Assembly: GCA_017562135.1 (NCBI GenBank)
Contig: QEYB01001642.1
Span: forward strand, 1,054,001 to 1,118,000
Length of the DNA stretch: 64,000 nt
Direction: 5' to 3'
Source: Dipylidium caninum
Lineage: Eukaryota > Platyhelminthes > Cestoda > Cyclophyllidea > Dipylidiidae
Part shown: piece by piece, positions 1-64,000 of the stretch
Layout: every line of letters begins with the position of its first letter
Numbering within the stretch: the stretch's first letter is position 1
Translations under genes and position numbers: made by a program
The notes under the pieces: generated by a model
Database searches by the model: none
Seen by the model: only the letters and a program-made list of their open reading frames with translations
What the model was told of the DNA's origin: nothing

Positions 1-236
1 ATTTTAGCTTAAATTACGTTCTTGTTGCTTTATAGTGTAAAAAAACATAAAAATTGAATGCAACACATGGTTAGCTAATTTTTATCCTCTAATTTTTTTA
101 TAATTTCCTAGTCTATGATACGTTTGTCGCCAACTGGCTGTTTTGCACGTCCAATGTTCATTGGTTACCCTACATAACCCTACTTGTCAACATCCACTTC
201 CTCGATAATTTGTTATAATTATTTTAATGGCCCAGA
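1..236. other. AT-rich upstream flank of the RELCH gene
   Basis: This stretch is AT-rich and I see no exon in it. It lies directly upstream of the RELCH start codon and probably holds its 5' UTR and proximal promoter. A TAA at 225-227 closes the RELCH frame upstream. An overlapping short reading frame starts at the ATG at 227 and ends at 271, in another frame. No TATA box is obvious. Confidence 0.5.
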
Positions 237-3200
237 ATGTCTCATCTGGCGTCCACAGCTCTCCATCATGACGACAGAATTGTAACAGAATTTTCAGACT
301 TTTTGATAAGAGGAAAATTTTATTTAACAGCGTTGGAATTCCACTACGAGCTCCTCGAACGCTCTGTACCATGTAGTACACTGGAAGATTTCTTTTCAAA
401 CCCTGAGAATTTCTACCAATTCGAGTTAAACCAATCCGAAGTCTTGTCAACAAGTGGGGTCTTACCATCTAATCTCGCAGCCTCCCATCTTAGCCTTTTT
501 ACTTCAGACTCAGTTGATCGTCCCGGTAGTGAGGACCAAAATTCTCTAGAAGAACAGCGAAAAGGTGAGGATATCATTTCTTACCTTAAAGTATTCGAGT
601 TTGAGCTTAGAAAGAAAAATGAAGAAATCAGAAGTCTACGAGAACGCCTTACTGCTGCAACTCTTGGAGGCAAGTTTGATCAATGCTTACTTTCTTCGAT
701 TTCATGTAAATGTATGCTTGTATTTGTCAACTTTTACGGAACACTTCTGTTGCTACTATTTTGAAACTCCAGCAGCCAAAACAACAGAGCTTGCTGAATT
801 GTCCACGCGACGATATTCGCAAAATGAAGGCTTCAAGGATCTTGATTCGGCTTCCAATATTGAAGCACGTGCTCTCCGCTTTCTGATCAACGAATACCTT
901 CTGAGTAATGGATATACGCTGAGCGCCATTCAATTTTCCGAAGAAAGTCAAGGCAGCGATCCTCAAGATCTGGACAATTGGGAAGATGTATATGTTTTTT
1001 CCCTCTACAATTTCTTTTTTCTTTGAGGTTTTTAATATATAGAGCAAAGTTTTGTCGTCCAACCTGTATGCCATTGTAATATGTTTACTTAATCCCCTAA
1101 GCCTTAGTCTTTAAATATCGCATTTGGGAAATAATGCTGAACTTAATCTACCCACATTAAGGCGTAACAAGGGTTCATAGCTTTTTTACCTGAACCTATT
1201 TTCGCATTTTTAGTCACGAATCTATGTGACTAGGTAACCTTTGTATTAATGATACCTATCATGTACTAAGTAGTTAAGTAGTGGTTGACAGGTTATGATG
1301 CCATATTTTAGTCCTTCAACTGATGTATGGTCAATTTTACTATCAATGTCCAATAAACTACGCTTATCAAACACATATTTTTGAGAATGACCCGATTTTA
1401 CAGCCTACGTAATATTCCTATAATCTGATTGTCAATCTGCCATTTTAACTTTTGAACTGTTCAGATGGATGGTTCCTTTATTACTTTAGAGTTCTAATTC
1501 ATTGACCGTCGGTAAATCGAACTATCTTGGATGCAAAAATAGCGAACAGCTAGTGATCCTGTTGAATTATGTTTGATTCCGCCTGGATCTTCCCTTTATT
1601 TCCCCGTTGTCGATGCAATCAAAATCAAGAGAGATTTTTACAGGAAATCGAGAGTGTGTTTTGGTTTTTATTAAGGTGGGATTGAATTGTGAACGTCCAC
1701 CTAATCTGCTCATACTTTTGCGGGCCTCGTGGCTGTTATCTCACCAAGAATTGTCGTGCCGCGGCAGCACCAAACCTTGTTCTAAACCGATCCCCAGCCC
1801 CCCTGGTGCCTCTGTGGAGGTCACTAACGGTTCAGCTATGGTCGCGAACGAGACAATCCAAACTGACCTCGTTGTTGAAGCGCTTAACGAGGAACTGGAA
1901 ACCAGCAAAACAGCACTCAATGCGCTGAGATGCAATTTTGAGGCCACTAAAGCGGAGCTTGAAGTCGCGGTAATTCTGATATTTTTATTCACTGCATCAA
2001 CCCTTTTTACACGATCCAGCGACTCAATTATGTCCCTTTTGGTGTAATATTTTTGGTTCCACATTTTGTATTTTTAATTTAATGCTTTCAATTTCGTGTT
2101 CTAAATTTGGCTTTAAAAATCCGAATGATTGCGTCATCTCCAAAAAGCACCTTTTTATAACTTTCGTATGTCTCTATCCTCCCTCTTCCAGCCGTATTTC
2201 CTTAATTTACCATGGCAACACCCTAAAAATGAGCGGTTCTTGAATCCAGTTCTACCCCTAACGTTCGTTAATACTGCTTCCGTCGGATGTGCTACTCTAT
2301 CATTTCTTTACATTTGTGTTTATATTTATGTATTAGTTAAGAGTTTACTGTGATTTCCGTCTTTAATTTAGTGGATTTAACGTAGTTTTTTTCACAGGCT
2401 CGTGGAATGCGATGTCAAAATCCTGTTAGCAGCCCCTCAAGTTTTATTTTCGTATAGTTTTATGTTCTCCATCTCCCTGTTTCGCTAGTATTCTTGTTAA
2501 GACCGTCTGCGCCGCCGAGAAGGCATTGGGCGGTGGTCCACTAAAAGCTTGTTTGGCAAAATTTAATAAATTCGAGTAAATTGAGGTGTAGCAATTTTTT
2601 TTCCATCTTTCCAACATTCATTGAGGTTGTTTTGTATTTTCGCAGCGTCAACAAATTGGTGATTTACGCGGGAAAGTTGCACGAATAGAAGCGGAGAACG
2701 TGAGTCTCGCCCAGGAATCCACCTATTGGAGAAACCAACTTCTCTGCCTTAAACGGTAACTACTCTTTTAAAGGCCATCCACTTTAGCGAAAGAAGTTAA
2801 ATATTGTATGCTTTTCTTGAGACTTTTTAAAATATCACCAACCTTGATGCATCATTTCCCCTCCTCCAAGAGTGTCCGTCATTGCCGGTACCACTGCAGC
2901 TATGCTGTTGTGCGCATCCCCAGTGCACAGATTTTGGTCAGTTGGTGCCAGTTTGGATTGTGCTGGCAAAGGTATTCTTCGCTGTGTTAAACCAAACTTA
3001 ACACTGACGGACTCCCTTGAAATCGTTAATCGTCGTGGTAACATGTGGAGTTTTTACCTTCCTAAAGCCTTTCCCATAACTGCCCTTGATTTTTTTCGAG
3101 TCCACTTTCTCTCTACATCAGTCGACTTTTAAACGGAAAACGGGTTATGGCTTCATTAGTCGCCAAAATTTCTCGCATATCGTTGTTAAATTCCATGCTA

Positions 3201-4743
3201 ATTGGTAATTTTATCAAAAGGGATATCTTGAAATCCCTCCAGTTTTGTCTCTGTAAATAGTGAATTTTTTTGGCAGATTCTCACAACGCTTTCAGAGCTT
3301 CTCTGTGAATGATAAGAATTCAACCAACATTCATAATATTCTATCAACCCTTGTTATGCTCTATATTTATGCGACTTAACGCGACAGGGATTACCCCGAC
3401 TTGGTGGGCACGACGGTGAAGAAGAGAGGCAGAAAATCCACCCTTAACGAACCCCTCTTCAACTTCTCAACCGGGGATACGGATGCGGGAAGAGAAGCGG
3501 GTGAAGACGGTCAATCTGGAACTTCACCGCCGCGCAAAGAGTCATTTTCCTCTGATGCGGTTGCCGATTTTCCTAAGTTGACCATTAACAAGCCGCAGTT
3601 CACAAGGTTGGTCCAGACCTTGGAGTGCACTCACCAACTTCCTCAAGGCTTCTACGTTTGCGCAGTAGAATGCCAAACCACATTTTTTGCTCTTGTGATT
3701 CGTGGTAGTTATAGATGAAGTCTGTGTGTTCTCTACAATTTTCTTCCCTTTCGATTGGAGTTCTTTTAAGTTATCTGTTGTGAGACAAAGTGTAGCGCGT
3801 AGCTCGCAATCATCACTCTTCTTCGGAATTTTTAGGCGATGTTCGCCTGAGTTTGTCCGTTGTGCCTCCGAGATGCTACCACCAGCGGAGGAGGGCAAGG
3901 TTCCCCTGGAGGTTTGCCGGCTGGCTGACACTCTGGACGAGATCATAGTCACCATCGGTTCGCAGATCCAGGATATTCTCAAACACTTGCCAGAGGAAAA
4001 GAAAGTTGTAGGCTTCGTCCCATTAATCTTATGCTGTTTAAACCTAATCCCAATGCTAAAAATTTATCCACTTAGCGAGGTGTGGCTAAGTTTGCTTTAT
4101 TTGACGCATTACGCAAGAAACATTGTACCGCTGTCGTCACGTGTTATAATTGTGTGTGCTGAGGTTTACCTATCGCGAATTTAATGTGACGGTAGGATTC
4201 GACTGCTTAGTGCGAACGCTAAAATCTGTCAAGCACCTTGACCTCGGGGTTGTAGGGCTTCCCACCTACACAATAATGTATGTTGTTTGCTTTTATTATC
4301 TAATTTGGAGTCGCAGTGAGTGGACATTATTCCGTGTAACGGTGCCGTAGGACGTCTTCATGGTCTATCTCCAACCCCTAACCGATCGGCCACTCTCGCA
4401 TCTTCCTGATTCCCTGACCAGTCGCTACCTCTAGGTTGTTGGCGTCTACACAGAAACGTCTTCATAATTGTGACTGAATATGTTGCGGTCTGCTCCAACG
4501 TCTAGTTTTCACATTTACCATATGACATCTTGCGGTCTTCAACTTGTTCTTGTCCCCCTTAGTTGGCATTGCCATTGCTGACACAGGCCATCTGCCTGCA
4601 TCCGCGCGCCGCTGTTCGCGACCAACTTTTGCGCACCCTCTTCAACCTTTTCGCCGACTCGTCGGAAGCCGAAAGCAGGGAGGTGGAGACGAAACGGAGT
4701 GTCATTATCCTTCGCCAGTGCCGCGATCTCGCCACTTGCCTGG
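237..4743 (+). other. RELCH: RELCH exon map, part 1 (LisH and coiled coil, exons 1-7)
   Basis: Exons by frame and splice consensus: 237-669, 773-987, 1676-1969, 2646-2755, 3388-3606, 3836-4007, 4563-4743. Exons 1 and 2 hold the N-terminal helical block and the LisH motif. Exon 3 joins in frame at Asp-Val-Gly and ends in a Glu/Leu-rich helix. Exon 4 is a 110-nt exon with a heptad-like coiled-coil segment. Exon 5 is a charged linker containing KKRGRK. Exons 6-7 begin the helical repeats. The exon 6 donor could be 4005 or 4008; both keep the frame. The longer introns here (988-1675, 1970-2645, 4008-4562) show no other gene. Confidence 0.8.
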
Positions 4744-7700
4744 GTATTCCATCTCTTCTGCTACTTATCCGATTTGCTGCTGCTCTTCATAGGCGTCACT
4801 GGGAGGCGCGATCAGCGCTGCTTCCAGCCAGTGCTTGCCCTTTACCCACTTACTGGTCCCCTACAGTAGTTTAGGGCCGCTCGCTTGGTACACAGAGGGT
4901 TTGTGTCCTTTCCCCCCGTCAAGTGTTGCCAGCGACCAAGTCAGCCAGCATGACCACTTAAAGCTTAGTCAATTCTATAATGTAATTTCTGGTGTGATTG
5001 CGAAGTTTTCTCTTTGTTTTTAATACTTTCCACCTTCTCTTTGTTGTTGCCAAAACCGATTTGCGCTCACCTCATTTATTTCTCCAAACATTGTTCATTA
5101 ATGGACTACTTAGGAATTACAGACTAAAGCAACTACTCTCTGGCTATTTTTTAGTCGAAAAAAGGCTTAAACTGTCGGCGCCTTCACGTAATTATGGCTT
5201 ATCTACAGGGAATCTCGTGGTATGGATATATTTAATGTTAGAACGTCAAGGAGATGATGCAGCTCCCTTAGACCGGTACGCACAATGAAGCAGATAGAAC
5301 AGACGTCGATTCCGCTCACTCTGTCTTTGAGGTTAAAGGAAGTAGCGCGTGACGTTTATTCAACTCTACGGAAGCTCACACGGTTAGCTGCTAATGCATG
5401 CTCGGGGAGTTAGTCGCGGATACGCCGGCGTACGTGTATTCACTTGGCAACTCTCCGTGACCCCATGTTTCGAGTCCACCTCTTTGACCAGACTGGCGGC
5501 CACACAAGTTTCAATGGCTTTGTGCGGTTAGGTGTGCATGGTCCCCGCCTGGTTCTTTCCCACCCGTGGCGTGATTTGGCCTCACATCTTTTTTCCGTGT
5601 TCAGGTCCCCAGCGAATAGAGAGCGAACTGCTGCCCCAAATATGGTCTCAGTTGAACGAGCGACCGTCAGGCGACCTCCGAAAGCTCCTCGTCTCCGCAT
5701 GTGGTGTCATAGTACCCGCCACTCCGGTAAATGCAATTGCATATACTCCTGCGTGCGTTTATTAAACTAGGCCACTACGCATGAGTCCATCGCTTTGAAG
5801 TGGTCGTTATTATACATGTACATATCACTTCTCCATCTGCATCCTGCTGTTCATACTCATCCCTCCACTCTCTACTCGGCGCCTCTGGCCGGTTGGTGGG
5901 GTTAGGCAACGCTGAGGCCGAGGCGGAGGTGTGTGTGTGTGTGGACAGTATAGGGGTGTAGCCCCAATTTGTGCTCACGCTTCAATGAGTGGGCGCCGAT
6001 CAAAGTCCAGGGCAGGCATGCCTCACCGCACCCTTTGACAGTGGTCACTCTACGAAAGCGTCATTGTGTACAAAAGGGACGAATATTATGTTACTTTTGA
6101 CCCCGAAATTTGAAAATTTGGTAGAACACACCTCGTGACATCAAAATGCGCCCTTATGCACTGCAAAATAACTCCTCCTTTTACCCAAGGCCCTTTTTGG
6201 CCCATCGTTGTGCAACTATTCAAAATTATTCATAGGCTTCTGCGAATTCGATGTGCCTTGTACGCAACAATGCTAAAATGCGTGCCTCCGAACAAATAAT
6301 CCTCAGTCATTTCTGCTATTTGAATCCAGTGGAGTTTTCCCTCTTTTCTCCACTTTATTGGTCCCAAAGCTGACGGCTTTCCATTCAAGCTTATGTTCCC
6401 CGACTGCCTGGCGTCGAAACAGCGTCTAACGCACAGGATGGAGATTCCCTTGCAAGCACACTAATTCATGATTCCTCTGGACCCCATTGACAAAAAAGCA
6501 AGTGTCGTTTCGTGCTGATTTCCACTAAAAATGGACTAATGACGGCCCATTCAGAGGTTATCATTACCTATATGAACTAGCTCGATTCCTTGTCCACTCT
6601 TTCTAAGATTGTCTGTTCATTATATTTAGGTCGTTTTGGCCATAAGGCTCTGGGTCGTATACATCAAATTATAAATTCCGATTTTTTTCGTGTCATTGCA
6701 CAATTTCTCTTCGTCCTGGGGTGGAGGGTAAATCGTGCTTTTGTATTTACTTACCTTCCAGTCACGACTGCGCTCGTCTTTGCTCCTCTCCATCCTCCTC
6801 GAGTCGATTGAGGAGGAGAAGACGGAAGCGGTGCGTGCTTTAGCCTTGCGCTCTTTGGCCTGCGTCGTGGTGCTGATGGAGGATCAGGACAAAGTACCCC
6901 AAATGATAACCACCCTCGAGACTGCCCTTCGAGCTGATTGGGCTCGCGCGCCCCCCGCCATCGCCGCCCTCCCCTGCCATCCGTGCCAGCCCTGCTCCGC
7001 AGGCGGCGGGAGCATCAACACCTGCTCCAAACGCCCTCACCGTCTCCTGCAACTGGCTGCTGCCAGTTGTCGCTCAGTGGTGTCTGGAACTGGACTCTTT
7101 CAACGATCTACTCCTTGATCCATGGCTTCAACGCCTCAAGACTCTGTGTTATGTGAGTCCTTGAGTTCCCCAGTGCCCCAAATGTTACGCTATTCAACTG
7201 TGATAGTGGCCCTTGCTAGGGCCAGACGCTGATAACGGGACAGTGAGCCGCGGGCACACTCTGGCGTGAATATCTCTGAGTCCCACATTTTTGGCAATTT
7301 ACGTGTTTTCATTGACCAAAATGCCACATTATTTTCACCACGCAAAATATCAGCTCTTCACAACCCAGGGCCGGTTCCACTTTGCTCGAGTGTTAGGCAC
7401 TGCAAATCCCCTTCGCACCATTTCTCCGAATATCCCCTGAACGTCTTCCCGTAGACTTTGGATGTGTCGAAATCAAGGTTGAATGGCGGCATTAACTCTG
7501 AGACTCCGATGCGACTCAAGGCATCTTTTTCTGCGGACGAGTTCTTCTGCATCATGACAGTGCTCAATCGCCTTGTACCCTTCATGTTCGCCTTCGTCAT
7601 CGAAAATTTGGAATTCGTCCCACCTGATGACGTTGAAAGCTGTGATGAGTTAGTTCTGGACGACATCGATGGTGCTGCTGAAGATGCCGAAAACGGGAAA

Positions 7701-10700
7701 AGCGGAGAGGAAGGAGAGGGTAAAAAAGTGGAGGATCAAAGGGAGAAGCCGTCACCGCCCGGTGAGCTTCCTTTTCCTAAAGTACCTGTCTCTATGTGAT
7801 ATGTTTTGTTAAGCTGTGTACACATGACGAGTAAGAAACGGAAGGTTTTTTTGATTTTCTCGAGTGAATAACCCCATGTACATGTATTTTCGCCGCAGAT
7901 GTGGATCATTGTGGGTGTCTCTTCTCACCACAGTGCATTGTGGGCAGGAGACGCTACGAGAAGCTCCGTGGGAGATTTGAACAAATTTTAACTGGGTCGA
8001 AGGTAAAGCGCCGACTGTCGCAGCAGAGGAAACATTCAGTGTCAGGAGAAGTTGATGGAGACCAGGAATCAGACGATGAGAAGGCAGTATTGCAGTTGTC
8101 CACGACGTCCTTGAGCCATCAGAACGACGTGTGGCCGGCAATGGATATAATTCGACATCACCACCTCCTTTGCATCGCCCAGATGATGCGCGCCATCTCA
8201 CCTCGACCCATTGATACTCCTGCAGGTGGACTTCCAGAGGGCGCGGTGGCTGCTGAAACGCATGATGACCTTGAACAGGATCCTATCTCGTTCGAAGACT
8301 TTTTGCTTCTGATGCAGGTGTGTGTTCTTTCTGAATGCTCTTAAGTTGTCCTCGTTGCTGCACGATGATTGAAGTCGAACAGAGATTTGCCTTGTTAATT
8401 GACGGCCATTTGAATGCACGTCCTCTTCAAATTCACAGTCTGCAGAATAAGTAGGATGCTGATCGCAGATAACTCCGACTGCACAACTTGCACTTCACCT
8501 GGTGTAATCGTTCTTCAGCGAGTAAGTCCTTACTCATCCTTTTCTGCGTTATTTCCTCCCTTCCAGACCCAATTTGAGGATACATACTGGGTTCCGTGGC
8601 GTCTCCAACCCACTTCCACTGTTCTCACATTGTGCAAAGAACTCTGTTACTATGTCTCCCTTGTCGGCAAGGTATTTGGCGCAGCTGCGGTACAGAGTTA
8701 CCTCGTAGAACCCTTCCACACTCTACTCATGAAACGCAGTGTTCAAGGCTGTAAGATTCGGTGAAATATTTATTCTACCTTTATTTTATCAGTAGCGTTT
8801 TCGGAACACTTTCTTTTCCTTAGATTTGGAATTTGACCTAAAGGCTCTTCCATCCGGAGTGTTTGCTGCTTATTGTTGTTTACTAACATCGACAAAATCA
8901 GTGAGTTTCTTCTCAGTAGAGAGCTATAAGAAAATTATTGGTTCCATGGCTCATATATCGTTTTGACTTAAGGCATCTGAATATAGTAAGGTCAAAATGC
9001 TGATGGCCAATGCGATATTTCTCCACTCCCGTGACTCCTGTTCCCTTCATGGTGTGCGCGCTGCAATAATGGCCCTCTGGTATGTATTCACCCTCTTATG
9101 ACAACCAATATATTTGGGGAGTACATAAAATTTAGGGCTTTTTCAGTTTCTCACGAGCGTCGATGTAGGCTGATTTTGCCGTTAAGTAACTGGCCCTAAA
9201 GGCGTATTAGACGACAAAGGTAATTCAATTTTTGTTCGTTCATCTCAGCGAGTGTGTTTTTCAAATCCAAGTTTCCTTAATTAAGGAGGTAACACTTGTC
9301 TGGGTTTTGGCGATTACCAATACTTTTTTACCTTCTTTTGGTTGATTCTTGAGCAAACTCCTTACTAACAAGGAATACGGTTTGACGCTCTAGAATGTGC
9401 CTTAACCGAAGCTCGCAAATGCGATGGATAGCGACTGCAGTGTCTTCGAAATTTGTGAAAATGCGGACATTTTATGTGATGCACTATTTCTTTACGTACT
9501 TCAATCCCTTTTAGTCTCAGTGAGGACGCCGTGGTGATCGCGCAAGAAGTTCTTCTCCCAGCATTACGCTCTTGTGCCTCCTGCGCAGAGATCCGTCTGT
9601 GCGTCGAACTGCCAGCAACATCTTCTACACCCTCATAGCCTACCTTTCTGACGCTGGAGACCTGGATTCCGCTGCGACAACTAAATCGAATGAACTCCCG
9701 GCCGCCGCCGTAAAACATGGCAACCGCCATTTCTCAAAGACCAAGGTCCGTTGAAGACTTCTGCCTGCCACTATCCACTTTCCGACCTCAGCCTTCGATA
9801 CACGGGAATGCATATGCACTTGGAGGTCTTACGACCGCCTTTATGCAATATGGCCTTTCCCGCTATCTAAAGTAGCATACTCTCGCTTCCCCGGTTGTAT
9901 TTACTTCTGAATGTCATTTCGTTTTGACTGAATCCATGGAGCTAGGCGGGGCATAAAGTATCACCATTGAGCACTCGCTAACGTGTGTGGCTGCTCCAAT
10001 ACCCGTAAATTCTTGGTCTGTGTGAGTCTGGAGTGCAACTTTGCGGGCAGTGATTGTGTGACCTGTTTTTCCCTAAACAGCGGCCCCGAGTCTGTTGGAA
10101 GATTGTTGGCAACTAGCGAACCAATTGGTGCGTGACGACTTTGCTTCGATTGGGACGGTGGCTTTCACCGACCCTAATTCTTCTGCGTCCAGCGAGATCG
10201 CCCCAATAGATGAGCATTCAGCCGATTGGTCGTGCATCTCGGTGGCTCTGGGGGCCCCTCTTCTGTCTCTACAGTCGTATGCTTCGCTCGAGCCCCTATG
10301 TCACCGACATGGATCTCAAAGAAGGGCGAAGTCCTTCTGGAAATAGCAAAATTGCTGGGCAGGTGTAGATTACTCTCCTTTTCCACTTATTTGAAAGTCT
10401 CCACATAAGTTTGCCTCTTTTTCCTATGCGGCCTCTTTTATCCGCTCTTTTAAATTGTGTCTTAATGGTGCTGCGAAAAATGGCTGCCCGAACCGGATAG
10501 AAGGCACATCCACGATGATATCATAAAACCATTCGGAGCGGCTTTATCAGAGACCGATTGATTGTGGTCATTAATCGCTATTTGATGGACCCGCTGATAT
10601 AACCCCCTAATTTATATAAATATATCGCCATCGCCTCTTTTTCCACCAAAAGTGTAAGTGAATACCGTTAAAATGACCAAATAATTACACCTGCTTTGGC

Positions 10701-13700
10701 CCGTTCTTTCACTGTGACGGCTGTGTCAGGCGACTTGCAGCATCTCCATCTCCCCTCACCCTGTCCACCGACAGTTACAGCAAATTTATTCTTGCCTAGC
10801 GTTGAAAAGCAAGAAATTATATTCTGGAGGATTTGCCCGATATTCTAAAAAAAATACAAATGCGTGGCGTTCTTTACTACTTACTTCAAAACTCTTTTTC
10901 CGGCCGATGTCATCATAAGTTCTTTAGACCCAAAATCAGTGTCATTGCCATTGTACTGAGGTGCTTCGTGTCACCGTCATTGAAGTAGTCCTTAGGGAAG
11001 TCGTTTCGGGCGTCGCATTACCTTCGGGCACACCTCCCTCCACGAATCCCACCCAGTCTTGGGTTTGTTCCCCTCACCAGGTCTTGGCTCTGCTCGAGCG
11101 GTTGATGTCGATGGTGGGTGCGGGCGAACACTCTCCGCTGGACCCCTCCGCCGTGCAATTTCTTGTTCAGCGGCAGCACTGGGAGACACTCGTCACTGGC
11201 CTTCTCCAGGTCGCGAACCGCCTCTTTCTCACCTGCCCCGAAGACTTCCGCGACACAAGTAAGCACGCGAGGCTCAAGCCCACTTCATCAGCAAACAAGG
11301 TGCACCCTATAATTTCCTTTTAACTGTCACTCTCCGGGTGATTTCTCCATCTACTTTCCTGTCTTCTTCCCGGGTTACTCTTTAACTTACCCAAGTAATT
11401 TAAGGCAGCAATTACGTGATGAAAAGGGGCTCAAGTGGGGGAGGCCAATCCAAAGGGATGGAGTTAGAACGTATGTCCCCACGAAGTCAGTCCAGCTGTT
11501 ATTGGGCGCTTTGTTGTTTGTGGTTCCAGTGCAGCTCACTCCTAAGCATTCGGGTGGATTTACGAAACACGTCTCTATTGTAGAAATCCTCCCTTGGCTC
11601 TATCACCTCACCGAGATCAACAATATAATTCCCGACCTGGAGCAACGAACGCGGCTCGGCCAACGCTTGATCGCTGTCTTCTCAACCGCTGCCTTCTGTA
11701 TCCTTTCCCCTTGTCTTCACGGGCTGTTTTTGGGCCGGGGCCACGGCCGACGTCCATTCCCTCTTCTACTAACAGTTGACATTCATGAAGGCACTTTAGC
11801 CTCTAGGGAAGGGTCTTTCTCACCTACTTTCTTAACCGCTCATAAAAAAACATGCGTTGGTCCATTGTTAATTTACTTTTCCCTAAGAATCTTTGACGGA
11901 AGTAATTCTTCACTAGCTTTTCTAATTCGGACAGCGAGGTGTCGTCGTTTAAGACACCATTGTCGAGTTGAGTTGACTTTTTTTCCTTAGACTATGTATG
12001 ATCGTCTCTCCCATGCGTTGGCTAATGTAGAGGACTGAGTGTGTATTCCGCGGGGAGGTAATCGCTTACGCCTTCCCTTTTATCGCGGGAGGACGGATTC
12101 CCCTCTCATCCGTTGTGTTACCTTGACGGCGAGACGCACGCACAGGCCTGGGCACCGAGACGGCGATGATGGCCTGGGTGATTCCCGGTTTAGATCGGCT
12201 CCGTCTAGACTTCGTGGAAGCCGGTGAAAAGACGTCGGCTGAGGAGCTGGAACAACTTTCTTCCGACCTCCGTCAACGCCTCGCTAACTTCTCCAGTCCC
12301 CAGTGAGTTTTCCCCACTCTCAGTGCCCGTTCTCAGAAAGTGTCTGTCCAATTTGGATTCCTCAGTAAAAAAGTTGTCGTTATGACAACCAGTTGACTTT
12401 GCTGCGAACTCTCGAGATTCCAGACATTACACAAGTTTCGCCCGAAATATTCACTTTTTTAACCGATAGTGAAAGAGTTTTTATTCATTCTCACACGTTC
12501 TCAGAGGTCTGCATGGTTGTGACCCCGAGTCGTCATAAAAAAAGCCCACATTTGCGGGCATCTTTGGCCTAAAATTTACTCTTTTTGCTGTGATTTTGAA
12601 GACCAGACCTTATATTTATGTTGAGCACAAAAAGTGTATTTCTGTTGTGGATTTCTGTTTTGTTTTTGCACTTCCAACTTGAAAGATAAACGTTAAAATT
12701 TTTTGAGCGAAGATGGAGAGTCAACCACGTGTGCTCCGCCCACATCCCCCCGCTCTACTGGTGCCCCTTTGATATGCCCAGCCGGCCGTCCCGGGTTCCG
12801 TTTCTGGCCACTTCCTGTGCACAATCCGGCATCGCTCACCCACACCGGGCAAATGAATTAGTTTTTTTGCCAGACCTGTTTTCACCCACTGCAGAACGCT
12901 GCACACTGGACCAGCATGCGGGCAGAAAACCTCTCCCCAACGTGCGAGGCCGTCTCCCTCTGAGGCCTCGTCTCCACCGCGCCAAAAGGGCATCCATTTG
13001 TGCCGACAGCAGTAAATGGCGTGGCTCCTGCCGGCCGCACTGTACGGTTTCTGGGTGTTGCGCTATCGGGGGGTTTCTTCTGTGAGGAAGTCCTTTATCT
13101 TCGCCTTCCCTCCACGCCTGGAGTAACTCTCAGCGCAGCTGAGGGTGCTGTGCAACGCCAAGACTTGTTTTACCATATGCTTTGTAATCCAGCCAGTTGT
13201 ACCCGTCGTGGTGTCCCGAAGTCCCATCCGATGTGGGGTTTCGAGTCCTCCGTCTTCACGTGGTCCTGCCAGTGACATCGGCCAATCCTTAAAGCGATGT
13301 GACAGACACTCAAAGTTGAAATGCTGCGGCGTTTGGTATGAAGCTCGGCTTTGTTGTCGTGCCCTGTCTGACACGTGCCTTTTTGCCTTGCGGTCAGTCC
13401 TCTCAGTCAGAGCAGGCCTTCCGTCGGCTTCGGGTGGACCACAGACTGCCACTTGCCACCTTGCTCTCGACTGTGCGCGCTAACCTTGTTCACTTCTATC
13501 TGACGATCGGATCTTCCACCGTTCTGTGGCGCCTTTCGCGCTTCGAGCACAACGAGCACGCCGCTCCTGCCCGCGGGTCGCAGTGGTCGTCACAAGGTGG
13601 TTCATGGATGATTCCCCGTTGTGTGGGTTTCCGCGTCCTCAACGCGCCGAGACCCTCGAGTGCACGGAGGAGCAGTAGTTCTAAAATCTTTTTGCCCTCC

Positions 13701-13908
13701 GCACTCCCGAAGGCCCCCACAGCTAACACCTTTCCTTGGCATAAATTTGAATTCATTTTCCGCCACATTTACTTCTAGACCAGTTCAAGCGGCTGCAACT
13801 GATGCGACAAAGAAGCGTCTGCGGCAGAAGTTCACAAACCTCCTGAATTCAGCCACCGACTCTTCAGTTTCTTATGGCAAGAAATTTCCTTTCGTCAAAC
13901 ATTCCTGA
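237..13908 (+). CDS. RELCH: RELCH homologue: LisH, coiled-coil and HEAT-repeat protein (about 20 exons)
   Basis: In animals RELCH (KIAA1468) binds Rab11 and promotes sterol transfer from recycling endosomes to the trans-Golgi network. That role is family knowledge. Seen here: exon 1 carries a helical block (LTALEFHYELLE, then FFSNPENF) matching the RELCH N terminus. Exon 2 carries a LisH motif (ALRFLINEYLL...). Exons 3-4 are coiled-coil-like. Exons 5-19 encode helical HEAT-type repeats that can be followed block by block through the family (CLHPRAAVRDQLL; LALRSLACVV; WVIPGLDRL). Exon 20 is a short basic tail ending at TGA 13906-13908. I estimate about 1450 residues, somewhat longer than the vertebrate protein. 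The start is the first in-frame ATG after an upstream stop. Two exons need a one-base shift to keep the conserved frame (near 6940-7030 and 9555-9590), and the exon 15-17 junctions are not fully resolved. Gene identity is certain enough; single boundaries are less so. Confidence 0.88.
670..772 (+). other. RELCH: GC-AG intron (RELCH intron 1)
   Basis: The only junction that keeps the frame between the N-terminal block and the LisH exon uses a GC donor (AG|GCAAGT at 668-675), which matches the consensus for this minor donor class. The acceptor is CTCCAG ending at 772. The nearby GT at 674 would put the exons out of frame. The intron is 103 nt and interrupts a codon after its first base. Confidence 0.7.
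5605..13908 (+). other. RELCH: RELCH exon map, part 2 (HEAT repeats and C-terminal tail, exons 8-20)
   Basis: Exons: 5605-5726, 6762-7152, 7455-7761, 7899-8317, 8567-8750, 8824-8900, 8973-9079, 9515-9745, 10081 to about 10241, 10961-11258, 11530-11697, 12146-12302 and 13779-13908 (includes stop). Frames agree across all junctions except within exon 9 (change of frame between about 6940 and 7030), within exon 15 (between about 9555 and 9590), and at the exon 15/16 junction, where the observed phases disagree. Exon 16 opens with LLEDCWQLANQL, which fits the family, but its 3' end is unresolved. Exon 17 may begin at 10940 or 10961. The last intron is long (12303-13778), and I see no further exon in it. 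Confidence 0.7.
5929..5943. repeat. (GT)n simple repeat
   Basis: A short uninterrupted GT run inside RELCH intron 8. Confidence 0.8.
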
Positions 13909-15469
13909 TCACGCGGCTAGTGTTGACTACCTTATCGTGGCTGTTACCTTTTTTGTTCCTGTGAATTTTATTTGCTACCTTTTTCACTCGCCTTTCTTCC
14001 CCTCCCCTGCCGCATGGCTCTCACTGCCGCTGTCGCAACACCCGTACATGCCTCACACACATATCGCCACTGCTTATCACCCGTGAATACACGTCGCAAC
14101 GCAGTTTTTTCTGTCGAATGCTCGCCGGTCTTAGTGCTTGTGGAGGCGACAGCACCCAGCACCAGAACTGCGAATCGGCCGCGTCAACAATCGCGCCTGC
14201 CAAGATGCGGCAGCGGCAGCAGCAGCAGTGGCTCCGCCCTGGGTGCTCTCGAATCGTGGGAAAAAGGCGCCGTTCTGGTCAGCCGGCCAGTTTTATAGCA
14301 GTCATTCGTTGGACCACCTCCGCCACTCGCATGAGCGCTCCCCGTGTCGGGCGGGTGGGCCTTTGTCCCTCCGACCCAAGGCTGCCGCAGAGGAGCGGGT
14401 TGGCTTTTCGTGCGCTCCACGTCTCGACGACCTGCAGGGCACCCAAATGGCGTGGCAGAGCGTTGTCAGGAGGCGGAGGGTTGCAGTGGCCTTTCGCATT
14501 GCTCTATTGGCGCGTAGGGAGAGAAGGCAGCTGCCCGCGCGACTCCCCTCGGTCATGCTCGGGGTGGGACACAAAAAATGCCACTTTTAGACTTGACGGG
14601 GAATAAATAGACGGGGCAGTGGAGGAGTGAAGGAAAGCATCAAAGTGGGACAACTTAGAGGGCGTTACGAGAAAATTGGACACCCTCTTCTGAGCACCGC
14701 CTTTTCCACCTCCGCTTTTTTCCTCAAAACCGCGTGAGAAAATGGCAGTGAGACACTTTGGCGTGGAAGACGTGTTCACGTGCGCACTCGCCTTAAGGCG
14801 ACTCCGTCATCGACGCCCTGTTCGAGGGGCTGGTGGGTCGTGGAGCCGATTTCTCGTATCGGACTCGGTCTTGAAAGACCAGACTCGGGTCCCGACGTCA
14901 TTCCGTGCCTCCATTCAAAGCTACTCGTTCCTTGAATAGCGTCACTTCGGCCTACGTCTCAAGCGTAGTTTCTTAGGCAGTCGCCTCATCCCGCAGTAAT
15001 TCGCCGCAGAGTCAAAACTGGCCAGCAGTCGCGTGGTGCTACGAGTTACATTGTGAGGTCGCGTGGCTCTGAGCCTGAAACCGCCGCGCCTCCGCGAGGG
15101 TCAGCAGTCGTCACCCGCCACGGCGGCGGTCCCCTCCGAGGACCCCCGGCTGTGCGGGCGCAATTTTATGTCGCTCTCTCTGCTGACTGTGTGGTGTTGC
15201 GCACTGGCGCGCCTCCTTGACGGCGTCAGGGCAAACGGAATGTAACCTCTTCTGAGCGAATTGACGCTGCAGTCCACATCGACCCGACCTCTCGGTCTGT
15301 TGTGCAGTCAGGGACGCCCTCTGTGAGCTTCGGCGGTTAGACGAGAAGCTGAGCGACGCTGTGGATTCGTTGCCTTCGCACGACCCCAAACGTGGCGCTC
15401 TCCGAACTCCCCGAGGGCGCGCGCGCGTGTGCTGGCGTGCGTGCATGCGTGCGTCCACCCCGCACCCTC
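13909..15469. other. GC-rich intergenic spacer after RELCH
   Basis: There are many overlapping open frames on both strands, as expected from high GC. None has splice signals, a signal peptide or family similarity that I recognise. It probably contains the RELCH 3' UTR, with an AATAAA at 14602-14607, followed by distal upstream sequence of the peptide gene at 15541. A CAG/GCA-rich patch lies at about 14212-14232. Confidence 0.5.
14602..14607 (+). terminator. Candidate polyadenylation signal (AATAAA) for RELCH
   Basis: This is the first AATAAA hexamer I find downstream of the RELCH stop codon, about 0.7 kb away. It is only a motif match. Confidence 0.35.
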
Positions 15470-15504
15470 ATTGGCGAGCAGGAGCGGTCCGCCGCTCTAT
15501 AAAA
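15470..15504 (+). promoter_or_regulatory. CCAAT and TATA core promoter of peptide gene A
   Basis: An inverted CCAAT box (ATTGG, 15470-15474) lies 24 nt upstream of a TATA box (TATAAAA, 15498-15504). The start codon is at 15541, so initiation about 30 nt after the TATA box would leave a very short 5' leader. Confidence 0.65.
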
Positions 15505-15540
15505 GTCCCCGCGCTGGTGGCCGTCGGCATTCGCGGTAAG

Positions 15541-16801
15541 ATGAGGGCGCTGAAGCTATTCAACCTCCTCTGTCTGGTGCTTCTCATTCTCCTCGTCGAA
15601 GACATCTCCTCGATGACAATGCGACTGCCGAGACGCCGGTACATTCCCGACGGGCTCCAGGACGGCGAATTCTTCGACGCCGAGGAGGGCGATGACTTCG
15701 ACTACGGAGAAATGAGGGGATCACACCGTCGTAATTGTAAGTCGCTTCTTTTCTTCCGCTCAATGGCACCGTCCGGCACGAAGCGGCCTCTTTCCGAAGA
15801 AGCCCAGTCGAAGGAGAGCTTTATCTTCATTGCCGAAGGCCGCCTTCGGTTCCTCTAGCGTCTGGTGCAGGGTTAGGCGAGAAGAGACAGGGTAAAATAG
15901 ATTTCCAAATTCTCGTTCGTACGTCTTTTTCACTTGGATGACTACTGCGCATCCATCCATGACGGTTCCGCACTGACTTCCAGCTTTATCCGTTTAATAA
16001 GAAACGGCCTCTCGCAATTTTCCTGGTCGGACTGTGTCACATGAGTTTTGGTGTACCTTGGAGGAACAACCGATTTAGAGCAACAAGCGACGCTCTGATT
16101 AAGACACGGCACGACTCTCCATCGGGTAGGCAAAGTGTTGTTCTTCAAGGAAAACCCACAGAGAATTTTAGTGGTTGCCAATTTAAAGGGGTATCTTCCC
16201 GTCGGACACCATCTCTCCGCCGACAATCTGCCCGAAGCGTCCAAAAAAGTGGGCTGTCAGAGGCGAACCGCGCCTGATGGCAGCTGAGCTCGGCAGGGAG
16301 TCCCTGTTGTTTCGAGTGTGCGGGCGAACAGAAGGCGTAATTTTTTGTGGCCTGCGGAAGCGAGCCTTCTTTACGAGCGCATTGTGCCGTGTTGAGTCGT
16401 CTCCGTCCCACGCCCGACCGTCGGTCCGCGCAGTCGGACGTGGCGAGGGTGGAGACGACTGCGCGGATTGGGTGGGTGCTCGCACGCGGTGGAGTGACTT
16501 GACTCCGCTCCGCTCCACTCCCCGCCTGAGCGCTCGAGTGCGCACACCAAGTCGGCGCACGCGCCGCTCGTGGGTCTGCGAGCAGACCCCGTGAACACAG
16601 TCCGAGCGGCCCCACGAGTGCAACGGCACCCCCATGTGCCGGTGGCACTTGGGCAGTGACTCTCCCACGCTCGCTGCACCTCCACCCACGGTCATTCTGG
16701 GGCGATCGGGCCACGACACGGCCACAAATGCCTCGTTAACCATTTCCTGTGGCGTCTTTTTAGCCTATGCGAAGAGGCAGCTGCGCAATCTCGCCGGATG
16801 A
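15541..16801 (+). CDS. Peptide precursor A: two-exon, signal peptide, C-terminal amidation motif
   Basis: Predicted 77-residue secreted precursor. Exon 1 (15541-15736) encodes a strong signal peptide (residues 1-24, MRALKLF then a Leu/Val/Ile core), a basic RRR (31-33), an acidic stretch (about 41-55, rich in Asp/Glu) and RR at 63-64. The donor is T|GTAAGT, phase 1. Exon 2 (16764-16801) follows a pyrimidine-rich acceptor (CTTTTTAG), joins in frame and encodes SYAKRQLRNLAG, then TGA. A dibasic KR, a short peptide and a terminal Gly are the hallmarks of a peptide released by prohormone convertase and amidated. Here the predicted product is QLRNLA-amide, whose N-terminal Gln could cyclise. I cannot assign a known peptide family. 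The exon 2 choice rests on splice signals and on the matching tail in the gene at 19593. The function as neuropeptide or hormone is inference. Confidence 0.6.
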
Positions 16802-19486
16802 AGTCGGGGTGAGTTGATAAGCCTTGTGTCTGGTGAAGTTACTCCTGTTCCTGTCACCACCGCCAGCGGGACGGCCGAACGTCCCAAGGGGTCGGATCTC
16901 TTGTTCACCGCTAACGTTTTGTTTTCCAGAGGGGGCGCGGCCGGAACTATGGAGAAGAATCCATCTCGCCGCCTTGGATACTGGCACCACACCGATTCGC
17001 GCTTTATTTCACCACCTACCACTTCTCCCTCGCTGTACCTCCCGCCCACCTTCTCCATTCTGATTAATCACTAGTATTTTGTAAGGGTCAAGTAAATGAA
17101 GCATAAAAGCTGCATTTCCCATGTAGTATTGCACCGATCTCCACGCCTTCTTCCGCACCGAGACGGGGCTTTCGCGCACACGGGCACTGGAGACGACTCG
17201 TCGGAGGGGCAGTAGACTGACCCCCTGGGAAGAACGTGGGCTCGTCCAGCACGGGGGACGCGTCCGACCTTCTGCGCTCACTGGGGCGGAGGGCTGCAGC
17301 ATCACATGGCCCACCTGGCGTTCACTTCTACGTTGTCGACGCTGTTTCCAAACCCTTCTCCCGTCCCATTTAAGATTTACTTGCCAGCTAAAATCGCGGC
17401 ATGCCGAAGTGCGGTGGTACGCTGTTATTTGGGAAGTGGTGCTGCGGAGCGGATATCACTCGTGCGCAGTCTCGTCATGATGAGCAGCCGGTTAATCCGC
17501 CATGTTTGGCAGCACGATGGCCTCCACCGAAGCACGTGGTGAAACAGTCGGCTTCCCTCGGGCGCTAAACTCGCGACGCGGCAAATTTCATTTTGAGCCG
17601 GCATTGAAGGCGGCGTCGATTTCTCTTTGCATTACTGGGGATAGTTTGAGCCTGTTTATCGCATGAGCGTTCAAAACGTCTCTACATTCTGGTCGCAACT
17701 GAGTGCCCGCTTTTATACACACCACACAAAATGCGGTAATAATAAATAAAAAGGAGCCAGTTCAGGCAGCCTACCTTCTTGAAACCCTTGGGGGTGTCGA
17801 TGGCATAAAAATAGGCTTTTCTGCCAGAGTCGCCTTAGCACAGGGTATGGAACACTCCAGAGAAGGTAATCGCACGAGCACCGCGACTGGGGTCGTGGCG
17901 AGGTGTAGTAGTGGGAAGTGTCAAAGTCGACGCTCCATTAAATGGCAGCGCTGGAGGAGATTTAGCCCCGGAGTGGAAGCATTCGCCTCATCTAGATTCC
18001 ACCGCAAAACTATAAACACACACGTGATTGCTGCCTATTACATTTTATTAGCCACGCCGAGTTATTTCTCTCACGAAACGTCAACAGTGCCGGTAAATAT
18101 ATCCGAGGTGAGTCACCAGTGCAGCTGAGACGATCACCTCGGCCCCAGCAGGGGAGATGCTGTCGCGCCTACCGACGGTTAGACACAACGTCTCCCCACG
18201 TTTTGGGGTTTTCTGCTACTGCGGCGTTTTGTGTCGGCTGCAAAGCCTAGCGCACTCCCGAGCTCCTGCACTCACTAGCAGTCAAACTTTAAAATCCACA
18301 CAAAATACAAATCTTTACTCAAACTAATCAGTAGTAATTTTATTTCATTCCATGCTACCCATTGGGGTATTTATGAAGTGGTCCACTCGTGCGGCTTAAT
18401 CCTCAAGATGCTGCTCACCATTTAAACCCGATGTCCTTCCTGCACTCGTCTACTCTGGGCAACAAATTCATTGATTTCCAGTATACCAATGGTTTCATAT
18501 TATCCTAATTTTCAAAATTTTGATATTACGAGGCTTCGTTCTTCCCAACTTCCAAGCTGACACATTCAGGCATAAGATGAATAAACAGAGTAAATATTTA
18601 GTCAACTTTCTCACGCACGAGACGATATAAACAGTGGAGACAAATTGCTAAATGAGTGTGAAAGCTATACACTCTGGATCATTCGGTTTTCGTGGGAAGA
18701 ACTTATGCCACAATGAGATGGTGTGTTTGTAGGCTTGGGAAACAGCGGCCAGAGTAGGGGGGCAGGGAGAATCAAGCGTCACAGAAGGCATTATGTGATC
18801 GGGTTACATCGAGGCCGCGCGGAACACGGCTGAGTCCTTCTCCAGCGAACGGTTTCAGAATACGTGTTACTCAAGGGGCTGGCTAACAGACAGCTGATCC
18901 ACCGACGCGCTAGCCGTCATTCCACCCTCTCCGCCTGGAGTTCCCTGAGGCTGCAGGCATAAGGACTTTGTGACTAATCTGCTTTTGATAAGTGCACGTT
19001 TTTCCAACAGACTCCAGTTATTTCGTGTGGCGTAAAATAGGCCTGTGGTTGAGGCGTCATTCCGTTAGGACGTGGGATAGCAGGTTCGTCATCTTGAGTT
19101 GACTTGAGGGGAAGTGTCCACTGCCAGGGGCAAAGTAGGCTTCGTCCCAGCAGTGGCCGGCTGGAAGGTATACACAAGAGGTTCGGGGTCAAAACCCACA
19201 TTTGCTGTTCTTGAGGCAAGCGCCTACGCGGTCGGCGTCCGTAGTGCCACGAAGAAGCCGCAGTCAGGGCCAAACGCAAATAACTTTGTTGTGACTGTTG
19301 CTATCCGTCGAGGCGACGACGACAGCTGCGCCGAGAGACGCTGAGGCTAGGCGCCAGGCGGGTTGGATGGGAAAAGGTGTTTTTGCGTGGGGGCTGCACC
19401 GACTCGCCTCGGTGGAGACGAGCAGAAGCCCTCCACGGTGAGCCAGCAGCAGGTCTCAGCTGAGACTCTACCGCCTCGTGCACCAC
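16802..19486. other. Spacer between the two peptide genes
   Basis: No convincing exon, RNA gene or mobile element is seen. AATAAA-like motifs near 17741 and 18587 could serve peptide gene A, but both are far from its stop. The sequence is GC-rich at both ends and more AT-rich around 18.3-18.7 kb. Confidence 0.4.
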
Positions 19487-19539
19487 CCAATCACGGCGCC
19501 GCACCAATTGCGCACCCGGTGCCTCCCGTGCGTATAAAA
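19487..19539 (+). promoter_or_regulatory. CCAAT and TATA core promoter of peptide gene B
   Basis: Two CCAAT boxes (19487-19491 and 19504-19508) precede a TATA box (TATAAAA, 19533-19539) that lies 60 nt before the start codon. The layout resembles that of peptide gene A. Confidence 0.65.
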
Positions 19540-19592
19540 CGCGATGGGCTCGTGCTCTCTCAAGTTCAGGCTACACAGAAGAGGCCCTCGTG

Positions 19593-22187
19593 ATGAACAA
19601 GACCCTTCTTTTCATCCTCCTCGTCATCGCGCTGACGTGGTTAGAGACGTGTGAGTGCAGACGAATCGCCCGACGCGATGCACACCAACCTGCCCTTCAA
19701 GGTGAGCGTCCCCCCCCCTCCCCTTTCCTGCCACGCCTCGCTTCCGTCCCTCCACCCTCTCCCCCCGCCAAGAGCACTCCACCCGCAGCGACTAGTGACC
19801 CAACAAGGCGGAACGGGAAATTCCCTTCCTACGCGTCAGCCTTGAGCCAGAGCAGTGTATGAGAACGGAATGTTCTTCAACAATGGAACGGGCTGGCATG
19901 CGGGCGGGCGGGGTGGCAGGAGACACCGCGAGGTGAGCATTTCACACGGCTTAATGGCACCCCCTCGTCGACGAAGTTTTGCTTGAACTCGCTCTGAAAA
20001 TGCAGCGATTTGCTGTCGTGGCGCCACTCCATTGCCGAGGGGGCGAGTCCTCCTCGGGTGGGACTCCATCGCGCCTCGAAAGGCACCAGAACTGGGCTTG
20101 CTTTGCTGAAGTGAGGGCGCCACATCCTGGTGAACTCAAGGCTAACCCTCTGTGGACGACTGAACCGGAGACTTCGTCTCGTCTGCTCACGCGACGCGGA
20201 GCATTCTTTCATTCCGTCGCGGCTCTCTTGAGCGGTCTAACCCACGGGACGCAGACCTCTCCGCGCCACACAGAAAAACGCTGACGCACAGACGTAATTA
20301 TGCAGTGGAGACGCACCTAGACAGGGTGAGGGTGGTTGCAGGGCTGTGATCACATTTGGACCCTAAATTTATGCGGCCCCTTGGCCTCACTTGCGCGAAT
20401 CCCCACTTGACGCCTCAGGATGGGAGACACAGGCGTTTCGCCCGAGAGCTACGGGGCCCCACTCAGGCTGCCCCTCTGGGTGCGCCCCGCGGATCGCCGA
20501 CTTGAGGGCGCCTGGCGGGAGCGATTTGAACGAGCACCACGAAATCCTGGCAAACCGATTACATAGTGGCAGCGATGACTCCACCATTTCCCACTGGCGC
20601 GGTGACAGCACGTTGGCGTTGCCATTTATTCTCGCCCCTGTGGAATTGCTAATTTCCTTCGTCACTGTGTGCAGACCGCTGGCGCGTCAAGTTTTCGCGT
20701 GGGTCGCACACATCTGAGTCAGCCATGAGACGGCGAGACACGGCAAGCGGTGGCAGCTTGTCGAGCGATTCACGACGGCGACGCGAGTCCGCCCTGCCTG
20801 TTCCGCGGCGGCCGGGGTCCTCGCAGTGGCGATGGCCCTGAAGCGAGCGCATCCAGGGCTGCCCCACCCCCGAGTACCCTTCCCCCATGTCTGATGTTGA
20901 TTTGCTCTGATTTCCTCTTTTACCGCTTAATAGACGTAAACAAGCCCGCGGACCACCACCACCCCCGGCGAAGACACTCCTCAGGTGCGTCTTTATTCCT
21001 CATTACCTCCCTAACCTATTGCGAGTGCCAGGCTGGCAAAAGGCGTTGGGGCGTCGTCTTTTGGAATCGCTGCTTCGGGGAGTAGCCGGTAAATGCCGCA
21101 CTGGGTGCGCGCTCGGTTCGACCCGGATTAGACTGCCACTCAGCTTAGGCTTCGCTAAATTGCGCGCGTGTGTGTGTATTTCTCAGCCTCCTTCTACTAG
21201 TCTGAGCCTGACGCGGTCTCCACATCAACATTCCAGCGGGCTGCTCGCCCTCGCATGACACATGACGCGTTTAATCGAGTTACCCTGCGCGCGGTGAGAC
21301 ATCGCTCAGGTGCTGTGTTGACAGCCACCTACGATGGCCCCGCGTCGTCGTCGCCCTCCTCCTCTCAGCGAGTGCTTCACTGCCTCTCGGGTGTGAACTC
21401 CCCAGCTTACCGGGCCCGCGAGGCCACACAGCACTGCCGTTCGACTCTGCGTCCACCGAGCTGTCGGCCGTAGCCGGTCTGCAGTGACTTGTGTGCCCCT
21501 GCCCCCCCCCAAAAGACAAATTCGGTTCAAAATGCATAGCGGTTTGGCACGCGTGCGTGGCAGCAGCAGCGCAGACAGCGCCTTGGCAGGGAGGCACGAC
21601 TGACGCAACCGCGTGGGGGCAGTCATCAGACTCGAGGGCCACCACGGATGATGTCGCTGCTGCCGGGTTGCCAATGCCGCCACCCAGAGGCTCCGCCGCC
21701 GCTGCTGCGGTCTGAGCTGCCACGAGCGCCGAGTCGCTTTGTGCCTCTCACGCCGTTGGTTGTACGCGAAAACGCCCCACTTCCGGACGCAGACGCACTT
21801 TCCACCTCCTGCTACTCCCGCCGCGGAGAAGCCAGAAATGATGCATCTCGGTAGAAAAGGCCACTTTAATTACTAAGCTGGGGCTGTTGTGAGCTTAATT
21901 GTCGGGCGAAGAGGCGAGTAGGGAGCGCAAGCGGGTCGGCGGCCATCTGTTGGCGCTACGGCAGGGGAAGTGGTTGGTGCAGCAACCTTTCGCATCCGGT
22001 TTGCTCAAAATGATGCGCAAACGGTGCGATGAGGCGCGGTTCAGTGCCGCAGCGCGCGTGTGGGATTCTCATTCACCTCCACTTGTGCTTTTTCCCTTCT
22101 TCTGTTGCAGCATCAGCATTAGCAGCGGCAGTGGTAGATGGCAGAACAAAACTTCAGAGGAGGTCGCTGCGCCACCTGCACGGCTAA
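19593..22187 (+). CDS. Peptide precursor B: two-exon, signal peptide, C-terminal amidation motif
   Basis: Predicted 61-residue secreted precursor. Exon 1 (19593-19701) encodes a hydrophobic signal peptide (MNKTLLFILLVIALTWLE) followed by Cys-Glu-Cys, RR (23-24) and RR (27-28). The donor is CAAG|GTGAGC, phase 1. Exon 2 (22111-22187) follows an excellent pyrimidine tract (TTTTTCCCTTCTTCTGTTGCAG) and encodes an Ala-rich helix-like stretch, then LQRRSLRHLHG and TAA. The predicted processed product is SLRHLH-amide, released at RR (53-54). The tail aligns with that of the gene at 15541: basic pair, polar residue, Leu-Arg-x-Leu-x-Gly, stop. The intron phase is also the same, so I read the two as paralogues. 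The intron is long (19702-22110), so RNA evidence is needed to confirm the pairing of exons. Family unknown to me. Confidence 0.6.
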
Positions 22188-25132
22188 GCTCGAGTAAGGC
22201 GGCGGGCTGGTGAGTTGAGGCAGCTCTGCGCACCGTTTTTCAGCTCTAACGAGGCACCCACGGGTGTGGGAACGCCTTAAAGCGGTCACATGTGCCTCGC
22301 TTCCACGCGTCTTTCGCCTCCGGTGATCCGGTCCCTTCACGCGTGCACGTGTTAAGGCGGGCAGTTGTTTTCCCGGCCGAAGAGGCAGGCAGTTTCGTTG
22401 AACGCCCTCATGACCCCCTGCGGGGCCTCGTTTGCCGAGAGGCCTCTTAGCGCTAGGCAGTCTGGCGTCTCCTCGTCGGGGAACGCCTTCACCAGCAGAC
22501 ACGGGCAGCCAGGGCGTGGGCGCTTTCCACAGTGGGGCGGGGCGAGGCGGGGGGGGGGGAGCAAAACCTCCTGTCTCCCTCCACTTTGTGTGTTTTGCAG
22601 GTCTTACTCACAACTTATAAGTGACGTCTCTCTCCACCCTTCCACTGACCTTCTGACTCGCGCACCATTTTCTCTCTTCCAGGTCGCAGCTCGTTGGCCC
22701 CTCGTGGGAGACAGTTGGTCGTAGTCTTTGCACACACGCAACCCGCGCGAAATACCCTTTCATATTCCTCCACTCGCCTTGGCACCCCTGACAGTTGCGC
22801 CACCTTTCCCCGCTTCCCCCTTCTGCCGTTGGGTGCAGAAGCACCTCATTCTCCTTGCTAATAACACGTTTCACAATCGCATTGTCCGCGCTCACGCGCT
22901 TCTCCTTCTTCAACTGCAGTCGGGGAGGAAGGCGGACACCGGGTCGAGGCAGCCACAAGTAACAAACACCAGAGCACCTTCGGGGGCGGAGGAAGAGCAG
23001 AACCTCGCCAGTTGGCGAAACCCCAGTCGAGGGGAGTGCGCGGGTTCCCTTGGTCACAGCGGGTCCTCATGGCGCTAAGAAAAGACTGGGGGCAGGTTAG
23101 GGGAGGGCATCATTCGGTGTCAGGCTGAACTAAGGACTCGAAAGATTTAATGTGCGGAGCAGCGTCGCGTTCGGCTTGCTTCAGCGCCGCGTCGAGGCGG
23201 GGTGCGCCTTTTCAGGGGAGCCCCATCACCTCAAGCACCGACCGGCTGCTTTGTCAAGCGAGTGCGGGTCAGACCGCGGCCTCGCCCGGGGTCGCAGCAG
23301 ACAGACTGGCGCGGTCAGGTCACCCAAAACAAATAGACGAATATCCATGTTCTGCGATGAATGGCAAATCGTTCGACATTCGTCTCGGCGAACGCGATTA
23401 TCCAGTCAAAGTAGCTGTGCTGACGATGAGTGGCAGAACCACGCATCGCCTCACAGTTGTTTTAAGTAGGCCATGCACAAAATCAGGCACCGCTTCGGTG
23501 AGTCTTGCGGTGTTACGTCTGTCCACGTGGCCTTGGGGCTGCTGGGGCGTAACAGAGTTCAAATCCGCGTCTTTTCCTCCAAAAACTGCACCCTAATGAC
23601 ATCGCAGGGGCGTTTGACACTTCGTGGATTGCGCCGTGCCCACCGAGCCGGCGCCGTCGTTGGTGGCGGGTAGCGGCGGAGCAGGTGGTGAGGAGGGCAA
23701 AACGCGGACGCGCTGGGAGCCATGCAAAAGTTGCGCGGTTCTTTAATGCCCCACCCCGCTTCTTCCCCCTGCACGGCACACACAAATGGGCCATCAGCGC
23801 ACTCGCGCAGAACATCCGCCGTGGGAGGATTTGCGTCGCAACGGCGGGAGCATGACCAATTCACGCCTTCCCCGTAACTTGTCACCGATGGGCTAAACCG
23901 CCGCGAATTGGTGAGGACGCAGAAGGGAGCGGGACAACCGACGGGCAAACACCTCAGAATATCGGACTCCTGGTCGTCTCGTTGATTAAATTCGCTAAGA
24001 ATCGGGCCGCCTCCACAGCGGCGCCGAAGGCTGACACCACGTTCGGCAAAACAGCATGTTAGCAGGTCTTTTAGCCGTGTTCGGCCTCGTTGTTCGCTGT
24101 TTGCCGACCTCGAAACGCGTGCTCGTCGGCGCAGAGGTCACAGACAATCGCTCGCTTTGCACCAGAACGTTCTGCAATAAACTCCGAGGTGCAGCTACGC
24201 GTTTGCAATGCGACGACAATCACGCAGAGATCATGTGTCGCCGCGCAGCCATGACAGGGGCGCGCCGTCGAGCACGTCGCCGCCTGCCTCGAAGTGAGCT
24301 GACGTGCCTGAGGCGCCCCATCAGTGCGCGGTCGACGCTGGGTGCCACGAGTACGAGGCGCTGACAGCGCATGGTCAAAGGCGTGCATGAGTCCCCACGG
24401 CGGGCCCCCACTGCGCACCGGGCTTCGGCGGATCTCAAGGCGTCCCAGACGCCGAGAACGCACTCCACCTTTGGCCAGGTTCAACACAAAACGGCCCCGC
24501 AGGCAGAACAAGCCGGCCGACGATGCCCCACGCCCCGGAGGCCGCCATAACAAGGGGGGAGCCCCTTCCACCAGAAGCATCTCCAAGGCTGGGGCACCTA
24601 CACACATGAGCCCGAGGCCGCAGGGACTACCACTAGCGGCCCTCCGCAAGGCAGACGCAACCCCCCCCCCCCCCAATAGCCATGGCCCGCCGTCAAATCT
24701 TAGAACAAGCCTCCTCGTGACTGTCCTGGAAAACCCAGAGGCGGAAACCGCCACAAGACCATAAAACACAGCGAGACCTCAAAAAGCCCAACTAACACCC
24801 ACACCAATCCAAATACCACAAAAAATTGGCGACAGCAACAGCAAACAGGGTACACAAACACAAGATACCCAAGCTTATAAGCCAATCGACGGAGAAAGGC
24901 AATGCTTCAACAGCCCTATATTTAGAACAAGAAGTAGACTTAGTATGCTACACACCGGGGGCACAAAATCGAGCGGTAATAAACGTTGAGAAGGGAAATG
25001 ATCTAGCAACACACCATCCAGTTAACGAGGATTCGCATTGGATAGGATGCAGCACCGGAACTAAAAAATTAATGATTAGGATACCTGAAACAAGAAAAAA
25101 CACAACAAATGCTCCACTTACAACGAGCATAC
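22188..25132. other. Spacer between peptide gene B and SDHA, with a strand-skewed block
   Basis: No gene is recognised. From about 24.44 to 24.88 kb the plus strand is strongly C/A-rich, so RNA read through from SDHA would be G/U-rich. It includes a run of 14 C at 24661-24674. From 24.9 kb to the SDHA stop the sequence turns AT-rich and is probably SDHA 3' UTR. Confidence 0.45.
24661..24674. repeat. Homopolymer of 14 C
   Basis: An uninterrupted C run; it is G14 on the SDHA sense strand, about 0.46 kb past the SDHA stop codon. Confidence 0.9.
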
Positions 25133-27300
25133 TTAGTAAGAACGGATCTTTGGCGGCACAGTGGGACACTCATTTTGATCTAAGGTCTTGTCAATGACCG
25201 GCCTGTACGCGAGTTTAACGGCACCGGTTTTAACATTTTGATAACACATAGTGTGTTTTCTCCAGTGTTCGGACATCGGCTTTTTCGTTTGGCCTTCAAG
25301 TGGTTTGGAGTAATCATACTCATCAACTCTCTGTCGGAAGTCTTCACGAGCATGTGCTCCACGAGACTCTTTCCTGGCCTCAGCAGCAACAATGGTCTGC
25401 ACAGCATTGATGAGGAGGTTCTGCAACTCAATACCCTCGATCAGATCCGAGTTCCAAATGAGGCTCTTGTCAGATACCTTGAGGTTGTCGTATTTATCAG
25501 CATAGAGCTTCAACATTTTGTCAACCCCAGCCTTCAGTACAGGACCGTCTCGGAATACAGCAGCGTGTTCTTGCATGGTGAGTTGCATTTCAAGGCGAAC
25601 CTAAAGGCGATACAACTCAATATAAATCAGAGGTTTAATTAAAAAAATACATATCAAAAAACGCAACGCACATCACCAACGGGGAATTCGCCTTTGCCAT
25701 TGCGAAGCTTGTCGATGTTTGCAACAGATTCCATGCCTGTCTCAGGATGAAGCTCAGGACCAGCATCACCAGGCTTGCACTTTTCAGCGATATCAAGGGC
25801 GCAAGCACGACCGAAAACAACCAGATCAAGGAGCGAGTTGGCACCAAGACGGTTAGCACCATGTACAGATGCGCAGGCAACTTCACCGGCAGCATACAAA
25901 CCGGGGACGATCTTATCCTTCCCAGTGACAGCATCATAAGTAATAACCTAAACAAGTGGCGCATGAAGCCTGAGCCAACGACAATCCGTATAAACGAACA
26001 TATGCAGAATTCGCACATACCTGCCCCTTGTAATTGGTCGGCACACCCCCCATGTTGTAGTGGACAGTTGGCAGAACGGGAACGGGTTCCTTAGTTACAT
26101 CAACACCGGCAAAGATTTCGGCGGTTTCGGAAATGCCAGGAAGGCGAGATTTCAGGATCTCAGGAGACAAATGGTGCAACTTAAGGTAGCAGTGGTCCTT
26201 ACGGGGCCCAACACCGCGGCCCTCACGAATTTCAATGGTCATGGCACGGGAGACCACATCTCTTGATGCCAAATCTTTCGCGTTAGGAGCATAGCGCTCC
26301 ATGAATCGCTCTCCCTCGCTGTTTATCAAATAACCACCCTCGCCGCGACAGCCCTCGGTGATTAAACACCCAGCACCATAGATACCTAGACATTTCAAAT
26401 AAAAACAAGACACTAAGCATACCAGTAGGGTGAAATTGGACAAATTCCATATCTTCATTAGGAAGACCGGCCCGAGTCACCATAGCAGTACCATCGCCTG
26501 TGCAGGTGTGGGCAGAGGTGCACGAAAAGTACGCCCGACCATAACCACTTTATAAAACCTAGGGTTATTTTGAAATCGGCCACCTACCCGGTAGCAAGAA
26601 TAGTGTTCTTGGCGCGAAAACGGTGCAATGTTCCATCTTCAAGGCAAATGGCATTAACCCCACGGCACACACCGTTCTCCATCAGCAGATCGAGGGCGAA
26701 ATACTCAATAAAGTAATCTGTCTCATAACGAAGCGAACGTCCATAGAGGGTATGTAGAAGTGAGTGCCCGGTTCGATCAGCAACAGCGCAGCATCGGTGA
26801 GCCTGGCCGCCTTTACCGTAGTCGAGGCTCTGACCACCAAATGCGCGCTGGTAGATTTTACCATTCTCCAAACGGCTAAAAGGCATTCCGTAGTTTTCCA
26901 GCTCAATTACAGCTTTCGGAGCCTCTTCGCACATGTAGTGAATAGCATCTTGATCACCCAGCCAATCCGACCCCTTTACTGTATCAAACATATGGAATTT
27001 CCAGTGGTCCTTCTCCATGTTTCCGAGAGCTGCATTGATTCCACCCTGCGCGGCGACAGTGTGGGAACGGGTAGGGAAAAGTTTCGTGACACATGCAGTC
27101 TTAAATCCTTCATTGGCCAGGCCGAAAGCAGCACGAAGACCAGCACCTCCAGCGCCAACAACAACGGCGTCGTAGGTGTGATCAATGATAGTGTAATCCT
27201 TCCCTACTGTTGAGACATGGCGAGAGGCTCCCGCAAAGGTCGTAGCGTAGCCTAAACGTGACGCAACGGAAGCGAAAGAAGCGCGAAGCAACGACGCCAT
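25133..27300 (-). CDS. SDHA: Succinate dehydrogenase flavoprotein subunit, mitochondrial (complex II)
   Basis: SDHA oxidises succinate to fumarate with covalent FAD in the mitochondrial inner-membrane complex II. In helminths the same complex can run in reverse as fumarate reductase (family knowledge). Five minus-strand exons, 26588-27300, 26423-26547, 26021-26385, 25672-25947 and 25133-25600, join in frame to 648 residues, the usual family length. Seen: an Arg/Ser-rich mitochondrial presequence; the dinucleotide-binding motif [22 protein letters not shown], which carries the His that binds [27 protein letters not shown]; and the conserved C terminus ending IRSY. An in-frame TGA directly precedes the ATG, which fixes the start. 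Introns are 40, 37, 73 and 71 nt from 5' to 3'. No frame break is seen. COQ6 lies head-to-head. Confidence 0.97.
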
Positions 27301-28562
27301 TCAGTAAACCGGAGTATGCTAACCAGCAGGAAGACGCCATTAAGCAAGGTGACACACATAAACAAAGTGTTGTAAAAAAAATCAAAACATAGAATTAAAA
27401 TCATTTGCACCGAAACAAATGTGTTAGGTCATAACCAATATACATAATGTAGTTAGGGGCCGAAATAACCTTGCGATATCTTGTCGGTACATAGTGGAAA
27501 CTTGTACATTCTCTTTCCTGAAATGGCCATGAAAACTAAAGGAATCAGCTGCCTTGACGGCGATAGTCAGTAAGCGTGGATAGCCCGCAAATATTACATC
27601 GCTGTGCCTCTACGCCCTTATAGCAAGTGAAATTTGAACCCTATTGCATCCTCTTCGGACTCTTCGCAGTTTGGACGTGTTGACGGAACTTAGAAGGATA
27701 CTACAATATAAACATAATAAGTGGAATTTATACGAATAGCGCGAATAATTTTGGTGGGCTTTATAGCCATTAATGCCTACCAAAAAAAACTGCAGACTGA
27801 TTTCCGTGCATGTTACTAAGCTTCAGAGTTTTCATCAGCACCATTTTACTGAAATATGAGTTAAATGACACTTTCTGCAAGCTTCTCCTAACTGAACGTC
27901 GCGAGATTATTGTACACTCTCTGTTATTATTGCTTTGTTGCGCAATATTAAGATCAAATAAAATGTCGATGATAGTTACAAATGGCTTGCATCGAAACAA
28001 TTTATTTATGATTTTCTTGCATATTAGCAATTGGCACAATGTACAAATGTTGAGGCTTTTTATCTCTCCGTTCATTTGGTTTATGAATACTTTCACAACA
28101 CCATATCAAAATCGATCCATTCAAGATATATGTTTGCGCAACTTCACCTAAAAGTTCGTGCAAAAGAATATGTTAGACTTAACCACTACGTTGCTATGTT
28201 GGTAAGCTTGAGACATTTCTGTAAAAAAATATGAGCTCACTTGCGAGTCTTTAATTTTATGCGGAGATTAAACTACGACCATGGCACATCAGGTAAGTTT
28301 ATTTAAATTGTGATATATTTTTGAAAGACTCAGAGTGTGCGTCCATTTGCGATCAAGTGCATTCCTTAAGAGTATTGCGTAAACCCGACCAGATTAACCG
28401 TTCCCATGTTCCTGTCACTTTGCTCTCAGTTGCCACGCGAAATTATGCCAGGACTAAGACCCCATGTGAACACGCATATACTGGCATCTGATGGCAATAA
28501 GCACTTGTTTTGTTTTATATTCTCTGCCGCGGGCGTACCAACTTTCGCGTTTCTCCTCTAGT
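27301..28562. other. AT-rich divergent intergenic region between SDHA and COQ6
   Basis: About 1.26 kb separates the two start codons, and the genes point away from each other. It should hold both promoters and 5' UTRs. No TATA box is obvious at either end and I see no other gene. A candidate acceptor for a 5' UTR intron or trans-splicing lies right before the COQ6 ATG. Confidence 0.6.
28541..28561 (+). promoter_or_regulatory. Candidate 3' splice acceptor immediately before the COQ6 start codon
   Basis: A pyrimidine-rich tract (CGTTTCTCCTCTAG) ends in AG at 28560-28561, one base before the ATG at 28563. It could be the acceptor of a 5' UTR intron or of a spliced leader, as flatworms trans-splice some messages. 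Alternatively, translation starts at the in-frame ATG at 28491. Confidence 0.35.
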
Positions 28563-31075
28563 ATGTCTTTGGGGTTGATGCGCTTCGCTTCTTGTGTTCG
28601 GAATTGCAGCCGCTTGCTTTCCTCATCACATCTCAAGCCACATTATGACGTAGTTGTCGTTGGTGGTGGCATGGTTGGTTTTGGCTTTACAGCTTTTGCA
28701 GGTAAGTACTTGCCATACTCTTATTCACTAAGGACTACATCCAATGATGCGCAACAAGAGAATCCTGTTGGTTGATGATAAACCAAAAAAGGAGTTTGTC
28801 AAGACTTCTAATCACTCCATACGTGTGGTCACGATTACTCCCAAGAGTCGGTCCCTTCTTGAAAGTAGAGCTCCTTTAGTTCTATTCCTGTTATTTAGAT
28901 GTCGGTGCGTGGAGCGAAATTGAAGCTACACGCTACCAACCTATTTATAGAATGAAGGTATTTTTGCGTAAAACAACACCTTTCAGTCATAGATTTTTGA
29001 AAACGGGACAACAGCTAGTCTTCTCCTTGACCGGCCCAATTCAAAAGACCCACTAGGGTACATTATGGAAAATGATTTGATTGTTTCATCTTTAATGAAG
29101 TCCGTCGAAAAATTCGCAGCCGAATCTGGTACAGATGTTCGTCCAGGATCTGTTGAAGTTGTGTACAACTCATCGGTTGAAAACATTTTGATACCCAAAG
29201 AGTTTTCTGAAACTGATCTTCCAAAATTAACAATTAACAAGCGCTTTTCGGATGAGACAGCCACAATTGAAGCATCATTGATAGTACGGACTATCATTTG
29301 TTTTTAATCTGATATTATGCAGTTCATAAAGCTTTTGCATCTTAGGTGGGAGCTGATGGCTTTAATTCGGCCGTTAGAAGAGCTTCCGCCATTCATACAA
29401 TAGGGTGGGAGCATGATCAGTCTGCAATTATCGGAAATCTTGTTCTTAAATCGGTATGTTTTAAAACCTTCTTTCGTTTCCTGAATTTTCACTTAATTAT
29501 TTGGTGTTTGTTTCGTATCTACTCAATTTTAATTCATTTAGGGGTACGATTGCTTCACAGCATGGCAACGCTTTACCGAAACCGGTCCGATAGCTCTCTT
29601 GCCGGTATGCTTCTAACTTATTATAATGTTGCATAAATTCGTGTCAAATTATGTCTGTTTGTTCCCAGTTTAGTGGTTATACGACATTAATATGGACCAA
29701 TAAAAAGTATCGTTCAGTATGTGTGATAACTGAACTTAGGTTTACTTTAGATGGACTGATACTCGGTATCCTTACTGAAATCTGTATGTGTAGTTGACCG
29801 AGCTTATCTGATTCAGCTTGGCCCCGAGACATGCTCCTTTACCTGGAGTACAACCCGGTCTGAATCCAAGCGTCTGATGGCTCTCTGTGATGAAGATTTT
29901 GTGAATGAACTCTATCACTCCTTGTCAAGACCTTCCTACCGCCCAAGAGGCCTCGTTTCCACCCTCTCAAGAGCCATTCGCTCGGCTGTTTCGAACAAGA
30001 GAACTTCCTTCGAACTGCCCAAAATCGTCTCTATTAAACCCGGCACTAGGGCTCAGATTCCTCTCAGTTTTAGCCACTGCACCTTCTACCACGGCCCTCG
30101 TGTAGCTCTTATTGGGTGAGCTATTGTGTGAGATTTCGATATACTTTTACCATTCTCACTGAGGTGCAGGGTTTGAATTCCTTGCATATTCGTAATATTT
30201 CCTAGGGATGCAGCCCATCGTTTGTTACCACTTTCTGGCCAAGGTGTAAATATGGGTTTCGGAGATGCTGCTTGTCTGGCTGAAACCATTAATCGTGCCC
30301 TTTACCATGGCGAAGACATTGGTGAGCAATTGAAGTCTCCAAGTTTTAAGAACGTTTTTCTGACATTCTTTTTTATTATCAGTGACGTTTTCTTATGTTT
30401 AAAATTCAAATTTCGTGAGTGTCTTGTGTGAAAAAACGCAAGAAAACTGACAAATGGGACTAAATTCTTTTCACAATTTCTATACAAGCAAATCCAAGGC
30501 ATCTGGCTGACTTCACCGCTGAGCGTCAGCGCTCAGTCTTCCCCATGAGCGTCTTCGTTGAGGGTATTCAGGCGTTATACGCTCCTGACGAGGTGTTCGG
30601 AGGCCCTCTAACAATGCATGGACCTCCTGCCTCAAAACGTGCCCTTTTCCGCCGCCTCAGCTCACGTTTTGGCGTCTCTGACGCTGTACTTAGTCTCAGG
30701 GGATTGGGTCTCGATCTCGTTGACGCCTGTCCTCCGCTAAAGGTGTGAATTTAGTCTTATCACTAATCTCTTCCCCGTCAAATAACCGCTACTAGTAACT
30801 ATTTAGTAAATTGATGTTCAACGAACTGTCGATTGTGCAATTTTGCGTCTGGACCTTTAATGGACGTAAAGCTGAGCCTAATGAAGTAGTCGAAGACTTG
30901 GCTTTTTAAGCTAATGTACATTACTGTGAAATAATTTCGCCTGTTTATCATTAGAATTTAACCATTTTTCTACAAATCGTGGACCTAATCTGAGTATCTT
31001 GCGAATTTTTAGCGATTCTTTGTGGAAGCAAGTGTCACTGGTCGTATCCAATTGCCGTCTTTCAGAAGTGTTTGA
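28563..31075 (+). CDS. COQ6: COQ6 ubiquinone-biosynthesis flavin monooxygenase, mitochondrial
   Basis: COQ6 is a flavin-dependent ring hydroxylase of the coenzyme Q synthesis complex on the matrix side of the inner mitochondrial membrane (family knowledge). Ten exons join in frame to about 507 residues: 28563-28701, 28733-28864, 28899-28957, 28993-29283, 29346-29453, 29542-29604, 29817-30115, 30206-30321, 30489-30742 and 31013-31075. Seen: an Arg/Ser-rich presequence; the FAD motif YDVVVVGGGMVGFG; VGADGFNSAVR; and GDAAHRLLPLSGQGVNMGFGD, the flavin-binding signature. The terminal exon continues the family C terminus (PLK then RFFVEA) and is followed 41 nt later by AATAAA, which supports it over the read-through stop at 30746. 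Introns grow along the gene, from 31 to 270 nt. The start could also be 28491 or 28578, both in frame. Confidence 0.93.
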
Positions 31076-31115
31076 TTAGCTTGTTGTTATATATCTTGTG
31101 CAAATTTTACATAGC

Positions 31116-31121
31116 AATAAA
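31116..31121 (+). terminator. Polyadenylation signal (AATAAA) of COQ6
   Basis: A canonical hexamer 41 nt after the COQ6 stop codon, on the coding strand. Confidence 0.75.
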
Positions 31122-34100
31122 ATAGGCTTCTTGATTTTGCGCTGTCTTACTGCTCCTTCGAATTTTCTATTTTATGTCAGTGGTAACTTTTCTGATACTA
31201 ATTTATTAGTCATCCTTTATTCTTCCTCCCTTTAATAAGTGTCATATTAATAAGATTGAAAATAGCGCATTTCATTGGTTTGTTCTAACATCTCGCCGGT
31301 TGTCTTGGTCCGTCATTGGCACCTCAGGGCTGCACAAGTCAAGCTGACAAGTGTCCTCCCTTCGGGTTACGGACTCTAAATGAATACAAGGCGGCTGTAT
31401 TTACACGTCAATATTTAAATAGAACATGGGAACTGATTTATGAGTCACGAAGGTAGGAAACAGCAGTTAGCGGTCTCAGCACCGCCTACTTTGCTGGCAG
31501 GAGGGGGTACTACTGGAGATGTCGGAGTGTGAACTGCTGTTATTGGGGTGGGGGTGTCACGTACTGCCCGCATTTTTACAGCCTTTCTTCTGTGGTGGGA
31601 GTTTTGGGATGGTTGGCAGCCCGCTGAACAATGATGATCGCCTTTCAACACTTCTGTTGCGGGATCGCTGGCCGTAGACAGTGGCGCTTACGCGACGCCT
31701 GCGCCGATAGGTGCGTGCTGTGAAAGAGGAACGGACTTTCCAATTGGTTAAAAAAACGGTTTGCAACATTCCACAATGCCGTGCAAATGCTACCAGGTAT
31801 TTTTTAGTGCTTTTCAAGTCTGAATTGCCTGGTTTACGCTTAAAATGGGTTTTAATAAAAGAGGAAAATCTCATTTAGTGAGAGGCATGTTAGTCAACGG
31901 CCTCGATTTTTTGACGTATAGGGTGGAGAAGACGGATACAACTCCGATGTTGTATTTTGGACTTGAAGGACGACAAAACTGGAGTGGAATTATAATTTAC
32001 AAGTGTCTTTTTTCCCCATACCTTTTTTATTTAACCGGATGGAAGATTTTTCTCTGATTCTCGCGAGATCATCGAGCCAAAATGTCGGAAAATAATTAAT
32101 AGTTCCTATCAAGGCTGTACAAATTTTCAGATATTAAAAATCTAGAGTCGTAATCGTCCAGGCGATGCGAGCCGAGACGCTGGCATTTTGTGTGGCCCAG
32201 GTCTAAGGCCTGCGTGCTTGAATAAATGGACTCTTTGGGATGCCAGTGTGCACGTGTGCTCCAAGCCGAAGAAGGGATGAGCGACCGCGCGGTCGAGCAT
32301 GTCGAGGCGGCTAATCATCTAATGTCACCGGCGCAATGACACACTGAGTGGGGTGGTGGGAAGCAGTTCAACGACGCATTCCTCCGTGCGACTTTCTTGA
32401 CTGCGATGACTAGTTTTATCTGGAAGGGACACAAGGGATTTAGTTGAAAGGTCGGTCTGTCGCATTGAGAGCGCGATTCGCGGCGTCTCAACCGTCTTTG
32501 CGCATTGGGCTACCGGCGGATTTGCTGCAGCCACTTCGACTCTTGTTTGCATAGCCGGAAATGAAGCGACGGTTGTGTCGCAGACGTGCGAGGAGGCTTT
32601 TTGAGTTACTCAGAAAATTGACATCGTAATGGTATTTTTCGAGTCACCAGCAGCCTTTTTCAGGCTTCCCCAAAGACTGACGGGTGGACGAAGACGAGAT
32701 GTGCTGCTGCATGTCTCGTCATGCGTGGAGACTGCGATGACGCCGAGTCGAGCGGATGCGAGCTGAACCGCTCACCTACCCGACCGAGGCACCAACGCCG
32801 GACGTGGCGATGGACGAGACCGAGGAGGTTGCAGTTGGGACCAAAATTCACTCACGTTTGCTTATAAATCGCCCTATTTCGCCTGACGGTTAATGAGGGC
32901 GTCATAAGGGCGACGAGTTGCCAACTCGTCTCAAGTAGAAATCGGCGTAGGGGAGGTTTAGGTATTCGCCGAGGCTGATTAATAGGCAATCGAGAGGCCT
33001 CAAATGCGCTCCCTTTCGCTCACTGCACATCCAGCTAGCCGAGTTTAAACATGTTACGTGTAGAGCTAAATAACAATGCTGAATAAGGTAGTTTTCAGTG
33101 GTATTTCCGGGAAGAGGATGTACTCGTTGCCACTTTGTACTTGGCAAAATATTACAAGGTTCATTTGGCCACTAACTGTATAGTGTTTGTAGCTCCAATT
33201 TGCGGCAGTTGTTCTTCAACGAACCCCTTCATCTTGTTTTATGCAGACCAGCGGTGCGGGGAAACGTTCCGGTCGGGGAATTTCATTTAAGGCAGAATTA
33301 GAGCGAAGGCAACCGAATGGCCTGGAAATAAGCATCTTTGACGGTTTGGAGGCTTGAAAAGGGCGGTGGTTGATTTATTTTAAAGAGGCAGATTTTTTCT
33401 TCTAAAGGGGAAGTATTGTGACTTGCCAGACAGTTGAATGATTTCTTGCTGGGGGCCAGCTCTTCCATTTGCCGCGGTGCAGGCGGCCCTGCTGGCCCGG
33501 AGGACGTGGCGGGTGCGGTTGTCCGTGGCACCGGCCTCACAATGAAGTGCGCTGCGGTGCTGCTGGCCCCAAGCGGAGTCCTCGGGTAGTGCAGTCCGCC
33601 GCCAAGCGCCATCGCCACACCGACGCTGTCACTGTGCCACCGCGGGCAGCGAAAGCTCTACGGTCAGCTAAATTGAGCGTCGCAATACTCCTTGAAGCGA
33701 GGCAGAGCATGTCGCTGCCTTTGGACTGCGGCAAGCCTGGTTGGAGCCGGCGCGTTTGTGTAATTTGCCCTCGAATTGTCGTTAATTCAAGGAAACGCGA
33801 CATATTTGCAGTCCTTCACATCTTATTTGCTGCATAGTCGCAGGAGACCATCGGAACAGGAGGAGGAAGGGAACTGCCATCCGTCGAATGGCGACATCTT
33901 TTCTCCTTTTTAAACAATACTTGTTTTGTCAAGAACAGAACAGGCTCTCGGGCAGCATCATCACGCAAATGCAGTGACTTTCCACTCCGCGTCGAGGCTG
34001 TCGGGATGCCTGCACATTGCTGCGTTGCATGTTAACCTGGGAAGCAATACGGCCTGTTTCTTGTCCCGTAGCCGGTCATTTATGGCATTTTACGACTGCC

Positions 34101-36673
34101 ATCTTCCATAAATAGGCTGCCATCAACGCATTACTTGCACTCTGTGCGAGGTGGTGCTTCACCGATGTGGACATACACACATTTTCGCACACACGCACAC
34201 CCACGATAACGTCCACGTCCGCGGCTGCCGCAGACGTTCGCCTCATGCACCGCGCCACGGCAAACGTCCCAAGGCGAGGGGCTGCGCCTTTCTTCGCGCC
34301 ACGTGCCCCACTTCTCGTGGTGCGAGTCGTCCCACGCCACGGGCTCACTCGCCACTCAGATGCGGGACAGAATGCGTAGCCTTGGGGTGGAGGGTGAAGT
34401 GCCAGTGTCATCCACGTGGTCGCGGCGCCCGGTGCTGGCCGAAGGAAATGGCCCATCAGAAGAACGACCTGCTCAGCGGCATTTCGAGCCGCATCGCGGA
34501 AGCGAGGCGGCGTCGATTGTAACTCCCAAATTCCTCACATCCCACTGTTTCGACTGCACATTTTCGACAAAGTGACCTCATGGCGTTTGCTCTCTTTACT
34601 GTCCTCGGCAGGACACTCGCGTTGTGGGCTGCGACGCAATGGCTTAAGTAACCGGAGACACACATGTGCGCAAGACGGGCGGAGGCGGATCGCCCAGTTT
34701 GCCCGATTTGCCCAGATTAAGGCAAATGGACGGGGGATAAGGTGAAAAAGGCCACATTTGTCAGAAATACCACTTTGGGTTGAGAGAAGAAACGCATATG
34801 TTGTTGGCAACATTTGCTTAATGAAATGCTGCCCCCCGCCGGTGTGTCGGCGGAGTCGCGCTTGGCACCCTCGAATGGCGAAATCGGGCAGCCAACTGGA
34901 CGTCGTTTCAATTCGATACCGGAACGAGGACCTCAGATATGCGGCCTGGCACGCACAAACATTCACGCGGCCGGATGTAGCAGTCGTGTTTACTTCCTCC
35001 TTACCGTTATTAATGATGAGATCAGCGTAATGCGGAAAATTTTTGTCTGTGTTTCATCACACCTGAACACTGTGTGCCACCGATGCCATGGACTCTGAAA
35101 CACACACCGCACCGACGCGATTGCAACGAAACTTTTAAGAGTGTTGGGTAAATCCTTAAAAACATATTCCCTTCTGACACAAAGGAGCTCTGAGACGGTC
35201 GCGGAAGCGATCTGCAGAGGTGATGCGAGGAGGCGCGAAACAGAGATGATCATTAACTTTGCAGCCAAACCCGACGACTGCGGCGGAATCACCGGCGGAC
35301 CCTTCATCATCCGGACGATGCCCTGCCTTGACTCCACGCTCCTGCGCAGGAGAAGGAGATGCTTAGTTGAAAAGCGCATCAGGCCAAGAGTCGAAAGCTC
35401 ACTGTCGACCCCAAGCAGGTAGCCGCGGGGCGTTGAACAAAATGAGGTGTTAGCTCCGATGGAAGCGTCTTGATCTCACGACCAAACGGAGATGAAACGC
35501 TCAACGAGGGAACAGCGTTTCACTCCACCACCCCACGCGTCGTTCGTTCCGGTGCGTCGGTAACAACTCACCCGGAGTGGCTTGAGGCAGTGGGGCTAAA
35601 AAAACCGCTTTTTGTCCTCATGAAGCTCATCTCAGCCACTTGCACAACGATCCAAGTTGATAACTTCGCGGTGAGCAAAAGAGCTCCTCCTCCGGTTTTG
35701 GTCACCTAATCGGGTTGAAGAGTTTCTCCTCGGAAAGTCAAACCGCCGAAACTAACGCAGCCCCAAATGGGCACCAAATGCCCGTCAAGTTAGGGAGCGG
35801 AACACAAAATGCACATAAAATCGCAGAAGGTGGAGGTGAATTACCGCCTCCGCTTATCTCGCTCTCGAAATTGCTTTTTCACGGTACATCCTCTCGGGCC
35901 AAATGAAATATCACTTCGTCGATTGTTTCGGCAACTTAATCGGTTGCTTTTTGTGGAACTTGTTCGCGTAAATGCTTAGTTTAACTGGCACCTTATTGTT
36001 TCAAGTCATGGAAAGTTTTATTCACAATAAAATTTTAGAAAGGTATAAAATAATGCAACCAGGGCGTTACAGATCACCCTGAATATTTTATCTGACAGCC
36101 CTCAGGACACGAAAAGGAGGAGGAGAAGAGGATGGCGCAGTGTGTTTTCTTTCCAGCGAGGAGACGGAAAGCGGGACTGTGGCCCCAAATTTCAGTCGTT
36201 CTGGTAGACGAACAGCCAGTCGGAAGTGGGAGCCGCTTCGAGGAGGCGCAACAACCCAAGGGGGCGGGGCTGATCGTCTCGGCGCTGGCTCCGGAAGACA
36301 CGTGTGTCCTGCCCTCGGCCAAAGGGGCGCAGCCGAGAGACTGAGTGAGTGAGGCGATTTAATGGACCTTCAGGTCGAAGTGGGTCTACGCTGCGGTCTC
36401 GCGGTGTGAGGGTTTCCTCGGTGGGTAAGGGAATAACTTCCTTTTGGACCGAAACGCCGCCATCTGCGCAGGTCCACTTCAGGCGGCTAAACCAACAGTG
36501 GGGTGGGTCGGCCGCACTTTTGCGCACTTGGGATATTCTCGTCAATTTTGCCCCCAATAATTTGGGGGCTGGTCTGAGGGACGAATTAGTCACACACACA
36601 CACGCACGCACGCACGGATGAATGGAGGGTGACAAGTCAGCCTAGGGCACCGGACGTGGTGTGGCCCTACTAA
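31122..36673. other. Intergenic spacer between COQ6 and hemicentin
   Basis: About 5.5 kb in which I recognise no gene. Sequence is AT-rich to about 32.2 kb, then GC-rich with overlapping open frames typical of composition. Notable small items are AATAAA motifs near 32220 and 36026 and a (CA)n tract at 36591-36615. No tRNA, transposase-like frame or array of repeats is visible. Confidence 0.45.
36591..36615. repeat. (CA)n / CACG simple repeat
   Basis: A short CA tract that turns into CGCA repeats, upstream of the hemicentin promoter. Confidence 0.8.
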
Positions 36674-36739
36674 GACGTCAACCGCCCCCGCCGTGATTGG
36701 CTCCTCAGCAGCACACATGCACACTCGAACGTCCATTGG
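36674..36739 (+). promoter_or_regulatory. Putative hemicentin proximal promoter (CRE-like and CCAAT elements)
   Basis: GACGTCA (36674-36680) resembles a cAMP-response element. Two inverted CCAAT boxes (ATTGG at 36696-36700 and 36735-36739) lie 80-125 nt before the start codon at 36819. No TATA box is seen. These are motif matches only. Confidence 0.4.
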
Positions 36740-36818
36740 CCGCGTCTGGCACACATGCGTAGCCGCCAGGGTGTTTGCACGCGCGACCCGGGACACTTGT
36801 CTTCTGGCATCGGCGACA

Positions 36819-39800
36819 ATGGAGCTGGTGCTCCTGATTTCCTTCCTCTTAGTTCACCTCACGAGGGGAGTCGCCTCCCAGTCCTACTACGGCGGCCCCC
36901 AGTCCCCGTCCACCAGCTACGTGCCCGGCTACTTGGATGCCCAGCCGCCTCCCCTGCACGTGTACGAGGGAGGCTCCTCGCCCGGGAACATGCCCTCGCT
37001 GATCTCATTGGCGATCGTGTTCGACTCAACGGGATCCATGGGTGACGACCTGAAACAGGTCAAAATGGGAGCTCGGCGCATCCTCCAGCGGCACTTGGAG
37101 AAGGGGCGGGAGGCCCTCATCAAGGACTTTGTTCTGGTCAAGGTCCACGACCCTGGTGAGTCCTCCGTTGAAGACGACTTCTTACGGTCATTGCACTACA
37201 CCGGTTTCGCTTTTGTGACTTCTGGGCTAACGGGCGCTTGTATAAATTATTTCTCTCAACTGTAACCACCGCTGCAAAGCTGTCGCGGAAATGTGAAGGG
37301 CAGCGTGGTGAGGCGGATGGGAGCCGAGTGGGAGAGGCTCTCTGTCGTAGGGTGTAGCGCCGGCCGAACATAGTGTCCACTGCCACTGCCCATCTTGAAG
37401 TGGTGAAACATTTTGTCACCATTTGCCTCTCAGGCTCTTGTCACTTGGTGACAGCTTTGCTGCCGCCTCAAGAAAAGCACCGAAGTGCCAGTCTGCCTGA
37501 CGTAGGCGCATTCAAGTTAGTTCACTTCGCTTTAATGCAAACCGTTTTGAGGGCAGTCAACCCCTCTTCTGCTCCTCCCGCCTGTTCTCCCATGCCTGGT
37601 ACCTTCTTCCACGAATTTATGCACGCTGCGGTAAACGCGGAGAGACAACGACCTGTGCTAACGGACCACGGGCATTCACATTCATCATCCCGTTGGTAAC
37701 ACCACCTTTGACTGCGCTGCAGGCAGAACGAAAGGCCGATCCTGGATGGCCCCAAAAAACCTCTTCCCAGCTTTTCTTGTGCTTGCTTTCGGGGAACTGC
37801 CCCTGCAGCGCCTTAGGCCGTAGCTGCTGACGGCGTTGGTGCGCCACCCGAGTAAGCGGTTGCGTGCTTGTCAGTGATGCAGCCCTCACCACCGCCACAA
37901 CTGCCCACTGAGGCGACATTTGGCTTGAGATTCAGGTAAGCGGAGGTCACGGGGGTAGTTTACTGTGGCCAGAGAGCGGCCTACACGCCGTCGCGCAGTG
38001 CAGCGTTGCGAAGGCGGAGGAGGACGAGAAGGAGGAGGAGGAGGGGGGCAGTGAGGCTGTTTAACATCTCCACGCTGCTGGACGGTCGGCTGTTGTGACA
38101 CCATTATAGTGTGTGCCTTCCCTCAACGGCAGTTTGCCCCATTATTTGACACCTCACTGGTTGCACTACTTTGTCCCGCCTGCCTCTAATTACCGTTCAA
38201 CCACCAGTTAGCCCGGAAGGGGAAACGCGTAGCATGTCCTTCACGCTCATCGCGTACCGATCTGCGCGATTCGACTTGCGAAGTTCATAATTCCCATTAA
38301 ATGCAGATGTGGGGCCGGCACGAGTGACGACATCGACCAAGACGTTCTACCAGTACCTGGAGAGCGTCTACACCCAGGGCGGTGGAGACTGTCCCGAAAT
38401 GACCATCACAGGCATTGAGATGGCGCTCGAGGCGGCCCAGCCCAACTCCCTCATCTACGTCTTCACTGACAGCAGCGCCAAGGATACGACCGCCTCCCGC
38501 GTGTCTTGAATCTCATTCAGAAGAAGCAAAGCCAGGTAGGTTAAACGCTGTACCGCACTGGAGATGTCTTCGCTTGCTAGAACTCTGTGTCTCATGGCAG
38601 AAGCCCACAATCGGTCGCCACGGCAAACGCGTGCACCTGGCATTAGAATCGCGGGGATGGCTGATATTCGGGCGGGTCTAGGTTCCGGGGAGGCTGTAGG
38701 CACGAGGAATCTACTCGTGACAACCACGTATATATCATCGGAAAGGCATTTCCCAAACCGTCAGAGGGTGGACGGTCGGGCAGGGGTGAATCGGTGCAAC
38801 CGCCGGTTAATGGTCGTTAGCAGCCCGCAGCCCGCAAGACGAGGGGCGGACGGGTGCGGGAAGCCGCGAGGAAAGATGCCCCGCGTGCCCTCGTTAAGTC
38901 AGCGCCCACTCGGACCGAAATGTCACGCTGTCGGCGGGCTCCAATATCCTACCCCACCGTCCTCCCACAAAACCCCATCCTCGGCCTTTTCCCTCTACTT
39001 TAGCCCCTTTTTTACTTTTGCGATTTCCCCGTCTCACCGAAACTCTCTCCCTCGCATTTTACCGCTAGCTCACGAGATCTCACGTGTGACTGCGAAGGCG
39101 CCCCAGGGAGTCCTCCCGAGACTAGGCGGTTATCTGCCACTGGTGAAAAGGAGGCCGCGAAGGCTTCACGAAGGGAAGTAGCTGGCGCCTCTCGTGAGCG
39201 CGTGTGGGGAGGCGACGTCCACGGGAATTGCAGCCATACTCTTCTAGCAGGACGAGAGCATGCACACTTCGCGTAAAAAAGGAGCTCCGAGTCTCGCTGC
39301 CGTCCCGCCCGTTTGAGGGGAAATTTGGGTGACTCGGAAGATGCTGACCGCTGGTGCAGACAGCATTATTCCGCCAACTTATTTTTTGCGTCATCTAGCA
39401 ATTTAAAAAAGATCACTACGTCAGGCGGTATGTTGCCGAGGCGCGCAGGAAATCGTGGCCCCCAGACCCGATTGCTGACAAACGGCAGGGTCGACCAAGG
39501 GAAAGGCTTTAGTCCTCATCGAAGTCATCATTGGCCGACGAGAGTCCCACACTTCACCGGTTTGCCTCCTGCCGATGCGCCTGTCTTCCCGCCGTGGCGA
39601 CGGAAGGGCGGTGGAGGCGTGACCGCTGAGCGACGGGAAGGGGACGAGATCGAGACATACGTCTGGCGCTGTCCCTGTCCATAAGGTGGACTGGAGCAAG
39701 CCACATCCGGTCAGCATTGCTTCCGGTCACCCTAATCTCCACTTCCTTTGGGCTGGCTAGATTTTCGCGTCTCAGTGTCCAGACGTTTTCAAGCCGTGTA

Positions 39801-42800
39801 GTAGATAATTAACAAGGGGTCTCGTAAGCTCAACTAGTGACTTCGTTCAGAAACTAATGCACTTCCGCAAAATCTCCGAATGGGCAATTCGAGTCGGCGG
39901 CGAAGACGATCGGGCACGCGGAGAGCGGTCGGAGCACCGACTCGGCGCCTGACAGCCGAACGGTTGCCTTGTTCTCTCGAGCTGCGCGTCTTCGCTCGGC
40001 CCTTTCCAACCGGTTACATACCAACGCTCTCACCAGTCTTGCCCACTCCCCCTTCAGGTTGTCTTCGTTCTGACGGGATTTTGCAATACAACTGACGAGG
40101 CCGGATTCCAGGCATACCAGGAAATTGCAACAGTCAGTTCTGGCCAAGTCTACATCATCGGGAAGCGTCAAGTCAACGAGGTAACTGCCACCTCTTGGCC
40201 TTATGACTGACGCCAGTAGGGCGCTTGTGGCACTCCTTTCTCGCACGCCTGAGTGCGAGGGAAGGCAAACATTTTTGCGACAAGGGCAATTTCTTTCGGA
40301 GGTACTTCGAGGACTGCACACTGTGCTTGTTGACCACAGCCACTCTCGTCTCTCGTCCCCCTGAGGGGAGGGGCAAGTGGAGCGAGGGTGGCTCAAGGCG
40401 CCACTTGGAAGCATCAAGTCGCATCTCTTAGCGATGATGATGACGATACTGGCAGTAAAAAGCGGGAAAGGGCGAATGCTCCCCGCCGCCAAACCGCTGC
40501 AGAATTTGTCCGACTTGAAAGTAGTGGGGGCGCTTGCCGACTGCGCCGTCGGCACGTAGGCTAATGTGCGAAGGCTGAGATCGCATTGAAGAGGTTTTGC
40601 ACCCCATTCTAATACGCGAACTTTTTCCCAAGTTTATGCGCGTCATCGAGGCAGCTGTGGAGTCACAAAAGGTTCAAGTTCTGCAGCAGGACACCTGGGA
40701 GACGACCGCCAAGACGTACAGCTTCCCGGTGGACACTCACCTCTCCCAGCTGACTATTCAAGTGACCAACTACAAAACCAACGACTCCATCAAAGTCGGC
40801 ATTCGAGATCCCGAAGGTCAGTGAATTTTCGGACTAAATAGCCGTCACAACCACTGCTCCTTAGGCGACTTGTTGCGACGCGACGCCGTCCTCGAGGTCT
40901 CGGGCGTCACACACGTCCATAGAATGCGTCCTCTCATAAGGGCGGATGGAAGGGCTCCTCCGAACTCACTATGACTTTGTTCAGTTTAAGGTCGTATCGG
41001 AGCGACTTTGGCTAGCGCCACAATCTCTGGCAAGCCCGTCCCAGCTTTGCCTCAGCACTGCGGCAGCGGTGAGAAGGGCCCGCAGAGTGTTGGATGGGAC
41101 ACAGGGCTTCCCCTCAGTTGGTGGGGCAAGGCAAGGGACCGTTTCCATCAGTCATGACACCACCTCGCCGAAGACCACACTGGCCCACGGCCAGACGAGT
41201 GGAAATGGAACTGATATGAGTAGATTAAAAGCTTCGCCGTTTGGGATCCAATGGCCAGTGGGTCCGCCGACCTGGGAGCGTTGTCGAATGTCGGTCCAAG
41301 TTGCCCAATTGTCACTTCAAAGGCACAATTTATTTCGCCTGATTTGTTTTGGCCAAACAGAACATGGATTACGATACTTTTGTCCTGGTGGAAATTACTG
41401 AAAACGGCTGTCAGCCAATTTTGGAAGGGTAGTTTAGCTACGCCGGCTAAAATTGTCCCGTTTTCTTTCACTCAGGTAAACTGATAACGAAGGGGGACGG
41501 GCTGCGACAGCTGATGAAGACGGTGCCCAGCGTCTTCGTGGCCTCAATCGACCACCCGACGCCGGGTATGTGGACGCTGGAGGTGAGCGCGGAGGTGAGT
41601 GGGCAGCCGAGCATCTCGGGAGAGGAGAATCTCGGCGGACAGTGGCATTCCGTCCGCGTCTCCGGCATCAGCGAGGTCGACTTTGTGCCAGGCTTCGCCG
41701 CCAACCCGTTGCCCTACAATCGGGGAGCCTCTCGTCAGCCCATAGACGGTCAGTTCTCGTTCCTTCCGCAAGTTTGCCTCCTCACTTCCACACTAGGTAA
41801 CTGACACGAGAGAAGGACGACGATGCCACACGTGCCACGTCGAAGCATTTGCACACTGACTTCTGTTGAGACGCTTCACTGCGAGGCGGATGACAATGGT
41901 GTTTGGGGAAGGGGGGGGGAAGAGAGGCTTCCCCACCCTCCTCGTCAATTCTGCACACCCGAGTGAACATGGAAATGGGGGGGGGGTTTGCGACGAGGGT
42001 GGGGGTGGAAAGGGTTTACTCGGATACGGTTTACATTCTTTCGCTTGTGAAACAGACAGTATGTGCGTTACAGCCTAACATTCTTCTCAGGTAACCCATG
42101 AACACTTCCAAATGTGTGGAAAGAAAGTGCTCTTCTGTAGCTCGAGGATCGCCAGCAATTCCCCTCCTGCAGGTGGAGGATTTCGCCTGATATCCGACTC
42201 GAGCCAAATTCTCACTGAAGGCGATTCTCACAAGGAGGCCACTGCAACTCAGGCGGGCCGTCGGCCGGCAGTGAGGGCAGCGCCGACATGAGCGCCGGTC
42301 GACGCGGTCTGCTGCCATCCGTTGGGCCGCGTAAACAAAGTGAAGGGCCGCAGCGACCTCGCGCCAACTCGACAGCGAAGATGACTTCTTGGACATTGAG
42401 GGGGTTCCTCAAGGCAAAAGGCTTGGGACGAGAAAGTTTCGCCTGACCTGCAATGGACATTTAGGTCCCTCGCCCTTCAAATGCGTCCGTGTCAAGCGAG
42501 GCGGATCTTGTACTGAGCACCTGGTGAATCCACTGACCGATCCTCCTTCCCCCGACGAAGCAAGCGACCACAACCGCAAGTGGGTGGGATGCAAAGTGCC
42601 TTTGCACAGACACTTAACGGTGCTGGCCGCAGAAACTTGTGGGTGTGATGCGTCGCGGAGAGAGAAGGCTACTACCAGTGGCAGAGAAAGCAGATCGTTA
42701 GGACTAACTCGCTACGTTCGATGTAATGGGAGTCCCTCGTCCGCACGGAACCGAATTTGATGGACTCGGTGGGACGTCGCTGTCATTTCATCTTTCTCGT

Positions 42801-42989
42801 TTAGGCATTAAGAATTACATAATGACCAACATAACAGGACGCCTACTAACCGGAAGTGCGGATGCCATCACCCTGCGGGCGCCAAACGGCTCGGCTCTCG
42901 TTCGCCTTCCGGTCGAGCGAACGCCAGGCAGTCAGGTTTACGTTAGCCAGCACCCAGTGGATCCTGTGCCTGGCCACTACTACCTCCAG
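36819..42989 (+). other. HMCN1: Hemicentin exons 1-6: signal peptide, vWFA domain and linker
   Basis: Exons: 36819-37155, 38307-38535, 40058-40180, 40633-40816, 41476-41748, 42805-42989. Exons 1-3 hold the vWFA fold: MIDAS at [10 protein letters not shown] in exon 1, [11 protein letters not shown] and LIYVFTDSS in exon 2, and VVFVLTG in exon 3. Exons 4-6 cover the region that links vWFA to the first Ig in animal hemicentins ([28 protein letters not shown]). Introns in this part are 0.4-1.5 kb and show no other gene. The frame change in exon 2 lies between the Arg-Val at 38498-38503 and [11 protein letters not shown]. Confidence 0.85.
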
Positions 42990-45900
42990 GTTAGTCTCCG
43001 TTCTGCCCTGTTCCACCCAACAACCGCTCCAGCCAGCATCGGAAGTGCTGCTTGCGTGAGGCCGAGGTGTGTGCTGCACTCCGGACGCTAACTCGCCCTA
43101 CGACAGACTACCAAGGCAGGAATGCTGCTGGGGGAAGCGTGAGCAACAGCTAAAAATAAGATTCCGTCCGTAGTAGAGGGCTTTGCGAGACAGTTAACCC
43201 ACCGAAGCGGAGGTCATCAGCAGGTCGAGGTGGCCGAAGCGTTGCGCAGTTCGGCCGACGCAGGCTCCACAGACTTGGTAGTTCATTTCACAATGGCTAC
43301 AAGTGAGCAGAAGAGTTTAACTTTGGTGGTTAGCGAGAGGAGGGCTCGAATGCATGCGCGGTCACGACCCGCGGAGGAGCTTTAATGGAGAGGCTCGCGT
43401 ACTGCCGATGGACGGAAAGGCAGTAAGACTGGCAAGTCAAGTATGCTTCGGAGGCTGCGTCCATCGAAAATGTCCAAATCCCGCCTTACTGATCACTGCC
43501 TGCCTCTCGCTGGGGCATCCCCACAGTGGAAAAGCGAATTTTGGTACAGTCGGCAGGAGGACAGCCTCACTCGCAACCCTTAGCGGGTGTCTGCCGCCAG
43601 CCTCTGGCGAAGTGCTTATTCTGTGTCTACTCGGACAGGTGACAGGCCGCGACAGCCAGGGATACACATTCCAGCGCTACTCCAAAGTCGCTGTACTCGC
43701 CCGAGCTGCTCGTCCCTCGGTGGTCACGTGTCCGGCGAAGTTGGAAGTTTCTCGAGGCTCCACCGTTCACATCACCTGCCTCATCGACAGCGAGGTGCCC
43801 TTCAGCGTGAAGTGGTACCAGAACAACCGTCCTCTCAGCGGATTCGCGGGAGAGCATCAGATCTTCAGGTGCAGTTGCCTGCCTCCCCTCCCACCCCACC
43901 GGACACTCAATTCCCACCACTTACGGAAGTGGGGCAACCGCCTCCTCTCTCAATAATCACAGCTCTTTTTCTAAAACCATTTGTCTTTACGCCACTCGAG
44001 CAGCCGGATGCGCTTGGAGGAAGAAAGCCTGATAAATGGGCAGATCTTCTGCGCGGGAGAAGTCTCTGCCCCCACAGAGGGCGACCAACCCGCCCGAGTA
44101 GTGATGTGACACTCACAGGAAGGCGCCACTCCCCCCTGCTAACGCAAATTCTCTCCTCGCCTCATGTCCCGCGAGGCCATTTTCGCACTGGCAAAGGGTT
44201 TCATTGGTGGACGCCATTGCGCCGCTTTCGGGCCTTCTCCTCCGCCATCTCCTGGTGAATCGGCCGACTTGGGACCTTCGAGTCATACCGACGGGGGAAT
44301 AAAAAGACACCGCCTTTCCCTTTTCTTGAAATTTTGTCATAGTAAAAAGTAGTTCTTGAGAGATTGCACCTCGCTTTGATGTGAAAACCATTGTTAGGCG
44401 AAACAGGGAGGAAGTGTCGGTGAACCCCTGCCTCCCCGGCACCCGAACGCTTAGAGTGCATCTGACACAACTGCTGACGTGACACTTTCAGCGTACCGAC
44501 AAATGTGACCTACACGCTGCACGACGTGAACGAGGAGTCGCAGGGCATCTACGCGGTCGAGATGGTTCCGGCGGGAGTCGGAGCCGAGGCCAAGCCCGAG
44601 AGCGGAGGGAGGGACGAGGTGGCCGTTGTCATGCTTCGTAAGTTCCGTGAGGTGCGCTGTAGTCCAGTTGAGAGCACTCCTTTGAGCGGACCAACCCCAG
44701 AAGTCGTCTGTGATCGTCGGTAGGGCGACTGCCATTGTGCCTGACGTCCTTCTGGGCGTGGGGTGGCCGTTGAAGACGCCTGAACTGCTCTGGCGGGAGG
44801 CATAGCATTCGCGCGGGCATTCACTTGCCAGCACCGAAGCATTCACACACAAGGCTGCCGTAGTCGGGGATCAGAAGTTGAGTCGTATATGTCAGTCGGA
44901 GTGATGGAGCGAGAAATAAAAAAGCAGGGAAACTTCTCCTTTCAATAACGAAAAGTTGGTTGGACGATCAAACTGTTGCCAATGACACTGCCGTCCCACT
45001 CCAGCACCGCCTCCCACCGTGCTGATACCGAGGAACGCGAGCGTTGAGCCCAACGGGATGGCGCGTCTCATGTGCACGGTCTTCTCGCAGGCCGAGCGGG
45101 TGGACATCAACTGGTACCGCGGCGACAGCGTGCGCTTCAAGGTGAAGGACGGGCGCAGACACAGCATCCACATGTCGGGGCCTGGCGAGGCGTCGCCTGC
45201 TGGACACACCTTCACCAGCACCCTGCAAATCTCGTGAGTTTTGCTGACCTGTCCCACCGTCGGAGGCCGATTTAGTGGAGCACCCTGGCGGGCGGTGAAC
45301 AGCGGCCTTCGCCGGGGCCCCAAGTTGCTCATGTGTCCCTCTGGCGACACATTCACGAAGGGCAGTCGCGAGCGCTTAAATTTTCTCCAGGGCAGCATTC
45401 GCTGCGGGTTTAACACAAAACGAACCTTATGGCAAGTTCATTTCAGCAGAGTCGACGGCTTCGGGATTTTAGTCTGTGGACAGTCTGCGGGGACCATGAA
45501 GTGGCTAAGAGGTGCTGTGGGGGAGATTGCAGTGACTGTGGAGGCAGACTTCCCTTTGCCTGTATTGGTGTCGGGTAGAGAAGGCTAAAGACGATCTGAT
45601 CTCCTCCTTGTAGAAACGTCCAGGACAGTGACATCGGACAGTACATTTGCGAGGCGGAGCACAAAGGCGGCGTCAGTTCTGCCACTGGATTCGTCATTGT
45701 CCACGGTACGAAACCCGTCCGGCTTCTGGCCATGCCGACCTGACAGTCTTCTCCACGGTGCCCACGCCCATGAGTCCTTTAGTGCCATGCTCCGCGACCG
45801 AGAGGCTGTGTCCGGCTCGGTTGAGGGCCACCGGTCGTCGCTAGTTGTGCTAACACCCCTCTGTCCATGTTTCTGTAGTGCGGCCCAGCATCGTGGCGGA

Positions 45901-48900
45901 AAGCAGTCAGGTGGACTTCAAGGAGGGAGGTCGCTTGGTCCTCTCGTGCCGTGCAGAGGGTCACCCACCCCCTGAGATCGGCTGGAGTTTCAACAACGTG
46001 CCCATTCCGCGTGACTTGGACATGCAAATCGGGTCATCGCGTGTCAATATTTTGGATGAATACATGGTGACTGCGGTCTTGTTTGACATCCCCCTCCTCT
46101 CCTCTCCTCTCCCCCTCTCTTTGCCCTCACACCCGACAGACTGAGGCACAAGGCGTGGGCGCCTTTACCCCCGCCCGGGCAGCCAGCTTGTCGGCGCAGC
46201 AATCCACCTCTTCCACGGGGATAGAGTTCTTTGACACGTAGGGCTTCCACGAGGCAGAATTCGAGGCTGAGCCGATGAGATGCCGTGACGACACGACAAT
46301 GTTTGGCCACTGATCGTGCACTCGTTTAGCAGACGCGAAGTGGACACCGTTGAGCTCCCGACCTCACCACTTCAGTGACCGTTTCCGTCGCCGAATGTCA
46401 AAATCACCTTCCCTCTTGCAGGAGTCAAGACTGATTATAGCGCCTGCGGACGCCTCGGACGCTGGCCGCTACTCCTGTTTCGCGGTCAACTCGGCGGGCG
46501 AAGCGCAGGCTGACATCATCGCGTCCTTCATTGCCCGTCCTGAAATCACGCGCATCGACATGGTTCGGGAGATGCCGCAGGAGGGGGAGCGACAGACGCT
46601 CCGCTGTTTGGCCAGCGGACAGCCTCCGCCGCTCATCAGTTGGGAGTTCAACGGCAGCCCAGTAAGCAGACCGCCACACGGTGCCTTCGTTTGCCGACTA
46701 GGGGTGGGACAAATGGGGAGACAATAAGGTGTGTCTTTTTTGCACTTCCTCCGCGTAGGTTGGAGAAAGCGCTAACATTCGCTTGAACAAAACGAGTGGA
46801 GAACTTGAGATTCTCCATCTAAAGCGTCACATGAGCGGCAAGTGGACGTGTGTCGCAGAAAACGTCGCTGGAAGCACTCGAACCTCGGTGTCGATGGAGG
46901 TTGGACGTGAGTTACTGTTGTTTACCAGGCTCAACTTCCGGGAACACCTCTTCCGGCCTTCTGCCGGTGCCCCATGAGGGCATTGGGGGGAATGTGGCGC
47001 CGGGCCGCCAGCCTGCCATTATGCCTCACGCGACCGTCTTCTCCGCTTCAGACAAGCCTAAGATGGACGCAAATGCCATGCAAGATCGGGTTTACGGGGA
47101 CTTTGCCTCCGACCTGGTGATCCCTTGCATTGTGGATGGAAACCCGCCGCCGCAAATCAAATGGTTCAAGCTCGCCGGTGAGAGCCAAGTCCCGGTCACG
47201 TACGGCGGCCGATACACCCTTGCCGCGGACAACTCCCTCCACATCCGAGGTCAGTCGGCCCGCCTTTCCGGCTAACGCAGGGAGGGCGAGGCTTCCATAG
47301 AGCGAGTAGGGCGGTCAAGGAGACCGGCGGCCACCAGTCTGATGCGCGGCGCTGCTCTCAGTCGGCCGGTGCGGTCAACCGAGTCGAGGCCGTGCATAAG
47401 TTAGAAAAAAAAGTAGCTCGTAGGGTGAATTTCTCTGTTGCATCAACCACGACGGGCAGGTCAACTCCCCAGCCTCCTGTTTTGTGCCGCAACTGAATCG
47501 ACGCCGAATTCCTTGAGCTTTAGCGTATTTTCGTCTTCTTCTTCCAGACCTCAACATGGAGGACAGCACGACCTTCGTCTGCGAGGCCTCCAACGCCTAC
47601 GGCCGCGACCAGTACCACGTGGCTGTGGAACTTGGCGGCATTCGTAAGTTAACCTCATTTTTCTAGGACTGAGGGCAGAACCCCCGTGGCCAGAAGGGTT
47701 CCTGTCGCGTCACCCGCCGGTTCTTCGGTGGAAGTGAAGATCCCCCAGGCGTTTTTTAGGGTTGCGGTTATATGCCCTGCTGCAACAGCCATTTAATGTA
47801 AATACGCCGCGGCGACCGTTCATTTCCACCTGTCAAGTGTGCCTCAGTTAATGGCAGGGCGGAGTTTGGGTACATTCCATTCTGAGAAAACGCGCGGTGT
47901 ACTCGATCGCCCCTGCGTGCTTGCGAGTAAAATAGTCCACATGTCGAGGCACCCATTCTTTTAGGCGCTCCCACCATCTCCTACACCGAGCCACGACAGG
48001 TAGTGCTGGAAGGCACTTCAGAGATGATCCTCACTTGTCCGGTCCTCGACGCGAAGCCGGCGGCACAAATCACCTGGCTCAAGAACAGCGTCGAAATCGA
48101 CCTCTCCGACCCGCGCTACTCCCTCTTCGACACCAGCCTCGTCGTCAGAGGCGTCAAGGTGCGCTTCCAGTCGACGTTCCCGTAGCTCCCCAACATCCCC
48201 ACTCCATATTTCTACGTTTAGTTGTGTTTGAATAAAGTCAAATAGTCACGGACTAAAGCAAATCCCTTTCTTCGCGATGTTTCAGATGGAGGACGAGGGC
48301 GTTTATACGTGCGTCGCCCACAACGTCGTCGGAAGGTCGAAAATCGACGTTGAATTGGACGTGCAAAGTAAGACCCACTTTCTTTGCCTCCCCCCCGTCT
48401 CCTGCCGTCCGCACTCCTCATGACATCTCATTGTAAGGCCTGTCCGGGGCGATTTCTGCAGTTAAACGGGTCGCCTATTCAGCACTGCTTCAGGCCACGC
48501 CAAGTGGCGACTCCTCCCCTTTAGGCAGCCGGTTTCTTCTGCTCGAGAACTCCTGCTGATGCCTTCTGCCGTCTAAAGGTGTAGAGGGGTGAATGCACCA
48601 CCAATTTCCCTAAAGCAGAGTAAATGCGTGTTGGGCAAAAGAATTATGGAATATGAGGCCTCCTTATCAATGCGTTTGCTATAAAACCGCCCGAGGTGGG
48701 CAGCTCGCGGTGATAGTTCAGACTGCGAGGATGTGAGCACGTAAAAGTAGAAGCTTCGGATTCGCTGCAAACTCTCCGAGGCGGCTTAGGCGGGAAAAGA
48801 GTAGAGCAAGTATCTTACGTCGGTTCCCTCCCACTTTCTTCCCTACTTAGCCAAACCGCGCTTCCGTGATGACCAGCGCCATGTGACGGTAGAAATTACG

Positions 48901-51900
48901 CAGGGCAAGGTGATGGAGCTGCACTGCGAGGTGGACGGCGATCCGAAGCCGGAAGTTGAGTGGCGCAAGGATGGTCGCCTCGTAGCGCCAAAAGGCGGAT
49001 CGTCGAGCGGCGCGGGAAGTGTTGTCCTCTCACCCGACGGCTACACCCTCACCGTCTACTCGGTCACCGACGCCACCAATGGCATTTTCACCTGCTCCGC
49101 TATCAATACACACGGGGCTGTCTCAAAGGAATTTCAAGTGTCTGTCAAAAGTAAGTTGTGCACCCAAGCACAACGAATCAAATAGCCTAGAAAGGCTTTA
49201 AATGTGACGGCCACTTCGATCACTCAAGTTTGGATATGGACCCACCTCATGCATTCACCTGGCCCACTCATCCACTTTGCTGGAGGGTTTTTTGGGCAAC
49301 GTACAAACTTTTCATCCTCTTTATGGAAAACGATGGGCAGAGTATCTCCCATGCATTGAAGACGCGAGATGCTCTTTAATTTAGCGCCTCCAAGCATCTC
49401 AAAGGAGGGTGTCGGCGAAGTGGAAATCGCGCAGAATGAGATGACACTCTTGACCTGCATGATCAGCTACGGTCACCCTCAGCCATCCATTCAGTGGTAC
49501 AAAAATGGCCAACCGCTTGTTGAGATCCCCGGTCGCGTCCACATAGTCGACAATGGACAGAGCGTTGTAAGTATATTTACCCATTTGGTAATTCATGCAC
49601 GGATTTGGTTAGTCCTCGTATGTACCTTGCAATCGTACTGAGCCGTTTATATACAAATCCACTGCTAAGGGGGATGATCTCGACCTTGGAACCTCCAGAC
49701 AAAAAATGCGAGATTTGAGGTGGCACTCGGCGCAGTGTGGTCCACCCCAAGAAAGAGGAAATTAAGGTGCCACGTTGAGTATAAGAGGCAAACAGGGGCG
49801 AGGGCATCTTAATAATGTCTTTTTACCATTTTGAGGAAATTCGAGGGGAGTGGGAAGAGGAGTCGGGTTCGTACGAATGTCGAGCTGAAAATGAGGTCGG
49901 TTCTGATTCGCGCTTCTACCAAGTTACCGTCCTCGGTAATTCTTACTATTTATTATCTACTCATTTACGTTCAGTAAAAGTTAAAATGGAATGTCATTTT
50001 CGTGCCGACAGTACCACCAACTTACACGTCGACGCATGCTCGACGTCGTCTTCTGGTGCGTACGGGAGAGCGAGTTGATCTAGAGTGTGGAATGGCTGGC
50101 TTCCCCGAACCCGAGATCTCCTGGACCTGGAACAATCGCCCTCTGGAAGCCGACAAACTCGGTGATCTCGCAATGGCAATCCGTCCCTCGCGCGAGGGCT
50201 CCTCCCAGCTTACAATCATGTATATGAATGCAGATCTGCAGGGGAAGTGAGTCAAGTCAATCCCGTTTTTCACTCAAGTTATTGTGTACTTGTGTACTGT
50301 AGGGTAATAAAGACCACACTTCTCGCCGACTCACTAAGGAAAGGCGGAAAAATCTGCTCACACCTTCTTTAATTACCCTTCGTCATACACGTTAATTGCT
50401 TTGGCATTTACTGGCGACTATTCGCCTTCCTTCATAAAACCCTAAAAATTGTGATCAGAATTTATGCAATACGCAGTTGTATACTACTTTTCCTACTAGC
50501 TTCACCTGTGTCGGTCGAAACCGAGGAGGTACCACTTCGATGGACTACGAAGTCATCCTTTTGAGTGAGTCTAACTGCATTTTTCGGGTTGGAAGGATTT
50601 AAATTGGTGCTGAACCATTCACCCCCTTCTACTCCCAGGTGAGCCCAAGATAATGGACTTTGGCGAGAGAGCCGTGGTCTTCTTGAACAACACCATAACC
50701 CTCACTTGTGGGGCCTCAGGGACTCCGAAACCGGCAATTTCTTGGTGGTTCGAGGGGAAGAAGATAATTCCGGACGTCACTCCCGGTTACAGGTAAGGAG
50801 GTGGGCACGACGTTTGTCCCTGAGGGTTTAGTGCAAATAGGCGATCCTGCCATGGGCAACTGTGTTCGAAATCGCGGAGTCGGATGGGTAGAATTTTAAA
50901 ACTGTTCCAGTGTGCAGTCAGGACTATTCGAAATTCCTCTCTCACCTGCCTCCGTGTGGCTCAATCGAGCCAACACCAACCCGACACCCACACAACCCAG
51001 CCAGCCCCAACGAGAACAGCCTCGAGGTCTGAATTGAGCATAAAATGGACTTTAAATTGGTGGACAGACTGCAGTGAAGATTCCCAAACGTCTGAAAACA
51101 AATCTAGGCAACTCGACGCTGTTGTCAAAATACTACTCAATTTGTCATTCCTTTTCACTCACGTAGGTACTGCTCGTCACCAACTCGTCTGCTCACTCTT
51201 CTCATTCATTTCAATTATGGAGGAAAAGAGCGTGTAAGGTGGTCGCCAGAGCCCATTTGTGTCCCACTGACGTCGCCTCGATGTTGCCACCTTCGAGGCA
51301 CAAATTCAGTGTCCATGTCACACGAAGAACTGTTTCAGATGTAGAGCGGTGAAAACGGGTTTGCGCATTTCTTTTAGAATGGTTGGCGACGGAAACCTGA
51401 TGATTTACAACGCCCAACGCTACCATGGGGGCGAGTACACTTGCATCGCGGAGAACGAGGCGGGCAGCGACACGAAGACGGCCACCATCACCGTTTTCGG
51501 TAAGAACATTTGAGTGCTGGAGTCGCGAGTTTAGGAGAGGCGCAGGGAAGTGCTCCTCCACTTCCACGCCGAGGTTGTCCCTAGCACAGCCTTGACGGGG
51601 AGAAGGTGCCTCCACCCTGATGCCATCGCATCTACGTCGTTTGTCATGCGGGTTGTCACCGAGGCACAGATGAAAACGCTTAGAGAGTTGAATGAGAGGG
51701 TTACAAACTTAAGGCGAATGGAGGTGGAAACTCAACACTTATTCATCCGTGTTTGTGCCGCGCTCTCCGGCGGCCTCTAGTCTTGGGAGGAAACGAAGTG
51801 GTGTTGGCAAACGGCAACATAATTGGTTAGAAGTGACGGTCCAGCAGAGGCAAGACCGAAATGGTCGCTCGAAGTACTGTCGCCCTATCCTCCCTTTCCC

Positions 51901-54900
51901 TTAGAGCCCTCGGGGGAGCCGCCAATTTCGCAGAACATCACGACATTGACGATGGGCGGGAACATCACCTTCGCCTGCAAACTGACCTCGAATCCGCCAC
52001 CCAAAATAAAGTGGTACAAGGATGGCGTCGACATCTTCTCCGTGATGCCCCAAGGTTAGTGCAGAGCGCATTGTCCTCCTCCGAGAGGTGTCGAAGGGTG
52101 ACGGAGAAACAAACTGGTTGCTCCTCCTCCCGCTTGTCGCCCTTCAGATTGTCAGGCAATCTAATTTGTGGCATTATTCAGATCGCTTCACCCTTTCTGC
52201 CGATGAATCGACGTTGACGATCTACGACGTGCAACCGGAGGACCAGGGTCAGTACAAATGTGAAGCCGAGAACATTCCCGGGAATTGGGACCTCTCCTAC
52301 TACCTCGAGGTCACCTGTAAGTGTTCTCTATTTGCGCCCCACTCATTCCTTTTGTGAGAACAAGTGAACGCACCCCGCCGTCCAGTGGCCTTCTAGCCGG
52401 AAATGTAAGCTTCTGACGTGTCTCATCGTGATTTCACAACCGAGTCAAATGGACTGCGGACCAGACTGAAGGGCCACTCACTTTGTTCCGGTCCAGCTAA
52501 CTCCTCACCACCGTCAGGAAGTTGTCCTTTCAGATGGAACGGGGACCTAGGAGTTGGCTGGGCAGCCCAAAAGACAGACACTAGGCGAGAACTGTCGGCG
52601 CTGAGTTCGTCAGGCTCCATGGAAGAGCAGATTTACGAGAGGAAAGGCGATTAACTGGCATTGTTGAATGCTTTAGCGTCTCCGGGCATCCTAGTGGGTT
52701 CGTCGTCACGACTGAAGGAGAAGGTGCGCCAGGGCCAAGATTTGCACCTGAGATGCATCGCCGTCGGCCACCCCGAACCGACGTATCAGTGGCTGAAGGA
52801 CGACACTCCCATCGCCTCGACCAGCATACCAATGGGCGCCGGACAGTCGGACAAGACAGTGGAAGTCTCGACCGTGAGCAAGCGCTATGCACTACACGAC
52901 CAGGGCCGCGAGCTCGTGGTTTTCGCCTCCAAACCCGAGGACGCCGGCTCCTACACCTGCATCGCTGCCAACAGCGTCGGGCGTGACCGACACACCATGC
53001 AGGTGGCCGTCATTGGTAAGTGTCCACACCGCGTCTCGCCTCGGTCTCAGGTGACCGAATCACTAAGGTCCGCTGCATTACGCGGCAAAAAACTATCCCG
53101 CCAAGAGTTAGCCTTAAGCACATGCCGAAGCGGTGAGTGTAGGGCGAGAGGACGAAACTTGCCAAGTGCGGCAAGCACCGTGAGGAGGCGGCCAAGGACC
53201 CACACGGAAACCGGGCATTGCAACGGGCTTCTCAGAGCCCTGAGTGCAGAATATCGGCTCTTCGAGGTCGTCGGGCAGAGCTTGTCCTTTGGGGGTGTCT
53301 CACTGCGTCCACCCTCACAGCCTGCATGAAGCCATTAATGCGACCATTGGGAGAAATGGTCAGGCGAAAAATTTCTGTACAAATCCTGCCACGGGAGATG
53401 AGGCACCACCGCGCGCAGTCGCCCCGGGGCGGCCACGACAACCGGGTTACTTTCGCAAGTCTCACCACTCAAGAGGCCTCGGACAAGGCGATTATGTTCC
53501 ACGTCACTCGACCGGCGAATCGAGTTTTTGGGGTCCTGGGATCGCAGACAAAAATAGAAAAAGGCATAAGAAAACTGTGGCACATGACTAAACTGCGCTG
53601 GGCCATTGCGCGCTGAAACGAGTGATTACTGCTTCAGCCAAGCCCTTCTTCGAGGACGGCCTGGACCACGAGACCCCCGAGGTGACCCGCGGCCAACCGG
53701 CCCTTCTCTGGTGCAACGCCTCGGGCTTCCCACAACCCAAGATAAAGTGGTTCACGGTGCGTTGGCCTTCCGGTCTCTCTCCAAACGGCCTCATGCCAGG
53801 AGGAATTGTCGGTAACCCGCCCCTCGGTATTCCTTTTCAGCACGACGGTGAGGTCGACCCCAGAAACGAGAATGTAAAGACGCAGTTCGAGGGACGGGCT
53901 CTCCTCATCGCCAACGTGACGCAGGCCAGCGCCTCCCGCTACACCTGCGCCGCCACCAACGACGCCGGCGAGGCTCGACGCATCATCGACCCCGTCATTG
54001 TCTGTAGGTCAACGTTTTCACCGTCGCAACTGCCCCTAAATAGCCTCTGACCACGTGTCTGTGTGTGTGTGTGTGCCTGACCCGTCAAGAATGCTTCTAA
54101 AGGCCATGGTGACATCACTTTCATGCCCCTAAAGTGATGACGGGACGGAGTTTGAGAGTGTCTGTACGCGTGTGTGTGCGTGTGTGAGGGAGAGGCGGAT
54201 GAGTAGAGCGCGTGTTTCGCGGCACGTACGGCGAATCGCAGCACTTCCATTCTCCCCCAGATGCCCCGGTGATCATCAGTCATGAGGGGGAGAACCCGCG
54301 GCCGGTGATCAAGAACGGGGAGACACAACTCGCCTGCGACTGGGACGCCTATCCGGACGCCAAGGTGGAGTGGTTCAAGGGCGGTGAACCGATCAACAGC
54401 TACGAGTTCCCTCGACTGAACACCTCTGTTCGGAACAATGTGGTAAGCAAGCATCTCAAGCCTTGCAAACGTGCCATTTCGGCCTTCAAGGGCAGAGATC
54501 GACTCGCCAACAAATTTGTCCGCTTCAGCTCTACCTGCACAAGGCGCAGGCGGAGGACGCGGGCATCTACCGTTGCGTCGTTACGAACAGAATCGGCAGC
54601 GCAAAGCGCCAGTGGAATGTCCTCGTAATGAGTACGTTTGTTACCTTTTTTACCCCTAACAACGCGGTTTCATGGCGGCCGGCCAAATGTGACAGGCCCC
54701 GTGGCAGAGCGGCTGGCGAGAGATGGAGTGACGCTCCTGTCGCGCTGACAGGTCGCTGGCGGCAACATGGGGACGCACGCACGCCGGCACCTTCGGTACA
54801 ATTTAACAAAATTCTAAGTCCCCCTGGTGCCCATTCTTCCCAGTGGATAAGTTTGGTGCCGCGGATAGGCTGGAAGTGGGTGTAGAGTTTGCCGCTAGGC

Positions 54901-57900
54901 CGAAATGCGCGCCTGTCGGAGTATGTACGCAGGGGAAAGCTTGCCTGCAGGCCTTTCCCAACCTCCCCCAACACGACAGTTTTCACACCGAATCACAACC
55001 GCCTTCGTCTGCCTCTTGAGTGCTCCGAGTGTGAGCTGCAGCTTCAGAGCCCAAGTGAGCTCGCGGTGGCGAGGAAGCATGCCGCGCCGCTAACCGAGCC
55101 TCTTGGCCTTGCACCGGGTCAGGCCGAGGGCGAATATCGTATTATAGGGTTGAGCAGTGGCCGCCTGCTATAAAAGCCGTAGCCACGAGTGCATGGTCGT
55201 GAAGCATGCAGGTCCTCCTCGTCTTAACTGCCGTCGTCCTTGCCACCGCTCATTTCCCGCTCGCAGCCCTCCTGCCCGAGAGCGGTGATTCCGCCGAGCC
55301 TACCGGCGCCTTTTGCGGCAACGACGTGGCCGGGGGAGTTTACTGCTTCAAGAAAGCCATTTCGTCTGCCAAGGACCTGAATGGCCTGAATGGTCGCATT
55401 CAGGCTGTAGGAGGTGGTGGAAACAGAAGCATTCACAACGAGACAGCTCCACTGCCGCTTCTTGTGCAGTTTTCGGGCTGCGCGACGCCCTCCTGCTCCC
55501 GCGGTGCCCACGAGGGCCGCAATTGTCGGGAGGGACTTTGTTCCCTGCTGTGCAAAGGCAACGCCTGCTACCGCCTTGAAGTCGCTGAGTGATGAGAGAC
55601 CTCCAAACAACTTCTTCACCATATATAAACATGGAAAATTTCCTAGAGTAAATAAACCGTATTGGGATGTAAATGTGGCTGCTCGTAAAGTCCTCAGATT
55701 GGCTCGCAGTCAGCAACTGCCTGGTACGGAATGCCACCTCCAGGCTGGCGACTGCGGGCAGGGCTGGCGAGGCGAAGGCTTTCTGGTGCTGAAGGTGGGT
55801 CGATTAGCAAATGGGAGCAGACGTGCTGGGAAGTGTCCGCCTACAACACCTCAAGTGGCTGCGTAAATGCGGACGGGGACTGAGGTGTGGGATCCTAAGC
55901 AGGTCGTTGAGGTTGTTGATTAGCAAGGGTGAACGCACGCCTCCCTGCCTCCTCAGGTCCACCCACCTTCCTCTTCACGAGCGAGGAAGGTCCGCAGAGC
56001 GTTTCGCTGGGCGGCAGCATGACCCTCTTCTGCGTGGCCGAGGGCGAGCCGAAGCCGGTGATCAGGTGGACCAAAGACGGAGTGCCCATCGGCGAGACTC
56101 AGGACCGCTTCCAAATATCCGAGGACGGGGTGCATTTGCGCCTGCCCGTGGCCGAGGAGAAGGATGCTGGACGCTACGCGTGCATCGCCTCCAGTCCCTA
56201 CGGCGAGGTCAGCAAGCAGTTTGACGCCAGGGTTACATGTACGTCACGCCCAGCACCCGCCCTCGTCCCCCCTCCCCCACCCCTCTTCAACCTTCCCCAC
56301 TGGTCTGTTAAAACATCTCCCTCCAGTAGGTTTGAAAGATCATTGAAAACACTTTCATTGCTGCATTTGAGCGGATGGGAGACCGTCAGACTCACTCGAG
56401 CAGACCTTTAATAAAAGCAGTAGGTCAAAAATCCTGAGTGAGCCCTCCTACCTCACACCACGCACCCCATTTTGCCGTGAGACTATGGAAAAGCACTTCA
56501 GCACTGGTGGGGAAGGGAAGGAAAGGACTTCCTGACAAGCAAGCAAAGGTTCTCGGTTACGATAGCTGACTTAAGCTGGAAAATGGCATTTGTTGGGTTG
56601 CTGTGATTAATTCCACTTGTTTTCTAGACGCTCCGCGTCTGGATGGAGACGGACAGCGGCAGTACAGCATCGAGCGGACGGTGGGGAGCAGCGTCATTCT
56701 CGAATGCCTCGTCATAGGCAACCCGACACCGTCGATCGAGTGGTACAAAGACGGGAATAAGCTGGACCCACTCCCCTACCGGTAGGTGCGACAGGCGCTG
56801 GCAGCCCTGCGGAGCGTGCAGTGCCGCCGCCGGCCTGCACATGGGAAGAATTACTTGGCTTATCTTAGTCCATAACATGATAATCGGACGGAGCAATGAG
56901 GTGCCCTGTTGAAAGAGAACACAAATTACGGCCTCTTTGTGCGTGCAAGGCGGTGACCCTGCGCACCTCGCACTGCGCCCTCGCCACGGGGTGTTGAGAA
57001 GGAAAAGAGCGCGACTTGAAGACCGCTTTGTCCTATTGTAGCTACCGCCTCTTCAACCAGAAACGCGAGTTGGAGATTTTGTCCATTCAGCCAGTGGATG
57101 CTGGTCGCTACCGATGCGTTGCTTCCAACGAGGTCGGCTCCCTGGAGGTCAGCGTCGACTTGACCATAGGAGGTGAGCGTCCGCAACTACTGGGTCACAA
57201 GTAATATCTCACACCGTCATGCAATTTTGCCATTTATGTCGCAGCACCGCCGAGGATCGACAGAGGTCGTCTCCGAAGTGAGTACGTGGTGAAGGAGGGC
57301 GACGAGTTGGTGCTGCCCTGTCCCACCACGGGCTCGCCCGACCCACGACTCGCCTTCACCCGAAGCGAACTTGATCCCGCCACCCAGAAAGTGGTCGAAC
57401 GCCCACTAAGTGAACAAGGAACCGTCTCCCCCCAGTCATCTGCTACCGACAAGGATTCTCTCGCCAGGCGAATTGTCATCTCCCAGGTGCCTTACGCCCC
57501 AAGTCTGCCTGACTTGGGACGAGTTTGCTTGATAAGACGCGAAACCATCTTCAAGTGTTTAGGCGCTGGTCAAGACTAATTCTTAGTAGTAGATGGCGAC
57601 TTCCTCCAGAATTACACAGTCCACTTGACTAACTTTAAATGACCAGTTAGTTTGACGGACGCACCAGTGCTTCATTCATGCTGCATGACGTTCGTCTCTG
57701 CTCCGAAATAGGATCGCCAGGCCATGACGATCTTTCGGGTCCAGAAGGGCGACGCGGGCACGTATCAGTGCAACGCGAGCAACGTCATCGGCTGGGACAC
57801 AATGAAGTACACGGTCCGCGTGAGAGGTGAGTTCCTCTTCGTGCAGCAGCTCCTCCAGCCAAGGTCGCCGCGAGTCAGCACAGATTTGTGGAAGTATTCG

Positions 57901-60900
57901 CGCAGGCCGTAAGCGGAAGGGTTTGGCTTTCCTCAAGGGGGGGGGGGCGGTGCACCCACCCTAGACATCAAAGTCATTTAGACTCGCTGCGCGCCGAATT
58001 AAGTGGCAATTGGGGAATCGTCGTCTGTTTGGCGAAAAGAGTTTGCGATAAGCGGCCTCTCCAGTGTTGCCTCAGTGCGGCTAAGGCCTGGCTCACTCCA
58101 CAGACGCTGTGGCATCTGTGACACTGAGTGTTTCCTGCCCCAAGTGCCGCCGAGTTTCGACACATCAAACATGCAACCGGAGGTTCAGTGGTTCGTTAAC
58201 CAGACGCGCTTTCTCGACTGTCCACTGCACGGATTCGCTGACCCACCAGCGATGGTGACGTGGGAACGACATGGCCTTCCCGTGGTCGGCGGACCGGACG
58301 TTCAAATCTCGGCCGACGGTTCACGTCTCACCGTGCCTCGCGTCAGCCTCTCTGACGCCGGCGACTACAAGTGCGTCGCCTCCAACGAGGTCGGGCGCAC
58401 CTCGCAAACTTTCAGCGTCGTCGTCTTTGGTGAGTCTAAAGTGGTTTTCCTCGACGCTGCCGCAGTAGGTTCTGAGTGTCTTATTCCCCCTGCTGGCCAG
58501 TACGTCCTCGTTTCGTGGACCCGATGCGGAAGGTGAACATCGAGGCCATCCAGAACCAGACAGTGCGCATGGCCTGCGAGGCCACGGGTGACCCGCCGCC
58601 CCGGGTGACGTGGTTCAAGCGCGATGTGGAGCTCTTCCCACCCGGCTCCATCTTCACCACCTTCTCGGCGCCGGACTCGCCCAGGAATGTGGTCCCGCTG
58701 CAGGGCGACCAGATTCTCCAAATCACCAATGTTCAAAAGAGTGACGCTGGCGACTACACCTGCATGGCCACCAACGGCGGTGAGGCGATCGAGAAGAAGT
58801 TCAACCTCACCGTCATCTGTATGTTTTCTGCCGGCATGCCTACACACTTCTTCTGTGCTCCGCCCCCAGGGCGATTATCTGCTGTTGTCACCGCTTTTTG
58901 ACTATTTTCACGCTTCTTCTCTCTGCCGACACGGGTGTCCACACTAAAATGGCACATTCCCTGTCTTCTCCCCCCCCCCCTTCTTCCCCTTTTTCATTTA
59001 TCACTGTCTGTTTTATGTGGATGTAGACAGACGATAGGCTAGAATAAGTCGTTTTAACATGTAAATTAGGGCTGAAGAGACAATTCTTTAAGTGCTGATT
59101 GTCTTTGCAGTGCCGCCAACGATTCTGAAGCCGCAGGGCTCTCCCGAAGCCCATTCAACGCGTGAGTACGTGCCGGTGACATTCCACTGCCTCATTCGCG
59201 ACTACAACAACACGCAGCCGGAGATTTTGTGGACAAAAGACGGGGCGCCGATCCTGATGTCTGAGGACGGCGACTACTTCGTGGTGCAGGACGGCGGACA
59301 AGTACTCACTGTGGTGCGGCCCACCTCCAGCGAGACCGGACTCTATCGTTGCGAGGCCAAAAACAGGGCCGGCAGTGAGAGCCACCAGTTCAAACTGACA
59401 GTCGTCGGTGAGTCCCCTTGCGAGCTTTGCACGAGTGCCTGGCAAATGCATACGTTCGAGTGCGAATTGCTTGGTTTGCCCTGCAGCCGGCCCTCGCTTT
59501 CCTGCTGACTTCGTGCGCTACCGCGAGAAGTTGACCCAACAAATAGGCTCACAGGTGCGTCTCACTTGCCCCGTCACTGGGTCGCCACCGCCGGTGGTGA
59601 CGTGGTACTACAACGGCTCGCCCCTGCTCCCATACACCGTGCCCTCGCACTACACCTTCGACATGGAGAACCGGGTGCTACAGTTCATCGCGGGCCAGAA
59701 GGACTCGGGCGAGTACCGCTGCCTGGCGCACAACGAGGCGGGTAACGTCTCCAAGACCTACGAACTGGAAATCATCAGTAAGGCGACTGGCGCAGTCTCG
59801 CGCCCTGCATTCTCTGATGTGGAGTTGAGCGGCCTCGATTTGTTGACTTGCAGTGCCTCCGCTGGTGCGACTCGATCGGTCCGAGATGCGCGAGCGAGAG
59901 GGTTCGACCTTCACCGTGCAGTGCATCGCTGAAGGTCATCCGTCACCAAAAATCGAGTGGACCAGGAGCACTGGCGGCCTTTTCAGAATTGGCACAAAAG
60001 TTGACCTCGCGTGAGTATTCCCCGAGTGCAAGCAAATTGTCACCCTCGGCTTGAACTCGCGATCCACCACAGTGCGGAGGAGAGCGGCTTTCGGGCGGCC
60101 TGCTTCCAGACACCGACGTCCGGAGTGCCGCTGGCCCACCGCCTCCCCGTCCATTTGGCAACTGGCCGAAGCGCCTCTACTCGATTTTTCGGGCTTCGTG
60201 TACTGGAGAGCTAATAATAGGCAGATTCGTGTCCACTTGTGATAAAAAAGAGATATTTAACCAATCGTAAATATCTTTTTACTTTTTAAAACTCTCCACT
60301 CCATGGAAGTAGTGGACAGAGAGGAGACTTGTTATCGAGCTATTTGTCGACCTCACGAATGTATTCTGTTGGGAAGCAGACAGGGTGGGTCACCGGATGT
60401 CCCCAACCCGAGCTGGGAGTGGGCAGTAGAAGTTTAGTGTGCGTCCCCTCAAGCGTCCTTTTTGCATTCACCCACAGCACCGGCGTGCTGACCATTACGG
60501 ATGCCCGGAAGGAGGACACTGGAGTATACACGTGCACGGCCACGAACAAGATAAGCAGCGACTCGAAGACCGTCGACGTTCTCATCATCGGTGAGGGCCC
60601 CTGGCGCAGGTGCCGACGCCCTGGCCTTAGGCACATGTAATCTGGGCTAACTGTTCTCGCATTTCAGAGCGTCCTGTCATCCAAGCCGCAACCGCTCCGG
60701 TCGTGGTGAATGAGGGCGACCAGGTCGTGTTGCCATGCACCGTCACCGGAACTCCGCCGATTCAAGTGCAGTGGCGACTGCCCTCCGGTCAACAGATCAC
60801 TCAGGATGAAATTCTTGGATTCCAAGTCCTTCCCCAGCAGGTAGGCGATTTTCCGCTTTGTTCGCACTCCTTTTATTGTGGCAGACCTTCGCCCCAGTGG

Positions 60901-63415
60901 GTAATGGCTCTTTTCGCCTACGTGCGCATGCTTCACTGCAGGGCCTGTTGATTGAACGCGCGACACGAACTCATGCTGGTCTCTACAGATGCTCAGCCAA
61001 CAACGAGGCCGGCAGTCAGAATGCCGTCATCAGTCTCGAGGTGTTGGGTAAGTTACTCGCTGAAGCCGATGCATCGCGGAGCGGTGCCACGCGGCTGAGG
61101 CTTGCCATAACACTCTTTCGCCTTTCCGGTCGCTCAGTACCTCCAAAACTCGTGCGTCCTGCAACCACTGAAGCCTCCGGCCGTATGAACTCGGTCCTCC
61201 AACTAAACTGCGAGGTTGAGGAGGGAATTCCAAAGCCTATCGTCGTTTGGGAGCGCAATGGAGTCTCCTTTAGTCGCACCAAGAGCTTCTACACCACAAC
61301 AGACTCGGGCCTCTTCATCTTCAATGCTCTCAAGTAAGTCCTCTGACCCTTTAGATGGCAGAAGGGCAGAGGACACATTTCTTTTCATCACACCACGCGA
61401 AATGTCCGACTGGGACGTTGGTTGACTCCGCCACTCTCTTTTGTGCATCGCCGCTCTTTCACCTCCACTGTGTGCGCCACAAAATACACGCACCAGATTC
61501 CGGCGGGCTGGGCGGTGTGCCTTATGCTGGGGCTTAGCAGAGCCGCCGGCGCCCGTCTCGTCAGTGACGCCCTGGTGGACAGCCACCTCGGTGGGCAAAG
61601 GGGCGATTCACGCGGTGGGTCCTGTTCTCTCACCTGCTACCTTCCTTTCAGACCGCAAGATGAGGGCGAGTGGATTTGTGTGGCCAGAAATCCGGCTGGC
61701 GAGGATCGGCTTGTCTTTACAGTCACAGTCAATAGTATGTTTTGTTTATAGCTGTTTTAAAAACCGTATTCTGACCTGATTGGATGGTTCACCTGTTCGT
61801 GGGACCTCCTTTCCCGTAGCTCCACCGCGCGTCGTGATGCCTTTGTCGAGCATTGGCTACGAAGGACAGTCAGTCACCCTCGAGTGCCAGGTGGAAGGCA
61901 AACCGATGCCAGAAATAGTCTGGGAATTCAAGAACGAGCCTGTGGCTGTTGCCCTAGGCTCCCGAGTCAGACTCGAATCGCCAACGCGGCTTACCATTCA
62001 CAACCTTCAGGTAAGCTTTTAGCTTGGGGAAAGGACAGCAAAGGACGCCTACCAAAGGCATTCAAATTCGGGGATGATTGATGAGGTGTTGGCACTTTGC
62101 CTTGTAGCCGGTGGATGCCGGGAATTACTTCTGCATTGCGAACATCCCTGGCCTGGACAGGGTGATGGACTCCACTTACTTGACCGTTTTCAGTAAGTCG
62201 GGGGCTTGACGCAACAGAGCAAATGGTACAGTCTTTGGGTACATCACTGCAAATTCTGTTTCTTTTAGCCGTCCCAACCTTTGTTAGCACGCCGAACCGC
62301 ACCATGGAGGCCTTCGAGGATCGGTGGATTCAGTTCCGTTGCACTGCGGACGGCCATCCGAAGCCCGAGATCAAATGGACATTCAAAGGCAACATGATAG
62401 GCAGTGAGTTTGAATGACACTAGCGCCGCCTGCTGGAGCTAATAGCTTTTGCCTGAGTTCCCACCTCTGCCTCGCCTAGGCAACCCGAGCCACAACGGGA
62501 TCGGTTCCCTCATCATCGGTCCACTGAGAGAATCCCATTCGGGCCAGTACGCTTGCATTGCCGCAAACGATGCCGGCAAGCGGGAGCACAACTTTCAATT
62601 CACCGTAAAGAGTGAGTACCCCCCTGGTTTATATTCTAGAGGGCAGTTTTCACATTCACCGTAGGTGATTCAAAGCTCATAATTACAGAAATTTTGGCCA
62701 CCGCGCCGGTGCGGGCGTCGACACGCTCGTTTTGAGGCATTTAGGAATGCACTGAGAGTAGGGGAGCCTTGGGGAGGCCAAAAATCAGCCGTCCTAACCC
62801 TTCCCGCCCGTGCTGCCCCTACAGCTCGACCGAAAGTGCACATGTACCAGTCAGACGAGGCGGTGCGCAGCAACGACATGACGCGCCTCTATTGCAATGT
62901 GAGTGGCGACGCCGACTCCATCGTCTGGCTGAAGGACGGCATTCCAATCCAAAGTAACAGACGGGTGAACATTGAGGACGACGGGGCCAGTCTCGTCATC
63001 AGCATGGCGCGAGTGAGTTCCCCACCTCCCCCATTGTGCTGCTCTGGGGAGTCGACTCGTGCGTCTGTTGCGAATGCTCCCTTTTAGTTCACAGACAACG
63101 GCGTGTACCAGTGCATCGCGGCCAATCCGGTGGGTGAGGATCTGGGCGAGCTGCGACTTGTGGTGGAAAGTGCGTTTAAGGTCAAAATTCTCATCTACTC
63201 CGCATATTCAGTAGTCCAAGCACGTGATGATTTGGCATTACAGGCAAACCACGCTTAGCGAAGAGCCCGGCAAACACTACAGCTTCCCTGGGCGAAGTCG
63301 TCACTCTGGAATGTCAAGCAGAAGGTCATCCAACGCCAATTATCTCGTGGTACCACAAAAATGCCACTGTGCGAATGAGTTCCACACACTCGCTTGTTCG
63401 CAATGGTTCACTTCG
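36819..63415 (+). CDS. HMCN1: Hemicentin (vWFA plus Ig-repeat extracellular matrix protein), 3' end beyond window
   Basis: Hemicentins are very large secreted matrix proteins that organise cell-matrix and tissue junctions (family knowledge). I identify 53 exons summing to about 9.45 kb of coding sequence, or about 3150 residues, without reaching a stop. Order: signal peptide ([19 protein letters not shown]); vWFA domain with a MIDAS-like [10 protein letters not shown]; a hemicentin-type linker ([28 protein letters not shown]); then about 28 Ig domains with the usual Cys, Trp and YxC residues. Almost every Ig module begins and ends in phase 1, and is encoded by one exon or split over two. The last recognised exon ends at 63415 in phase 2 with the Ig domain unfinished, so the gene runs off the right edge. 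EGF and C-terminal domains are not in view. Exon 2 needs a one-base correction near 38502. The start favours the ATG that yields a signal peptide over the upstream in-frame 36693. Confidence 0.93.
43639..49935 (+). other. HMCN1: Hemicentin exons 7-20: Ig domains 1-8
   Basis: Exons: 43639-43868, 44492-44637, 45005-45233, 45614-45705, 45879-46066, 46422-46661, 46759-46906, 47052-47249, 47548-47643, 47965-48158, 48286-48367, 48851-49150, 49385-49566, 49836-49935. Ig1 (exons 7-8) has the first Cys and Trp but GIYAVEM where YxC is expected, so its second cysteine is missing. Exon 12 ends Ig3 and starts Ig4. Ig7 is a single 300-nt exon. The remaining domains are each split in two within the Ig fold. 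Confidence 0.85.
46090..46121. repeat. CCTCT/CT-rich tandem repeat
   Basis: A pyrimidine tract of repeated CCTCT units in the hemicentin intron after exon 11. Confidence 0.7.
54061..54075. repeat. (GT)n simple repeat
   Basis: A GT run in the hemicentin intron after exon 29, followed by further GT-rich sequence around 54160-54190. Confidence 0.75.
55169..55175 (+). promoter_or_regulatory. TATA box of the nested cysteine-rich gene
   Basis: TATAAAA sits 37 nt before the ATG at 55206, inside a hemicentin intron. It implies an internal promoter with a very short 5' leader. Confidence 0.6.
55206..55592 (+). CDS. Small secreted cysteine-rich protein nested in a hemicentin intron
   Basis: A 128-residue open frame begins with a clear signal peptide ([20 protein letters not shown]) and contains eight cysteines in the mature part: [11 protein letters not shown] near the start and a dense cluster (GC, PSC, RNC, GLC, LLC, NAC) near the end, which suggests a disulphide-bonded extracellular protein. 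A TATA box lies 37 nt upstream and AATAAA 59 nt after the stop, so it looks like an independent transcription unit on the same strand as its host. The stretch 55407-55469 (63 nt) starts with GT, ends in a pyrimidine-rich CAG and has no frame effect, so it may be an intron. The spliced form would be 107 residues and keep all cysteines. I recognise no family, and function is unknown. Confidence 0.6.
   Translation: MQVLLVLTAVVLATAHFPLAALLPESGDSAEPTGAFCGNDVAGGVYCFKKAISSAKDLNGLNGRIQAVGGGGNRSIHNETAPLPLLVQFSGCATPSCSRGAHEGRNCREGLCSLLCKGNACYRLEVAE
55651..55656 (+). terminator. Polyadenylation signal (AATAAA) of the nested gene
   Basis: A canonical hexamer 59 nt after the stop codon at 55592, well before the next hemicentin exon at 55957. 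Confidence 0.6.
56628..63415 (+). other. HMCN1: Hemicentin exons 33-53: Ig domains 16-28
   Basis: Exons: 56628-56781, 57042-57172, 57245-57486, 57712-57826, 58145-58429, 58501-58818, 59111-59407, 59487-59777, 59854-60010, 60478-60590, 60668-60840, 60942-61047, 61138-61333, 61652-61734, 61820-62010, 62108-62192, 62269-62403, 62480-62611, 62825-63012, 63088-63169, 63244-63415. Four successive Ig domains (18-21) are single exons, the others are split. Ig17 (57245-57826) has both cysteines but RLAFTR in place of the core Trp. Exon 53 starts Ig28 and ends at CG|GTATGC. I find no matching downstream exon before 64000. Confidence 0.85.
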
Positions 63416-64000
63416 GTATGCTCTGCTAACCAGGAGTCCATTGAAGCCTTTCGTCTTAATCGTAACTTCTTTTGGTCTGTTAAAGGTTTGCCCCAGTACT
63501 TCCTATGAAATTTTGTGTCGGACACGACTGACCTCAATTCACCAGATGATTTTTATGCGGTTGGGCGCGCTGTCCTTAGTGCCAGGAGGACGGGGAAAGT
63601 CCTTTCCCTTGACAGTAAAATAAAACGTCAGGGAGCCGGTTAGCAGTAGGTGGGCAAAAGTTTATGTCCATTTGGAAGGTGGAGCGCGGGGTAGAATGCC
63701 AACGTTGGACTCAGACTTCACTCTTTGGGGAGCTTGCCAACTGCAGCGGTGTTGGCGTTTCCCTCTCCACCAAAAAACAACTCTCCCACGACGTTCTGTC
63801 CTCACCGCAGCCGCCATTCTTTTTGTTTCAATGGTTTCCATTAAACTGAGGCAAATGATAGTAAATTTGGGTGCTCTTTACGTCACGGAGGTCAAAGGTG
63901 AAGGTCATTCAATCTGGAGCACCGTTCACTGAGGACCTTTTTCTGTCAGGAGCAGATGACTGTGCGTTGGTGGAATTGTTGCCAGGGTGCTGGGCCAGTC

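Follow-up and report, generated by a model that had tools for sequence, protein, structure and literature searches.

Results

Gene models

The window analyzed here, a stretch of 64,000 nucleotides from the tapeworm Dipylidium caninum (contig QEYB01001642.1), carries two tandem reading frames that can each be spliced into the precursor of a short peptide (Table 1). The initial annotation had described both as two-exon genes with a signal peptide in exon 1, a phase-1 intron and a tiny exon 2 ending KRQLRNLAG-stop in gene 1 and RRSLRHLHG-stop in gene 2, and the spliced frames, their coordinates, the intron phase and the two tails were all found as claimed. In spliced translation, 15541-15736 joined to 16764-16801 gives a frame of 77 amino acids that ends HRRNSYAKRQLRNLAG-stop, the whole predicted precursor being MRALKLFNLLCLVLLILLVEDISSMTMRLPRRRYIPDGLQDGEFFDAEEGDDFDYGEMRGSHRRNSYAKRQLRNLAG-stop, and 19593-19701 joined to 22111-22187 gives one of 61 amino acids that ends KLQRRSLRHLHG-stop, in both cases across a phase-1 intron. 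The succession of dibasic site, short peptide, Gly and stop is present in translation at both ends, and the peptide occurs just once per precursor. A second dibasic site (RR) lies ahead of NSYAKR in the gene 1 precursor.

Table 1. Features of the two putative precursor genes (positions in the window)
Feature	Position	Strand	Remarks
Gene 1 TATA box (TATAAA)	15498..15503	+	In sequence; ATG 43 nt below
Gene 1 exon 1, coding	15541..15736	+	Hydrophobic leader; acidic spacer flanked by basic sites (RRR, RR); phase-1 donor
Gene 1 possible alternative last exon	15859-15955	+	Good acceptor; ends KRQGKIDFQILVRTSFSLG-stop
Gene 1 exon 2, coding part	16764..16801	+	(S)YAKRQLRNLAG-stop
Predicted peptide 1 and amide-donor Gly	16778..16798	+	QLRNLA-G
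Gene 1 probable 3' untranslated region intron	16809..16929	+	7 nt past stop; donor rank 6/416, acceptor rank 1/10
Gene 2 TATA box (TATAAA)	19533..19538	+	In sequence; ATG 60 nt below
Gene 2 exon 1, coding	19593..19701	+	Hydrophobic leader followed by RRIARR; phase-1 donor
Gene 2 probable extra coding exon	20934..20984	+	51 nt, adds DVNKPADHHHPRRRHSS and an RRR site
Gene 2 last coding exon	22111..22187	+	ASALAAAVVDGRTKLQRRSLRHLHG-stop
Predicted peptide 2 and amide-donor Gly	22164..22184	+	SLRHLH-G
Gene 2 probable 3' untranslated region intron	22210..22682	+	22 nt past stop; donor rank 3/416, acceptor rank 1/29

Splice sites were scored with generic matrices, not ones trained on tapeworms. By these scores the gene 1 donor at 15737 ranked 12th and the gene 2 donor at 19702 second among the 416 GTs of positions 15541-23000, and the five proposed donors, which include the extra exon's donor and the two past the stops, occupied ranks 2, 3, 5, 6 and 12 in these 7.5 kb. 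High donor ranks were also found at sites that fit no exon, 18108 being first and 19933 fourth. The acceptor of gene 1 at 16764 ranked second of 63 AGs scanned and that of gene 2 at 22111 second of 138, where acceptor 21369 scored slightly higher. Both genes have an intron candidate directly past the stop codon; nonsense-mediated decay is not expected from introns so near the stop.

The top-scoring acceptor of the gene 1 intron was 15859, slightly above 16764, and this acceptor, one of five alternatives tried for the gene, led to a different Gly-stop end past a KR site, KRQGKIDFQILVRTSFSLG. Judged from sequence, what favours the end at 16764 over that at 15859 is solely its likeness to gene 2. 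A 33-nt in-frame exon at 15859-15891 (+; SSGAGLGEKRQ), which combines the same good acceptor with a weak donor (5.4), was considered and not adopted.

In gene 2, the 51-nt exon candidate has phase 1 on both sides, and the gene 2 tail is in frame with or without it. Its acceptor ranked fourth of 128, and it was the only candidate of such quality in the gene 2 intron, while such candidates turned up in 5 of 300 random introns, a figure flattered by the thresholds, which were the candidate's own observed scores. None of the other acceptors tried for gene 2 (five, and three more with the extra exon) gave a Gly-stop end. Gene 2 thus probably carries a further coding exon and would not be a two-exon gene, so that the two-exon plan first proposed needs revision here, in addition to the intron candidates past the stop of both genes.

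Promoters and leaders

The view that these are two separate genes was supported, and hydropathy, the measure by which the leaders were judged, fits a signal peptide in exon 1 of each: both leaders are strongly hydrophobic, with a best 11-residue mean of 3.82 in gene 1 and 3.28 in gene 2. Fourteen ATG frames of at least 30 amino acids in the window begin with a hydrophobic leader and four of these have a TATA box within 150 nt, among which the two genes show the highest leader hydropathy (next 3.17). The 200 kb flanks hold 34 hydrophobic-leader frames, five of them with a TATA box and none of these five reaching 3.2; they were scanned in 10-kb pieces, so that frames spanning piece ends could be missed. 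Over the total of 264 kb, a TATA box and a hydrophobic leader hence occur together in nine frames (four in the window, five in the flanks), of which only the two genes reach at least 3.2, a line that was chosen after the window scan.

The shared tail and the kinship of the two genes

The initial annotation had considered it unlikely that two spliced genes would arrive at the same tail by chance. For the general layout this does not hold: the pattern dibasic-x(3-12)-Gly-stop occurs 49 times in the window, compared to 36.2 on average and at most 52 in 30 first-order random windows, and because the count falls within the random range the layout is meaningless when taken alone. For the tail itself the claim stood. 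The pattern [KR][KR]xLRxLxG-stop, which was derived from the finding itself, occurs twice in the window, at the two genes, and in none of the 30 random windows; it is also absent from the 200 kb flanks, where LRxLxG-stop without the dibasic site occurs once. Among the 153 distinct layout hits in the window and flanks, 110 of the 11,628 possible pairs (0.95%) share at least three of the last six residues before the Gly, and the pair formed by gene 1 and gene 2 does so; over the last ten codons the two genes are identical at 20 of 30 nucleotides. Since the tail pattern and the hydropathy line of 3.2 were both set after seeing the data, the tail and leader counts serve as guides and not as independent p-values. 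By these counts, the shared LRxLx tail exceeds chance.

Outside the tail the two genes have little in common. BLASTP gave no alignment between the precursors at E values up to 100, no significant DNA likeness was found between the genes (best blastn E 0.24), and their pI differs strongly (6.56 and 11.38 for genes 1 and 2). Where the precursors do share residues, these (R, L, R, L, G) are confined to the last eight. The proposal that the genes are paralogs therefore keeps the support of a shared tail above chance and lacks that of a significant alignment, and because neither precursors nor DNA align significantly, the case for kinship is built on the tail, on the tandem arrangement and on the gene plan.

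Database and genome searches

Pfam returned nothing above cut-off for either precursor, and for gene 1 nothing even at E values up to 10. Gene 2 came nearest to PROL5-SMR with the extra exon (E 0.12) and to LPAM_1 without it (E 6.4); both lie far below the Pfam cut-off and were rejected. A PDB sequence search with gene 1 and an Rfam search over the window at gathering score gave nothing.

The genome searched comprises 106 Mb in 920 contigs. Using both precursors as queries, a search that is blind to short tails, we recovered only these two genes and one weak match to gene 2 (E 3.47, L005), which was rejected as its locus has, on visual reading, the look of a transporter gene. With the 25-residue last exon of gene 2 as query, the sole match was that exon itself. 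Searching the genome with short peptides proved uninformative: the gene 1 tail of 16 residues failed to find itself, and the tool that missed this tail also returned no match to synthetic repeats of GLRNMRM or AVRLMRL.

A copper type II monooxygenase C-terminal domain, of the kind found in the amidating enzyme, had one match in the genome (L006), and convertase-type P-domains were found at four places (L012-L015). According to a 2022 review, direct evidence for amidating and convertase enzymes in cestodes is lacking (PMC9042389). A neuropeptide F (NPF) gene was found on another contig (69% over 35 residues, E 1.4e-10; query tapeworm neuropeptide F). The last exon of the triosephosphate isomerase gene matched PDB chain 6oog_A, the Taenia solium enzyme, at 90 of 99 residues as counted from the alignment (194 bits, against 146 for the chain that scored next), and together with the NPF gene this makes a tapeworm origin of the genome most probable. 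There is in addition a probable second NPF-like exon (L011:1505-1743, -, E 0.96), with a leader and a peptide that ends ITGRP directly before a splice donor.

Genomic neighborhood

Exons of a succinate dehydrogenase flavoprotein subunit lie at 25133-27300 of the window on the reverse strand, with FAD_binding_2 and Succ_DH_flav_C domains in the three frames scanned. Positions 36693-61300 on the forward strand are probably taken up by one long hemicentin-like gene, whose extent was estimated visually from the list of frames and which showed a VWA domain in its first frame and immunoglobulin domains in three further frames scanned. Besides those of the two genes, one TATA-led frame whose leader is hydrophobic (55206-55592, +, hydropathy 3.17) is located inside the stretch with immunoglobulin domains. 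Two parts of the window are GC-rich, 14001-24000 (53-61%) and 34001-64000 (51-58%), compared to 39-52% at 1-14000 and 46% in the 200 kb flanks.

Discussion

Receptor recognition is usually carried by the C-terminus of a peptide, and Ala-amide or His-amide ends are unusual among amidated neuropeptides. The nearest flatworm peptides that we found are those of flatworm npp-14 / planarian spp-4, GLRNMRM-amide and GLRLMRL-amide (Table 3 of Collins, 2010, PMC2953531; flatworm npp-14 GLRNMRM-amide also in PMC9495596), which are amidated, as predicted for the pair, and carry x-Leu-Arg-Asn-(Met/Leu) near the N-terminus. However, they end in Arg-Met-amide or Arg-Leu-amide, whereas the predicted peptides are one residue shorter and end in Ala-amide or His-amide, and in the sources consulted the C-terminus of this family is not that of the pair. 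A second likeness is with the molluscan LRNFVamide family, which includes LRHFIamide among the nine scallop variants so named (PMC5996578; also PMC4200219) and has a five-residue amidated core of the form Leu-Arg-(Asn/His)-hydrophobic-x. The pair would share the alternation of Asn and His with this family, a correspondence that is suggestive, no more. In contrast to the pair, position 4 of that core is Phe instead of Leu and the last residue Val or Ile instead of Ala or His, so that the core differs; the scallop has nine variants against one peptide per gene here, and in the parts of these sources consulted nothing links the two beyond three residues. The NPF/NPY genes of tapeworms resemble the pair in their small precursor, their leader in exon 1 and, as predicted for the pair, their amidated C-terminus, but NPF is a long peptide that ends RPRF-amide, and neither predicted peptide has the RxRF/Y-amide end of NPF/NPY.

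We consider it likely that this tandem pair encodes precursors that each contain a single copy of an amidated peptide, (pGlu/Gln)-LRNLA-amide in gene 1 and SLRHLH-amide in gene 2. This explanation draws on the frames and tails, the good splice sites, the TATA boxes and leaders, the tail shared above chance, the intron candidates past the stops, the gene 2 acceptors of which only the proposed one gives a Gly-stop end, and the processing-enzyme domains and NPF gene of the genome. Speaking against it are the missing alignment between the precursors, their contrasting pI, the rival gene 1 end reached from 15859, the single peptide copy, the unusual Ala-amide and His-amide ends, and the genome search that returned little beyond the two genes. 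In this scheme each tapeworm gene would have a TATA promoter of its own and make a small secreted prohormone, which its leader would route into the secretory pathway. There a prohormone convertase would cleave at the last dibasic site (KR in gene 1, RR in gene 2) and the amidating enzyme would convert the terminal Gly to an amide, releasing from each precursor one peptide, Gln/pGlu-Leu-Arg-Asn-Leu-Ala-amide from gene 1 and Ser-Leu-Arg-His-Leu-His-amide from gene 2. The N-terminal Gln of peptide 1 could cyclise, and the computed MH+ of the predicted amides is 696.415 (pGlu form) or 713.442 for peptide 1 and 761.453 for peptide 2. The most likely targets would be one or two related peptide GPCRs on nerve or muscle. 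For both genes we infer transcription, splicing, cleavage and amidation, as well as receptor and tissue, from the DNA.

It is improbable that one or both of the exon joins are wrong and the tail concerned is a chance reading frame. Such a reading would be in line with the frequency at which the dibasic-x(3-12)-Gly-stop layout arises by chance (49 in the window) and with acceptors 15859 and 21369, which slightly outscore those proposed and the first of which yields a Gly-stop end of its own. Against it, the same rare tail is found past both leader exons, its phase is alike in the two genes, and an intron candidate follows directly past the stop. A comparably small probability attaches to the genes being real and secreted with an active product that is longer or unamidated, such as NSYAKRQLRNLA or, in gene 1, the acidic spacer. 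This spacer does sit between basic sites, with a further RR ahead of NSYAKR, but the residues common to both precursors are confined to the last eight and the remainder does not align, which speaks against such a product.

The likely reading as tandem amidated-peptide precursors is compatible with a further proposal, which concerns novelty: with nearly even chances, the pair belongs to a flatworm precursor family that has already been published, for example among the 325 neuropeptide sequences that Koziol et al. (2016, as cited in PMC11196405) annotated in twelve flatworms, of which seven are tapeworms. In the parts of PMC11196405 consulted, Taenia crassiceps has 30 npp orthologs including numbered paralogs (npp 20.2, 20.3, 20.5), one of which could be this pair. 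None of the published flatworm peptides compared matches either tail, and neither the tails nor LRNLA and LRHLH were found in the part of the literature searched, which argues only weakly against an already published family. More speculatively, and on balance rather doubtfully, the tandem pair may found an undescribed tapeworm family of single-copy LRxLx-amides, maybe the flatworm counterpart of the lophotrochozoan LRNFV/LRHFI-amides, in which gene 2 would give two forms by including or skipping the 51-nt exon, and alternative acceptors might provide gene 1 with two endings.

In conclusion, the pair are credible but unproven candidates for new nerve-peptide genes, and their general type, that of amidated neuropeptide precursors, is an ordinary one. 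Gene finders and repeat-based searches easily miss precursors that are short, contain a single peptide copy and are interrupted by introns of 1-2 kb. Flatworm neuropeptide signalling is a proposed target of drugs against worms, and, if confirmed, the pair would add two ligands to be matched with orphan receptors.
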